64,000 nucleotides of DNA from Rhypophila decipiens (Eukaryota; Ascomycota; Sordariomycetes; Sordariales; Naviculisporaceae): the NCBI GenBank assembly GCA_033297075.1, contig MU858127.1, forward strand, positions 1 through 64,000, given 5' to 3'. The notes under the pieces were generated by a model, which did no database searches, had not been told where the DNA came from, and saw only the letters and a list, made by a program, of their open reading frames with translations. The first letter of the stretch is position 1; every line of letters starts with the position of its first letter. This document shows, in pieces, positions 1 through 64,000 of the stretch. A program made the translations under genes and the position numbers.

Positions 1-582
1 TGGTTGGCGGCCTTGTGTGGGGTAAACTGCGACCTGGGTCATGACACGATTCCCCTCCTCCTTGGTCTTCGTCCCGAAGACCCAACGTCCAACTCTATCT
101 GTTATTCTAGTGAGTGAAATTCTTTTCCATCATCCGCAATCATGTCTGCTAACAAAGTGCAGAAACGTCCCCGTCTTACTTCCACTGATCGTCGCCGCGA
201 GAACGCATCCTTCATTCTTCTTTTTAAAGGATCCCTCTGTGGTCTAAACAACCCACAGCGGGAAGTTTTAAAAAGAAACCAGGTTTTCCCTGTGCAAACG
301 AAGAAGCGCTCCGTCAGGGTTTGACATTGGTGTTCGGCGAGTCCTTGCTCTTAGGTGGCTACCTTAGAGCGAAGTAGCTAGGCGCTCAAGAGGGACGAAG
401 TATAGGATTGCTCCGACTTCGTCTTCTTCCCCCCCCTGAGCACCTCGCGGACTTTCCGCGTCCGAAGGGGTTGATCATCCTCATGAAAAGAAGATTTGTC
501 CAGTTCTTTCGAAAACAAACACAGCATCCAAAAAACGTATAAATAAAAACCCATTCTTCCAGAATCCTTCTTGTCCATTTCC
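1..582. other. Left-edge non-genic stretch
   Basis: No convincing gene. A 60-codon frame starting at 142 (+) follows a CT-rich stretch and encodes a short basic peptide, but it has no splice signals, family motif or conserved neighbour, so I do not call it. Confidence 0.4.
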
Positions 583-1527
583 TTATTGCCGCGTCATGGT
601 TGATCTCGGTTCATTCGCCTTCAACGGCCGACCCCTCCTCTTTCCCCCACAACCCTCAAAGTGTGACTTGTACAGCTCAAATCCCTCGGTTCTGTCGCCA
701 GCGAATCTCTTTTTGCAAATGCAAGTATACTCCGATACGGTCAATACATCCTCCGTGCACTGATGTATGTGGTTGCTATGTATGTCTTTGCGAGCAGTCG
801 CTTTACCACATCGACAGGTATATCGGGTATATCGGACGTCAACGTGAAAGGATCGGAGATGGCGCGCCAGCGACCTAACGCTTTTGCAAGTGCTACGTGC
901 TGGGCAGGCGGCCCTCCCACACCTCAATTGTCTTGACCCGGGCGGATGATGCTTGCTACTGATGTGCTCACTAGTCGAGAGGCGGTCAGCTTTTATCAGG
1001 ACTCGGGAAGAGAAACATAACAGAATGGCGACTTACGCCAACCCATCGACGGGAAACTGTGACTGGCAATAGTCACACGACAAGAGACCGGACTGAAGAG
1101 GCGTGGATATGGTCGACGGGGCGGGAGAATTTACGGTGGTAACCGGAGAAGGGGAGGGAGGGTAGGGGCCAGCTGGAGATCGAAATTCAGACTCAGCGGA
1201 GTCGGAGGCATCTCGGTCACTGATACTGGGCGAAGATGATGTAACCCGAGAAGGTAATGACAGGGCGGTGGAAGCTAACAATTTTTGTTCGGGAGCGATA
1301 CTGGCGATATCTGGGGTTGGACTAACGTCAACGCAAGGTGACAACGGGGCGTGCCAATTGCTGTAACCTGCAGACGTTCCATCGTAGCCCACAAATAGGC
1401 CAGGTGTTGAGTGGGTTGGTAGATGCCATGTTGCCTCGATGAAGAAGCTGGACTCGTCTTGGTTTATGTGGTGATCATCATGTTTGCTCTGAATGTCTGG
1501 TGCGCCGAGACCGAGCTCGGCGCCAGA
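583..1527 (-). CDS. C2H2-like zinc-finger protein, 5' end unresolved
   Basis: Exon 2 is 583-922, with its stop at 583-585. A GTAAGT donor (1036-1031) and an AG acceptor (924-923) remove a 114-bp intron and keep the frame, joining it to a Ser/Pro-rich segment that stays open from 1037 up to about 1527. The N-terminal part is disordered (PSRVTSSSPSIS, PYPPSPSP). The joined C-terminal part holds degenerate zinc-finger-like units: CDYCQSQF, then CPARSTC followed by a spaced His pair (RHLRSFH), then CRCGK with HSNHIHQC, then CICKKRF with a final HFEGC. A basic GKRRGRPLK tail contains an AT-hook-like GRP core. This suggests a nuclear DNA- or RNA-binding protein; that is inference from the Cys/His pattern. 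No ATG lies in the open upstream segment, so the true start is probably in another small exon. Confidence 0.55.
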
Positions 1528-2920
1528 CTACGTAGAAAAAAAGAGGGAGTATGCTAAACAAGAGCTTGAAAGATGTGAACAAATCTGCACTCAGCAGAGA
1601 TGCTTGGAGAGAAGAGCGAGCAGAATCCGCAGGGATAACTGCTGGCTTGTCGCGTCCAGATGGACTCCTGAAGAAAGAAAACCAAACCAGATGGCAATGG
1701 TGGGTTGTGTCGCGGTTTTGAGTGTGCCGGTCGGCCCCTGTCCCACATACCCATACCTTATCGCAAGTTATCGGGGGAGGTCCCAGGTCCCACAAGTGGC
1801 CGCCCGACTTGGGTTGGGTGTTTGTGGCTGAGGCAAAGCATCAGCAGGGACGAAGGGAGGTACATATATGTACATGTACAGTACCTTGGCAGCCTGCTAC
1901 TCAATGTATGCGTGGTACAGTACCTATCCGTACACCCAACCTAGTCTGTTAACCACTTTCTCATTTGGAGGCACTCGAGGTCTGGCGAATTTCAAGATGG
2001 ATATGTTTGCACCTTATTCTCTTTTCTGGTTTATCCATGTGTTACAGACTTCCGTAGGTGGCCAAGGACCGGTTCACGGAGTATCTTTGGATGCTAGCAA
2101 GTCCCTTGCCAGGGTTTGGTGAGCCGACTCAGCTGCAACTGCAAGTCATTGTTGGAGCTCTTGGCATTCTCGAGGGCCAAATTTCTGATTGGCCAACGAC
2201 CACTGATCACGCTCTCTGATGCTAATCCTTGCTCATCAAGCAAAATGGCAGGCCAGAAATCCAGAAAGTGCGTGAAATATGCTGACATCCTGCTTGCACA
2301 AGGCGAGCTAATGCAGGAACTGACGGCTCTGAGGCCATTGCTGTCATCTTCCGTGATAAAGTTTTTCAGGGCCAATTTTGTAAATGGTCAAGAGGAGCAT
2401 GGGCTGCAGCTTGAATTGGCGGGAACCACTGGGACGGCCAATCACGAAAATGGCCCCGAGGATCGTGGCTCCTGGATCGTGGTGACGTGAATGAATCTCA
2501 GGGCCAATTTCATGAGTGGATGATGGACGAAGAGCCGCAACTTTCGACTTCTTGATGATCCGAGCCACCGCCAATCACAAAAATGGCCGTGAAAAAGATT
2601 TTGATGTCCCCATTGTTCTCAAGTCGTCGAGAGCAGCTCTGCATGACGTGTAACCTTCAATCGGTTATTTGGGCACAATATGTGCACTCCCCGTGAGGGG
2701 AGCAGTTGACACTTGAGCCAACTTTGTAAATATTTAATGGTGCAATGGCACAGAAATGAATTCTTGATTTCGAATCATAATCATATTATCAGAATTTCAC
2801 CTGGGACCTCAGCCAACCCAATTACAAGTCTTCAAGTTTCCAGGCAAAGCCTCAACACAACTGGACGCTTTCCTCGGCCCATACAAACAAACGCCCAGCT
2901 GATTTCGAGCTCGTTATATC
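1528..2920. other. Intergenic, with a palindromic repeat cluster
   Basis: No supported gene. The notable content is the GGCCAAT-type palindrome cluster at about 2171-2594, annotated separately. The 200 bp before 2921 act as the upstream region of the two-exon micro-gene. Confidence 0.4.
2171..2594. repeat. Cluster of degenerate GGCCAAT/ATTGGCC palindromes
   Basis: At least five related sites of about 20 bp occur here, each framed by GGCCA and TGGCC-like arms with an A/T-rich centre: about 2175-2195 (GGCCAAATTTCTGATTGGCC), 2370-2390 (GGCCAATTTTGTAAATGGTC), 2435-2454 (GGCCAATCACGAAAATGGCC), 2501-2520 (GGCCAATTTCATGAGTGG) and 2569-2588 (CCAATCACAAAAATGGCC). Spacing is roughly 45-175 bp. Arms are conserved better than spacers. 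They may be degenerate palindromic protein-binding sites or an eroded tandem repeat. Nothing in the sequence decides between these. Confidence 0.5.
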
Positions 2921-3206
2921 ATGTCTGGTGAGTATCTGGCAGTTTTTAATAAGATTCAACTTCAGTCATTAAGTAATAACTCATGCTAACAATTATACTT
3001 TACCCATAGAATATAATCCCGTCGACGAGTGGCTGGCACAGCCCATGAAAAATGATCCCTGGTCCGGCTTCCAAGCCCAGTCTGGCACCAACGAACACAA
3101 GGAAGGGAAGGGAGGTGCTGAGATTGTGAGCACTTCGAAGACAAACAGGGATAATGGAGACGATCGGAGTCTTATAGTGGAGGTTGATGTTGAGGAGAGA
3201 ACATGA
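2921..3206 (+). CDS. Small acidic two-exon protein (67 aa)
   Basis: Exon 1 is only 7 nt (2921-2927, ATG TCT G). A GTGAGT donor at 2928, a perfect CTAAC branch site near 2985 and the acceptor CCCATAG (ending at 3009) define an 82-bp intron. Exon 2 (3010-3206) stays in frame to a TGA. The predicted protein starts MSEYNPVDEWLAQPMKNDPW, is hydrophilic and acidic, and ends VEVDVEERT. It has no signal peptide or membrane span, and I recognise no family. All three splice elements agree with the phase, which is why I call it despite the size. A satellite-core inverted-repeat element begins 50 bp after the stop, so the 3' end of the transcript may run into it. Confidence 0.5.
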
Positions 3207-4355
3207 ACGCTGTCACAGCCTCAGCGTCTTCGGTTGATCGGAATGAAGGTAATCAAGGCGCCTAATATACAGGCACCAGTCCTTTCATACACAGGCACCA
3301 GTCTTCTTATATTCAGGCACTACTCTTGTTAGAATAGAGGCTTTAACTAGCTGGAATAAATGCCTTGGCTGGCTAGAACAAATGCCTTGACCAGACTGGA
3401 ATAAATACCTTGACTAGACTAGAATAAATGCCCTAACTAGTTGGAATAAATACCTTAACTAGCTAGAATAAATGCCCTGACTGGCGGAATAAATCCCTTA
3501 ACTAGTTGGAATAAATGCCTTGAGAAAGTGAAATTGGACTGATGCCTGTATATAAGAGTAGTGGTGCCTGTATATTAGGTGCCATAATCAATAGGACAAG
3601 CTGGGAAGTTGTAATCTGTTATCGGCGGTCAACTTAACATCACGGCAGAAATCCATAGATCAGCTAGGAAATTCAGGATAGTCAGGATTCCGAAGAGGCC
3701 AAGGCTGCCAAAGCAACCCACAGAGAGCCCTTTCGATTTTGAGTGAAGATATTTACGCCAAACTGACTTGAAAGTCCTGTCATTCAACTGGCGTTTTTCT
3801 AAATTCTAATCTAGCCACTCTTTCTCCAAGAAAGGCAATAGCAATGCAGCTATTCCCAGATTTGATGGGATGATCAAATGACCAACCTAGGGTTAGGTTA
3901 GGGTTGGAAGGGATGATGCTGAAGCCGATGTCCCTAGTTTCGATTGGTGCGCAGGTGTAGTGTAAGACAAGATACGGGATTCGTTAATGCAACAACACTC
4001 GCAAGCAAAGGCTGGTAACCCATCCCTTTGCATCCAGATTGTACAATACAAGTGCGGTCCCACAGAGAGAGGAGCGTGATGATGTGAGGTGGTATCGATG
4101 ACGTAGTGTAAGATTGTCCAAAGCCCTCGGAAGCACCCGGTCCTCCTCATTAGCAAGAAACTCCACCAAGGGCAACGCTAGCACTAGCAGATCTTGAATC
4201 AGCCGAGGAACCGACGCGTTGCCGGGGTGTTCACGACGCGTCTCGTTTAAAATGGTCGAGATTTCGTCGTGGCACAACAAGTCACTTTACCACCAACCAA
4301 ACATCAGCTCCCCGTCCGTCACTGCTTGATATCCAATTCCCCCGTTACCGCCACC
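3207..4355. other. Intergenic, carrying the first inverted-repeat element
   Basis: The stretch holds the satellite-core element at 3257-3583 (separate entry) and a short telomere-like run (TAGGGTTAGGTTAGGGTT at 3888-3905). I see no gene in 3592-4355. The last 60 bp are the leader of the DUF7726-type pseudogene. Confidence 0.4.
3257..3583. mobile_element. Satellite-core inverted-repeat element, copy A
   Basis: A 327-bp non-coding unit with terminal inverted repeats: the left end GGCGCCTAATATACAGGC is matched by the reverse complement of the right end (3563-3583). Inside, 8-9 tandem copies of a 20-27 bp unit, consensus CTAGYTRGAATAAATGCCTT, run from about 3345 to 3525. Near the left end the TATACAGGCACCAGT block is repeated about three times as a sub-terminal motif. 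The flanks GTAATCAA (3249-3256) and ATAATCAA (3584-3591) resemble an 8-bp target-site duplication with one mismatch, a length typical of hAT-type elements. It has no coding capacity, so it would be a non-autonomous MITE-like element. A second copy in the opposite orientation lies at 7277-7620. Confidence 0.7.
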
Positions 4356-5253
4356 ATGCCACCAGTAACAACAGATCCCAACAAAGTCCGAAGCGGCAGG
4401 GTAGACATGAATGCCAGGAGACTAGGCTCAGGCGAAGACGCGGCCACTCGGAAGGCGTGGCGTCTCCCGAATCACAGGCCCATGCGCTTCGACAGCGCCG
4501 GAAGAGGGATGCTCCCCAAAGCTACCGGCCTCCCGGGCAGTGTCAAGAAGCGCAAGTCCACCGATGGAGACTCGGCCGGCCCCCCTGCGAAGAAATCCAG
4601 GACTGCTCAGAGAGATGCCAGCAAGCCCGATCCTCTTGACGTCTCGGGTGTGTCTCTCGACCACGATCTCGATGAAGAGGGCGAGGTCCGCGTCTTTGAC
4701 ACGTGCGACACGATCCGCCGCAAGATCCGAACTTTCTTGACCAAGTACGAAAGCGAGGGCGTCACGCAAGCCGCCTTTCTACGCGCCATCTCCAATGCAG
4801 CTTTTGCCGACACGCAGCCCCGCCGCAAGATTCAGCACGCGCAGCTGACCACTTTCATGGGCCAGCGAGGGACCATGAACGGGAAACACCTCGGGCGTGT
4901 ACTACGCCGCCTACGTCTTCTTCGAGAAGCTGCGCATCAAGGAGAGAAAGAACAAGTCGGCCGACAGGGAGGTGGTCGAGAGCTATCACGTCGACGGCCT
5001 CGACCGGTCATTGGCGCCAGAGAATGTGTACTACCTCGTCTCAAACGATGCCTGAGGAATCACGATGGACAAGTACGGGCGTCCGGACGTTTACTATGGA
5101 TCGGATTGGTAGGGTAATCCTGATGGGTACGACAAGGACAACATTCCCGATCCGGACGAGCAGTTCCGGATGCTTGAGAGAAAGTTCATCGCCATTGAGA
5201 ATGGAGACGATTTCGAATTGCCTCCTGGCTTTCCTTACCCATCCAAGGATTGA
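4356..5253 (+). pseudogene. DUF7726-type protein gene, frameshifted with two stops
   Basis: The frame opens with a good context (CCGCCACC before the ATG at 4356) and encodes a basic, disordered N-terminus (VKKRKSTDGD, PPAKKSRTAQR, a likely nuclear localisation signal). A domain like fungal DUF7726 follows: DTCDTIRRKIRTFL, GVTQAAFLRAI and FMGQRGTMNG. One extra A near 4883 shifts the frame. In the +1 frame the domain resumes (SGVYYAAYVFFEKLRIKER) and continues through DKYGRPDVYYGSDW and FELPPGFPYPSKD to a TGA at 5251-5253. This part is crossed by TGA at 5053-5055 and TAG at 5110-5112. Both stops could come from C-to-T changes (CGA, CAG). Family assignment is from remembered motif order. An assembly indel could explain the shift but not the two stops. 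Confidence 0.65.
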
Positions 5254-6009
5254 TGAGGAGACATGCGCAATTTCCGGATTGTCGTTTTGGGGTGCTTGCA
5301 CATTCTTCTTGTTAGCTGTTTCAGCCGCTCTCGTGCATCATTTCACCCATCATGGAGCATGGCATTTTCTTGCGCATGCTTTGTTGTTTGATATTGTTTC
5401 TTTGAGTACCGGCTCGTCAAGATATCTTTGTAATGGTTTTGTAGGATATGCTGTTTCAATACATTCTGCTTCGTCGAGATAGAATAGAATACTGTCGCGC
5501 ATAAATGAAGCGTCAACTTGGACGATATTGGCGCACGATCACCGCATGTTGCCCGTCGTCAGGGCCGTCACCTGTGGCTGCTTGAAAACCAGCTCCAGCC
5601 AGCGGGAAAGAGGGATCCAGATTAAGACATCAGTTACCAGTTTGTATGACCAAACAAGGCGGAGGGAAGCACGATCAGTGAAAGTATAAACGCAGGTCAG
5701 CTTAGAAGGACCATGTCCAGTGCCACTTCCAAATCATAACACCGAGGTATGTAACTCCCTCAGTCTTGACCAACTTGCCCTCTGGACCATACCGGCAGCT
5801 GCTTAGAGAAGGTTCAAGGTACCCTTCTACCCAGTTCAAGAAGTCGGACGCGAATTAGCTGACAATGTGAGTTTTTCACTTCCATCATCCAAAAACAACC
5901 ATCACTACCACCACCCATAAAAAACGCCATCATTTGCTCACTCCAATCACCCAAAATCTCAGATATTGACAGTCAAACAAGACTCATACTCGGCATCAAT
6001 ATCATCGCC
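5254..6009. other. Intergenic, 5' region of the RanBP2-type gene
   Basis: No gene seen. From about 5865 a GTGAGT-like site and a CTCAG near 5962 could bound an intron in the leader of the following gene. The 5880-5960 stretch is rich in CCA/CAC and C-tract motifs, as is common in fungal leaders. Confidence 0.35.
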
Positions 6010-7110
6010 ATGGCCTCCTCGAACAATGATACAAACACCGAGCCAAAGCCCGGTTGGAGATGTCCGTCGTGCCGAGTTGCCAATCGGAACGATCGCTTTT
6101 ACTGCCAAACGTGCTACGTTTCTCGGGACGGCAAAACAAAGCTGCCAAAGGAATCGAGGCAGCGAGAAGTAACTCCGATCGAGACTTTGAGGAATTGGAG
6201 ATGTCAGTCGTGTGAAGCCGTCAATCCGAACGATCTCTTTTACTGCCAAACGTGCTACGTTTCTGAGGACGGCAAAACAAAGCTGGCAGAGAACGCGAGA
6301 CAGCTAGCCGTAAATTGGACATGTCAGTCGTGCGAAGCCGTCAATCGGAAAATTCACCTTTTCTGCCAAACGTGCTACGTTTCTCAGGACGGGAAAACAA
6401 CTCTTTCAGAGGACGCGAGACAGCGAGCCGTGGATAAAGTCGAGGCTTTGACGAAGCAGCCTGCTGCGCCCACCGCAGCTCAACCCAGTGAACCCACCGG
6501 CCCAATCCACACCAGTACTTTGCCCACTGGCCCCATCAACCAGGGCAGGAGTCTGCTCGCACAGCCATTCTCCCCGCCGCCGTTACAAGCGACTGGACAA
6601 CCAGTCCAACTCGTCACACGGCCTCTGCCTCCACCCTCCGGTCCAGTCTGGGAAAGTACTATACCAACTGACCCCATGGCCCTGAGCAGGAGTCTGCTCG
6701 CACAGCCCCTCGCCCCGCCGCCGTTATTCAGTGACCTGCCAGAGGAAACGAGAATGCGAGTCGAATATACGATCAAGGCTTCGCAGACATGGAACCAGTC
6801 TGCCCTGCCTGCTGCCGGCACCGCAGCTCAACCCAGTAAACCCACCGGCCCAGTCCACACCAGTACTTTGCCCACTGTCCCCATCGACCCGGCTCTCATC
6901 GACCCGGCTCTCCTCACACAGAGCTTCGACCCGCCGCCGTTAAGAGCGACTGGACCATTACCATTACCCGCCACACAGCCTCTGATGGGAAATCCAAACA
7001 ACCCGGCAACGCAATCGACAGCTCATAGTTCGGCCACGGATGATGCTGGCTTTGTTGGGTCAGCTGAGGGAGAGCAAGCAACGAAGGGGTGTGACAAGAA
7101 GGATGGTTAG
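6010..7110 (+). CDS. Triple RanBP2-type zinc-finger protein with Pro-rich repeats
   Basis: Intronless, 366 aa. Three zinc fingers of the RanBP2/NZF pattern W-x-C-x2-C-x3-N-x6-C-x2-C occupy residues about 16-35, 63-82 and 103-122. Each is followed by the same linker, CYVSxDGKTxL, so they arose by tandem duplication. The rest is a low-complexity Pro/Thr/Ser region with three related blocks (AAQPSEPTGPIHTSTLPT, SGPVWESTIPTDP, AAQPSKPTGPVHTSTLPT), each ending in a LLAQP-x-PPPL or LLTQSFDPPPL motif. Fingers of this class bind ubiquitin or single-stranded RNA; the sequence does not say which. The gene lies between two inverted satellite-core elements and beside a pseudogene. The repeat structure argues for rapid, lineage-specific evolution. 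Confidence 0.75.
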   Translation: MASSNNDTNTEPKPGWRCPSCRVANRNDRFYCQTCYVSRDGKTKLPKESRQREVTPIETLRNWRCQSCEAVNPNDLFYCQTCYVSEDGKTKLAENARQLAVNWTCQSCEAVNRKIHLFCQTCYVSQDGKTTLSEDARQRAVDKVEALTKQPAAPTAAQPSEPTGPIHTSTLPTGPINQGRSLLAQPFSPPPLQATGQPVQLVTRPLPPPSGPVWESTIPTDPMALSRSLLAQPLAPPPLFSDLPEETRMRVEYTIKASQTWNQSALPAAGTAAQPSKPTGPVHTSTLPTVPIDPALIDPALLTQSFDPPPLRATGPLPLPATQPLMGNPNNPATQSTAHSSATDDAGFVGSAEGEQATKGCDKKDG

Positions 7111-7625
7111 ACAGCAAAAGCTCGCAGGATCATGAAAGCGCGTAGCCTTGGGAGGCTGAGTTGTACATTATTACCTCTGTGACGGTCTGTCTGATTGTTA
7201 CCCAGCGAAGAACAGGAATCCCAGCTCTAGAAGCAGAGATTTACATTTACTTTAGAAAAAGAATCACTTTCTTTCAGACGCCTAATATACAGGTACCAAT
7301 ACTCTCATATACAGACACCAGTGCACTTTGACTTTCCAGACCAGAGGTATTTATTCCAGCCACTCAGGGCATTTATCTCTATTCAGTCAGGGCATTTATT
7401 TGAGCAAGTCAAGGCATTTATTCCAGTTCAGTCAAGGCATTTAAATATTCTAGCCAGTCAGGGCCTCTATTCTAGTCTAGTCAAGGTATTTATTACAACC
7501 AGTTAAGGTATTTATTCTAGCTAGTCACGGCCTTTATTCTAGCCAGTCAAAGCCTCTATTGCAATAAGAGTAGTACTTATACCTACGAATGAGAGGACTG
7601 GTGCCTGTATATTAGGCGCCTTCTT
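7111..7625. other. Intergenic, carrying the second inverted-repeat element
   Basis: Most of this stretch is copy B of the satellite-core element (7277-7620). The 166 bp between the stop of the zinc-finger gene and the element show no feature. Confidence 0.4.
7277..7620. mobile_element. Satellite-core inverted-repeat element, copy B
   Basis: A 344-bp unit related to copy A but with the internal repeats reversed. The left end reads GACGCCTAATATACAGGTAC and the right end is the reverse complement of GGCGCCTAATATACAGGC. The core has about 9 copies of TCAAGGCATTTATTCYAGCY, the reverse complement of the copy-A unit. The flanks TTCTTTCA (7269-7276) and TTCTTTTA (7621-7628) again look like an 8-bp target duplication with one mismatch. 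The element ends only 5 bp from the stop codon of the minus-strand gene at 7626-8131, so it probably lies in, or supplies, that gene's 3' untranslated region. Confidence 0.7.
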
Positions 7626-8131
7626 TTACCGGTGATTACGCCGTTTACGTTTTGTCTTTCTGCTGCTACGCAAAACTTGTGTGATTTTCGTAGCTAGCTG
7701 TAGGATAGCAGTGATGTCATTCACGAGTGGCTTCCTCTGGTTGGTGTCGACACAAAGTACGTAGCCCTGAACCCCGAGGGACAGCTGCAGGTCTGGGTAA
7801 CCCATCCCTGACAAATGAGGCTGTTCAGGACCATACTCGAAAACCCCGTGGTTCATGCCTTAACCTCATGCGTCACAAGCCTAGTACTGATTCGAACGGC
7901 AGGGGTCCACAATATCAAGGGTAGTTGGCAAGATAAACCCCAACTCGGCAGGTCCCTGTCGCTTGAGCATATTTCCATCAGACGAACTAACGTGGGGCTA
8001 GACGGAAACATGGCCGTTTGCTTTCCTTCAGGGAAAGGCTGTTTGATCCTACCTGCCGTGACGGCATCAACGACGTGCTGAACGATGAGTGAGGGGAAAG
8101 CTTCAGGGGGTTTGTTTTGATTCTGACTCAT
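7626..8131 (-). CDS. Hypothetical two-exon protein (about 103 aa)
   Basis: Exon 1 (8053-8131) encodes MSQNQNKPPEAFPSLIVQHV and ends in phase 1 at a GTAGGA donor. The acceptor GGTTAAG at 7859 restores the frame into exon 2 (7626-7858), which runs through GMNHGVFEYGPEQPHLSG and LVNDITAILQLATKITQVL to a strongly basic end (RKTKRKRRNHR). The intron would be 194 bp. There is no signal peptide or membrane span. The basic tail could be a nuclear signal. I recognise no family. The donor is weak and the acceptor lacks a clear pyrimidine tract, so the model is tentative. Confidence 0.4.
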
Positions 8132-8908
8132 GACCCGAGAAGGAGGTGTTCGGGCTGCTGGTCTGATATTTTCCACCGGGAAGCTGCATAAGGGGGATCG
8201 ATGTTTGCAGGTAGCTAGCGCAACACGTGGGCCATCTGGACGTGGAAAAGGAGGCTCTGGCAGAAAGGATGGATTACTATGAGAAGGCACCAACAACAAT
8301 CCTAAGGGTAGGGGTTTGCGGGATTGAACAACATCAGACGGGCCTAGACTGCTGCTGCAGGCACAGAAATGCTCCACCACAGCCTTGCAGTCCCATCATA
8401 ACCCCTGCGGATGAGGTATTTTGGCATCGGGAAGAAAGAAAGCACCCCGCGGACTAGAGATTGGATACCTTTGGAACGGCTTGGAATGGATCACAACAGC
8501 GCAAAACGTGCTCAGCAGTCCCAAGTTTCTCTGCTCTGAGCAAATCGGGACCCACTTCACCCTGATTGCTGCCGCTCGACACTCACCGCAAACAGGTATA
8601 AATAAGTCGGTTCTTTCGCCCAACTTGCAACTTCTTTCCCCTTTCACCACCACACAATCCTCGCTTTCGCACACATTCTCAAGCTTCCCCTTTTGCAAGT
8701 ATCCAGAACAGCCTCCGAGTCCTCACTCTCAACTTCTCAGCTTCCCCATACGCAAATATCCAAGCCAGCCAGCCAACCAAAACAATCCAGCCCAAGCCAC
8801 CAAACCAAGCCAAGCCCAAGTCAGCTCAAGCCGACTTGTTTACCAAACAACCTAAACTCGCACCCACACCGACACCGACACCCACACCCAAGACCCTCGA
8901 CTACCACA
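8132..8908. other. Promoter and leader of the gene at 8909
   Basis: No coding feature. A TATAAATA box lies at 8597-8604. From about 8615 to 8908 the sequence is a long pyrimidine-rich and then CCA-rich leader (CTTTCACCACC, repeated CCAAGCC and CACACCGACACC motifs), typical of a strongly expressed fungal gene. Confidence 0.45.
8597..8604 (+). promoter_or_regulatory. TATA box upstream of the gene at 8909
   Basis: TATAAATA followed by a pyrimidine-rich leader, about 300 bp before the start codon. Position and context suit a core promoter with a long leader. Confidence 0.45.
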
Positions 8909-10127
8909 ATGTCTTCTCCCCAGCAGAACACCACCCTGATCTGCCCTCGGTGCGGCAGACCCACCACCGGGGTCAACCCTTGTGTTTGTGGCGAGACCGA
9001 GGTTCGGCTGCCTTCCATCAGGCAGGTGCTTGGAAACGCGTACACTATTCCCGTCCGTCGTAAGTCTCTCACCCATTCGCCATCACCATGAAGCAACTTG
9101 GATAACTAACAGTCCACCCCCAACAGGCCAAGAGCTTCCGCACAGCGATGTGCCCCGGCCCCCAGGTCCTTCCTTCGCCACCCCGGCACCCCCCCGTCAG
9201 CCCCCGCCGCCTCGTCAGCAAGGGTCGGCCGACCACCACCATTGGAGCAACCACAATCCTCGGCAGTCAAGATACGACAGCTCCCCGGCCCGCCATCACC
9301 CTCAGTATCGTGAGCGGTCGGCCTCCCCAGCCCGGGAGCTGTCCGAGGCCCGACGGTCACCCCTGACCCGACGGTCTCGCCCTGCCTTTGCTGCGTTGGC
9401 CCCGCCCCCGGCAGTCGCTCCTCTCCTCGAGGCCCAGGCAGCCGGTGCCCCCCGTCCTGCTCCTGCCCTTGCCGCCCCTGAACCGGAACCATGGGTTCCA
9501 TTCCCGGACGTCCGTGGCCCCAGAGACCTCCCCCCGCCTCCTCCTCCTCCTCGGCGGGCTCCTCTGCGTGCTGACGAAGCACCACCGGTCGGAGCCGGCA
9601 CCAGATCTCACCTTCCTCCTGCGTGGGTTCCGCGCTCTAGCGAGGCAGGCCCCCCGGTCGCAGGCCGCACCAGAGGCCCCGGCAGCACTCACTCGCGTCT
9701 GACTGTCGAGCTGGAAAGGCGGAGAATCGAGCAGCGGGATCGGGAGTTTATCCAGCAGTTCTCTATGCGGGTCGAGAGGGAGCACCAGCCCAAGCTCGGG
9801 GTCCGGTATGAGTCCACCAAGACCGCCTGCAACAAATGCGTCGCCGACCAGCGCAAATGCACCATGAACGATGGGCATCCGAACTGTTGCGACCAGTGCT
9901 GGAAGGACAAGGTCGAGTGCACCTGGCCTACTGATGCCAGGCCTAGGAGCAGGCGTCCAGGATCTGGTGACGGACCTGGTGGTGGCCCCAACAGCAGCGA
10001 CGATGATGATGAGGCCGGAGTTGGACCGGCGCCGGCAGCTCGTGGAACGCGTGGGCGTGGTCGCCCCAGGGGTCGTCCCAGGGGTCGGGGTCGGGGAAGG
10101 GGCAGGGCAACGGCTGCTGCTGCTTGA
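8909..10127 (+). CDS. Pro/Arg-rich protein with N-terminal CxxC site and C-terminal Zn2Cys6-like motif
   Basis: Exon 1 is 8909-9059 and exon 2 is 9127-10127. A GTAAGT donor, a TAACTAAC branch and a CAACAG acceptor bound a 67-bp intron, giving 383 aa. The N-terminus has a zinc-ribbon-like CPRCG-x10-CVCG. A long disordered Pro/Arg/Ala region follows. At residues about 285-315 there is a C-x2-C-x6-C-x9-C-x2-C-x6-C array (CNKCVADQRKC then CDQCWKDKVEC), the spacing of fungal Zn2Cys6 clusters, but placed near the C-terminus and without the usual basic linker. The protein ends in an acidic DDDDE patch and an RG-rich tail (RGRGRPRGRPRGRGRGRGR) like RNA- or G-quadruplex-binding tails. A paralogue with the same layout lies at 10958-11722 on the other strand. 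I infer a nucleic-acid-binding role. Confidence 0.7.
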
Positions 10128-10300
10128 GGGCATGGTTCGAGGTGTATGAATAGAGTGGAGGGCAAAGGGCTGGATAATGGGAGGATAGTGTCAGACTAGG
10201 CGATGAGGACCGAAAAGTTTGGGTGGAGAGAGGCCTGGGTATATACTCAAGCAGGTGTACTTTACTTTTTTGGCGCAGGTTGATCAGGTGGAATAGATTC

Positions 10301-10434
10301 ATTGCTTATTATACTTGAGCCCTCTTCTTGATTTTGTGACACCATTGCTATCTTGATGAACTATTGCTTATTATACTTGAGCCCTCTTTTTGATTTTGTG
10401 ACACTATTGCTAAATTTGCTATCTTGATGAACTC
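10301..10434. repeat. Tandem duplication, about 62-bp unit
   Basis: Two copies of a unit beginning ATTGCTTATTATACTTGAGC start at 10301 and 10363. They differ by a few substitutions and a short insertion near the end of copy 2. Confidence 0.7.
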
Positions 10435-10684
10435 GTCTTACTCGGGGTATCAGCCGCTTTGCGGAGTTGACCTAAAAACAGTGATCTTGGCCTTGTGAAA
10501 CTGGGAATATAACAACCGTTCTGCGAGAACAGATGTGTGGTCCATTGAGCTGCCTATCTCGGACTGTGCTATACTAACAGGGCGTCCAATAGAGACTGCG
10601 AAATTCAGAAAACGAAGTTTGAAAATTGAAAAGACAGCAAATCTACCATCATCCGCCATAACACAGCCTGAGGACCTTTGTGAT

Positions 10685-10905
10685 TATTCTCTCGCACACA
10701 AGGATACAGAGAAATGGACAGACCATCATTTACTGTCAGTCGAGGAGGAAAGAAAAAGAATCAACCGAGATACTCCCAAAACATCGTGACTGTACTCTCG
10801 CACCCCAGCATACAGAGAAATGGATAGACCACTCATTTACTGTCAGTCGAGGAGGAAAGAGAAAGAGTAGACCCAGACACTCAAAAGAACATAGAACAGA
10901 ACAAA
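10685..10905. repeat. Tandem duplication, about 109-bp unit
   Basis: Two diverged copies sharing ACTGTCAGTCGAGGAGGAAA and CTCTCGCAC, with starts near 10686 and 10794. The copies are about 80 percent alike by eye and show no coding conservation. Confidence 0.65.
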
Positions 10906-10957
10906 ATCCTGACTGCCATACCATCTGAGACTGCTTTGCCCCATCTCCTGCATAGTA

Positions 10958-11722
10958 TCAAACTACTGCAGTAGAAGAATATCCACCCGCTTGACCAGTC
11001 GAGTCTTTTTTTGAACGGTCGTCTCGGCGCCTATTCTCACTCTTGTCCTTTTTGGTAGATCGTCTTCCCGTTCCAAATCCCTTGGTCGTGCAACGTCTAA
11101 TGCCCCGTTCCCGACAGGGCACGCATATTTTCCCGTGCCTCACATAGGAACACTCCCACCCGGCATCAACGCATTGGTCGCATGGTTCCTGTACCCCTGA
11201 TGATCCGCGATTGTAAAAGGAACTGGTTTGTACCTTTGCCGGATCCGGTTCAGTAATCGGCACGTGGGGGCCGAGTTCGGTCCTCCAGAAAACAGGTTGC
11301 TGTACTTGGTCATCTTCATATTTTTCATATGAGGGTTCAGGGGCGGTCGTCGGGTAGTTAGAGTAACTGGCGCTGCCTGATTGGGTTTCGTGGTAGGAAC
11401 TCTGGCCTGCTGGTTGGGGTGTCCTCACGACGTTCCAGAAAGCCGAGCCACTGTCAGTTGTGGACTGAGGAGGGTAGTAACTAGTGCTCGTTGGACCATA
11501 TACGCCTTGCTGGACTGTGTTGGACTGCCAACTGTCTTGGGGATATGGACCGGCCGTACTCGTTTGAGAAGGATCCAAGTAGTTTGTGGGCGCTGTGGTG
11601 GTTAATGTCGCAGACGTGGGAACCTCATAAACCTCCTCTTCATCCTCGTCATCGAGCAGGTAGCACCTGCATCGTGACCGATTGCCGCCACAAGTTGGAC
11701 AATTAGATGTTCTGCTCGACAT
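10958..11722 (-). CDS. Paralogue of the 8909 gene: CxxC site plus C-terminal Zn2Cys6-like motif
   Basis: Intronless, 254 aa. The N-terminus MSSRTSNCPTCGGNRSRCRC matches the layout of the 8909 product (MSS-x-CPxCG and a second C-x-C). A Ser/Thr/Pro/Tyr-rich middle follows. At residues about 181-211 there is CDQCVDAGWEC-x8-CVPCRERGIRRC, a Zn2Cys6-like array with one extra residue in the last spacing. The C-terminus is strongly basic and Lys/Arg/Asp-rich (RRSTKKDKSENRRRDDR), a likely nuclear signal. A TATATAAA box lies about 140 bp upstream on this strand. The two genes converge and are 0.8 kb apart, so they probably arose by local inverted duplication and diverged. Role unknown; nucleic-acid binding is inferred. 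Confidence 0.7.
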   Translation of the reverse strand: MSSRTSNCPTCGGNRSRCRCYLLDDEDEEEVYEVPTSATLTTTAPTNYLDPSQTSTAGPYPQDSWQSNTVQQGVYGPTSTSYYPPQSTTDSGSAFWNVVRTPQPAGQSSYHETQSGSASYSNYPTTAPEPSYEKYEDDQVQQPVFWRTELGPHVPITEPDPAKVQTSSFYNRGSSGVQEPCDQCVDAGWECSYVRHGKICVPCRERGIRRCTTKGFGTGRRSTKKDKSENRRRDDRSKKDSTGQAGGYSSTAVV

Positions 11723-12950
11723 GGTTCTGGCTATCTCCCGAGTCCTGGTTTATTCGAGCTCGGAGTACTGACGAGATTCGATAGTGGTGTGTCGCTGGAT
11801 TTTGACTGAGCGCTGGATCAGGTAGTGACGGTCTGGATATCCAGCCGGGTGGGCGACATTTTATATAGAGAGATTTGTTTTGCGCCCCCGGGCTCCATCG
11901 CGGATTCGCTGAAGGTACAATAACGCCTCGTCTTTCTTGGTCGCGCGAGGCTGACACGCGGTTGGGCTCTCGGAACGTTGGTGATATTCCGCGTGGGAGG
12001 ACAACAAAGGGGGCAGTCTTGGGTGACTCCCCGAGGACCAACAGCAAGGCACTCTGCTCGGAGTAGACAAACACAAAGAAAGAAGCTTCAGACACGACGA
12101 ACCAACTGCCAGGCTGAGTTCTGATTGTCCGGACCTCCAAGGCATAATACACACAACAAGATTTGTCCCTCAACGAATGCTATTCGAGCTTGCTCGGGGT
12201 CGCTTCTCCTTCTGATTTTCCCGAGTGTCAAAGATGTTGAAGAAATGTTGGATATCCTTTCAACGGCGCAAACATCGAGTCATTTGTTTGGCTTTACCTG
12301 TGATGAATGTGCGACCGACAAACAGACGAGGAGTAACGGGGAACCGGTCCAAAGCCCCCGACTGCTGTTTGTACGAGGCCTCTTCGGACAAAGTCTCCTG
12401 CCCGTTATGATTGATCTCCCGACTGGCTCTGGCCGTGGGTCAGGTGGCCAAACATATCTCGACCGGCGTCGGCACGGCGGCCCCTTTTTCGGCAGAACTT
12501 GGGCTTCCAGCGTATCACTCCTTTGTGATCCTTCCGATCAACTGCTTCTTTGTCGTTCAAGATTATTGGGGTCGTACGCCAGCCGTAGCTCCTGCCTGGC
12601 GTCAGGGAATGAATGAATCGATCGTGAAATGGGCTGGCCGCTGGCGACAGGGGATCCAAGGAGGATGTCGTTGCTCATTCTTTTCATACGAAGGCTCCGT
12701 TCGGTATTCGATATCTCGGCAGCGAGGGGGAATATATTTGCGATGGCATCTACTCCGCCTAAAGGGTAAGTAGCAGTCCACTGGATGTGACCACGTAGGA
12801 GGGGATGCTTTGCTTACATTGGAGAGCCTCTCCGTCTTCTCAGTTTCAAGGCTTGACCTGCAGATTGGATCCATAAATTCAAAACCGAGGCTGTTGTATT
12901 CGGCGAGAACCCTGGTTGATCGCTGATGAGATCGGTAACAAAGTACCAAG
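11723..12950. other. Non-genic or unresolved stretch
   Basis: Besides the promoter of the 10958 gene (TATATAAA at 11859-11866), this region holds long overlapping open frames on both strands that I could not join convincingly. One minus-strand segment (about 12541-12760) reads plausibly as protein (DAIANIFPLAAEIS, RQELRLAYDPNNLERQRSS) after a CTTACCCTTTAG acceptor, but no upstream exon fits in phase. Confidence 0.3.
11859..11866 (-). promoter_or_regulatory. TATA box for the 10958-11722 gene
   Basis: On the minus strand the sequence reads TATATAAA, about 140 bp before the start codon at 11722, a suitable distance for a core promoter. Confidence 0.4.
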
Positions 12951-13363
12951 ATGGTCGACGACGATGAAAATCTCGTAAACATTTAATCATCAAAAGTTGC
13001 ATGCGGAAAAGGGGGGGTTGGGAAAAGGGTAAGAAAGGCCGGCAGTACCATTGTTTCGTGTGTGTTCGATAGGCTTGCCAGATTTGTTTGGTGTCGAAGG
13101 AAAAACCGCGTTTGAAAAAAAGATTCAAGGCTCCAACCCGCGACGGCGTTCCTGCTTTCCTTCACTCAGGAGAATACACACATTTTGAAAATACACACAT
13201 TTTCAAAAGCCCAATTCATTACCCGCACCAAATACAAGTATTCTTTCCCGCTAAAAGAAGAAGCGCGTCTCATCGCACGTAAGTCTTATAAGATACTTCG
13301 GTGAATACTTTGATTGTTCAACGCTAACTGCTTTCCAGATTCACATCAGCTATCAAGCCTTGA
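12951..13363 (+). CDS. Small three-exon basic protein (about 81 aa)
   Basis: Exon 1 (12951-12974) encodes MVDDDENL and ends at GTAAAC. Exon 2 (13082-13278) follows a TTGCCAG acceptor in phase. Its GTAAGT donor at 13279, a GCTAACTG branch region and a TTTCCAG acceptor at 13338 give a near-ideal second intron. Exon 3 (13339-13363) ends FTSAIKP then TGA. The middle is rich in Lys/Arg (KEKPRLKKRFKAP) with a second basic patch (AKRRSASHRT). No known domain. The second intron is the main evidence that the locus is transcribed on this strand. Exon 1 is less certain and could be replaced by another upstream exon. Confidence 0.35.
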
Positions 13364-14640
13364 GGTCGGAGTGAAATAACTCCTCACTAGTATTCGAACT
13401 AGTTCCGCTGCCGAACCTGTAAGTTGAAGCCGTCCGGGGTCTCTTCTCTTCGAGTTATTGTCTTCCTTGTACTAACCTTGATAATTTGGACTCGGTAGTC
13501 CTTAGATACCATAATCCCTTTCTTTATACGCGTCGGGGTGGTTCTGGTGGAGGCTCTGGTCGTGTACTTTGTTTTCGCCATTTTTGCCCTCCGTCGCCCA
13601 ACTCACCGGGCACCAGATTGGCTAGTTTGGCTCCTGGCGGTTGGGCTCGAAATACTCTTCTATGGGGTGTGTCTGTGCCAGCACTTTGCGGTGCTGGTGG
13701 TGTTGCTCCAAACGATCCTCTATTGTGCGTACTGGACCTTGATGAGCCTGTGAGGACCGACGAGAATCCGGTTCCTCACACGTGAGGTTATAAAATGCGT
13801 GGTGGGATGGTGATGCTGGGGACCGGGTGAAGTGGCGATTCTTTAGCTTGGAATCATCTGGCCGATCTTGGACGTGTCTTCTCGAATGGGGAAAATAGTT
13901 GCGGTGCCCCCAATTTCAATTATAATGACTGAGAATCTCGGACTATGAGATTGTGTGGGCCGTGATTTGCGACTTCAGAGGTTACTGTTTTTTTCTCCGT
14001 GTCACCGCCAATAATCACATTCAATCGAGTGGACTTGCGTAGACCCATATTCAAAGATTTTCTTCAAGCTCTTTGATTTCCATGATGTTTTGAAATACCG
14101 GTATGTGACGTCTTGTATGGTATGTCGACTGCCCAGCTGCCAGCAACGGTTGTGTTCACTTTGTTAGCTTGCCCCACTTGAGCTTGCCTCGGGTTGGCTC
14201 CCAGTTTCAATCCATTCCTCTCCTGCGGGAATGCCTATACAGCAGTAGAATTCAGCTGGAGGTATCGCACTCACTTAAATGCCAGCCCTAGCTTTCCAGA
14301 CGAATGCCCAGCCATCAGGGTGTCCATTGAAATCCACCAAGCGACAGTACGTCTTCTAACTCGATGCCGCGAGACTAATACCCACCACGACGACCTCTTC
14401 CAACACGAGCGTTTCATCTCGCGGCGGTCGAGGGGGCCACAGCAGCAACTCGAGGCAGTCGGAGCGGCGCACAAACTCAGCTTGCTACCCAACAACACCG
14501 GAGTTTGAAACCTCTGGTCCGACCAGCTCTACCGGCGCGAAATCGACGAAACAGAGGTCCAGACGAAGGGCTAGACGACGCACCGCCCAGCTACGAACCT
14601 GTCCTTGGGGTTACACTAGAAAGAAAGAGAGACAGAGACA
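13364..14640. other. Non-genic or unresolved stretch
   Basis: A minus-strand frame starting at 13581 encodes a Lys/Thr/Arg-rich peptide and reaches a GTTAGT donor at 13476, but no long continuation exists. From about 14380 to 14560 (+) one frame reads as Ser/Thr/Gly/Arg-rich protein (SNTSVSSRGGRGGHSSNS) without start or splice support. Both could be remnants. Confidence 0.3.
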
Positions 14641-14903
14641 ATGGTCGAGTTCACAGATGAGGGGAAGAAGTGGACCGAGGTTCTTTGGTAAGGGTGAGCA
14701 CTTTCTCTCCACAGGCTATACAACTGACGACTGATCAAGCGCTTACTAGATTATACAGGGGCGCGAGCCTTCCAGACTGTTCTCTAGAACCAAGCAACAC
14801 TTCCACGAGACGCCGAGGCACGACACGGCTATCCTACTTCGAATCCACAGACCGCTTGGAGGCCCAGAGAGCGAAGCGACAGTCACTTGACGACCTGGAT
14901 TAG
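14641..14903 (+). CDS. Hypothetical two-exon small protein (63 aa)
   Basis: The start at 14641 follows GAGACAGAGACA. Exon 1 (14641-14687) encodes MVEFTDEGKKWTEVL and stops in phase 2 at GTAAGG. The acceptor ATTATACAG at 14758 continues the frame in exon 2 (14759-14903), which contains STRRRGTTRLSYFESTDR and ends RLEAQRAKRQSLDDLD before TAG. The product is hydrophilic and charged, with no recognisable domain. An open frame at 14907-15299 follows directly after the stop and could be a decayed continuation, but I see no splice that joins it. Confidence 0.35.
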
Positions 14904-17544
14904 TGAATGGACATGGAGACCTTGTACCAACCAGATGTGGCAGAGAATTACGTGCGATTGGGCCTGAAAAGACTGCAGTGCGTGCCAGACAAGCCTAACG
15001 CGGGTGTTCGCTCATCCGCATCTGGCAACACTTCAATACCAGCAACCTCGACATTTAGCCGGCGTCCTCGCAACGAGCCTCGAGTCATTCAACTCACCTC
15101 GTACAGCCAGACTCCTTCGCCCTCTGGACCCAACCAAGGTTCACAGCATTATCGTTTGACGGTAGCCAGATCAGCTACCACCTCGACTGGAAGGGTGTCC
15201 ATGTGTGGAGAAGGACCACCAAATTATACCCACAAAACAACAAGCACCCAACCGATACTTCAAGAACAGATGAAGAGGAAGGTGAGAGAGGGAGGGTAGG
15301 GCAAAAGATACATGAGAAGGGTATGAATTGATAGCTCAGGAAAATGTTCCGCACTCTCTCGCACCGCACGCACCCGACCTATACCAGAGCAATTTCTCAG
15401 GCAATTAGCAATATCGGGTCCTATACTCTACACTTTTGTTTGTTATTCGACTTGGGTATTGCGGTGAGGCTGTGGACAAAGGGGCATGGCTGCGACTCGA
15501 GCTTAGAAGCCGCTCTGTATGTCAATCGCACGTCAAGAGCAGACAGCGCCCAATATAAAAAGCTGGATTAATCAAAACAGATTGTGGTTCGGCCTACGCG
15601 ATGTGTCGGAAGGTCTTGGAAAGAAACTCACGTTGGATTTGCTTGTCAGGCTGCAGCCTCGTCAGCCTGGAGAGAGATGCGACCTCGAGACTGGGCTGCG
15701 TTTGTGGATGAGGGCAAAATTAACGTTATTCCATACCCCAGGCAATGCAAGGTTGTGGGAAGGATTAAGTCTCAGTTTGCGCCTCAAGCCACCTTACCAG
15801 GGAGGACATGGGTTGCGAATGCGCCAACACCCGATACGATCAACGGCAGCATTTAAACGTTCGACGGCCGAGGAGCCAGAGGATATCGACAATATCTCAG
15901 GATGCGCAGGCAGTTGGTCTTGTTAGCTCTTTTGGCGCATACCTCTTTGAGGTTCGATGTACGAAACGCGCGAGACGCGAAGGTCGGAAGGACAAGAACT
16001 CGGGCGCTCCCACAGCCAAGCAATGCGCCTCCTGACAGGGGGCGATCGAGCTTTGATTTCAAGCCTCTTGATTCAGTGAAAAGACCCACCCTCTCTGGTA
16101 AGTTCGAGTATTCATTGCGCGGGCCCTTGTCACTGAAACTTGGACTTCTTTTCGACGTTCTGTGCTTCTGAGCCTTCGCCTTCAAATCCCACACCAATCT
16201 GGACAATGTTTGGCGGCCATGTGGGCATCAGATTCAACAATCCAGCTTGAGATTCTGGTGCGAACATGCACTGAGCAAGCAACTGGTAGATTAGGAGAAG
16301 CTGCCAATAGAAGGATGTCATAGTCAACTGAACCGGCTTGTTGCAAGAGCCATCAATCCGCCGGCGCATGGCTCCACGATTAGCTCAGGTTGAAAGGAGC
16401 GAACTGGGGGTAGCCCTGGGGACACATGGTGACTGCGCAGCGGTTTAACAGGCACTGTAGTATATCCGTGGAAGATCAATCTACTGTTTTCAAACTGGGT
16501 TTAGGGTCAGAACGTTTCGTGAAAAAGCAAGGCCGCGCAGCTGTCAAGCAGAGGAGATGCTAAGACTTTGGCTCAGCTATCAGCAGCTGGAGTAAGGAAT
16601 GACAGTGATGACAGTGAAACTAGGAGAGTGAGGAGGACAATATGAAGAGTTTTACTTGAAATTTCTGAAATTTCCCGGTTATCTTACTCATCATAACAAC
16701 AATTTCTAAACTCACCAGAAGAGGAGTGGAAAGGTACCTTCCTGAAGCACTGAACACTCTCATCGCGCAGAGGTCTCCACGTAATCCCGATACCCCTCGT
16801 CCTCCAGAGAATTTGAAGGAATAGATGCTCAAGCGATCCATCCACTTGTTTCAGGATGTAGCGAATAGCCCTGTTCAAGACAGGGGTGTGTGACAGGCAT
16901 CAACATGAGGCTTGAACGAACGGAAGCTGTCAAAATATGCAGCACAAGGCCACAAAACCAAGCCTATGTTCAAACTCACACCAACACACCACCAGGGCTT
17001 GGAAGTATCTTTTAAAATAATAAATATTTATACCGCAGGCTTTAGATGTCTTGAAAACTTTGGTGGTCTTTTTACCTCATGTATGGATCAAGAAAATGAC
17101 TTGATATATAGGCAAGCATTCGACATGACGAGGCCACAGTTGTACATCTTCACTCAATCAACATACGCTAACGGCCTGCAGAAACAATAGTAAATCCACT
17201 TTCACTGACAAAAGTGTCAATAGTTCAGACGATGAAGTAGCAACGCTGGGAAATCTCATGTATAAATATCTCATATGTGCTCCGTTTCGTGAACTTGTTG
17301 CTCTTGTCTTCTTGTCTTCAACCCTTCACTGCATCTTGCTATCGAACGCATACCAGCTCGTTGATACAAACACTTTTATATATCTTCAGCACATAGTGCT
17401 TGAACACTTGTCACCCGCAGTTAGAAGAAGGAGTGTGGCTCCGCGGCCCACTTGGTTCTTTGGTCACAGTACCATATATCTATTTAAAATACTCGATATC
17501 ACCCCCCCTCTCCTCCTTGCGGACCCGTACCCACCAACCCAACA
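14904..17544. other. Long gene-poor stretch
   Basis: No supported gene. Two weak leads: an unjoined frame at 14907-15299 (+), and a frame at 15902 (+) starting MRRQLVLLALLAHTSLR, a possible signal peptide, that reaches a GTAAGT donor near 16097 without an obvious next exon. From 16600 to 17480 the sequence is AT-richer and featureless. A TATTTAAA box at 17481-17488 belongs to the next gene. Confidence 0.35.
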
Positions 17545-18508
17545 ATGGCTGTGCCCCTGAGCCAGCAGATGCGCTCGGCAGCCGAGCTGACCATTGGCGC
17601 GGTCCGCGACGCCGTTCACCTCGCGGTGAACGATATCTGGGCAGCCGCCGATCCGACCAACCCAGGTCGTGATCTGACCGGCAACCTTTTGGTGGAGCCG
17701 CACCGTCTCCTCGGCGTCATCATCGCCGCCTACGGCACGGTTCACCCCAGACCCGACCGACCGTCCGTCCGCGCCCTCTCGAACCAGCTTGGCGGGGAGT
17801 GTGTCCTCTTCCTCGGCCTCGCCTTCACCACCAACGAAGTGGCGTCGATGTCCTGGCCAGTCTATCTCGAGCTGTTCAGAATGGTGCGAGAGCAGGTGCC
17901 GGTCTTGCCTCGTTGCTGGTTGTTCCACCCGGCGATTGTCAGTGTCCTTTTGGACCTGAAAAGTCCTCAGTACCGAGGCCTCTATACTGAGTTTCTGAGC
18001 TGTAGGTTGATCTCCTCGTTGCTTCAAATGTTCTGGCCCATCACCTCCTATCCGTTACTCGCTCTTTCTCATCGGCACACTTGAGCATCTGCCCATGGTC
18101 TCTTCCCACCGCCTCAACTCAACGTTCTCATATCCAACTTCACTCCCTGAACAGAGTTATATCAGCAAATAATAATCAATTCCAGCAACATAATAACATT
18201 GAGCGAAAAGGGTACAATGTCCAAGCTAGGCAGCGCCACCCGTGCCTCCGGCCACCACCGCCACCAACCAGCCCTCCCCCTCCGCCACCACCACCTCCCA
18301 GCAGCGCGACCGGCCTGCCCCGCGGCATCAAGCGGGAGCGCTCGGCCTCCCCTGCGGCTGGTCGTCCTGGTCCGCCCCGCGCCATCAAGCGGGAGCGTTT
18401 GTCTCCTCCGCGGCTTGCCCCGCCGCCGTCTTTGCCCCGGCCCCTGCCCCCGCCGTCAAGGTCGAAGAGAAGAAGATCAAGAAGGAGGAGGAGAATGAGG
18501 ATGAGTAA
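17545..18508 (+). CDS. Paralogous family member 1, acidic-tailed protein (243 aa)
   Basis: Exon 1 (17545-18001) ends in phase 1 at GTAGGT. A 232-bp intron with acceptor AGGCAG at 18233 leads to exon 2 (18234-18508). A TATTTAAA box lies about 60 bp upstream. Exon 1 encodes a helical domain with GGECVLFLGLAFTTNEV, WPVYLELFRMVREQVP, CWLFHPAIVSVLLDLKSPQY. This aligns by eye with PELFIFL-x3-T-x-FH ... W-x-F-x2-NI-x2-VI-x-R in the genes at 19318 and 22392, and the intron falls at the same place and phase. Exon 2 is Pro/Ala/Ser-rich and ends KVEEKKIKKEEENEDE, an acidic tail like that of the 19318 gene. The intron acceptor is weak, and part of exon 2 also reads as good protein in another frame (see findings). 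Function unknown. Confidence 0.55.
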
Positions 18509-19317
18509 AGAGTCGGAGGACGTCTTGTCAAGAGAGGGTGTGTCCAGTCCTGCCTGTCTTTTTGGTGTTCGGCTTTGGCTTCGTCTGCCTTATTTCGGTC
18601 TCGGTTTGGTTCGGTTTCGATTCGGATTTCGGAACGTTTTGGTATTCTGCCGCGGTTCTTGTTTGGCTTGAATTGATGTGGTTCTTTCTGGGCGTGAAGG
18701 TTGGGTTTTGGTATCGTTCGGAGTTGTTGGTTGGTCTTGCATTGTGGTGCTGGTTTGCCTGCCTGCGAGTTGTTTGAATTTGATTCTTTTCCTCGTTTTT
18801 GTTTTCAAAGCCGTGCAAATATCGTTCTGTGACCACTCTGTGCCTACCAATTTCCCCATGTAGAGAGCTGAATCTCCAAGCCTTGTAGCTCGCCTGGTAT
18901 TTTCCTGTATGTCCCATCTGCTAGGTCTGGTACGGGGGTGCCTCTGGAATACGGTATCGGGGCCAAGGAGACACACCCACGTGAAAGCAAAGCATTGACT
19001 GGCCCTCCTTCCTCCATCCAATATTTCTACCCAATCCAAACCGACGAGGGCTGCCCTGGCGGGGCACCTTTGCCAGACCCGCCCTGGCCATTTTCAGTAA
19101 GCCTGGATCCCTAGGGTTGACCTGGGACTAACGAGGCAACACAGCCCAAAAGCCTGCTACAGCTCAACTGGCAATTCAACCCCACAGGACTCCTGTGCCG
19201 ACCCAACAAGAAAGTCAACAAATCGCACACAACTTTGCCAACCATTTCCCACACAACAGAAACCAGCCCAAGCCTACCAAATTCTCTTGAAACGGTCTCG
19301 ACTACGTATCCGTCGAA
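18509..19317. other. Intergenic
   Basis: No gene seen. From about 18560 to 18780 the plus strand is strikingly G/T-rich (repeated TTCGG, GGTTTT, TTGTTTGG), as in a 3' untranslated region. The last 120 bp are a CA-rich leader of the next gene. Confidence 0.35.
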
Positions 19318-20068
19318 ATGCCAGGACATGACACAAAATATAACACAGAACCAAAACCCACCGGGGCCAGTGTCACCCGCCAAAACACCGCCCAGATCCG
19401 CGACAGATTCTACACCTACATCGCGAACCAACCCCTCGAGATCATCGAGCGCAACCTAGGCGGGCTAATTGACTTGGCCTTTGGCACCGAGCCATCATCA
19501 TCATCCTCGCGCGGAAGAGCTCTCCTCCGAGAAACGGGCACAAGCAACCCGGAGCTATTCATCTTCCTAGCCCTCACCCCATTCCACGTCCATCCAGCTA
19601 GACAAAAGGAAATGACGGGCAATTACTTTGACGACTGGTATTGTCGTGACGCCATCGACGCTGCTGCTAAAAAGTTTGCCGCCACGACAAAAGGTCGTCG
19701 GCGCGATTGGACATTTACCGACAATATCCGGGCCGTCATTGAGAAGAGAGCCTCCCTAGTTGAGAGTTTCATTCCCTTTGTAGACGGTTAGTTTATCTTG
19801 TTTCCTTGAGCTGTGATCTTTTATGAGCTGTGTGGAATGACCGAACGGGCAAGGCTAGTAACTAACTTGGAAATGATCCTTCTCTCTTCTAGCTTGGAAC
19901 TATTTGCGATTCGGTGAGGTATACGACGTAATTCGACGGGCATTGAGGCCGAAAACACACTTCGACCAAGATTCGAGGTTGATGAGGGCGGATCTCAAGG
20001 CACTTGGCAGGGAGGAGGAGGAGACGAGTGATGGGGAAAAGGAGACAAGTGAGAGGACGAGGAGATGA
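19318..20068 (+). CDS. Paralogous family member 2 (214 aa)
   Basis: Exon 1 (19318-19786) and exon 2 (19893-20068) are joined across a 106-bp intron with GTTAGT donor, ACTAAC branch and TTCTAG acceptor, phase 1. The family core is clear: EIIERNLGGLIDLAFG, then PELFIFLALTPFHVHP, then a W/D/F-rich segment (YFDDWYCRDAIDAAAKKFA), then WTFTDNIRAVIEKRASLVESF. Exon 2 continues WNYLRFGEVYDVIRRALRP and ends in an acidic/basic tail (LGREEEETSDGEKE, SERTRR). There is no signal peptide or transmembrane span; the protein is probably soluble and intracellular. This is the cleanest member of a four-gene family in this window. I do not recognise it from a characterised family. Confidence 0.7.
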
Positions 20069-21690
20069 GTGATGGGGAAACCCCCGCTAGCACCTTTTTC
20101 AGCTATTCCTCGCTAGAAATCTCGGTACCAAACGGTGTGGCCTCGTTCGGGCCTAGTCTCTCCGTCGTAAGCTGGGACATGAGCTAGGAGGATGAGAAGA
20201 AGGATGATAGACTGGTGAGAAGCTTATTGTACACAAGTTACTCTCCTAGATCAATTACTACTCATTGACCCAGCACCCATACCCACTGGTTTTGACTTCT
20301 TAACACGGTGCATGGCTGAAGTCAAAGATGTTATTGCCGGAATATTGGGCAAGGCTGATGGTATCCGAGCCTATTTGCCAGCAGCAGATTGTTCGTTTTC
20401 CTTTTCAATAATGTATCACTGTGGCAAGTTTAAGTAGAGTTGAAAGGAATCCTTTGATTATTCAATCAATGTTGAGAACCCGCCAGCTACTGAAGGTTCG
20501 AAAGCTTGTACTCAACACCTTCTTACTGGCACCGGAAAGGGGATTAATACCAAGCAAGTTCTTTGATTCTCTACTACATTGAAGTAAATTCAAGACCTGG
20601 GTTTAACCTCCCATGCCAAGCCTAATGCTGAGATGCATTGTCGACTGGGCTGCTTGCGAAGATGTCCCACCCTTGGGCGCAAAAGAGCCGTGTTGGGCAC
20701 AGAGCTGGAGAGCCCGAGCTGAAGGTCTAAGGAGCTAACCGCTCAACCACTGAACCACACGCCAAAAGATGACTGCAATCACCGAAAGGCGTGTTCGGCT
20801 CAGTGGTATATATGGCTTCGTCCCCACAGAAGGTTTCTTTGCGCCTCCAGCGGCGAATGAAACCCGAGACTCGACAGACCAGGCAACCACGCTCTCCCAG
20901 ACAGAACCTCGAGTTCGAGCCTTCTTGCAGCTTTTCGCCATTCTTCCCAGATTCACATGCGTGATGTAAAGCCAGCGCTGAATGGCTTGACTCTCGTAAA
21001 CTGGCTTCATACTCTCGAACCTTGTCCTCCCCTTGATCACCAATTATCAGTGGCACCCGGTATCCGTTGATCAAGAATAGGAAGGACCTTTGGCAGAGCA
21101 CTCAAGGTTCCTCTCCTCCCGCCGACGGGTTGCAGGGCTCGCTCATCAACCCAGAGCCCTAACATCCACCTGTGGAACTGGGGCGCAGCGACTTTGAAAA
21201 ATATCCTTTTTTTTTTCTGACCTGATGGTCGTGTTGGTCTTGTGGAGATCCGGTAGTCGGTTGTTTGCCATTGTCGTGTGCGTATGGGCGATGAGTGGAA
21301 GGCTGTTCAGTTTGATGCAGAGTTGCGATCGTTGCTGTCGACGGCACGATGGTTGGACTATTTCTGGCCATTTTCGAATAGTATGTTAGCTTACAGACAC
21401 CAACTGCTGAGGATTAGATGGCGAAAAGGAGCATTACTGACCGAAAGTCCAAGACGAGCAACTCAGAGGACGATCTTAGGGGTTGCTACAGATCCTAAAT
21501 GGAAATGGCCAAATGTCGGCTCTCTTCGCAGCCATTGTACTCGTCGTCGTCATCGGGATCGATGCGATTAATTATCATGACGCGAGGTTCCGGTGGTGCC
21601 GCTCATGGTGTCAATGTCTGAGAGGTCGTCAGAAAGGGACGGTGGGCCCGATCTCACGATGAGAACAGTCGGAGAAGGTCGGCTGCTTAC
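20069..21690. other. Intergenic with divergent tRNA-like A boxes
   Basis: No protein gene supported. At 20740-20815 two motifs resembling tRNA A boxes sit back to back: TGGTTCAGTGGTTGAGCGG on the minus strand and CGGCTCAGTGGTATATATGG on the plus strand. A B-box-like GAGTTCGAGCC lies at about 20911-20921 (+). The spacing is too wide for a tRNA, so a tRNA-derived SINE remnant is possible. Confidence 0.3.
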
Positions 21691-21999
21691 TGCATAATTA
21701 GGATGCACTTGAGCTGGGTTTTGGGGATTCCAGCCATGTTCTAAGAGAATGTTAGGACGGATCTCAAACAGATGGGAAGTGGTGGGCGGATGACGACTGA
21801 CGATAGAGTTGAATGATTGTAAGGGATCAATCAACAAAAGAGCGTTCATCAAACAACGAACAGTGTGCCCCTCGGCCAGCAGCTGCGCTCTGGCCTCAGC
21901 GCTCAAGCATCACGGAGAGATGGTGAGAAAATGGTTTGTGTTGCCCAAAGTGGAGGTAATGACCGGAGCATCCGCGGTGTAGAAGGCGGAAGCAGTCAT
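21691..21999 (-). pseudogene. Decayed two-exon small gene with an internal TGA
   Basis: On the minus strand an ATG at 21999 opens MTASAFYTADAPVITSTLGN. The frame meets TGA at 21912-21910 and continues in the same frame as LSAEARAQLLAEGHTVRC and ALLLIDPLQSFNSI. There a GTCAGT donor, TCCTAAC branch and TCTCTTAG acceptor join NMAGIPKTQLKCILIM (exon 2, 21691-21740), which ends at a GTAAGC donor. The good internal splice signals and protein-like composition on both sides of the stop suggest a once functional gene. The stop could come from CGA by one C-to-T change. The 3' exon is not resolved and no family is recognised. Confidence 0.35.
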
Positions 22000-22391
22000 C
22001 TTGAAAGACCGAAATCAGTTCGGCACAGGCACACCGGGACCTGTCATCCGCTGTCACTGTGGGCACCCGACTCCAGAGGGGGGTCACGTCAAGACTGTAA
22101 TCCGCTATAGGGACCTTCAGGACAGAGGGGTGACCAACACAGCCCCTGCTCAGTGACGCAGGAGGGGCAGCCTCAGTCGGTCCCTTCTCCAGCGCCCAAT
22201 GACTTTCAAAATCAAACCGCCCTCCCTATGCGACTAGAAGTTGCCGTGCTTTTCAGTGCAAAACACTACACCCTCCCTCACAACCATCACCACTGCTAAT
22301 TCAAAAATCAAACTTGCTTTCTACGCCTCACTCTTACAGTCTTCGCGACACATAGTTGCGTTCCGTACCCCTTTCTACACCAAACTCAGCA
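22000..22391. other. Upstream region of the 22392 gene
   Basis: Nothing coding. The last 150 bp form a CA- and CT-rich leader (CACTACACCCTCCC, CACTCTTACAGTC). Confidence 0.35.
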
Positions 22392-23122
22392 ATGTCTTCC
22401 GCAGAGGAAACGCAAGCCTTGATCGACAGACTCGAGCTCCTGACCCTCGAGTTCCAAGCATACCACGAGGCAAAAGAGCAGATCCCTCGCAGTGAGGACG
22501 AGTTGTACAAAGAACTCGAGCACAAGCAACTAGCCCTGCGAAACGTCGTAGACCACAGCCTCGCCAGCTACTCGGTCGGCGAGCAGAGACCTTTCCTCTC
22601 CCTGGGTGAAGAGGTCGTCGTCCCAGACGACTTTTACGACCAGTTCGCCAAACACCCGGTGCACGCGGTGGAGCACGACCTCGGCGCGCTGATCAACTAC
22701 ACCTTTGCGCCGCCGCTTCCCGAGACTCTCGGAAACGAGGACACGCGCCAGAAGCAGCGGCGTTTCCTCGAGGTCACTGCCGATGAGAGCCCAGAGCTCT
22801 TTATTTTTCTGTCCTTCACCAGGTTCCATACCAAGCCTGACATCCGGTTGAGCGACGACTTTTACGATTTCGGCTACTGCGACTTTGCCATCTTGCAAGC
22901 CAAGCGATTCCTGGCTCGCACAGCCGATGAGCGCCCGCGAGGCTGGATTTTCCACAAAAACATCCAGCTCGTCATTGCGAGGCGGGCTGATGAGCCGAGA
23001 TTTGTCCAATTTCGAAAATGTAACGCTTCTCCTTCTGTCGCTTTTGAGTCTAGGACCTATTTCTGACTTATTTACTTCTTTGATTAGCCTACCACCTCCT
23101 GGAATTTCAAACCGATGTTTAG
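22392..23122 (+). CDS. Paralogous family member 3 (220 aa), possibly truncated
   Basis: Exon 1 (22392-23019) ends in phase 1 at GTAACG. The acceptor TTTGATTAG (23087) leads to exon 2, which stops after 11 codons at TAG 23120-23122. The N-terminus has a helical region (LIDRLELLTLEFQAYHEAKE, LEHKQLALRNVVDH). The family core follows: AVEHDLGALINYTF, PELFIFLSFTRFHTKPD, WIFHKNIQLVIARRADE. The intron sits where member 2 has it, in the same phase. After the early TAG, the same reading frame opens again from about 23285 to 23542 into an acidic then Gln/Ser-rich tail (EEEDDDDNDNAAQRQP), which resembles the acidic tails of members 1 and 2. The native protein may have been longer, either through an unrecognised intron or before the stop arose. 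Confidence 0.6.
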
Positions 23123-24784
23123 AACAAGTCAAGCGCTCTTGAACGCCTGTCTAATCGGAGAACTCTCTGGTCGTATGCCTTCTTCGCCAGGCATTCCGAT
23201 CGGTCTCTCGCTTGATGAAGACGGCATATATTTTTGCTGGGTCAGGGATCGTAGCCGGGCTTTGGTGCGGTCTGGTGAAGGGAGGGCCCCGAGGAGGAGG
23301 ACGACGACGACAATGACAACGCGGCGCAGCGGCAGCCCGCCTCTTCCACTGCCGCCAACGATGACGCCACCACGGGCAGCGGTGGGGGTGGGTTGTTTGT
23401 CTCGCCTCGCCGAGAAGAAGAAGTAGAAGAAGCGCGGCAGCGGCAGCAGCAGCACCAGGAGGGGGGGAGAAGCAGCAGCAGCAGCACCAGGAGGGGGGGA
23501 GGAGCAGCAGCAGCAGGCGCCGTATCGGAGCAGAGCTCATAGGTGCTCCGGATAGAGTTAGGTGCGCGCCGAATGGAGCCTGAGCCTATCCCTGCTTGCT
23601 AGACGGCAAATCATCCGAGTTGCTCAGTCCATCCTCCTGAAGATGATTCCATGTTGGAGATAGGGCCCAGGATTCACACTTTGGTTTTCAACGCAGGTTA
23701 GGGGGATGTTGTGAAGCTGGCGCAAAGCGCGAGATGGGAAAGCTGGAGAGCCCCAAAACACGAAAAGAATTATTCAGTTGCGGCTCAGGAGCCAGTACGG
23801 CAGCAGCTAAAGCCATATTGCACCTCCTCCACGGTGGAGGAAGACATCCAGTCCGTCGACGGAGAGGCTGTCCGTGCTGGAGTCATTGGCAGCTACGGAG
23901 ACGGTTCTTTCACAGTTTCACTACATTTTGACTTTGGAACTTGGCATCCGTGGAATGCAGTGGTGCTGGGACACACAGCCAGCACCTTGGCCAAGGCTGA
24001 GGTTATAATAAGGGTATGACTAGGCTAACTATTAGCTTCTGCCGTGCTCGCGTCGGACAAGCTTTTCATGCATCCCAGAGCAGTTATGGTACTGAGTGTC
24101 AGAAGACTTAGGACTCGCTTTGACGAGAGGGTTCATCTCATCCAGTTTGGGGTTGAAGAAAGAAAGGCAGGGAGAAACATGTAGGATGTGAGGCCCGTAA
24201 ATGCGAGCAAATATCATGTCGTCCACTGCCTGGTGAAAGGTCATGTTAAAACTTAAGGCCCAGGATATAAACGGTGTTACCTAGTCTTTTGGGGGAACAA
24301 AATACAGGGTGTCTATTAGGCAGGTAAAGCTGCTGATATTAGCTTTAAGCTGAGGGTCAAAACAAGCTGCCATGCTGTCATAAGATTGTCCATGATATCG
24401 AAGTTTTCTCAAGATTCAAGTGCATGGAAAGCGCAAGACTGCACTTACCTACCATCTATAGGACGGTCTCCCTCCCAATATCCACTCTTCCTGGACCAGT
24501 AGCCTTCTCAGCACAGTATGATGGTGAAAACTGGCGTGTCTGATGTTGATCAACGGTTATGAGATGGTTAGAAAATCCACGTAAATGGAAATTCTACATA
24601 ATTGGAGATTGTGTAGATTCAAATAGCTAGTCTAGGAGAAGACGATATGGTGACATGGACCTTAACAATCTAGAAAGGAGTAACAAGAGAAGAACAAATA
24701 AACTTGTGTTGTACATGTAACCAAGCCCAATGTCTGATGTGATAAGGAATAGGAACGAAACACCCTTCCCCCCCCCCCCCCCCC
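23123..24784. other. Intergenic with low-complexity and family remnants
   Basis: 23285-23542 is the open acidic/Gln-rich extension in frame with the 22392 gene and contains two copies of an AGCAGCAGCACCAGGAGGG block. At 24032-24244 (-) a short frame (VDDMIFARIYGPHILHV) is vaguely like the family core. A homopolymer of 17 C lies at 24768-24784. Confidence 0.35.
24768..24784. repeat. Poly-C tract, 17 bp
   Basis: An uninterrupted run of 17 C on the plus strand, just beyond the 3' end of the recognisable part of the minus-strand pseudogene. Such runs are prone to slippage and to assembly error. Confidence 0.85.
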
Positions 24785-25502
24785 GATATGCCGGTGGGCT
24801 AAAACATCTGCTTGCGGTGTTATGCGGCTGGTTCTTGATGCCTTTATCACCGGAGAACTGCCCGTTTATCGTGTGGAATTGAGGGTCCCACACGCAAGTC
24901 ACCCAACGATCGTCATCCATCTTGGCGCGAAATCGCGAGAGAGACAAGTAGATGAATATGTATGGATGAAGCTGGTAGAGCATTGCTTCCTTCGGCCCTG
25001 CCAGACGAGGGTGTTTGGCTTAACCAAACACAAAGTCGATCATTTTCCCGAGACCCTTTTCCACATACTCGGGAAAACATGGGTCGGAAGAAAAAGCGTC
25101 GCGCTCTATCACAAACGATGTATTAATGAGGGAGCATTTCGTCATCCCTGGAGAAGCGAGAATGAACTCGGTGGCTTTGTCATGAATCTCCTTGGTTAGA
25201 TCGTCTAACGCAGCTGAATCCAAAAAGCCCCCTCGAGTTGGAATCTCGTCGCGCAGCTTCAAGGCCTGGTCGAGTGTAGACTTGACATTTTCCAAGGCAC
25301 GCCAAAGTTGGACTTTGGCGTTGGGAGCGTCTGGATATTCGATGAGTGCATTGTTCGCCATTGTAAGCCTGGAAAACCGAATAGGCGGTCCAAATTCGAT
25401 TGAACCGGTTTTCGTGGAGTTGTCAAAGGGATCCAGGCGGGCGTGACTGTTTTGATATCTTTTCGCAAAAACGCGTGGGGAAGGACTGTTGAGTGTTGAC
25501 AT
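24785..25502 (-). pseudogene. Paralogous family member 4, interrupted by TAA
   Basis: The frame starts at ATG 25502 (MSTLNSPSPRVF). It has the family's helical N-terminus (LWRALENVKSTLDQALKLRD) and the motif EYVEKGLGKMIDFVFG, which matches EIIERNLGGLIDLAFG of member 2. It then meets TAA at 25022-25020. The same frame continues without a shift into AKHPRLAGPKEAM, HPYIFIYLSLSRFRAKMDDD and WDPQFHTINGQF, the counterpart of the PELFIFL ... FH ... W-x-F core. One nonsense change therefore splits an otherwise aligned copy. Further 3' the frame runs into a 17-bp poly-G (minus strand) and loses similarity, and no equivalent of the conserved second exon is seen. A 5' untranslated intron is possible (GTAAGC near 25534). 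Confidence 0.6.
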
Positions 25503-28500
25503 TGCTTTTGGTAGATCCACAGTGCCAGCTTACCGCGTTCTTAGGGGTACCCTATCCCTGCCCGGGCACGTCCTCTGCTGTACCTGTACTTACTGTAAGC
25601 ACTGTATCGATGGCCCCTGTTCAGGGGTACTTGTAGCGTCATTAGCCAAGTCAACACCCATCAATTCTGCTATCATATGCTCTGCGATAACGGATATGTC
25701 CGTGGTCCTGACTTGATGGTTTTCGTTGATTGACAACATCCAGTACTGGAAATGGAGGTATGAGTTAGTCCGTGAACGGTATTTTAGGAGTCAATCATCA
25801 TGATTCAAATGCTCTTGAGCAAAACATTGTTGGGAATATCCTCTAAGAAGTTAGAACTTCAGTCATTTCCCCTAGAGAGTGAATATGTTCATGACTGGGT
25901 ATATTTAAAACATTGATGTCAATATCCAAGCGTACAGTTCAAAGCGAATATGTACGATGATGGAATCCAGCCCATTACGGTATAACGCGTTCATTGTTAC
26001 ACGGGTGGGACTGAAAACTACAAGACGATGAGAATTTCCCGGGCTCAGAACCTGGGAGGAGATGCACGTGATGTACTTTAGGAGAGCTAAATAGGCAACC
26101 GGAATTCAGTTCATAGAGAGTGTCAATTCCTACTCAAATGAGTGGAGCGGCGAGGATCCCCAATGCTTCTTGCATTTTCTGATTGAAAGGCCATCGGGCG
26201 AACCACTTCAAGCTGGGTCGACGGGACGGGCAGCAGCACTAATACCTTCCTTCCCTCGTCACTTTTGTTCAGCGCTTTCCGGTGAGTCTCTTCGAAGCCT
26301 AGAGCTTGATGGCACCAGATTGGATGGATGCCACATTTGATACGAGCACAACGATACTAGTAGCCGGCCGGCTCTAGGGCCTGGAAAAAATCACAGATTT
26401 ATACACCATGTCATTGAATTCTTGCTAAGAATAGAGCAGCAGGAGAATCTGCTTCTGTTATCCAATCAAAATCAAACGCTATCTTGTTTTGGTCTCCAGC
26501 GCGTCAATCTACAGCCTCTCCCTCCACAAAGAAATCGTGGACAGATCGACAAGCCTCAACAATCTTCTTCAGCTTAAATCATTGGATTCCTCATGATCGA
26601 CTTGATCAAGTAAACCAAACAAATCAGACCAAAAACGGACGCAAAACTTACAGGAGCAGCGAAGGGGCGTCGCTTGACAAGTTGGGCCGAGTCAGCTAAT
26701 TACGCGCAAGACGTTCGTGGTAAGAATGGGCCTGAGCATTCTTCTCTACTAGCTTCCACTCAAACCAATGGACTAGTTTGATGCGCTCCTCTTCAACTTG
26801 GCTAGGAACTGACGCCAGAGTCCCTCTGCTTTAGATCCTTGCCCGTCTGCCCGAGCCGCCCGGTCCCAACTTCGAGACCAGATACTGCTGGCGACATCAG
26901 CGCAAGAACGATCCGGGCAACGAGCGTCTAACAATTGAGAGGAAGGCAGTGGTTTCACATTCTTGGGCTTGTTTCTGTTCCTTCACCACTGGGCATACTC
27001 TCCCTATTCCCCGTTTGCTTCTTCGGCACGGACTCCCGCCGTCAAATTGGGCTATCTCGCAAGCCATAGGCCCTACATTAGACCGATTCACGTCCAATAC
27101 AGGGGGGGCAAAGTTGACTTGACTTGGCTTCTTCGGAATTATGTTTCAAGAGGCGCATAACGTCGCGGTTTATCAAAGGGGACGAAGACGATCAAGCCAT
27201 CCCCCCGCGATCCAAACAATCCCGAGCAACTACTTCCGGAAAGACTCAACAGAGGCCTGGTCTGAGGATCCAGCACCGCAGGCAGACCTTTCTCTCTCGG
27301 CGACCACCATCTTTCCGACGTCTTCATCGATATGCAAGACATTCAACATAGTGGGCCGCTCTTCCACCAGGCCATTGCGGTGGCTCTGGTCCCGGTGCCT
27401 CAAACCAGGACTCGGTTGTGTGTGTAGGGAGTCTGGCGCGGCCCGGAGAAGGCGAAGGGGCGCGCAGTCGCAAACCCGCGACCCGCAGCCTCTTGGACTG
27501 CATGTGGAGGAGATGGGCAGGGCGGGGAGGGTGACGGTGATAAAGGCGGCATCAAAAGGAAAATGATTGAATGGTCGCTTTGTGGCCCTGTGTGGCAACG
27601 TCTTGGAGGGGCTGATGAGATGATGGCCGAGATGGTCTGCTGCATGTCTAATTGGCAATAGTAGAAATGGAATTTGATTATGAGTGTTATATTTCTACAT
27701 GCGCCTCGTTGTGATTTTGTGCCTCTCCAGGGTGATTTGGAAGTTGACGGACATGTGGAGCGAGACGGAGCCAACATCGGGAATGATGGACTGCATGGAT
27801 TGCATTCTCCATAGGTCGGATCATAACCCCGTCGAAGGTAAGGACTATCGACGGCGCGATACAGACAATCAATATAGCAGCCTCAACTGGAAGTGGAATG
27901 AAAGAGGTGGATTTATTTATGAAATTTCATATCTTCATGGATAGCTACATAACAAATATCCCAAGTCCTCGTCATAACGTTCCGTCGAGATTCTTACATA
28001 TCCTTGGACTGTGTTTCCGGAACGAGACCAACCAAGAAAAATTAAAAGACGCGATACAGATATAACATGATAATAAGAAGGGAAGTCAATACCATAAACA
28101 GGAAATCCAAAAAGAAAATATGAGATCCAAAAAGCCGAGTCCTACTCCAGACCACCAAAAATATAAGTCCTAGGCCAGAGAAGACCACCAACAAGCTGTT
28201 ACAGGGCACAAAGGCCACAATGGCCATTGGTAGCCACTTCCAGGCATCAGGAGATGCAGCACACCCACTTGCGCATATATATGCCCTGCGTTGGCCCCAG
28301 TCAGTCAGACAGATTCCATAGGCGAATCCACAGATACATCCCTGACACAAGCTGATAGCCGCCCGGAGCCACGTCTCCCAGGTCAGACCAGACTAGACCA
28401 GACTAGCAAAGGGCATTCCTACTCGCGCATCCCCCTTTTACTGCTCTCATATCCCCCAAAAGGCGGCCCCCTCCTCCAGACCAGACTAGACCAGAGTACC

Positions 28501-28772
28501 AAAGGCCGGCCGGGGACACCACGCGTTCACCAGAGAGGAAGTCGGAAGAAGAGATCGGAGGTCGTAAGCGTATAGGGCTTCCCGGTTGAGACATCTAGCT
28601 GCCGCAGTTTGGGAATTTGGGGCCCAAATTTGAGCTGGGCTCCTGCCAGAAATGGCGTGTTGAGAGTGGATTGAAAGAAAAGAGATGAACAGAAAAGACT
28701 TGGATATGAATATCCCACAAGCACTTCCGAGGGGTAGAATCGTCTCCAGCTGCCCCACCAACACCGACAGAC
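25503..28772. other. Long gene-poor stretch
   Basis: 3.3 kb without a supported gene. Around 27140-27560 frames on both strands look partly protein-like but carry no start, splice or motif support. A short direct repeat CAGACCAGACTAGACCAGA occurs at about 28383 and 28477. Nothing else stands out. Confidence 0.4.
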
Positions 28773-30475
28773 CTAATGACTTCTCTTGGTGATGCGGACC
28801 CACAGGTTCCGGATAATAGCTGTGACGTAGTATTCGACATCCCAGGGCTCGCAAGAGTTGGTAATCTGTAGGTCGAAATCCCGAAGCAGCTAGATAGCAA
28901 ACGCGACACCAACATGTTAGCACGACCATCGTCCGTAGGCATGTTTCAATCTTGGTACCTTACCTCAAAAAAGAATTTGCTCAGCTCCATAAAGGCAATC
29001 ACCTTGCCTGCGCACATGTATCGCCCGTGCCCAAAGATCAGCTCGACGTCTTTCTCCATTCTGCCACGCTCTTTCTCCCCGCCGGCCTCCATGAATCGTT
29101 CAGGGCGAAATGTCTCTACATCGTCACCGAAAACCTCCCTATTACGCATCAACCCCCAGATGTTGACACTAATTCTGGTTCCCGGCGGCACGAAGTGGCC
29201 TTCAAGAGTATCGCCTTCTGGGCCAACAACTTTGGTTGAGAGCAGTTTGACCGAGGGTTGAACACGGATTCCTTCGTATATGACGGCCTGGAGATAGGGC
29301 AGACGTTGGGCCTCGGCATACGATATAACTGGGGCAGACGCTTTCCCTTGCGCAACAGCCTCGTCTATTTCGGCCTGCAACTTCTTGTAAACATGGGGCG
29401 TCGTGAGGATATGAAACAAGGCACAGCGGAGCGTGCCTCCCGTGGTCTCGGATCCAGCTAGCAGAGTAAGTGATATTTCCGTCTCGCACTGCTTCCGAGT
29501 GATGCCATGCCTTATGAAGGATCCCTTTCATAGATCGAAAGAGTTTTGTCAGAGACGGTGACCAGCGTGTGGACTCAGTGGGGAACCAACTTACCAACAT
29601 ATCTTGCTTCTCGGCTGGGTTTTCGAGATCGAACCTCTCAGAGACAACTTTCTTTGCCTGCCTATTGGCGGTCAGAATCCGAGGACTTGGATCTCACAGA
29701 AAACTCTTGTTCGTACTTACCCAGAGACGTATCCCAATCCGGCAGCGTCTGTCTCCTTTGGACCCATCAGCCGAAGCATGGGCTTACTGAACATGATTCT
29801 CCTCAGCGGCGGGGTCTCGGCGCATAGTGTGCCAAAGCGAGCGAATTTAGTCGAGGCATCCACGAAGCCACGGATGTCATCATCCGCCTTGATGTGCCCC
29901 CATTCCTCTCCAAAGGACAACTTAGTGATAGAGTCCATCGTAAACCAAGGAATTGCCCGCGACATATCCATGGGCTTGAAGCTCTTGGATGTAGAAAGGT
30001 ATTTCTCCCGAATGAGGCCCTTGAACGCCGTAAGTTGCCCGTCAATGTCCGCCTCAAATGTTGGTACTGCCTTTCCAGCATACCCGGCAGCTGTCTTTGA
30101 CTTTAATTGACTGTGGAGTGCCTCGTCCAGGGTAGAGAACATGTTGGGATTGTCGGGATCTGCACCGAGAGCTGCATACATCTCATCGCGCGTGTAAACA
30201 GAGCGGGCAGCGTTGATATGCCGAATTATCGTGGCCGAGCTTGTTACGAGGTCGTTGGGTCCAATTCGGACAAGAGGACTGTTGTATTTGGCTTGAATGT
30301 GCTTGAGAATTCTGTGCGACGTTCCAGATACAACAGTTTTGGCAATCCAGAGGTACGAGATGGATGCCAGGAAAGGCCCGGGAATATGGCGTAAGCGGTA
30401 CCAAGACCTGAACGTCGAGATCAGGAAATATGCTACGGCAGCCAGCGCTGCCGACATGAGGTAGGAGATGGCCAT
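28773..30475 (-). CDS. Cytochrome P450 monooxygenase (499 aa, four exons)
   Basis: Exons on the minus strand: 29721-30475, 29595-29661, 28964-29524 and 28773-28889. All junctions have GT-AG ends and keep phase. The N-terminus is a membrane anchor (residues about 2-22) followed by the RHIPGPFLAS hinge, so the enzyme sits on the ER facing the cytosol. I-helix AGSETT is near residue 297, the K-helix ExxR is EGIR (about 358-361), the PERF region is FRPERF, and the haem loop is FGHGRYMCAG with the ligand Cys near 445. The length is normal for a class II P450. The IPGPFLAS and RIGPNDLVTSS segments resemble the pisatin-demethylase/CYP57-like and related fungal groups; the substrate cannot be read from sequence. 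It stands alone: no PKS, NRPS or terpene synthase is nearby, and gene-poor DNA lies on both sides. Confidence 0.93.
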
Positions 30476-32869
30476 GCTGTGAGCGTTTGGAACTTCTCGC
30501 CCAGTTACTGTCGGTGTGGCACGTGGGTGTCGTAGAAACTGGAAACTGGAAACTGGTGAACCTCCTCGCAGAGCCCCTCGGTCCCTTTTTATTTGCAAAG
30601 ACGGGCAATGTCACTCTGAGGGACATTGGTTTTGAAATGGCCTATGCTGAAAGGAATTCTGCCGTGGATGGTTGCAGGAAGCTGCAGATGTGGTTTCCCG
30701 GCTCCCCTCATCGTCCACCAAGCAGGGCAATCGTCTGACGGAATGCAGCCAATGAGATTCAGCGATGTGCTTCTATATCAGAAGGAAGGGTATAAGTACC
30801 GCGCAGTCAAACTATGATTCGTTGCCCCGCCTGCCGGCCTGGTCGAGTGGGTATCAATATTGGATTTGGACTTGGGTGTAGTGGCGTCGTCGAATCGTCT
30901 TCAAGTATAATACGCAGGTTTGCCTTATCTCATGATCCAAGACAAATTGACTGATCCTATGGTGCTTGGGCCTTTGGTATCCCACGAAGGCTTGCCGCGG
31001 CGGCCGGCAGAACGATGCGGTGCAGGTGTAGGTGCAGGATGTTGTGTAACGTCCATCGGCTTGCATCTCTCGAGTTCCAATCAACACTCGCCGTGCAGAG
31101 TACTGTGCGTGGGTGTTGACCCTGGGCCACTTATCAGTACATCTCGCAAGCTGGAATGGTTGCACCTCAGTCCTCAACAAACTTCAAATTCCGCTGGTGA
31201 TGCCACCATCGGGGTCGGGCTACTCGTATTCGGAGTCGTGATCATAGCACCGACAAGGCAGTGAGGAGAGCCAATTGATGTCTAGGTATGCTTAATCTAG
31301 CAGATGCGGGCTGATGTGCGACTGGAGGCTGGGCCTAAGTTTGCATCTGCACAAGGTGGGACACTGTTGGCAATCTCATCCTTTTCGCTCTCCTTGACTA
31401 AATAGGTCAAAGGGAGCATAGGGAGAACCTGCAGCAGAAATATGCGCACCTTTCGCCAAGATAGTGTTCGGGAGGTGTCAAGTGTGACGTCGATAAACCA
31501 TCAATTCGTCTCGGTGGAAGAAAAAGATTGACGGGCCAGCCTGCCAGGAATACACAAGTGACGTTTTGGATGTCGCTGAGCCTGATATGGTTGTCGAGAG
31601 ACTTTAGCGGTCAGCATCCGCGCGCTCCTCTTCCTTTTGGCTGATTCGTCGTCGACGAGATAACACCAGAAGCTTGTGCTCACATCTAGATGGTACTTGA
31701 TCGCTCTGTACGTCCAACACGAGGCCGCCCGTAGGGTCCCGGGAGACGAAAATGCGCATTGTGGCTGGGGTGTCGTTGACGGTTGACTCCTCAGGGACGG
31801 AAATTATGGAAATGGAAGAAGCGAGGTTAATGAAGTTCTCCGTAAGGCTTGGAGTCCGTGTTGAACTTACGGAGAACACTTGTGGTCCACTTCCTGGATT
31901 GGAAGTATTTCGTATCGATAAATACCGTGACCCAAGTAGAAAGATTTGGGTTCTAATGCTGTAATGGCGCTTTTCAGTGACGAGAGTCTGACGGGTCGTG
32001 GAAGTCTGGACATGTGCGGGACAAGCCTGCCAGAGTTCATTGGTACGGACACTGGTTTAAGTCGAGGCTCATCTGTGAGTGGGAAGGAGCGCAGTTTTCG
32101 CTGTGGAGAATGCGACTTCAACATGTAAACCAAAGAGGGCGCATGGAGCTTTCAAGGGGCAAGTCCCACCTGTCGTACAAGCAACCGAAGATAGAAAATT
32201 CAAAATTGGCTGGGTGAATCTCAGTCCACGAGTAGAGGAATGACAGTTTTGCTTGCTGGGAATATCTTGATAACCCTCAGGGAGGTTTGCTTCAGTGCCT
32301 TGCATTCTCCCCTTGATCTCACTCATAACCCCAACCCTAAGATGGATTTCTGGGCAACACAGCCAACACTATATTGAGTTATACCATTACAGCCCAATTA
32401 TCATTATGAGATTTGAACACCAACCAACGTTGAGGCACATCCAATATCGCACATCCCATACATGTAGGCACCTCAAATACCTCGTAATGACCTTTTGTTT
32501 TGGGGATAACCAAGCAAATCGGGCGACTGGGCAAAAGTGCATCTGGCCGCTGGAATAAGCACTGATACTGGCAAGGATGCTGAGCTGACAGCTGCAAGAC
32601 CGTTTGAATTTCTGACCAACGGGCCAAATACAGGCTAGGGCCCCGCTTTTAGCCTCCCTTGTCAGCACCAAAAGCGAACCAAAGTTCATCTGGCACAACT
32701 TTTCAACCTCCGCCACTACCGAGGACCGATCTAGGTAGACTCTCCATCATTCTCACGACAAGTCGGCTTCGCCCCTAGCCGATGATATTGCCGTTCTTTC
32801 GCGCTCATAAAATCTCTTGCTCAAATCAAACGCTACTCTGCTTTTGATTGATATCCACAATTCGAAACC
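30476..32869. other. Gene-poor stretch
   Basis: No firm gene. On the minus strand, frames from 32326 down to about 31604 contain a possible donor (CC|GTAAGT near 31867) and protein-like pieces (MSEIKGRMQGTEANLPEGY, SSLKSAITALEPKSFYLGH), but I could not build a consistent model. 32700-32869 is the leader of the PP2C gene. Confidence 0.35.
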
Positions 32870-34778
32870 ATGTCGCTCTCTCGAGTCGCGAGCAGATGCG
32901 GGAACCCGAACCGCCTCTCGGCAGGACAGAATCTCGTGCTCTCCCGCCATGTTATAGGGGGGCCCTCCTTCGTTACTAGACGAGCCAACGCTCCTGCTAT
33001 GAACCTATCATCATCCCAAAGCGGCCCGGGTGCAAGCAATGGCTCTTTCGCTGCTTCTCCCAAGGCACTTGCTCTCGGAGCTGTGTTCGTTGCGGGTTTC
33101 GCTGCGGCCCTCTACTCGACCGAGGATATCCGTCTCGACACCACCAAGGCCTACAACCCCGATGCAGCCTGGTCTGATGCAGCAATCGTCAAGCCAAACA
33201 TGAAGTCAAAGGCCCTACCCAAGACTCTGCATGAGGGACTGACATCCTCGGCCAAACCATCCTCCGAAAGCATCGTCAAGCATGGCACTGAGGATCGCTC
33301 TTACGACTTGCTCAGCCCTGAGCAAGTAACGAAGCACTTGAGCAATCACGAGACTAGCACAGCAGTCAACAAATGCGGTGTCTTGCGCTACGACACGAAC
33401 CAGGTTCTCTGCAACGAGCCGCTCGAGGATGACCACGACGAGTTGATTGTCACCAGCTCTGGCCCAACTGATTCTGTCAAGTGGGCCTTTTGGGCCATCT
33501 ATGACGGCCATTCGTAAGTCTCTGAAATATTGTATCCAATATTTCATACGCTGACATGAGTTCTCCTCCCAGGGGCTGGGCCACCGCCGCTAAGCTGCGC
33601 CAAACTTTGATTCCCCACGTCTATCACGATTTGGCCGAGCTATACAATAATTCGTCCTCATCCGGCAGTATCGTTCAGCCATCTTTCCAATCGAATTTGG
33701 ATGTCATCAAGACAATCCAGTCTACATTCCTCGCCCTTGACTATGAAATCGTCTGGTCACATCTCGACGCCGTCAAGAAGGCAGAGTCCAGGGCCTTGGG
33801 TACCAAGCTTCTCGCCCCGGCACTTTCGGGTTCGTGTGCTCTGCTGGCATTCTACGATACAACAAGCCAACTGCTGCGTGTGGCCTGTACGGGCGACTGC
33901 CGCGCCGTCCTGGGCAGACGGGTTGACGACATGACGTGGTCGGCAACGCCTCTTTCTTCCGACCAGACCGGCGCGAACCCCGACGAGGCCGCCCGTATCC
34001 GGACCGAACACCCCGGAGAGGAGGACTGCGTCGCAAACGGACGTCTGCTCGGGTATGAGCCCTCGCGCGTCTTTGGTGACGCCACTCTGAAGTGGTCGAA
34101 GAAGCTTTCCCAAGAGATCCGTAAGAAGTTCTATGGCAAGAGCCCATCAGAAAAGGTCCTCACCCCGCCCTATGCCACGGCCGAGCCCGTGGTCACTACG
34201 ACAAAGATACACCCGGAGAAGGGTGACTTTGTTGTGATGGCCTGCGACGGGCTGTGGGAGATGCTGTCAAACGAGGAGGTTGTCGCCCTCGTGGCCGAGT
34301 GGATTGACAAGAAGGACCAACTTGCCGCTCCCAAGTCCCTGGAGCCCAAGTCTTGGTGGTCTAGATTCTTCGGCGGAGACAAGAACGAGATCAATCGCTT
34401 GCCCTATGTTGTGTCCAGCGCTGATGCGAACAAGTTTTACCGTGAAGCTCCAGTCCGGCCACGCCAGTGGCAGATTACGCCTACTGATACTCCCGGCTCA
34501 AAAGGACGTACTCGCCAGTTTGTCGTTCAGGATGCCAATGTCGCTACCCATCTCATTCGGAACGGTCTCGGGGGCGGAGACCACGATCTCGTCTCGTCGC
34601 TGCTGATGCTGGAGGGCAAGAATGCCCGCCGATTCCGGTAAGTCCTACCGTTCCCAATTACACCAGAGGCATCATCAAAGTATGTGTGATCATGCTAATA
34701 TCGTTTCCCTCCTCCAGTGACGACCTAACCGTTACCGTCATCTTCTTTGGCCCCGAGGCGGATAACAACAAGAAGTAA
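32870..34778 (+). CDS. Mitochondrial PP2C-family protein phosphatase (589 aa)
   Basis: Exons 32870-33513, 33573-34637 and 34718-34778, with GTAAGT donors and CCCAG/CCAG acceptors, all in phase 2. The N-terminus is rich in Ser/Arg with no acidic residue (MSLSRVASRCGNPNRL), as in a mitochondrial presequence. A hydrophobic span (ALALGAVFVAGFAAALYS) follows. PP2C metal-binding and core motifs occur in order: WAIYDGHSGW (split by intron 1), SGSCALLAFYD, ACTGDCRAVLG, GRLLGYEPSRVFGD, FVVMACDGLWEMLSNEE, and DDLTVTVIFF in the last exon. The Asp residues needed to bind two Mg/Mn ions are present. Fungal proteins of this layout are the Ptc5-like phosphatases that dephosphorylate pyruvate dehydrogenase E1-alpha in mitochondria. 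That substrate is inferred from the family. Confidence 0.93.
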
Positions 34779-35608
34779 ACATAGACGTCCGGTTCAGACT
34801 TGTAGCCAGGGGGAACAATGGCTCAAAATACAAGACATGTGCTGCTCGTTGAGGGGGCTTTGATTTGCTATCATGGCGGCAGGGTTATCTGGGAGTGGGA
34901 AATGCTAGTGATGCTCGTTCTCACATGCGAACTACTGCGCTCAGAAAACCCTGGCAGTCGGTCTCCGGAATTGGCGTTGGCCCACAGGCCAGGAAGGCGA
35001 AAACTTTGCGCTAGTTTGGACTCCATTCACGCATATGGGTCTTGTCTGACCGCATTCTTAGCTACCTAGGTAGTACTAGTATCATCAACTAATTCAAACG
35101 GAAAAGATCGGCCAAACGGTTGTCGTTCAGCGGTTTGATAACGACGCCTTCCCCGTTTCTTAGTCCAGGACATGGTCGTTCTCGTAGTCATTATGGGCCA
35201 CAGCAGTCAGTGAATTGCAATGAGTAGTGTGTTATTTCTGTTTCAACGTCTCTAGGCTTTCAGGGTCTCCTTTTTCGCTAGGTTGAACTTGACAGAACAT
35301 CGCGGCACCCCAAAGTCGCTCTAGTTACTCTCGCCCCCTAGTGTACTTGGTTCCAACTGCTAACCGCGACTAGAGCCGCACTGATACCGAACTAAAGCTT
35401 GCGCGTGCGTGCGTGTTGCATGCTTGTGAGATCATAGCTGTGCCTGGAGCGGTAAGCGAGTTCCGACCTGTTTGTCCTCCTTGGTCTCCGTGACTGACTG
35501 TCTCCTGGATATAAGCCGTGGATTGTTCTCTCCCAATTTCCTTTCTTCGTTCATCACGGATCCAGTCACTCGTTTCTCACATTCAGTTCCTAAAAACCCC
35601 AAAACAAG
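34779..35608. other. Intergenic between PP2C and b561 genes
   Basis: No gene seen. The final 150 bp form a CT-rich leader (CTCTCCCAATTTCC, CACTCGTTTCTCAC). Confidence 0.4.
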
Positions 35609-36627
35609 ATGGATTCCAAGAACTTCCAGCTCGGGCTATTAACAGCCCTTCTCGGTAAGACCTCAGCTTCCGTCCTCACCACCGTGACCTACCTGCCTAC
35701 CTCTATGTATGTTGACTGACTGAATACAGCACCGGGTGTCATGGCCACACCGCAATTCCCGGATTTTTCCTCGGGCTCCAACCCATTTTCTTCCTCCTCA
35801 GGGGGAGGAAGCTCTTCTTCTTCCTCGAGCTCATCATCAGATTCATCAAACGGGAACTTGTACTCTGGCCAACGGGGCGGGCCGGGATTCGATGTCGAAG
35901 CGGCGATGCAAGCGCGAGCTATCCACGGCGTGCTGGCTGCCCTGACCATGGTGGTCTTTTTCCCCTTGGGCTCGATCGCGATGCGCGTGATTCCTGGACG
36001 GCATGCGATTCATGTCCATGCCATTGCGCAGATGATTGCTTATGTGGTTTATATCTGTGCTGTTGGGTTGGGGTTGTATCTTGTGAGGGAGGTGCAGATT
36101 CCTGGGGTTGGGAATTTGGTATGTTTGCTGCTGCTTCATAATGAAGAATATTATTATTTAAAAGGGTGAGATGGATGACTAACATGACTGTGTTGTTTGT
36201 GTTTTCTTAGATGGACAACCCGGAGACAAACTACCACCCCATCATCGGCCTCGTTGTCCTGGTCGCCTTGTTTCTGCAACCTCTGTTCGGGGTCATCCAC
36301 CACGCCAAGTTCAAGAAGACGGGGAGGAGACAGATCTGGTCGTATCTGCATATCTTCAACGGGCGAATCTTTATCACGCTGGGCATTGCGAACGGTGCGT
36401 TGGGCCTGTATATGGCGAGAGAGTCCAAGGAGCGCAAGACGGCGTATATCGCTGTTTCCGGTGTCATTTGGGGGCTTTGGATGGCCAGCGCTGCATGGGG
36501 TGAGTTTAAGAAGTGGCGAGCCAGCAAGACTGCGCTGGGTAGAGGTGGTGAGCCTTTGCTTGTGAGTGAGGAGGAGGGCAATCAGAATGGGAAGGGTAAG
36601 GGTGTTATTAGGGATTCTCATTTCTAG
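35609..36627 (+). CDS. Cytochrome b561-like membrane protein with signal peptide (283 aa)
   Basis: Exons 35609-35654, 35730-36118 and 36211-36627, with GTAAGA/GTATGT donors and ATACAG/TTCTTAG acceptors. The first 20 residues are a signal peptide (MDSKNFQLGLLTALLAPGVM). A Ser-rich extracytoplasmic segment with a run of more than ten Ser follows. About five transmembrane helices make up a cytochrome b561 domain. The characteristic His residues are visible in HGVLAALTMVVF, HVHAIAQ, HPIIGLVVLVALF and HIFNGR and would hold two haems. The cytosolic tail is charged and Gly-rich. Related fungal proteins, often with an N-terminal DOMON domain, are predicted transmembrane electron carriers or ferric reductases. 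Here the N-terminal domain is absent and replaced by the Ser-rich segment. Confidence 0.85.
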
Positions 36628-37275
36628 GTGTTTTCGTGGTGAAATCAAGTAAGGGTGAGGTGAGAGGAAGTCGGAATGAGATGTAAGATGAGTCGGTGGT
36701 TTGTTTAACTTGAGCATTGCGTGGTTGTGATAACATTTGGGCTTGACTATGCGGCTGGCGTCAACTCGTCATTTCGCTGGCATTAAACTTTTAATTAGAC
36801 AGTTAATGTATTTTTTCTTTCTTTTGTTTTACTTGAGCAGAGGTTCATATTCGGTTCGGTTTGTGAGAAGCTCAATCGCACGAGTGAGGGTCACATCTTT
36901 GCTTCGGTCTTCAGTCATATAAAGTGGACTGCATTTTCTTTCCGATGATATGCAACGAAATTGTATCCATCCCTACTCAACCTTCAACTCATTCAATGCC
37001 AGAAACATCAAAATTGGTCCTCCCAAAGTGAAAGCTGATCCATCTTGTGAAACTCATCAGCGGAGTGAGTCCAACACAGCGCCCCACTTTTAGGACGCCA
37101 CAGCAAGAAAACTTGCCGACAGGGGCCGAAAGCGCAAACTCACAACCAACCACCATCGCGAGCTCACGACAACTCGCTTCTCGCCCGTCTCGTCGCGCAA
37201 CACGCCTAGGCTTGTCTGAGAGGACTTGCTGACGGTATCGCTCTCTTTGCGCAAGATTTGGGACGGATCGGCGAC
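36628..37275. other. Intergenic
   Basis: No gene seen. Confidence 0.4.
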
Positions 37276-38466
37276 ATGTGTCCCCACGCAGTGCCAGACC
37301 CTTTGAACCCTTCTCCTCCATCTCCCTTGCTGTCGAGAACGTGTGTCCGCGCTGGTGCAACTCAGACCGGCCTGCATCATGATCTCATCACTCTCATTTT
37401 TACCACCTCTCCAACGCCATCAGCGCCATCTACAGAGCTACTTTCAGAAGTTATTCATTCATTTCAAAAACATTGCCCTTCGCTCACCGCTTGTCGAGTC
37501 ATTCTGGTCATCGACACTTTCGATCGTGTGTCGTCGCAAAATCGCTTGAAAAAGGGGACTGTGACGGCTGACGGCGCAACTAAATTCGCCGAATACAAAC
37601 AGAATGCCAAAAATCTCATCATCAACGAATACTCGCGGCGATTCGACAAGGACGAGGCGAATAACGAGCTGACTGTTGCCGAGGGCGAAGCAGAGTACGG
37701 CTCAGATGTGTACGCGCAACAGACCAACGCCGTGCCCTTGACCATCACCAAGACGAGGAACGGGCTTGTCACCTTCATCGAGCCAGACCAGCGCTTGGGA
37801 TTTGGTCTTGCAGTTCGCTCAGCATTGCGCCTAACCGAGACGCCCTACGTTTGGGTCCAGCAGCACGACTGGTCGCTTGTGTCGGACATACCTCTCACGC
37901 CGCTCTTGGATATCATGCGGAAAACTGAGGCCGACCCGAGTTCCCACCCAGACCCTCTCACAGGATTGGTGTCGAACATCTCTGTCCCGGTCAAATATAT
38001 ATGCTTCCCCTCGACCCGCATGCTTTCATATGCGACATCTGACCACGTGGTGCAGTTTCCTGCCCTGAAGGCGCTCACCAACCTATACAAGCAAAGCTTT
38101 TCCTTGCACTCCCCTGAAACCGACACGTCGGTCAAGATACCTCTTACTCCCATGTTCTTTTGGTTTGACAAGCCGCACATCGCATCTACAGGACATTATC
38201 TCAATCATGTCTTTCCCAACAGATTAGCCATGATGCGCGGTGCTTTCATCGAAGATACGGTTGGCCATCGCGCACGTACCGAGATGAAGAATGGAGAGTG
38301 GATTAAATGGGCCTGTTGGCTGTATTATCCTGATGAAGGGAAGAAATTGGTACTGAGGCATCTAAAGGGGCGCACGTGGAGGGGCACCGACGGAGAAGAG
38401 GAGCAGATACTGGAGTGGAAGAGACTGAATGCGCTCAAGCAACACAGGAAACACAAGAAATTGTAA
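37276..38466 (+). CDS. Conserved fungal protein, possible glycosyltransferase-like fold (396 aa)
   Basis: Intronless. I start at ATG 37276 (MCPHAVPDPLNPSPPSPLL). A Rossmann-like beginning (LITLIFTTSPTPSAPS, then CRVILVIDTFDRVSS) and a central ETPYVWVQQHDWSLVSDIP resemble the donor-binding region of GT-A glycosyltransferases. The C-terminal part has EWIKWACWLYYPDEGKKLVL and a basic end (LKQHRKHKKL). No signal peptide or membrane span. I have seen proteins of this layout in fungi and algae without a known function, so the fold suggestion is an inference. It shares no operon-like arrangement with its neighbours. Confidence 0.7.
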   Translation: MCPHAVPDPLNPSPPSPLLSRTCVRAGATQTGLHHDLITLIFTTSPTPSAPSTELLSEVIHSFQKHCPSLTACRVILVIDTFDRVSSQNRLKKGTVTADGATKFAEYKQNAKNLIINEYSRRFDKDEANNELTVAEGEAEYGSDVYAQQTNAVPLTITKTRNGLVTFIEPDQRLGFGLAVRSALRLTETPYVWVQQHDWSLVSDIPLTPLLDIMRKTEADPSSHPDPLTGLVSNISVPVKYICFPSTRMLSYATSDHVVQFPALKALTNLYKQSFSLHSPETDTSVKIPLTPMFFWFDKPHIASTGHYLNHVFPNRLAMMRGAFIEDTVGHRARTEMKNGEWIKWACWLYYPDEGKKLVLRHLKGRTWRGTDGEEEQILEWKRLNALKQHRKHKKL

Positions 38467-38816
38467 AGACGTTCAATACCTACCCATTCTGGGCAGCGGA
38501 ACAAGCCGCCCAAGCTGCTGACCCGAGTTCGTGCAGCTAGAGGCTCCAGGCCGTTCCGGCCCGTGTAACCATAAATCGGTGTCCTTTGTTGCTTGGCGGC
38601 CCCCAACTGCAGGTGGTCGGTCAGTCAGGCCTGTCTCGCCCCAGACGGACACGGCAACTCACCGAACCCATTCCTTTGAATGCCGCTGCCGGTCTGCCCC
38701 TCAGGAATTTGTCAGCGTGTCAGCACAATCTCACCCATCAACCTGCCAGATATCTACACCTCCACTCGTGACTTGACCTAACCCCTTCCGATATCGACAG
38801 CACCAACCAAATCAAA
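38467..38816. other. Intergenic, promoter of the Zn2Cys6 gene
   Basis: 350 bp with no gene. The last 80 bp are CA/CT-rich leader. Confidence 0.4.
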
Positions 38817-40376
38817 ATGCCGGCAAATACAAATACAGCAGCAGGCAGTCGGGTCAAGTACCGATCCTCCTGCGACCGGTGCCAGGACAACAAGGTCAAG
38901 TGCGGACAGGAGAAGCCAGAATGCGACCGTTGCGTCAAGAAGCGCCTCGTGTGCGTCTACAGTCCCATCCGGACTATGGGCCGACCCCGGAAGGCCCAGC
39001 CGGGTACGGGTACTCCTGCGACCACTGACAGCAATGCTTCTCCTCGGGTCGCCAACCCTTCTGCCCAGAAGGAATCCTCACCAGTTGAGCATGCGCCCAC
39101 GGTGGCAACGGCCATCATCACGCCCCCTCAGGAACACTACTCCCCGGATGTAATGCAAGGCGTCGAGGAAGACCATCATCGCATCAGCCCCTTGTCGCAC
39201 AACATCCCCGACCCTGCCCATGACACTGGCAGCATCGATCCAGAGCTAAACATCGTCACCCCAATCAATCTCGACACTCCACTCAGCAGCAACCTGAACT
39301 ATCCCTCGTCCTCGACCGGTACCAGGACAGCTAGTGGAGGCAGCACCAATGGCGATGCCTCCAGTACAACGGGCATCACTGCCCCGAGTATCACCTCTGG
39401 CCCCTCGCCACCATCATCATGCTATACCTCCATCCTCACCCGCTCTCTCAAGCTCGAACAGATTCTGCACTCAGCAGCGGGCGACCCTATCGGCCTAGAA
39501 GCCGCCCTCGAGGCAGAATCTGATTTCCGCGCTCTCAAGACCCAGCTGTTCAACTGCCCCGGCGGCGGTCACCACGGCGAAAACCCGCCCAAACATGTCA
39601 CCGCCATTACAGGGACGTCATTCATTCTCGCTCCGCAGCACAGCGTCGCCAACAGCCCGCCTTGTCTAGCAGCTCTGATGGAATCTCGTCTCTGTCTGAC
39701 AACACTGATCATGTACGCCGAGCGTGTCGCCGAGGTTCTCAAAGATGCGATAGCAGATTTCCAGCCCTTTCCAGGACTCGATTCGTGTTCCACGCGGTGT
39801 TCGTACTTTGGGGTGCAGAATTATCGCGTCTTGAGGGCGATGGACTTTCATGCGCTCAGGGTGGACGGATTCTTTTTGGATAGGGGTAGTGAGCGGGTGA
39901 ATCGGCTTTGGGACCTGCGGTCTGTCCGGGAGCAGCTGAATCTTGCGAGTCGGGGTGGGGCCGATGGGGAAACTGCAAAGTCCGAGTTTGAAGTGGTGAC
40001 TGCGCCGGAGCGACGGGACTCCCCACCAGCACAGCCAACAGCAGCAGAACAAGACGATGGCGAGCGGGGGAATGGGTACGAGAATAGCAACTTTGGGAGT
40101 ATGACGCCTGCGGAAGGGCGTGCGTTGCGAAGGATATTCAGGCTGAGGATGCAAAAGTTTAGGGGCGCGCTGGTGGATATCCAGCGGTTTGTGAGCCCCC
40201 CTTCTGCTGGTTCGCAAAAGCAAAAGCAAACGGGGACAGTTGCTGGTCAGGAAGAAGAGGAAAATCATGATTTGCAGATGGTGAAGCAGTCGCTGGCGTT
40301 TGTCGAGCCTATGGTGGATAATTTGGTCAGGAGGGTTGAGGTTATGCAGCAGGTCATGGCTGGGACGCTGGGTTAA
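38817..40376 (+). CDS. Zn2Cys6 transcription factor with AflR-like C-terminal region (519 aa)
   Basis: Intronless. The DNA-binding cluster C-x2-C-x6-C-x6-C-x2-C-x6-C spans residues 19-46 (SCDRCQDNKVKC to CVKKRLVC) and is preceded by a Arg/Lys-containing segment; a basic GRPRKAQ linker follows. The middle is Ser/Thr/Pro-rich and disordered. The C-terminal half contains helices of the kind found in the aflatoxin-regulatory-protein (AflR) domain: CLAALMESRLCLTTLIMYAE, then FRGALVDIQRFV, then LVRRVEVMQQ at the end. AflR-type regulators often control secondary metabolite clusters, but no biosynthetic core gene lies in this window. The P450 at 28.8-30.5 kb is 8 kb away and separated by housekeeping genes, so a link is not supported. 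Confidence 0.85.
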   Translation: MPANTNTAAGSRVKYRSSCDRCQDNKVKCGQEKPECDRCVKKRLVCVYSPIRTMGRPRKAQPGTGTPATTDSNASPRVANPSAQKESSPVEHAPTVATAIITPPQEHYSPDVMQGVEEDHHRISPLSHNIPDPAHDTGSIDPELNIVTPINLDTPLSSNLNYPSSSTGTRTASGGSTNGDASSTTGITAPSITSGPSPPSSCYTSILTRSLKLEQILHSAAGDPIGLEAALEAESDFRALKTQLFNCPGGGHHGENPPKHVTAITGTSFILAPQHSVANSPPCLAALMESRLCLTTLIMYAERVAEVLKDAIADFQPFPGLDSCSTRCSYFGVQNYRVLRAMDFHALRVDGFFLDRGSERVNRLWDLRSVREQLNLASRGGADGETAKSEFEVVTAPERRDSPPAQPTAAEQDDGERGNGYENSNFGSMTPAEGRALRRIFRLRMQKFRGALVDIQRFVSPPSAGSQKQKQTGTVAGQEEEENHDLQMVKQSLAFVEPMVDNLVRRVEVMQQVMAGTLG

Positions 40377-40732
40377 GATACTTGGGCTTGTGTGGGACAT
40401 GTTTACACGTGGATTTGGGTTGGTCGTTGATATATACCAAAATAGGGAATGGCTTTTGGGTTCTCTTCATTTCGAGCTATGTATGGCGTTGCCGCGTTGG
40501 TGGGATATTTTCACTGTCTGGGGCCATTCATTCTGATTTAGTACTGCTGCTGATCTGGGGGCAATTACGAAGAATATGATAATTTTTGGCTGTCAATACC
40601 CGGGCCAAGTATGTGCCACTGTGATCCAAGTCGAGGGTAGTATCCTGACACGACATCTCGCTCCCCAGTCTAGATCTCGGTCGACACTATCTTGCCGATT
40701 TGCCTCGATCTATGCTATCCGTTCACGATAAA
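40377..40732. other. Convergent 3' intergenic region
   Basis: About 355 bp between the stops of two convergent genes, T/G-rich as expected for a 3' untranslated region. No feature. Confidence 0.4.
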
Positions 40733-41632
40733 TCACCATCTAGTAGCATCTTTACCCACTTCCCCATTCTCCAAGAAATCAAGCCGCCTCAGACACTGAT
40801 ACAAGCGCATGTTGATCTCGCTCATTTCCTCGTCTGTAGGCGGTGGTCCCTGTATCTCCTCCTCCAAGTCAACATCCACTGTGCCCATATTCGTGTCCAT
40901 TTCCATGTCCCAGTCGAGATTTAGACTACTACTGCTGCTACCAGCGAAGAGCCCATTGCCCGTACTAGTAGTCTTATTCATCAGCCCGGCGCTGATACCA
41001 CCACCGGCAGAGTAAACAGAATTCCCCGCTGCTGCGCGAATCATGACGACCCGTCTTTGAATCTCGGATAACAGACCGCCCAGCTCCTCGATCGACGTAC
41101 GGAGAGCTTCTTGCAGCAGAATCTGTGTCTCGTCTTGCTCGAGGCGGTATATGCCTATGTGTCCTGCTGTCGCTGCTCCTGGGGCTCCTGCTGCAAGGCC
41201 AGGTATGGGTGATGGCAGTGGTGCTGATGTTGTGGTGGCGTTAAAGACCATCTTCCAGAGGTGTGCTTCGTACTTGACGGTTATGGACCGTAGCGCTGTT
41301 ACCATGTATCGTAGGATGGTTGGGGAGGCCAGATGGAGCGCCGAGTTGGGACAGGTGGTGGAGAGGCGTGCCCAGTGGGTTGTTAGGGCCCGGCCGTGGA
41401 GGAGAGCTGCGCTGGGAGAGGAAGCTGCTGCTGCTTGGGAAGTGGATGATGGGGATATCGGGTAAGATCCTGGACCTGGTGTTGGAATTGGGCTGGAGAA
41501 GAAGGATGTTGAGCTCGGTGATGACGATTGGCGGAGGAGAGGGTTTGAAGTTACTTCGTCGTCGTCGGTTTGGTCATCGCGCCTTAGACGTCGGGTCGCG
41601 GCGAGACAGCCGCAGGTTGTGGATATTGACAT
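40733..41632 (-). CDS. AflR-domain-like protein lacking a zinc cluster (299 aa)
   Basis: Intronless as modelled. A Ser/Pro/Ala-rich N-terminus (SSPSSTSFFSSPIPTPGPG) leads to a helical region similar in order to the C-terminal half of the Zn2Cys6 protein at 38817. Examples are LHLASPTILRYMVTALRSIT, then ETQILLQEALRTSIEELGG with LLSEIQRRV (compare FRGALVDIQRFV), and MRLYQCLRRLDFLENG near the end. There is no Cys cluster; only two Cys are near the N-terminus (TTCGCLAATRRLRR). It could be a diverged partner or a copy that lost its DNA-binding exon. A missing 5' exon upstream of 41632 cannot be excluded. The two genes converge with 355 bp between them, suggesting local inverted duplication. Confidence 0.6.
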   Translation of the reverse strand: MSISTTCGCLAATRRLRRDDQTDDDEVTSNPLLRQSSSPSSTSFFSSPIPTPGPGSYPISPSSTSQAAAASSPSAALLHGRALTTHWARLSTTCPNSALHLASPTILRYMVTALRSITVKYEAHLWKMVFNATTTSAPLPSPIPGLAAGAPGAATAGHIGIYRLEQDETQILLQEALRTSIEELGGLLSEIQRRVVMIRAAAGNSVYSAGGGISAGLMNKTTSTGNGLFAGSSSSSLNLDWDMEMDTNMGTVDVDLEEEIQGPPPTDEEMSEINMRLYQCLRRLDFLENGEVGKDATRW

Positions 41633-43931
41633 TGATGGTGGTGATAATTACTCTCACGAGCGGCGATCCGGCGGTGACTGGTTGATGTTGTTCTCGGGTA
41701 GAAATCTGCAGCAGGACTGAACTCGAGATATGTAAGCCCACTCGTCTAGAGTTGCCTGCTGGGTTTTTGTCGACCCGATCGATCGGTACTGGCATCTGGC
41801 ATCAGACTACAGTCAAGGTCAAGGTCCGGCCTCCGTTGCTGACTGATCGGGGACTTTGTTCGTGCCGCTTCGGGCACTTTGAGAGTCGGCAAATCGGGTC
41901 CCCGATTCGGAGAAGCCCCACTTTCTTTACAAAGGGGGAGTGTGACCTGGCAACCGATTTGGGAATTCCTAGATATTATTGACCATATGAATGATTGGTA
42001 GAAGTATTTACTTGGTATTCAATCATTCTCTAGATGCTCAATGTTTCACAATTCCGCAGTCCGGACTTGTCCTGTCTTGAGAGCTTCCTTGCGAAGGAGG
42101 TATCACCAAGTCCATGTTGCAACCCAAAGCAAAAGTGTATTCTCACTTTCATTTCAGGGATGATGATGGGAGAAACATTTCGATGTTAAGAGCACGGATA
42201 TGAGGATTCATGAGAATGAGGAATCCAGCCCTGAGTGGTGCATTTCTAGATGTCAGATTCTTGCTTGAACAGTTGGACTGATCGGAAGGCAGGCGAGAAG
42301 AACATCATTGGCTAGAGAAAGTAAAACTTGAAATCACAAAATACGGGGCATCTAACATTTAACTTTTCGCTAATGCGACAGCACGACCCAAAACGCCAAC
42401 TGGCCTCTATCGGGTCTCGAAATGATGCTGCTGGACTACGGCCTTCAGATGACGAGGACGATGTGGATAGTTTCAACACGCGTGACGCAAGTGACGCTGG
42501 ATGAATGAGCATTCAACATCCTATAGATAGTTTGATTACTCGGTAAGATTCGGTTGTCCCCTGTGATCACGTTTGTTCCTTCTATGCTCTAGACCCTCGG
42601 GTAAGTTGTCTCCAGATGTCTAGTGGAACACCTCTCCCGGTATTGTGCCGTTCCACTGAATCGCAGCTTCCATGTCCAACCTTTGGCCCACCGAGATAAT
42701 AGCACCATATTTCCAAGCTTCCTTGTCTCGATCAACTCCCTTCTTCAGCCATACATTGGCTCTGATATGACCAGCCCAGCTAAACGCTCACGCTAATTCT
42801 CGGGACCTGAATCCAGGGCAGTTGTTTTCTTTTGGATTGAAGGTGCCATGATATTGCCCGCAAAACCACGATAGCGACCTGCGCACTTGTGGAAAAGAAG
42901 GGCCAGGGCACAGCAGAGTGGTGGCTGTGACATCAAATGTCCTTGGCCTTTGAATATCAGAACCGTACAAAACGTAAGGACTAGTTTCTTCCACTCGCTT
43001 TTCATTCGAGTGAATTTGGGGCTGCCATGGCTTACACGATCCTTGTTATCTAGGCGAAACAAGATGCTCGACAACTGAACACTTGAGAATGCGATTTCCT
43101 CCAAAGTCATTTCGACGATTTTGCAATGGCGAGCTCTCCTCCACCTCTGCCCTCATCTGGCTCAACAATCTGCCAGTCTCACGATGGGGGCTCATGAGAT
43201 TGAATGAGATGATGACAAACTCGAGACTGCCTGGAAACAATATTTTCGGGAAGACAACTGAATGCCACTGGATATCCGGGCAACGTACGGATAAACACGA
43301 CGTCAGCTGGCTACGTCCGAGGTTGGCGCACCATATTCCAATACTTCAGAGAGGATATCCGTCAAGTTTCTACGTTCATGGGTAGACCACACAGGGCGAA
43401 GGAGGGCCTGAACTTTGTTTGGTGGAGGCAAGGCTCGTCGTTGCCGTGGGGGTCGTCCGAGGCCCATCAGACCAATGCCTCTCGTTCACAGCGCACCGGC
43501 CACGGGGGGTCATGTCCACCAGACCAAACGAGTTCTCTATCATCCCATCTTGATGTGTTGATTTTGTGCCACGAGTCATCAGCTTGCTCCGAGCTCCCAA
43601 CATGGCCAGTCCTGTGGTATATTAAACTTTCCAGACCTCTCATGCAACTTTCTCCTTTCCAACTTGGTCACACAACTCCGAGTCCCTATCCAAATTCTCC
43701 TGCCAACTTCCCCTTTCTATACCAAGGAAAGCACTTTGCTCTCCCAGACCCAGCCTTCCAAATATTCAACGCCATCACTTCAATCGAGACCTTATTTTAC
43801 TTGGCAGGACATCTTCTTTCAAGGTAGGAAAGCCCCAACCTATTCTTCCTCCTCAGATATGTCTGGCCCAGGCCCCAGGGCGTATCGTGCTAATCGCCAA
43901 TGTTCCAGGACATACAGTCACCGCTAGCAAC
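41633..43931. other. Gene-poor stretch
   Basis: 2.3 kb with no supported gene. Short frames on both strands carry no motifs. The 250 bp before 43932 are CT-rich leader (CTCCTTTCCAACTTGG, CTCCTGCCAACTTCCCC). Confidence 0.4.
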
Positions 43932-45330
43932 ATGTCCCAACGCTCTCATCAAGAGGTTTTCCCTCCTACTGCCGAGGATGCTTCCAGGAGACAGGAGATT
44001 GAAATCCCCTCTGAGGAACCTTCCGGTATGCTATAACTGCATTCATCACCCTGCTACCATTACGCAAGCACACTCAGCCTGTACAGCCCTTGTTGCCAAC
44101 CTGTCACCTGACTGTTGGCTCGCTCATCCCCCGCGCATTCTTCACAACTTGACACCTCATGTATATTTTGAAGACCTGTGGCTAATCTATACGCCTTCAG
44201 AAAACACTCAAGCCTTTGCTGCGGATGACGAGACCTGGGAATTGAAAGATTATCCAAGCATCTGGCAGCTCGACGATTGCCCGGATCTGGTATTTCCGTG
44301 TGCAAGGCGACATGTACCTGTGTCCGGCGATTGGCGTAATGCTCTCCTTGAACGTCGTCGTAACTACGACGAGGAGTTTTTGGGGTTCGGGACTGGGCGC
44401 TGCTTTCCAATCAAGCAGCTCTTCGCAGCCGTCACGGCACCTCGGTCCACTGCAAAGTCGGCGAAGCACGCCAGGGAGGGAATGCTCCGCGGGCTCGTGG
44501 TCCTCCACCCTCAATTATATCCAAGAGACTTGGTCGACCTCTTGAAAATTCGGTACAAGAGAGGGGTCAGGGCTCTTCAGAGGCAAAATCCCAACGCCAC
44601 AGCCCCTGAAACGTATATGCACAACCAGGATGTGGACCAGGATGAGAAGAATCAGGTTGACGAAAAGTCAATGGCAGAAGCACAAGACGAGAACGGGGAC
44701 ATCACCATCCCAGATGTCCCAGAGCCAATGGACGACCTAGACGAGAGCGACTACTCGTACCTGGCCAGCTACCTGGCGCGAATGGGAATGGCCACCAAGG
44801 AATCCTGTTTTGGGTCCGCACTCAACATGTTGGACGAGTCGTTTGAGCGCGAACACAGAGTGATGGCCGAGAGACGGGCTCGTAAGAGAGCCGAGATCGT
44901 AGCCGCCATGATCCGACAGCGCTTGAAGTTGTCGCCTGGATTGGGGTTCCAAGAGCTTGGAGACTACCCCGAGGTGGTGGCTGATATCGACCTGGCCTAC
45001 ATGCTGGCTTACGGCGGGCTCGGGCAGAATCAAGATGATACGTGGGCCACATCGGGATGTTATCTGCTCCCGTGGATGTATGGCAGGCCATGGCAATTCG
45101 CCCTGTATCATGACCTTTTGGACACGCCTGGGGAGCCGACGGGCACGGCTGAGAGGGACGATTTCCGATACATGTTGTCTCAAACATGGGTCCTTCAGAT
45201 GCATCTTGGATCGTCAACTGCACTTGAGGAAGGCTCATATATTGGCGCGCTGCTGGGCGAATTGCTTGATCTCTTGGACCAACACGAATGTAGTTTTCGT
45301 CGGTCGGGAGGTTCCGTGACAGCAGCATGA
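43932..45330 (+). CDS. Fungal protein of unknown function (448 aa)
   Basis: Exon 1 (43932-44025) encodes MSQRSHQEVFPPTAEDASRR and stops in phase 1 at GTATGC. A 52-bp intron ends CACTCAG at 44077, and exon 2 (44078-45330) continues. I prefer this model to a longer unspliced frame because exon 1 gives a polar N-terminus and correct phase. The protein has an N-terminal globular part (LSPDCWLAHPPRILHNL, YPSIWQLDDCPDLVFPC), an acidic linker (QDVDQDEKNQVDEKSMAE) and a C-terminal helical part (RRARKRAEIVAAMIRQRL, YLLPWMYGRPWQFALYHDLL). No catalytic motif, signal peptide or membrane span is visible. I do not recognise the family. Confidence 0.65.
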
Positions 45331-45527
45331 GGATATCTCATAAATAATGTACTCATTTCCCAATTGTTCCACCAAAAACGTCAACCAGACCCCGTACCAC
45401 TCCCATACCCATCCTATCAAGCATATACATCCAAAGTCATGATAAATACAATACCAGATACAAAACATGTACAATCCTGAATATACAAAGCATCTTCTCA
45501 ACCTCCCCAAGCGGACCAAGTAGTTCA

Positions 45528-46673
45528 CTATGAAGTGACCCAATCCTGAAGGTCCGACATGACCTCGTCCTCCTCATGGATGATTTCAGCATCGTCCATG
45601 AAACCCGGAGAGGACGACCCAAATCCTCTCCGAGTCCTCCTATTCTGCAGTTTTGCTCTGGCCCGACGACAAGTACAGACATAGACATGTCTTTTCCCAT
45701 CAAGACCAGTACTACCCTGCAAATGCATTCCAGCTCCGACTGCTCCCTCAAGACGACCAGAAGTTGAACCAAAAGCATAATACGTCCCATTCTCATTGCC
45801 AACAGCCCGGGCTCGTTGATGCATAGTAGTAGTATCCTGATGGACCGGTTGCATGTGAGAGATGATACCCAAACCAACAGAGGAGGTGGTGGCTTCGCTC
45901 CCCGGCGGCGACTCAGAAGAGCCCGCCGAGAATACATCTTCCCAGAGGTCTTCTTCCACAACCTGCTTGTTAACCAGCGAAGCATGGCTGAGCAACAAGT
46001 GTCGCTCGGCATCATCAATCAGGTCCGTCAAGCGCTGGGCTTCCCGCTGAAAGATGCGTTTCTCGGCGCTGCTGGTTTGCATTGCGCTGGCGCGGTCGTT
46101 CCAGTAGACTAGCATGCTGTTGAGGGCGGCGATGACGCCCACGTCGTAGGCGTGCAGTGTCTCTGCTTCGCGCGAGGTTTGGATTGTGTCTTTGAGATTG
46201 CGAAGTTGGCTGGTCAAGTTGAGAGGCTGGGGCTGGGATTGTTGGGAGAAGGAGGTTGCTGAGACGAATGGGGAGAAGAGGCCCGAGGGTGATGAGATTG
46301 AGGGGCCTAGAGCGAGGGGGCTGATGGACTCTTTCTTCTTGATGGGACTGCGCCAGCCAGGGGACAGGGGGGCTCTTGGTCTAGCAGTAATGGGTTCTGG
46401 GAATTGGTACCAGCTGTCCGAGTCGTCTAGCCAATTCTCAATGTCCTCTGGGGCAGGGTTGCGGTATCCCTTGGAGGGAGGACGGGTCCTGGCCGGCCGT
46501 GACTGCTGTCGGACTTGGTTGGGCTCCGAGATGAGTCTCAGGATGGACCTTGTCTGGGCGGACTGAGGTGAGATGATGACATCGCTGCTTTTGGGCAGGA
46601 ACCTGACTTGACGGCGGTGTCTTGGCGGTGTTGGGGGCAGATTCCCGTCGTTGTAACGAGGCAATCTCATCAT
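45528..46673 (-). CDS. Fungal disordered/helical protein of unknown function (381 aa)
   Basis: Intronless. The N-terminal 150 residues are basic and Pro/Ser-rich (LPPTPPRHRRQVRFLP, SPGWRSPIKKKESISPLALG) with several SP/TP sites that could be phosphorylated. A predicted coiled or helical stretch follows (LRNLKDTIQTSREAETLHAY, EKRIFQREAQRLTDLIDDAE). The C-terminal end has a short Cys/Arg patch (HVYVCTCRRARAKLQNRR) and an acidic tail. I recognise no domain. It lies tail-to-tail with the 43932 gene, about 200 bp apart. Confidence 0.65.
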   Translation of the reverse strand: MMRLPRYNDGNLPPTPPRHRRQVRFLPKSSDVIISPQSAQTRSILRLISEPNQVRQQSRPARTRPPSKGYRNPAPEDIENWLDDSDSWYQFPEPITARPRAPLSPGWRSPIKKKESISPLALGPSISSPSGLFSPFVSATSFSQQSQPQPLNLTSQLRNLKDTIQTSREAETLHAYDVGVIAALNSMLVYWNDRASAMQTSSAEKRIFQREAQRLTDLIDDAERHLLLSHASLVNKQVVEEDLWEDVFSAGSSESPPGSEATTSSVGLGIISHMQPVHQDTTTMHQRARAVGNENGTYYAFGSTSGRLEGAVGAGMHLQGSTGLDGKRHVYVCTCRRARAKLQNRRTRRGFGSSSPGFMDDAEIIHEEDEVMSDLQDWVTS

Positions 46674-48412
46674 GGCGTGATGCTGTTTGACTTGATATCT
46701 CTAGTCTGGCCACGCTCTTACCCCCGGGTTGTCCTGGGAACCTTGAGGCAAGGACGATATGCTCCTGCTGGCTAGACCCTGTGTGTCTGCTGTTGCTCCT
46801 CGACACTGCTTCGTGGGTCTTGATGGGAACGGTTACCCAGTCGTCCAGCAGCAGACTAGTGTTAGGTATCGTTCCTTCTGCCGAGCACAGTTTGACTGCC
46901 AACAAACAGCCCTGAAGCATTCCAGAGGAAGAAAGAAGGAACTACGCAGATCAAGGTGAGAAGGGCACACTGGTGGTTTTGGCTGGAGCAAGCACGCCAG
47001 AGATCACGACTGGGACGACGTGCGAAGGTCGGCAGTATGCTGACGTGTGGCGTCCCCAATGCCGGGGAAAGCGTGAGAGAGAGCACAGCTAGAGCCGTCA
47101 CTGTACTTCTGGGAAGAGCCGTTAAGCTTCCGAATATGAAGCCACCAGTGTCTAGCGCGGCATCATCTTGGGCCGACAGCCTTTGCAAGAGGCAGGAAGC
47201 AACAAAGGGAACAACCCCGTCACCTGTCAGGTAAGCATCTACCATTGATGTCAGGTGTATTTATGGCTCGCAGGTCTCTTCCATGGGACTTGCCAAGTTT
47301 CGTTGTAAACAAACCAGCCTCTGTTAGATGGTGTTACCGTTGCTCCAAACGCTTCGGTCGCGGTTACCTGCATTCATGGAGACGGTGTAGGACAAGGAGA
47401 TGCAGACGTGCTCCCACATGTATGATGTATCCCAAAGTCAATCCCGGTCATCTGGTCCAGAGCAGGCATTTGGCTTGTTTGGCCCGAAACGGCATTTTCG
47501 CATCCTCGGTATAAGCAAAGCAGATCTGGATAACGGTATTCCATTCTCCTCGATGTTTTGCTGTCACCTTGCAAGTTGAGAAATAACATCATGTTGATGT
47601 TGAAAAAGGGGTTCAGGTTGGCACGAAATCTGTTCAGGGTTAGGGTTATTACCATCACCCCTTATTCGATCGTGAGTGTGACCAGTAACCCGTACAACAA
47701 AGATACCGACAGCACAGCATAGGGCGGTGAATGTGACTCTTGTCCTCCTGTTGTTGGCATCAAGTCGTCGACAGCAGTCACAGCTTTTAGCCCTGACGAC
47801 GAGTACTGGGAATCGGCGGATCCCGTCAAGGCCGATACGGCCAAACGCCCCAGCCAAGACATGCCGCCTCTTGCACTTGCAGTCTGCACTCTGCAATATT
47901 CTCGAGCAGAAATGGAAGCCCACCTTCCCGTTTCTGCTAGCGGCAGTGGGCGGGTCTCTAGGCTTGCTGTTGCAGTGAGGCAATCGTCATGCGGGGTCTC
48001 CTATGGCTTAGTCGCGTCCCTGGTCCCATCTAGGCCGCCGCGGGGCTCTCTCCTGCAAGTGGGGTGAAGGGGAAACTTTTTTTTTCTGCTTTCCCCTTTC
48101 CTTGCAGAGATGGAATTTTGTCAAATTTCCCTTGTGAATCTGCCAGCTTGTGTCCCTTGCTCCTGACCATTGCTTAACTTTTGCCTTTTGCCCGATAAGA
48201 TAGGGGCTCTAGAAAAAGGGTCCATCCAGCTGGCGTGTAAAAAAAAAAAAAAGAGGATTCTCTTGACAACCGTTTTCTTTTCCACTTTCACCCCGCCAAT
48301 ACCTAGGCACCTATTCCTGTCCGTCGACTCTTATCGCCGCTACCTATCTTCTCAGCAAAAACGTCTTTGCCCCCCCTACTGTAATCACCAGACGACCTGC
48401 AACCTAGCCAAG
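46674..48412. other. Intergenic
   Basis: No supported gene. Short frames at 46862-47245 (both strands) have no motifs. A telomere-like CAGGGTTAGGGTTATT lies near 47636-47650. A run of 14 A follows 48238. The last 150 bp are the pyrimidine-rich leader of the next gene. Confidence 0.35.
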
Positions 48413-49266
48413 ATGGTCGAGAAAATATATGTGACCTACAATGATGTCAGTGGTTCTACTCCTACTACCGCGTGCCCCTTTTCGATTCCGTCCCATCCGA
48501 TCTCTCTAAGGTGTGAGCACAGCATGATGGCGGGACAAACCCACTTACAACCCACCAGGTACACAAGCTCTGTCAGGAGGCAGCCCCCAAGCTACTCGAG
48601 ACCGTCAAGCCCCAACTGATGATCGCCATCGGTGGTGGCGGATACGTCCCGGCTCGTATCCTACGTTCGTTCCTCAAGCAGCCTGGCAGCCCCAATATTC
48701 CCATTCAGGCCATCGGTCTATCACTCTACGAGTCACTCCCCACCAGTGACGACCAGGTCGTCGAAGAGCCCGGCACCAAGGTCACCCGCACGCAATGGCT
48801 TGATCTCAGCGCTCTCGGCGAGATGGGCAACCTGGTCGGCAAGCGTGTCCTCATTGTCGACGAGGTCGACGACACCCGCACTACCCTCGAGTATGCCGTC
48901 AAAGAGCTCGAGAAGGACGTCGAGCTAGCCCGTGAGAAGTTTGGGGGCGATAAGACCGAGTTCTCCATCTTCGTCCTCCACGTATGTTTACTCTTTCCAC
49001 GGCATAGTCGTACTTCTTTACCACTCGATGGCTCAGGATGCAATGTGCTAACCATTCATGTGCGAATACAGAACAAGGATAAGGAAAAGAAGGGTGTCCT
49101 CCCCACTGAGATGCATACAAGCGGCAGATACCACGCCGCCCGGACCGTTGGGGATGTGTGGATCTGCTACCCTTGGGAGGCGACCGACATTGACGAGCAC
49201 GACCGTCTCGGCGCGGAACAAAAGGCCGCCGGCAACCTTAACCAGCAATATGCCACCCAACAGTAG
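48413..49266 (+). CDS. xpt1: Xanthine/guanine phosphoribosyltransferase, Xpt1-like (216 aa)
   Basis: Exons 48413-48445, 48559-48981 and 49072-49266, all phase 0. Donor 1 is GTCAGT, donor 2 is GTATGT, and intron 2 has a GCTAAC branch. Spliced, the protein begins MVEKIYVTYNDVHKLCQ, matching the start of yeast Xpt1. It has the glycine loop IAIGGGGYVPARILRSFL and the PRPP-binding signature VLIVDEVDDTRTT of type I phosphoribosyltransferases, where the two acidic residues contact the ribose hydroxyls. EMHTSGRYHAARTVGDVWICYPWEA follows at the C-terminal side. It salvages xanthine (and guanine) to XMP/GMP with PRPP in the cytosol. Length and motif order are normal. Confidence 0.93.
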
Positions 49267-49939
49267 TGGGACAGGGTGGCAGCAATGGAGGAAAGAATTG
49301 GTGGAGAGAGGGATGGACTAAACTACAACAGCGGGCCTTATCTCTGGGATTGGGAGAAAAACCTCGTGGTTGGCAATCGCCCAGGGGAGATACCTAGGGA
49401 AACGAGTGATGTTTATTTATGACCGGCGTCGGGATCAAGGGGCGCAACGCGCATACATCATTACACTAAAAGGCAGGATGCCGTCATGAAAGCAGATATA
49501 TAGACCATTACATGAACAAAGTTATCTCTAAAAGACCTTTCCTACCCGATTGATGTCTATTGTTGCTTGTGAAGACGTGGTAGGTAGCGCACATGGAATT
49601 GTACAAGATCAAACAGTGGTGATATTACTACCGGTAAAGCGGGAGCAGATACAGCAGGGTATCGAACGCGCCGCCCCCGACTCCGAGATGAGTAACAAGT
49701 AAATCCATGATCCCGCATAGAGGTATCTTGGCTAGACAGTAACGCTAGACACACAAGGGCCAAAGATACATCTAACCGCCCATCTATAACTGCTGCAAGA
49801 AAGGCAGAACGAGAGAGAAAACTTGAAAGACCAAAGCGTAGTGTACTCATCGCCGTTGCGTATCAATAAGTAAGTACACAGAAGGGAGGAAAAGGGAGGA
49901 AAGAGAATTAGTAATTACAACCGCAAAGAAAAAAGAAAT
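49267..49939. other. Convergent 3' intergenic region
   Basis: No gene seen between the stops of the Xpt1-like gene and the minus-strand oxidoreductase-like gene. Confidence 0.4.
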
Positions 49940-51280
49940 CTAACCGCCCAAAGTACCCTCGCGCAGGTGTTTCTCCTTTAGCCGCTTCTCCTGCTTCATG
50001 AACTCGCGAATGCCCACAGGGACATTCTTGTACAACTCTTCGTTCCAGAATATTTCTTTTTCTTTTTGTTGTTTCTTTCCAGCAGTAGTCCAGTTTGTCT
50101 CGGACCCGCCACCATCATCATCCATACTTCCTACGGCAGGTATCTCTTCTCTTGTCCGTGCCCCTCCGTTTCTATCAGCAGCTGCCATGCTAGCGTCTAC
50201 ACTTTCTATCGCACTTGCTCCTCCTTCAAGTAACCCTTCCTCTTCGATATCAGATGTAGTGGTAGAGGTAGAGGAAGAAGCATCTCGCGCCAAGAGTCGT
50301 CGATCTGCCTCGGCCGAGGCAGACGCCCAGTCTTCTAGTTCATCGCGGTAGCGCTCCCAGACGCAGTTGACGCAGCCCGACATGCAGCAGTTGTCGGGCT
50401 CTTCGGGCTTGGGGGGGACGAGCACGCCGGCTACTAGGCGGGATTTTGCCTTGATGGCTGCGAGACGCTCGGCGCGCTCGGCGGGGCCGACTAGGCTGGA
50501 GGAGAAGATGACACGGGCTCGGGACTCGGGGGTCTCTGCTGCTGGCTTGGGGTCGCTGGCGCTGCTACTTTGGCTGTTACTTTCTCGGTTGTTGACGGAG
50601 TCGTGGTCCTGTTGGCGCGCGTTGTTAGATTGTGGGTCTAGAGGTGGGTTTCGTTGTTGTGCGCGCGAGGTGGTAGATGAGGAGGAAGGTAATGCAGAAG
50701 AAGAAGAAGAAGAAGAAGAAGAAGAAGAAGAAGAAGAAGAAGAAGAAGAAGAAGAAGAAGGGGAAGAAAGCACAACAGAAGATGACGGCTGGGAGGAAGA
50801 GGGAGACTCAGGTGCGACGGACTTGGCCTTTTTGCTGCCGGCACGGGTTCGCTTTGCGGGGGTTTCCTTTACCGGTGCGGGAGTGTCTTGGGCCTCTCTT
50901 GCGGATGCCTTGGTCTTGGTCTTGGGAGCAGCCGCTGGCTTGCTGGGGGTCTCGGCTGCCGGCGTCTCTTCCTTCTTGGGCTGCTCGACCTTGGAAGGCT
51001 GTTGCCCTGCTGCCGGCGTCGCTGGCGCGGGAGCAGTGGGTGTCGGCTTGGGACGCTCCGGCAGCTTCTCGACCACCTCGGGAGCCGAGGACACAGGCGC
51101 AGCCTCGGGCTTGGTCTCGGGGATGAAAGGCGGGCTGCGCAGGATGGCTTCGTAGAAGGGGCCAATGGGGTGGACTTGTTCTTGCGCCGCCATGGTTGAG
51201 GTAAAGGTGCGCCGAGGATAGTTGAGGCCGGTCAGGGACCGCGAAGGTCGCGCCGCCGCCGAGAGGATGCTTCTTCGCAT
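49940..51280 (-). CDS. Mitochondrial oxidoreductase-like-domain protein with poly-Ser tract (446 aa)
   Basis: Intronless. The start gives an Arg/Ser-rich, acid-free N-terminus (MRRSILSAAARPSRSLTGLN), a mitochondrial presequence. A long Pro/Ala/Lys-rich disordered region follows, then a run of about 20 Ser encoded by the (GAA/TTC)n microsatellite at 50696-50760. The signature of the oxidoreductase-like N-terminal domain (PF09791 in my recollection) is clear: PPKPEEPDNCCMSGCVNCVW, then RYRDELEDW, with four closely spaced Cys that could bind metal or form disulfides. The C-terminal part is Lys/Glu-rich (KKQQKEKEIFWNEELYKN). Yeast relatives are mitochondrial with poorly defined roles. The poly-Ser tract is probably length-variable between isolates. 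Confidence 0.85.
   Translation of the reverse strand: MRRSILSAAARPSRSLTGLNYPRRTFTSTMAAQEQVHPIGPFYEAILRSPPFIPETKPEAAPVSSAPEVVEKLPERPKPTPTAPAPATPAAGQQPSKVEQPKKEETPAAETPSKPAAAPKTKTKASAREAQDTPAPVKETPAKRTRAGSKKAKSVAPESPSSSQPSSSVVLSSPSSSSSSSSSSSSSSSSSSSSSALPSSSSTTSRAQQRNPPLDPQSNNARQQDHDSVNNRESNSQSSSASDPKPAAETPESRARVIFSSSLVGPAERAERLAAIKAKSRLVAGVLVPPKPEEPDNCCMSGCVNCVWERYRDELEDWASASAEADRRLLARDASSSTSTTTSDIEEEGLLEGGASAIESVDASMAAADRNGGARTREEIPAVGSMDDDGGGSETNWTTAGKKQQKEKEIFWNEELYKNVPVGIREFMKQEKRLKEKHLREGTLGG
50696..50760. repeat. (GAA)n microsatellite inside a coding region
   Basis: 65 bp of uninterrupted GAA/AAG repeats (about 21 units), read on the minus strand as TCT/TTC codons giving poly-Ser in the oxidoreductase-like protein. 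Trinucleotide length keeps the frame when units are gained or lost. Confidence 0.95.
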
Positions 51281-52226
51281 TGCGTCGGTGCTTAGATGTA
51301 GTGCGGTGTTTGTTGTTATTTCGTCAGTCGGCCCCTTAGCCTACGTCTCGTCTCGCCTCTACTTTTTTTTTTTAGTTTGGAAGTTGGCTGCTCGTCGCAC
51401 CGTTAGCCCCCGCTAGGTGGTTGATTTGGAGAAAGTAATTGGAAAAGGGGAGAAAAGGAGGGACTGACTACCTACGGCAACTAATGGGGGTGACGTTGTC
51501 GCTCTTGATCGGCGAGGAATGAATAGAAAACCGGATACTGTACTCGGTACACGGTACGGCTGGACGGATCGGAGGAAGACGGGGGCAAGAATTTTCTTCT
51601 CCCCCTCGGGCGGCTTTCAACTCTCCAAATTCAATCCCTGCGACGCTGCAAGGGGCCAGGGGGGCGTACGGTTAACTGGGTCGGAAAATGGGGTGCTACG
51701 GAGTACAGTACGAACTCTCACTAAACCCTGAATTTAGAGGTACGGAATAAGCCTTATAATAACCTTCTCCTTTGCAGTGTACTTTTGTTCTTCTTTACGG
51801 CCATGTGAGATATAGTTATATGGATCATTTACACGGTATTGTATCTCCGTACAGCCTCTCTTATTCATTTTACATGCCACGTTTTGACCTAGTTGGGGCC
51901 TAAACTTGTTCGAAATGGCATGTAAAGTTCATAAACAACGCCTTTTCATGACAAAAGACAGGCCCTGGAAGAATTGCTACACCCAGTTAAGAGATTTATT
52001 ATATGTGCAAAAGAGATGATTGAAGGTGTATATAAATCATTGCCCCATTTTTCGGCCCTTGCTCCAAATCAACTGTGCTGCAGACCCCAGGCGGCAGATC
52101 CTCTGCGACAGTCGCTGGCAAAACGTCATACCCTTGGCTGCACTAGGCCTATTTCATCTCCAGTTCGCGACAACCGCTCCGTGCTCGGTATCGACGCGTC
52201 AATCAGAACTGCGACGGGTATTCAAC
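51281..52226. other. Divergent promoter region
   Basis: Lies between the minus-strand mitochondrial gene and the plus-strand kinetochore gene. No gene. Around 51535-51720 several GTACGG/GTACAGT motifs recur, and 51770-51960 is AT-rich. Confidence 0.4.
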
Positions 52227-53848
52227 ATGGACTTGCCCGCGCCCAAGAGGCGTAGAACATCGCCCGCCACCAAAGAAGATGAAGACGACCAAGCGATTTC
52301 TTCCCAGGCCGAAGAGCCGGAGCTCCCTCCAACGCCCGATCACCGTGACCCGGTCGTTAGCACACCGCCCTCGGGCATACACATCACACCGTCCAAGCGT
52401 CACAAGTCCAAGAAGGTCGACTCCCTCTTTTCGAGCCCTTCCAGGCGTAAGCTACGGCAGCCCGCCAAGGACGACGCCGACTTGGGTACCGGAGTGGCCA
52501 CACCTTTGGAGCAGCTGGAACTCGAGTGCATCTACGATCCTCGTGTGAGTTGGACAAAGCAACTGGACTGGCTTCACAAGCAGGCCGAGCAGGCAAGCCA
52601 CGACATTGCCCTTGCGGACGCGACAATCGCCCGCCTCGTCAGAGAGCCCAGCGGAGAGAAACAAGCATTGGAAACAAATGAACTAGTTGGCCTTCTCCAG
52701 CGTCACTTGTTCACCAGCCCCCACGAAGACCCAGTTTCGGAGCCTCAGAGCCAATTCTTGGGCTTGTTTGGGCTCGAATTTACCAACGACGAAGACGACG
52801 CGGCCGAGCCCAGTTCAGGCCGGGGAATACTACCGGGATTCAATGACTTCTTCCAATCCACACACAGGCTTGAGCCGGATAACGAGGTGCTGCCTGAGCC
52901 AAAGTCTCACCATCCACTTCGCCTGACAGCTGCCGAGGCCAAGCCCTTCCTTCAAAGCTTCTGTCCGCTCGAGTTCACGGGCCACTACTTTGCCGCCAGC
53001 CAGCTCGCGTTTAAGCTCTCTCCTGATCCCGGGGGGGTTTTCAACCCGGACATCCTGCATCACGACATCCTGGTGTCTGCGCAGTCTCCTTTTGGGGACC
53101 CCTTTTTCAGGGCCAAAATTGACGCCAAGGTCAACGTCAACACCTTGCTTGTCGAGGATGTCTCAGTCGACTATACTTCCGTGTGTGCCAACGAACTGAC
53201 CCCGTTGATGGATTCCATATGCCATCCCGCGAAAAACCGGACATCAATCGTGAAAACGAACCTCGGCGTTCTAGGCTGGGGAATGGCCGAGTGGCTCCGC
53301 GTCGCCATCCGACGCGCAAAGTTCTGGAAGACTCTCGACGACGAGCTGGTGGGGGACAGCAACGTGGCGCAAATGGTACGGGAATTTCGAGCTGGAAAAA
53401 AGCGCAACAAAAGAGGGCGTGGCGGCAAGAAGGAACCGTCCCTTGGCCGGGGTGACACGCAATACCTGGACGTGGTGAGCCGGGAATACGAGATGCCTGT
53501 GTTGAGCCCTCAACCCTTTGAGACGACGCCGGCAACTCTTTGCGTCGGCTGGCGCATCGAGTTTGATTGGACTGGTCAGGCACGAAGCGACATCACTCTC
53601 AAAGCAAATGTCCCAGAGAAGTGTGAGTACCATTCCATTCCGATATTGAGTGCTTTCTTGGGTTAGCATGTACTGATTTCCTCCTCCTTCTTTCTACAGG
53701 GCATGAATTTGACACGCGCGGTACATTGTCCGCCTTGTCCGAAGTGTTTCAAGTTTTGCTTTCCCGGGGGCAAGATCCCGTCGACGCTGTCCGCGAGACT
53801 GTCGCATGGCTTGCTGGCCCCGAACTCGTCAAGTTGACAGGGACATGA
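52227..53848 (+). CDS. CENP-P/Ctf19-like inner kinetochore protein (514 aa)
   Basis: Exon 1 (52227-53622) and exon 2 (53700-53848) are joined across a 77-bp intron (GTGAGT, TTTCTACAG) in phase 1. I start at ATG 52227 because the open frame above it reads as leader. The N-terminus is basic and disordered (MDLPAPKRRRTSP, PSKRHKSKK). A helical region (WTKQLDWLHKQAEQASHDIA) precedes a folded C-terminal half. Its end, CVGWRIEFDWTGQARSDITL then VPEKW, a D-x-R and a helix before PELVKL, matches the order in human CENP-P (VIVWRI, LDLLTKVP). GMAEWLRVAIRRAKFW corresponds to FFVEWFEYRKRTF. CENP-P with CENP-O forms the COMA complex through RWD domains at the centromere. Assignment is from remembered motif order. 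Confidence 0.7.
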
Positions 53849-55013
53849 TGTGTATTGTTTCTTGATTTGCTGTGTATGAACCAGACTCTGGAGGAGGCGT
53901 TTTGGGAGGCTCATTTTTTTGTTGTATTTCTTCTTTGATGTGCTGCAACTGGCATGTTAGCGATACCCACTGGCGTTTTTGTGTTGAGTACATACCTGAA
54001 TCGATACTCTAAGAGTCTTGTTCCTTTTCAATAGTGGCACACGAATATGCGTGATTTGTGTCGTAGCGACGTGGGCGAGATAGGGAAGAGAGGAGTGGGT
54101 ACCAGACTCGGTTGTCCGGTAACTCTATCGTGTCTGGCTGGAGTGGCTGAACTTTGTTAGTCTGTCGGATTGCCGTGGTTATGACGGACTTGCTCTCTAC
54201 TCCGGGGCAGCAGCGTTGTTGAGTATGTACAGGTCAGCGGCGGCTAACGGTGAGGACCCTGATGTACCTACTCTTTGTAAGGGTCATTCACGTTTTTGAT
54301 GGTGTCATCGCAGAGTTAAAGCTGCGATCGATCGTGTCATATTACGCCCTGTGAGATTCTATTCACGGTCATCTGATCAGATGGTATGATGTGCTCGTGG
54401 GTTGGCTGGGTCTGGACCTTTGTGGCGGCCATGCGTTGGGATGTTGCGAGGTCCCCACCTGCAGAGGTCCGGTTACCGATATGTTTGTTGTATAAGCGTG
54501 GGGAGTTGGGGTTTTATTCTTTAGATGGCCTCTCGATCCTTGTTCGGGGGAGAGAGTTCATGACGCGACCATCTTGTACTTTGCCATATGGTCTTCCACA
54601 GCTGGAGGGCAGATGTTGCTGTCATTATCAAGGTCATCAATGGTCCCGTGGTTCATGCAGGTTTTATATAGGCTTGAACTTTTTTACAGTCTAACATCCG
54701 CCATGCCGCTGGGTGGTGGAGAGAGGAGAGCTTACTCTTGATTACCTTCGATTGTCTCGCATAACCGGGCCGGTCCCGTCGAGCATGGTGAATTCTCAGA
54801 CTCTCTTCTCATTGTTTTGTTTTGTTACCATTGAAGTAAACAGTGATCCAAGACAATCTTCTCTCTCGCCCAAACATTCATCCTTGTTTTGATTTGCGCC
54901 TTCGTCTTGGCTGCTGTGAACTCTTGTATACTGCTGTTATTTTTCAGAGTATCGGTCATCCATCCTTTTCATTGAAGTGAGACTTGCGTGGTTCTTTTCG
55001 CTCACACAATACC
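53849..55013. other. Intergenic
   Basis: 1.2 kb without a supported gene. 54780-55013 is the upstream region of the next gene. Confidence 0.4.
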
Positions 55014-56207
55014 ATGTCGGTCGAAGGGGGTGAGTTCAGCAAACGGCTGTCCTCCTTTATTGGGCATGATTCCCACGGTTACGTTGGGCCACCAAAATCT
55101 CATATAGTTATATTTACCATGGCATACGTTTTCTTTGGCCTTGTTGTTTGTATGATGCGCCTCGGGTGTTATCAGCAGTGGCCGTTGTTTATGAAGAAGG
55201 CAGTTGTGCACTCCTGGGACCATCATACTGGGTGGATGGGGAGGAAACGAGATGGCACTTGGGTTGAGCTTGATGGGGTCGAGGTGCATGATGCTTTTTC
55301 CAAACCAACCAAGGATGATGGGACTGACAAGGTTGAGGTGACTGTGCCCAAGTCTGTCCATTTCACCACTGTCACTGTGGAGGCTGTTGATGTGGAAAAT
55401 GACAAGGACTTGGAGCGCGGACCAGACAACCAAGGCGTCCAAGGATCTGCCCGTAACGAACACCAAGACGCGCATGCCAACTGTCCTTCTGTCAGGCAGA
55501 TGAGGAAATCCGGCCTGCTTGTCGTCGGGTTGGCCATGTTCTTACTCCTGGCCTTTTGGCCTGTCCAGGTTATCTGGGTCCTCGTTTGGTGGGCCATCTA
55601 CCAAGTCTGGGCCACCCATTACATCTACATCTCTACCCGCCGTTCACGCGCTGTCGGACGAGCTCACTCAGACACCACCGCCCGAGCACATGTCGACTCA
55701 CAAGCAAGCAAGCCTGTCATTGTTGTTCAAAAGACCGCCTTCGTCATGGAGAGCCCTGGCCGAGATGCTCAACTCGAGAAGAACAGTGGTGGAAGGAATA
55801 CCACCACCGTCACAGCCGGCCACCGCGAGACTAACAACCCATGGTCAACAGCAATGAACGACGCCGGTTTCAACAACTTCTTCCCACCAGCAGGGAAAAT
55901 ATCCCGAAAGGTCAAAGCATTTCTCGAACACGAGCCTTTCTTGCCTGCCCCGGAGTTTTGCAGGCGGAAAATGCTCTATGCTGAGAAAAAGAGACGGGAT
56001 CGTCTAGATTCTGCTGTTACTCGGCTTCTAGTTTTGCAGCAATATCACCAACAGGTCATGATGTGCATGGACGCCCATCGGATGGTCGCGGAGAGTGAGG
56101 AATCAATACAGAGGAGTGGAAGCTTCATCTCCGAAATGACCAAGGCGAATCAGATGAGTCGTGAAAGTATGGCCGTGTCGGCGAAACACAATTCGAGGGC
56201 AAGATGA
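55014..56207 (+). CDS. Two-span membrane protein of unknown function (397 aa)
   Basis: Intronless. I start at ATG 55014 (ACC before the ATG). Hydrophobic span 1 is near residues 30-48 (IVIFTMAYVFFGLVVCMM) and span 2 near 169-200 (LLVVGLAMFLLLAFWPVQVI followed by a Trp-rich stretch). Between them is a charged loop (DDGTDKVEVTVPKSVHF, VDVENDKDLERGPDN). The C-terminal half is hydrophilic, with a basic helical segment (RRKMLYAEKKRRDRL) and Met/Ser-rich end (SFISEMTKANQMSRESMAV). No signal-peptide cleavage site is evident, so both termini may face the cytosol. I recognise no family. Confidence 0.65.
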   Translation: MSVEGGEFSKRLSSFIGHDSHGYVGPPKSHIVIFTMAYVFFGLVVCMMRLGCYQQWPLFMKKAVVHSWDHHTGWMGRKRDGTWVELDGVEVHDAFSKPTKDDGTDKVEVTVPKSVHFTTVTVEAVDVENDKDLERGPDNQGVQGSARNEHQDAHANCPSVRQMRKSGLLVVGLAMFLLLAFWPVQVIWVLVWWAIYQVWATHYIYISTRRSRAVGRAHSDTTARAHVDSQASKPVIVVQKTAFVMESPGRDAQLEKNSGGRNTTTVTAGHRETNNPWSTAMNDAGFNNFFPPAGKISRKVKAFLEHEPFLPAPEFCRRKMLYAEKKRRDRLDSAVTRLLVLQQYHQQVMMCMDAHRMVAESEESIQRSGSFISEMTKANQMSRESMAVSAKHNSRAR

Positions 56208-57024
56208 TATGAGGAATTTAATGGGGGAAGTTGAGGAGTTGCGGGAGCGATACCTACCTTGTTGATATTGTTTTCTGGATATTATGCTTTTTATTTATTG
56301 ACAATCTGACCGTCTCGTGGCAACTGCAGACTTTCAGCATGGACATGGTGGCGTTATGAGGATGAATTTTGAGGACCTGCATAATGCATGCTTGACTTAT
56401 AGTCATTATACGCAAAAAACAGCCAAGTTTGTTCATGATTCAATATTTTGGTATTCTGGTTGTGCCGCATAACATAAGCTCCCTGAACTGGTTTGGTTTG
56501 GTTCTTTCGATCGGCTTGCACTGTTTATTGGGATGTTACGACAGGAAAAGGGGTAACGGCCTCATACCCAACCCCAACCCTTATCCTTGCTTATCAGGCA
56601 GCCCCCCACTTGGCAAGTGAGTGTGACCCCTGCCATGCCTGACGCGACGAATTGGCCATTTCACGATCCGCTGTCCAACCGTGTCACTGGAAACCCAAAG
56701 TGTCCACAATTCACAGAGGTCAGCTAGCTGCCCGAGACTTGTCCCTGTCGCATCATTCTTGCCCTTTTTGCTTTTGCAATTCATCAAAATTCACGTCTAT
56801 CCCCCGATTGATTGATCGAGTACACTCCTTTGGTACGTGGCAGGTGGAGGACAGATTTTCGCCCTGGCGCATTTGCTGACGAGGTGCTGCTGCTCCAGAA
56901 TTCCAGATCACAACGTCGAGATCACTAACCGAACCACTTCCGTTGACTGACCGCAACAAACTCGAGCCCATACAAACCAACCGAACGAATAAATCTTTTT
57001 TCAAAATTCAAACCAACCGCGACA
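56208..57024. other. Intergenic, promoter of DPM3
   Basis: No gene seen. The last 100 bp contain the repeated AAACCAACCG motif of the leader. Confidence 0.4.
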
Positions 57025-57440
57025 ATGACGCACGCCCAACAGACCATCTCGATTGCGCTCCTCGTGAGCTCGGTACGAAGAACCGCCAGCCCTCCCTCTG
57101 TAACCCGGCAGCTCAGACTAACATACCCTCTGTCCAGCTCTACCTCGCGCTCTACATGGAACTTATTCCCTTGCCCGCCGTCATCCAGCAAGATATCATC
57201 CCCGTTGTATGTTTGGCGCTCCCGCTTCTCTCCCTTCATTGTCGCAATACGAACATGGCTAACAAAAGGACAACATAGCTCCCCCTCTGGACCCTCGTAT
57301 CCTTCGGCGCATGGCTCCTCTTCCGCCTGGGCTTCGGCCTGCTCACCTTCCGCGACACGCCCGAAGCCTACGCCGAGTTGATGGACGAGATCAAGCTCGC
57401 CAAGGCCGACTTGCGCACGAAGGGTGTCGATGTTGATTAG
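57025..57440 (+). CDS. dpm3: Dolichol-phosphate mannosyltransferase subunit 3 (92 aa)
   Basis: Exons 57025-57072, 57138-57206 and 57279-57440, all phase 0, with introns of 65 and 72 bp. The protein begins MTHAQQTISIALLVSSLYLA and has two transmembrane helices (ISIALLVSSLYLALYM; then PLWTLVSFGAWLLFRLGFG). The motif TFRDTPEAYAELMDEIKLAKADLRTKGV at its C-terminus is typical of DPM3 cytosolic tails. DPM3 anchors the catalytic subunit DPM1 to the ER membrane, with DPM2, to make dolichol-phosphate-mannose for N-glycosylation, GPI anchors and O-mannosylation. Length and helix order match the family. No frame of the gene is longer than 118 codons, so it is recognised only after splicing. Confidence 0.92.
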
Positions 57441-58305
57441 TTGGGTCTTTTTAGCTACTTAATTAGTCCGTGTCCGGGATGGTTGATGGATCATGACATT
57501 AATTGGGGTTACAAGAACAAACAAAAACAAAGCTACAACACAACGGAGCCTGATTTTGGGACGCATGTATTATGGACAGGACCGGACTCTTAATTCTTCG
57601 CCGCCAGAGACTCGTTCGTCATTTATTTAATTGCATATGGATATGAATATATTAAAACTCTAAATCACCCAGTCCTGGTCCCCAAATCAGTTGTGGAAAT
57701 CATGCGCCACACGGAATACAGGCTGCTGGCCACTGAGAGGCCCAAGGGTCGCATTGCTTGATAGTCGTAACGATTCATTCACCTAGGCGAGAAGGACAAA
57801 TTGGTCAAGAACTACGGTAGTGGATGCCAGAATAGGATTGCCACCAAGTCCCCAGCCTCGACCCGGAAGCATCTACCCAAGTAATAGGTCACTGCGAAAC
57901 AAAACACGTGGCAAGACGTTTACACAGATCATGAACAAAATCCACACTCCTTGTATTGATGCCTTGCGGATACAGCATGAGCTGATACAAGACGCTTCCG
58001 TTGTCCCCCATTTACAACATCTAACCATACATACACCTCTGAGCTATAATTATAGAACATTCCCCGCAAGTCAAACACCAGATGTCCTCAACATGTATAA
58101 AAAGGTAACTAACTCCCTTGCCCAAGAAGCCAGGAAACTGAAATTGGTATCGAGGTAAAAGAGGATGGTACACTTCCCCAGAGATGGCCTACCAAGGCAT
58201 GGGCCATATCTGCTTCTCCATCAAGGAAAAAAAAAACCACAAATTCTGCCAGGTCCCATAGACATGTACATTGCCTCTGCTTTTCCACAAGCACAGACAG
58301 TCTAG
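57441..58305. other. Intergenic
   Basis: No gene seen in the 865 bp between DPM3 and the 3' end of the LRR gene. Confidence 0.4.
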
Positions 58306-61300
58306 TTAGTCCTCGTCCCCATCGCCTTCACCCTCCTCCTCGCGATTCCAAGGGCCCATCTCAGCAACAGGTATGCGATTCCTCAACCACTTGAGGGTAA
58401 CCTCGGTCCCTCTCTCGAGAACATTAAACCTCGGCACGCGGAACCGGTTGCCACTAACATCCAGAAACTCCAGCCCGCCGCCTGTGTTGTTCTTGCCGCC
58501 CAACAATCCCAGCTTGGGATTCAGATGCGCGATATCATTGTTCTTGGCGTCGACGTATTTCAGGCCGCGAATGCTCTCCGGGTCGAGGTCCGTCATGTGA
58601 TTGTTATTCACGTGGAGGATCGTCAGGTTCGGAAATGCGCCACGCAGCGTCGTTTGCGGCGCCTGGGGTAGTGCGCTGATGCGATTGAAGCTTACGTCGA
58701 GTTTTTGGAGGGCTGGGGCGCGTAGGCGGGCCAGGAGGGGAGCAAGACCGCTGATGTGGTTGTTGGAGAGGTTTAGTTCGGTCAGCGCTGGCAGATCGAG
58801 GACTTGGTCGGCCGCGTTGCCCTCGGGACCGCCCATGTAAGTCTCTCCGTTGAGCTGGTTATGCGAGAGGGTGAGTGCCGTCATGGAAGACGCAAAAAAG
58901 GACAGCGAGTCGGGGATCGTCTGGAAGAGGTTGTGGTGTAGGTGCACCACCGTTACTTTGGCCGCCGCCGCCACGCGGGAGCAGGTCAGCGGGTGCAGGG
59001 TCGACGACTCGGTGCGAGAGCGATCCAGGACGCCCCCGACCTTGACAGGCCAGGTCTGGCCGGTGAGAGTGTGCGCACGCGAGCGTGCAGGAGAGACGGG
59101 TGCTGATGTAGGTGGTGTCGCAAAGTGGTCGTTGTCGGACTGGTTGAGCTCGTCCTCGTCCGGGTGGGCGGCCGCGACGGGCACTGCTGGTTCTGGCTCT
59201 GCCGCCAGATGGTCTGGAGGCGGCTCGAGGCGCTGGGCCAGAATCGCCTTCAGCTCGTCGGTGTCGATGGAGCAGAACTTCTTCTCCCGCAGCGGGTTGC
59301 CGCTCAGCCGCAGCACGGCTAGCTTCTCCATGTGCCCTATCTCGGCTGGAACAACACGAATGTCGTTACTTGACAGGTCAGCAGACCTCAGCTGCCCCAG
59401 GCTAGTGAAGCCAGTAGGCATGGCGCTGATGCTGTTTTCATCAGCCGCAAGAGTGACTAGATTCCGCCATGCGCTAACATCGGGAAGGGACTGGAGTCGG
59501 TTTATGGATAGGCAAAGCTGGCTGAGTGCTGGCATGCCTAGAGACTTGGACTCGGAGTATAGATGGGACAGTTGGTTCGACGAAACATCAAGAGTCTGCA
59601 GAGTAGGGAGTGCTGCCACCGACTCTGGGATCAAGGTCCCGGTCAGGCGATTCTTACGCGCCGTGATCTCGGTGATGGGCAATGTTGCTAGAATGTCGAA
59701 GGGCAGGCTCCCAAACTCATTCTGGCTCACATTCAAGATCCGGAGTCGGCCGAGATTGCCGAGGTCGGGTGGCAACGACGAGATTTTGTTGTTATGGAGA
59801 TCCAGTATCTCCAAATTGGTCAGGCTGAAGAAACATGGATCCAGGGTACCAGAGAGCATGTTGCCGCCGAGTTTGAGATCCCTCAGGGAGGTGATCTTTG
59901 AGATAACCTCCAGGCCATTGTTGGCCAGTTTATTATTAAACTATTGGAATTTGTGTTAGCAAGGTGAAGAGATGAACATGATAATGTGGGCCAGGGCTAC
60001 ATACCAAGTTAAGCGACGTGAGTAGCTCCAACCGTCGCAATCCCATGGGCAACGCAGATAGCTTGTTGCCGTGCAAATCGAGCGTCTCGAGACCTGCAAA
60101 GATATTGCCCTGGCTCTCCTCGTCGTCGGCGAACGTTGCTGGGTCCACATCAGGAAATACAGCATCGGCTATGCTCTCCAGTTCGTTGTCAGCAGCAACA
60201 AATCTGGTCAGATCCACGCTTTCTGCCCAAGCGCCACCAGGCTGGTCGACGGACTCCAGGTTGTACATGTTCATCACAGCCTCTGGAATCTCCTTCAGAC
60301 CCATGGCAGCTATGTTCAAGCGACCACTAGTCCGAGCAGTCTGCAGACGACCCTGAAGAATCTTGGCCTGAGACTGATCATCCCGATGCTGATTGAATGG
60401 ATCAGCCGGCAAATCAAAGTCAAATGACGTATCACGAGGAACCAATGGAGACCTGAGAGGTGCTTCAGCTGGTTTGGCACCCAACTTCTGCTCGGCAGCA
60501 GCGCGCTTGGCCGCCTTTGCCTTTGCAATCTGGTCCCGCAAGGCTGTCGATGTCTTGCGGTAGGTTGGGACTGGTGCCAGCTCGGTCTCATCAGTGGTGG
60601 TGGCCGTGCCCGTGGTTGTGGTGCGCCTAGCAGGCAATTCTGAAGTGAACGCGAACTGCTTCCGTGCTGTCGTTGTCGACGTCTGAGGTTTGTCTGCCCC
60701 AGTCTTGGTAATGTTTGGGACCGATGGCTTTCTGAAGAGACCATTCACAGAAGGTTTCTTAGCTGGTAGACCAGCCAGCGGCTTCATCCCAGATCTTGGC
60801 ATCACCACGTCGTCTGACCTCTTCTCAGGACTCGGGGTCCTGGACCGTGGGATAGGCAATGCGCTCGGTTGTGGAATACCTTGTATTGAAGACCGAACAC
60901 TCTTCCCAGGAGTCGTGCTCGGTGCCATCAGGGGCTGGAAGGACTGGATACTTCTGCGTCCCCGTAAAGGAGTCCCCTCGATGGTGGAAAGCGGACTCTT
61001 GTTGGCGTTGATAGAGGCTCTGAAGTTGGATATTCCCTCCTCGGGCCCTGAGCTAGATCCTGGGCGTCCGCTGCTTCCTGGGCGGTCCTGAGTTGATCCG
61101 CTAGATCCGGGTCGAGAAAGTCCATGGCGACTTGACGGACGCGAGAGAGCATTCTTCTGAGCGGATGGCGGGTCGAAGAAAGATGGGGCTCCAGCCTTGC
61201 CCCTTACCGATGGTGAGGAAGGAAGACGAGATAGAGTCTCGATTGTTCGTTCGGCAAGTGAAGGGCGTGGTTCAAACGAGGCTGAGCGTGCCGCAAGTTT

Positions 61301-61906
61301 CTTGGCAGCTGGGTTTTGATCTAGAGCCCTGGGGGGTGTTTCTGACGGCGAGTAGCTCTCTTCTATGTCGGGTGAGACGGGGCCGGGAGACAGCATAGGA
61401 GAGTCGGCAGAAATCCATTGTGTAGAGGGTTGACGGCGCGGCACACGAGCAGCAGAGCTGGTTTGCAAGTCCTGGCCATCTGGGATTCCGGGACGCGGCG
61501 GGGGTATGTATCGTGGGCCGGATTTCTTTGCGCTTGCAGGGTGCGCAAACGAAGCCCTCTGCTGCGGAGAAGAGACTGTACGGGATTGTGTCGCGTTCGG
61601 ATGGAGCCGGATCGCAGGCCCGGGACTTTTGGCGATAGGAGCTGCCAAGTTGGAAGTGAGCTGATCTCGAGACGGCGTGGCTCGCAGTTTGGGGTTGCGC
61701 AGAGTTCCGCTTCCAGCCGTGCCGATGTTGGATGTGCGCCCGGCAAGGGCCTCTCGAGATGGAGTGGTTCGGAGTAGAGGATTCGGCCGTGGTACGGGCA
61801 GCTTTGAGGTTTGGAGGGGAAGTTTGGAGGGCCGAGGAATGCCGCTGGCACTGCTGCCACTAGCTGTGGGTTTGTTTACTGTTGGGATTGGGGGGTCTTG
61901 GTCCAT
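58306..61906 (-). CDS. Leucine-rich-repeat protein with disordered N-terminus (1178 aa)
   Basis: Exon 1 (60005-61906) and exon 2 (58306-59940) are joined in phase 0 by a 64-bp intron (GTATGT, CCAATAG). The first 500 residues are Ser/Pro/Arg-rich and disordered (SGIPRPSKLPLQTSKLPVPR, RPSSRHGLSRPGSSGS), with many SP/RP-type sites and basic patches. The rest is a long leucine-rich-repeat array: LETLDLHGNKLSALP, LRDLKLGGNMLSGTL, LEILDLHNNKISSLPPDLG, LTELNLSNNHISGLAPLL. A less regular insert (residues about 870-950) breaks the array. The end is acidic (EEEGEGDGDED). Repeats of this kind form a curved protein-binding surface. The layout recalls LRRC40-like and other fungal scaffold proteins; the partner is unknown. 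No signal peptide or membrane span. Confidence 0.85.
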
Positions 61907-63249
61907 CTTGTTCGAGCTTCAACAGGCGCCGGTGTTACAAGTTGTGTTAGCGCATGAGTTGCGCACAGGTTCCCGCAAACTCGAACCTTTCCCGCCCAAC
62001 AGCAAGAAAAGCCTCCCTAAGACTTGGTGCAAACTCGAGCGCCACTGTTATGCAGTAAATCTTGGTCGAAAAAGGTGAGAGATAATGACGACGGTGGTGA
62101 AATCCGAGCACTGTTTGTGTTTGTTCAAGAAGCCGGGCTGGGAAAGGGGATTAAGGGTGATAGACTAGTTTCGAGGTCGATTGCACGTCTTCGCCTTCGT
62201 TGTCGTCGCGTTGCAATGTGAATTTCTCGGATGAAGAGCTCTCGACATTCTTAAGTAGGATCGACAAGGAAGTTGATCGGGTCTGGGGTACGTACTTCGT
62301 AGTGTACCGTTTGGTACCTGAACTTGACCCGGGAAGTTGAAGAAGTGCAGTGAAGCGTGGAGGAACCGATGGGGCACAAAAAAACAAAAAGTGGACCTGA
62401 AGGACTGTTGGGACCAACCGGAAACAAGCCTGGACCCCTGTATTCCGAAGCTCTGGCGTTGCCCCTAGCGGGTGTTTACTGTGCCTTGCAGGGCTTGTGC
62501 GAGGTGAGGAAACCTGAGCCTGTGTGCGATGCTTGGCAAATATTACACCAAGACAGACTCGGAGATCAATCCGGATATTTCTTTCTTTTGATCTTTGTGA
62601 TTAACTTTATATTGTCTTGTTTCTGGTCTCGTTGGTTATCTTCCGAATTTTGTTTCGGGTAGCCGGACAGGTATCCACTCCCGCCCAAGATGTTGCTTCT
62701 TGAACCGCGGACCACGGAAGCAAGACGACAAAAAGTCCAAGAACAAACAACATTAACATGTCTCATGTTTGCTATCCTGAGCCAGCTCCTCAGTACCTCG
62801 CCTTGACAGACCACCGCCCCATTGGGTCAACAGAAGACTCCTTCTCTTTTTCCTTTGTTTACTTGCTTCCCCTCTTGATCCAAGGAGCCTAGGGTTTGGG
62901 AGCCGCTATTCCTGTACCGAGAAGCCATCAGAGACGGAGCGAGGCTACGGGCGCATACGTGTCGAGTATGGCTGTATATACGCTCAGCCAGTCACAGGTG
63001 ACCCCGTTGAACGAGGCAGAGACGAGCGGGCCTAAGTTGCTCAGGGACTCGATCGTTCGAGCTGGTGACGCTGGGGTCTGAAGCCCACGCGTAGCACCCA
63101 TTGACTTCAAAACTCCGAACGGAATCGACCTGACAGGTTTCGGATGCCCTTTCCTTCACGCCCACCATCGTTACCAGTAGGCTCGTAGCAACTGGCGGAG
63201 AGCGGCGCCTACCCGGACGCCAGATCACCAGCAGCCGTCAGCGTGCCTC
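61907..63249. other. Intergenic, entering a gene-poor edge
   Basis: No supported gene. The part below 62050 is the promoter of the LRR gene. From about 62900 protein-like fragments appear on the minus strand without consistent frame. Confidence 0.35.
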
Positions 63250-63812
63250 ATACCAGGTAATCCGGGTTCTGAAGCTGGACAGCTCCTCGCTCGTGGACGA
63301 CCCGAGAAGATTTTGTTTCAGAAGAGTCAAGGCGCAGTCGAGAACAAATCGCCGCTGGGATGCAGTGGCCGAAGACAGCAACTCATGGGCTCAGGAAGAT
63401 AGGGAGAAGTTCTCCAGCGCCGCCTCCAGACCGGCTTCAGAGATAGCTTCGAGTGAAAGCTAAGGAGCCAGCCCGAAGAGGTTCTGTGTCGCCATGTATT
63501 CGTCCTTTCGAAACAATTGCGAAGCAATGCGAGACAGCCTAGCTTGGGGGAGGATCATCGATGATCCAGGCCGACAACGCGCAAGATCCAGAAACCGGAA
63601 TCCTCGACAAGCGGTCCCGACTCGAGAAGAATACCGGGATCGGAGACCCAGCGTGGCAAATATTTCTCCCTGATTAACAAGCAGGGTGGCAGAGGGGCAA
63701 GCAAAACAATAGAACGCAAGATGTCTTGGACCTCGACCGCAGCGCGAGAGGCAGCCTCCAACCAGGATCTGAAAGCGAGCTTGAGGTCAGATACAATAGT
63801 GACACCAAGCAA
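63250..63812 (-). pseudogene. Decayed unidentified coding sequence
   Basis: On the minus strand one frame reads LKLAFRSWLEAASRAAVEVQ and EKYLPRWVSDPGILLESGPL down to about 63555. A neighbouring frame continues RLSRIASQLFRKDEYMATQN, LEAISEAGLEAALENF and FVLDCALTLLKQNLLGSSTS to about 63254. The second frame is cut by TAG (63462-63460) and TGA (63393-63391), which are in the same frame 69 nt apart. Both fit C-to-T changes (CAG, CGA). The change of frame near 63555 and the two stops make this a pseudogene. I do not recognise the family; no transposase or reverse-transcriptase motif is visible. It probably continues beyond 63812. Confidence 0.4.
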
Positions 63813-64000
63813 GGCAATCTGGTAGCAGGCAGGAGGCCGACTCTAGAAGTTGCGGTCTCCGGACCATCTCTTGGGCCTCTGTAGACTTGCCGCTGTCAGG
63901 CATGGCGAGGGGTGAAATGTGAGGAGGTAGTTACTGAATGGCACACAGGGATCAAGCGGTAGAAAAAACAGAAATTGCTGGAACAGAGGCTCTTTTGCAT

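What the first reader, a model, noticed from the sequence alone, without database searches (positions are those of the whole stretch)
17545..25502. Unrecognised four-member paralogous family clustered in 8 kb
Genes at 17545, 19318 and 22392 (+) and the pseudogene at 24785-25502 (-) share a core by eye: a helix ending LG-x-LI-[DN]-x-x-F, then PELFIFL-x-x-T-x-FH, then W-x-F-x-x-NI-x-x-VI-x-R, followed by a phase-1 intron in the same place and an acidic tail. Member 1 is the most diverged. One member has a clean TAA, another an early TAG. Local duplication with decay, and no obvious match to a known family, suggest a lineage-specific gene family under birth-and-death evolution. Such families in fungi are often linked to conflict, incompatibility or effectors, but nothing here shows that directly.
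Basis: partly seen in the sequence, partly recalled or inferred. Interest (0 to 1): 0.75.

Follow-up and report, generated by a model that had tools for sequence, protein, structure and literature searches.

The report
Genus-restricted fungal orphan gene cluster
A dung fungus carries a small cluster of related genes that resemble no known family; one copy looks conserved in sister species and another is broken, an ordinary young gene family whose job is unknown.

Summary
The window is Rhypophila decipiens (member 2 = QBC37DRAFT_401497). Paralogy is certain for 19318 and 22392 (E 1.7e-15) and well supported for the broken copy at 24783-25502 (0 of 5000 shuffles), which lacks the claimed third motif. 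The 17545 gene is doubtful: 62 of 5000 shuffles match its profile score; anchored at its annotated intron, 9 of 6000 shuffles and 2 of 8241 decoys do. The phase-1 intron is annotated in members 1 and 2, inferred in 3, untestable in 4. No Pfam match above cut-off, no further genomic copy below E 0.3, relatives only in Rhypophila at the search's limited sensitivity. If V8F06 is strain CBS 256.69, member 3 is strongly constrained (5 amino-acid changes; 23 expected neutrally); a disabling change is shown only in member 4. Nothing seen supports conflict or effector roles: no signal-like N-terminus, no listed HET gene on the contig (capped). AlphaFold models were unusable. Most likely an intracellular, genus-restricted orphan family.

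The parts
17545..18508 (+). Member 1: exon 1 17545-18001, phase-1 intron 18002-18233, exon 2 18234-18508 with low-complexity tail ending VKVEEKKIKKEEENEDE; = QBC37DRAFT_401496 (P0005)
   Evidence: Public model mapped to the window; membership weak without, moderate with, intron anchoring
19318..20437 (+). Member 2: exons 19318-19786, 19893-20048, 20274-20437; = QBC37DRAFT_401497 (P0002), 262 aa
   Evidence: 100% match and exact exon mapping
22392..23122 (+). Member 3: open frame 22392-23066 (unspliced, 224 aa), or exon 1 22392-23019 spliced to 23088-23122
   Evidence: E 1.7e-15 to member 2; relatives P0003 (98%) and P0004 (88%); intron test
24783..25502 (-). Member 4: broken copy, in-frame TAA at 25022-25020 between core segments 1 and 2; third segment missing
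   Evidence: Profile made without it: 0 of 5000 shuffles; no public relative found
19393..19755 (+). Shared core in member 2
22617..22991 (+). Shared core in member 3

Best explanation
A small gene family restricted, as far as searched, to the dung-fungus genus Rhypophila. It arose by local duplication of a gene for a cytosolic or nuclear protein with a core of about 125 residues followed by a phase-1 intron and a variable tail. Member 3 is the constrained, retained copy; member 2 is an intact diverged copy; member 4 is a pseudogene; member 1 is a probable far-diverged copy. Shown: homology of members 2, 3 and 4, the stop in member 4, no further copy in the genome below E 0.3. Shown on one inference (V8F06 = CBS 256.69): constraint on member 3. 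Inferred: intracellular location, and that the core is a protein-binding helical module with the tail as a disordered modifier (about 0.3 for that mechanism).
For: Members 2-3 E 1.7e-15; member 4 0 of 5000 shuffles; member 1 with intron anchor, summed score, 9 of 6000 shuffles and 2 of 8241 decoys; phase-1 introns in the public models of members 1 and 2; member 3 in two other Rhypophila gene sets; 5 differences versus a neutral mean of 23.3, 0 of 5000 simulations at or below 5, using ANI 95.20% between PSN293 and CBS 256.69 (PMC12734299 Table 3, passage); no strongly hydrophobic N-terminus; best 19-residue KD mean 1.55, 0.98, 0.76 and 1.11 for members 1, 2, 3 (P0003) and 4 (part before the stop).
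Against: No fold: both AlphaFold models are poor (mean pLDDT 38.6 and 40.4), so the shared-fold test was neither passed nor failed, and the helical reading rests on nothing firm. Member 1 fails the unanchored tests and its anchored score against member 2 is ordinary. Members 1 and 2 were not found in the gene sets that hold member 3, which may be real absence or missed annotation. That V8F06 is CBS 256.69 and QBC37 is PSN293 are inferences from labels. 4 of the 5 changes between member 3 and P0003 are on the window's side, too few to show relaxation but in that direction. No expression data seen.
Confidence: 0.65

Rival explanations
1. Self/non-self or conflict genes: the cluster takes part in vegetative incompatibility or acts as secreted effectors, and its copies turn over under diversifying selection.
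For: Local copies, one broken, no known domain; in Neurospora most lineage-specific genes near telomeres cluster with HET genes (PMC10684091, abstract and section 16 seen).
Against: No signal-like N-terminus by a crude hydropathy test; none of the listed HET matches is on this contig, though only 150 of 266 candidates were scored and the list is cut; member 3 looks conserved between species; no HET or NACHT domain in the 24 window peptides scanned (not every ORF of the window was scanned).
Confidence: 0.08
2. Only three genes are related; member 1 is an unrelated orphan that happens to lie beside them and to share an intron phase.
For: Unanchored tests weak (62 of 5000 shuffles; p 0.011-0.67); anchored score against member 2 ordinary (547 of 8241 decoys, 578 of 6000 shuffles; 36 of 400 shuffles).
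Against: Anchored score against member 3 reached by 0 of 8241 decoys and 1 of 6000 shuffles; summed score by 2 and 9; same strand, adjacent, same intron phase, the split codon 28, 26 and 25 residues after the tryptophan of W-x-F in members 1, 2 and 3 (counted).
Confidence: 0.35
3. Distant branch of a known protein family that the available searches cannot see (compatible with the best explanation except for its restriction to the genus).
For: The protein search requires shared exact words; no deep alignment could be built, so no usable model.
Against: No Pfam or NCBIfam match above cut-off; the PDB hit QCR6 (E 0.014) weakens to 0.21 when member 4 is left out of the profile, and looks like chance.
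Confidence: 0.25

Closest known systems
Neurospora lineage-specific genes (Wang et al. 2023, PMC10684091)
   Same: Genes with few or no domains, lineage-restricted, clustered and often duplicated, in a member of Sordariales
   Different: There clusters aggregate near telomeres and with HET genes; here no telomere repeat at the contig start and no listed HET gene on the contig (capped)
Public gene models QBC37DRAFT_401496 and _401497, V8F06_002817, V8F33_012523
   Same: The first two are members 1 and 2 themselves, the others relatives of member 3; the three names printed in full read 'hypothetical protein'
   Different: Not linked as a family by any name seen; the relatives of member 3 are annotated without the shared intron, and V8F33_012523 with an N-terminal extension

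Membership tests
Single paralogous family (members 1-4) | Significant similarity of members 2 and 3 | tested here: met
   E 1.7e-15 and 2.0e-15 in the whole genome
Single paralogous family (members 1-4) | Member 4 matches a profile built without it | tested here: met
   13.8 bits, E 0.0034, 0 of 5000 shuffles; read across its stop with X
Single paralogous family (members 1-4) | Member 1 matches the same profile | tested here: inconclusive
   0.9 bits, 62 of 5000 shuffles; intron-anchored 9 of 6000 shuffles, 2 of 8241 decoys
Single paralogous family (members 1-4) | Phase-1 intron at the same place | tested here: inconclusive
   Annotated in members 1 and 2; inferred for 3, 777 of 92806 decamers as good, not spliced in public relatives; region missing in 4
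Single paralogous family (members 1-4) | Shared fold | tested here: inconclusive
   Models of members 2 and 3 too poor; members 1 and 4 not modelled
Fungal secreted effectors | N-terminal signal peptide | tested here: not met
   Crude hydropathy test only: best 11-residue KD mean among windows starting in the first 30 residues -0.32 to 1.19
HET-domain incompatibility genes | HET domain in the protein | tested here: not met
   No Pfam domain above cut-off in members 1-4
HET-domain incompatibility genes | HET gene nearby | tested here: inconclusive
   None of the listed HET matches on C83, but 150 of 266 candidates scored and list cut
HET-domain incompatibility genes | Allele-specific cell death on fusion | not testable with these tools
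   needs strains

The most novel reading that the evidence does not exclude
A previously undescribed protein family, perhaps with its own fold, born within Rhypophila, with one copy already under strong purifying selection while its siblings diverge or die: a case where a young gene's rise to an indispensable role could be followed species by species in the newly sequenced Naviculisporaceae genomes.
Probability: 0.15. Interest if true: 0.55.

Novelty: new member of a known kind. Interest (0 to 1): 0.3.

Why it matters
Lineage-specific genes are common in fungi and mostly unexplained. This cluster gives a set (one constrained, one diverged, one broken, one doubtful copy) in a family for which 25 strains have now been sequenced (PMC12734299, abstract and passages seen), so the fate of young duplicates can be followed. 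It does not change any known system.

Tried and rejected
AlphaFold on single sequences of members 2 (P0002) and 3 (exon 1) gave mean pLDDT 38.6 and 40.4; I ran no fold search on them because matches would mean nothing.

RIP as the cause of decay: rejected. The composite index is negative in all 19 one-kilobase steps from 12001 to 31000 (4 of 128 steps over the whole window exceed 0.01).

Homology of the N-terminal halves of members 3 and 4: not supported (749 of 5000 and 1884 of 5000 shuffles as high); with the core included, 11 of 3000.

PDB hit QCR6 (E 0.014): taken as chance, 0.21 without member 4. Acidic ribosomal P2 for member 1 (E 0.0058; Pfam Ribosomal_60s E 1.5) covers the acidic tail and is taken as compositional. 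Pfam ATXN-1_C for member 1 (15.1 bits, cut-off 24) and NCBIfam PRK10225 for member 4 (13 bits, cut-off 442) are below cut-off.

Dispersed copies: none below E 0.3 with members 1-4; two places for member 1 and one for member 2 (E 0.3-0.8) were taken as noise. A 46-residue piece of the member-1 tail found only itself.

The intron-anchored test was first run with 400 shuffles (member 1 vs 2 36, vs 3 0) and repeated larger. Its 8241 decoys are overlapping 60-residue windows of ORFs of 180 aa or more in the window, coding or not, so they are not independent. In one search the printed P0004 column was off by one position; the three-way comparison is taken.

Not in print: full-text searches for QBC37DRAFT (0 papers), three locus tags, 'Rhypophila orphan' and Naviculisporaceae (17 papers, all through the family name), and Rhypophila decipiens (4 papers). 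Supplements and closed journals were not searched.

Full report
Where it is. The window is contig C83 bases 1-64000 of a 45.7 Mb, 408-contig assembly. Member 2 is QBC37DRAFT_401497 (100% over 98% of my query, whose last residues came from a different 3' model) and member 1 maps exactly to QBC37DRAFT_401496 of Rhypophila decipiens, a dung fungus of Sordariales, Naviculisporaceae (habitat from PMC12734299 passages). The genome published under that species name is strain PSN293 (same passages); that QBC37 is PSN293 is my inference.

What holds. Members 2 and 3 find each other at about 2e-15 in the whole genome; the only other place is a match of member 2 at E 0.4. Shuffle tests: score 176 against a shuffle maximum of 56. 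Member 4 scores 60 and 59 against members 2 and 3, with 0 and 1 of 2000 shuffles as high, and a profile made from members 2 and 3 plus the P0004 relative gives it 13.8 bits, 0 of 5000 shuffles as high. Taken singly, its open pieces after and before the TAA rank 4th and 9th of the 1388 peptides searched (1387 window ORF pieces plus the read-through of member 4), with E 0.35 and 5.6. The piece after the stop holds segment 2 but not segment 3.

Member 1. Without help from the intron it is not firmly distinguishable from noise: p 0.029, 0.011 and 0.67 against members 2, 3 and 4, 62 of 5000 shuffles against the profile, and not in the 20 best window peptides printed. Its annotated phase-1 intron splits the 28th codon after the tryptophan of W-x-F, against the 26th in member 2 and the 25th in member 3 (counted; the member-3 site is inferred). 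With the intron sites tied together, its last 60 residues against member 3 outscore all 8241 decoys and all but 1 of 6000 shuffles; against member 2 they do not stand out (547 of 8241, 578 of 6000); for the summed score 2 decoys and 9 shuffles do as well. The decoys are overlapping windows of long ORFs. I take member 1 as probable, not proven, at about 0.65.

The intron. Mapping the public proteins back gives introns 18002-18233 (phase 1) in member 1 and 19787-19892 and 20049-20273 (both phase 1) in member 2. In member 3 the donor GTAACG at 23020 and the first acceptor give SYHLLEFQTD against AWNYLRFGEV of member 2; 777 of 92806 stop-free decamers of the window score as high, and none of the other 18 acceptors tried gives a positive score. 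The two public relatives of member 3 read straight through to FESRTYF or FKSGNYF. So the TAG is conditional.

Constraint. Member 3 differs from V8F06_002817 at 5 of 224 positions. In the comparison with P0004, 4 of these 5 changes are on the window's side and 1 on the V8F06 side. If V8F06 is CBS 256.69, the other sequenced strain labelled R. decipiens, the genome-wide identity is 95.20% (PMC12734299 Table 3), and 5000 neutral simulations at 4.8% gave a mean of 23.3 changes, a minimum of 9, and a stop in 3242. On that inference member 3 is under clear purifying selection within the genus, which speaks against decay of this copy. No 100% match to member 3 was listed; the window genome's own protein may be inside the two-member cluster of P0003 or may not be annotated.

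Distribution. Three protein searches scored 679, 7995 and 1698 candidates and returned 1, 3 and 1 proteins, all from Rhypophila; P0002 is in two of the lists, so four different proteins in all. Members 1 and 2 came only from QBC37, relatives of member 3 only from V8F06 and V8F33. This patchiness may be gene content or annotation. The search needs exact shared words and capped its candidates, so 'genus-restricted' is a statement at that sensitivity.

P0004. The V8F33 (PSN 637) model of 409 residues has an N-terminal extension: residues 146-186 match window 21264-21386 (39 of 41 residues), and residues 72-129 resemble the exon-2 tail of member 1 (score 61, 1 of 5000 shuffles as high, 2 of 5000 when the tail is shuffled). 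So in that species sequence like the member-1 tail lies within one gene model upstream of member 3. Either member 2 is missing or skipped there, or the tail is a second copy. I did not see that genome.

Surroundings. Left of 28 kb the four ORFs scanned outside the cluster have few domains: DUF7726 at 4251 and a double zinc ribbon, barely over cut-off, at 5863; none in 8940 and 10958. To the right lie ordinary genes: P450, PP2C, a Zn2Cys6 regulator, a phosphoribosyltransferase-like ORF just under its cut-off, an oxidoreductase-like domain, LRR; others have no match. No telomere repeat at the contig start. The region is not RIP-mutated. Of the HET matches listed for the genome, none is on C83 (150 of 266 candidates scored, list cut).

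Mechanism. By a crude hydropathy test the proteins have no signal-like N-terminus; the most hydrophobic 19-residue stretch is in member 1 (KD mean 1.55 at residue 118). I judge an intracellular protein with a helical binding core and disordered tail most likely, with low confidence, because no usable model exists. Conflict roles are not excluded but nothing seen points to them.

Verdict. A real but ordinary finding: a young, local, apparently genus-restricted family with three supported and one probable member.

Noticed in passing
window 3255-3579 and 7281-7622: Dispersed repeat of about 325 bp with 43-49-bp terminal inverted repeats and an internal 22-bp minisatellite, MITE-like; 486 candidates, 40 scored, 125 matching stretches in the genome; two inverted copies, 76% identical, flank the DUF7726 and zinc-ribbon ORFs.
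   Followed up: partly
window 18314-18505: The member-1 tail carries IKRER repeats in one frame and, in the annotated frame, HQAG repeats and VKVEEKKIKKEEENEDE; the annotated frame may not be the ancestral one throughout. The K-x-E pattern resembles a SUMO site (recalled, not tested).
   Followed up: partly
window 21264-21386: 123 bases upstream of member 3 match the PSN 637 protein P0004 at 95%, more than member 3 itself (87%), although no gene is evident here.
   Followed up: no
window 21658-21840: Matches C19:302384-302562 of the same genome at 85%: a further repeat.
   Followed up: no
window 21864-21890: 27 bases 89% like the start of member 1 (17550-17576), E 0.08 in a window self-comparison: relic or chance.
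   Followed up: no
window 8940-10127 (+) and 10958-11749 (-): Two ORFs with clustered cysteines (CNKC, CDQC) and no Pfam match, further candidate orphans.
   Followed up: no
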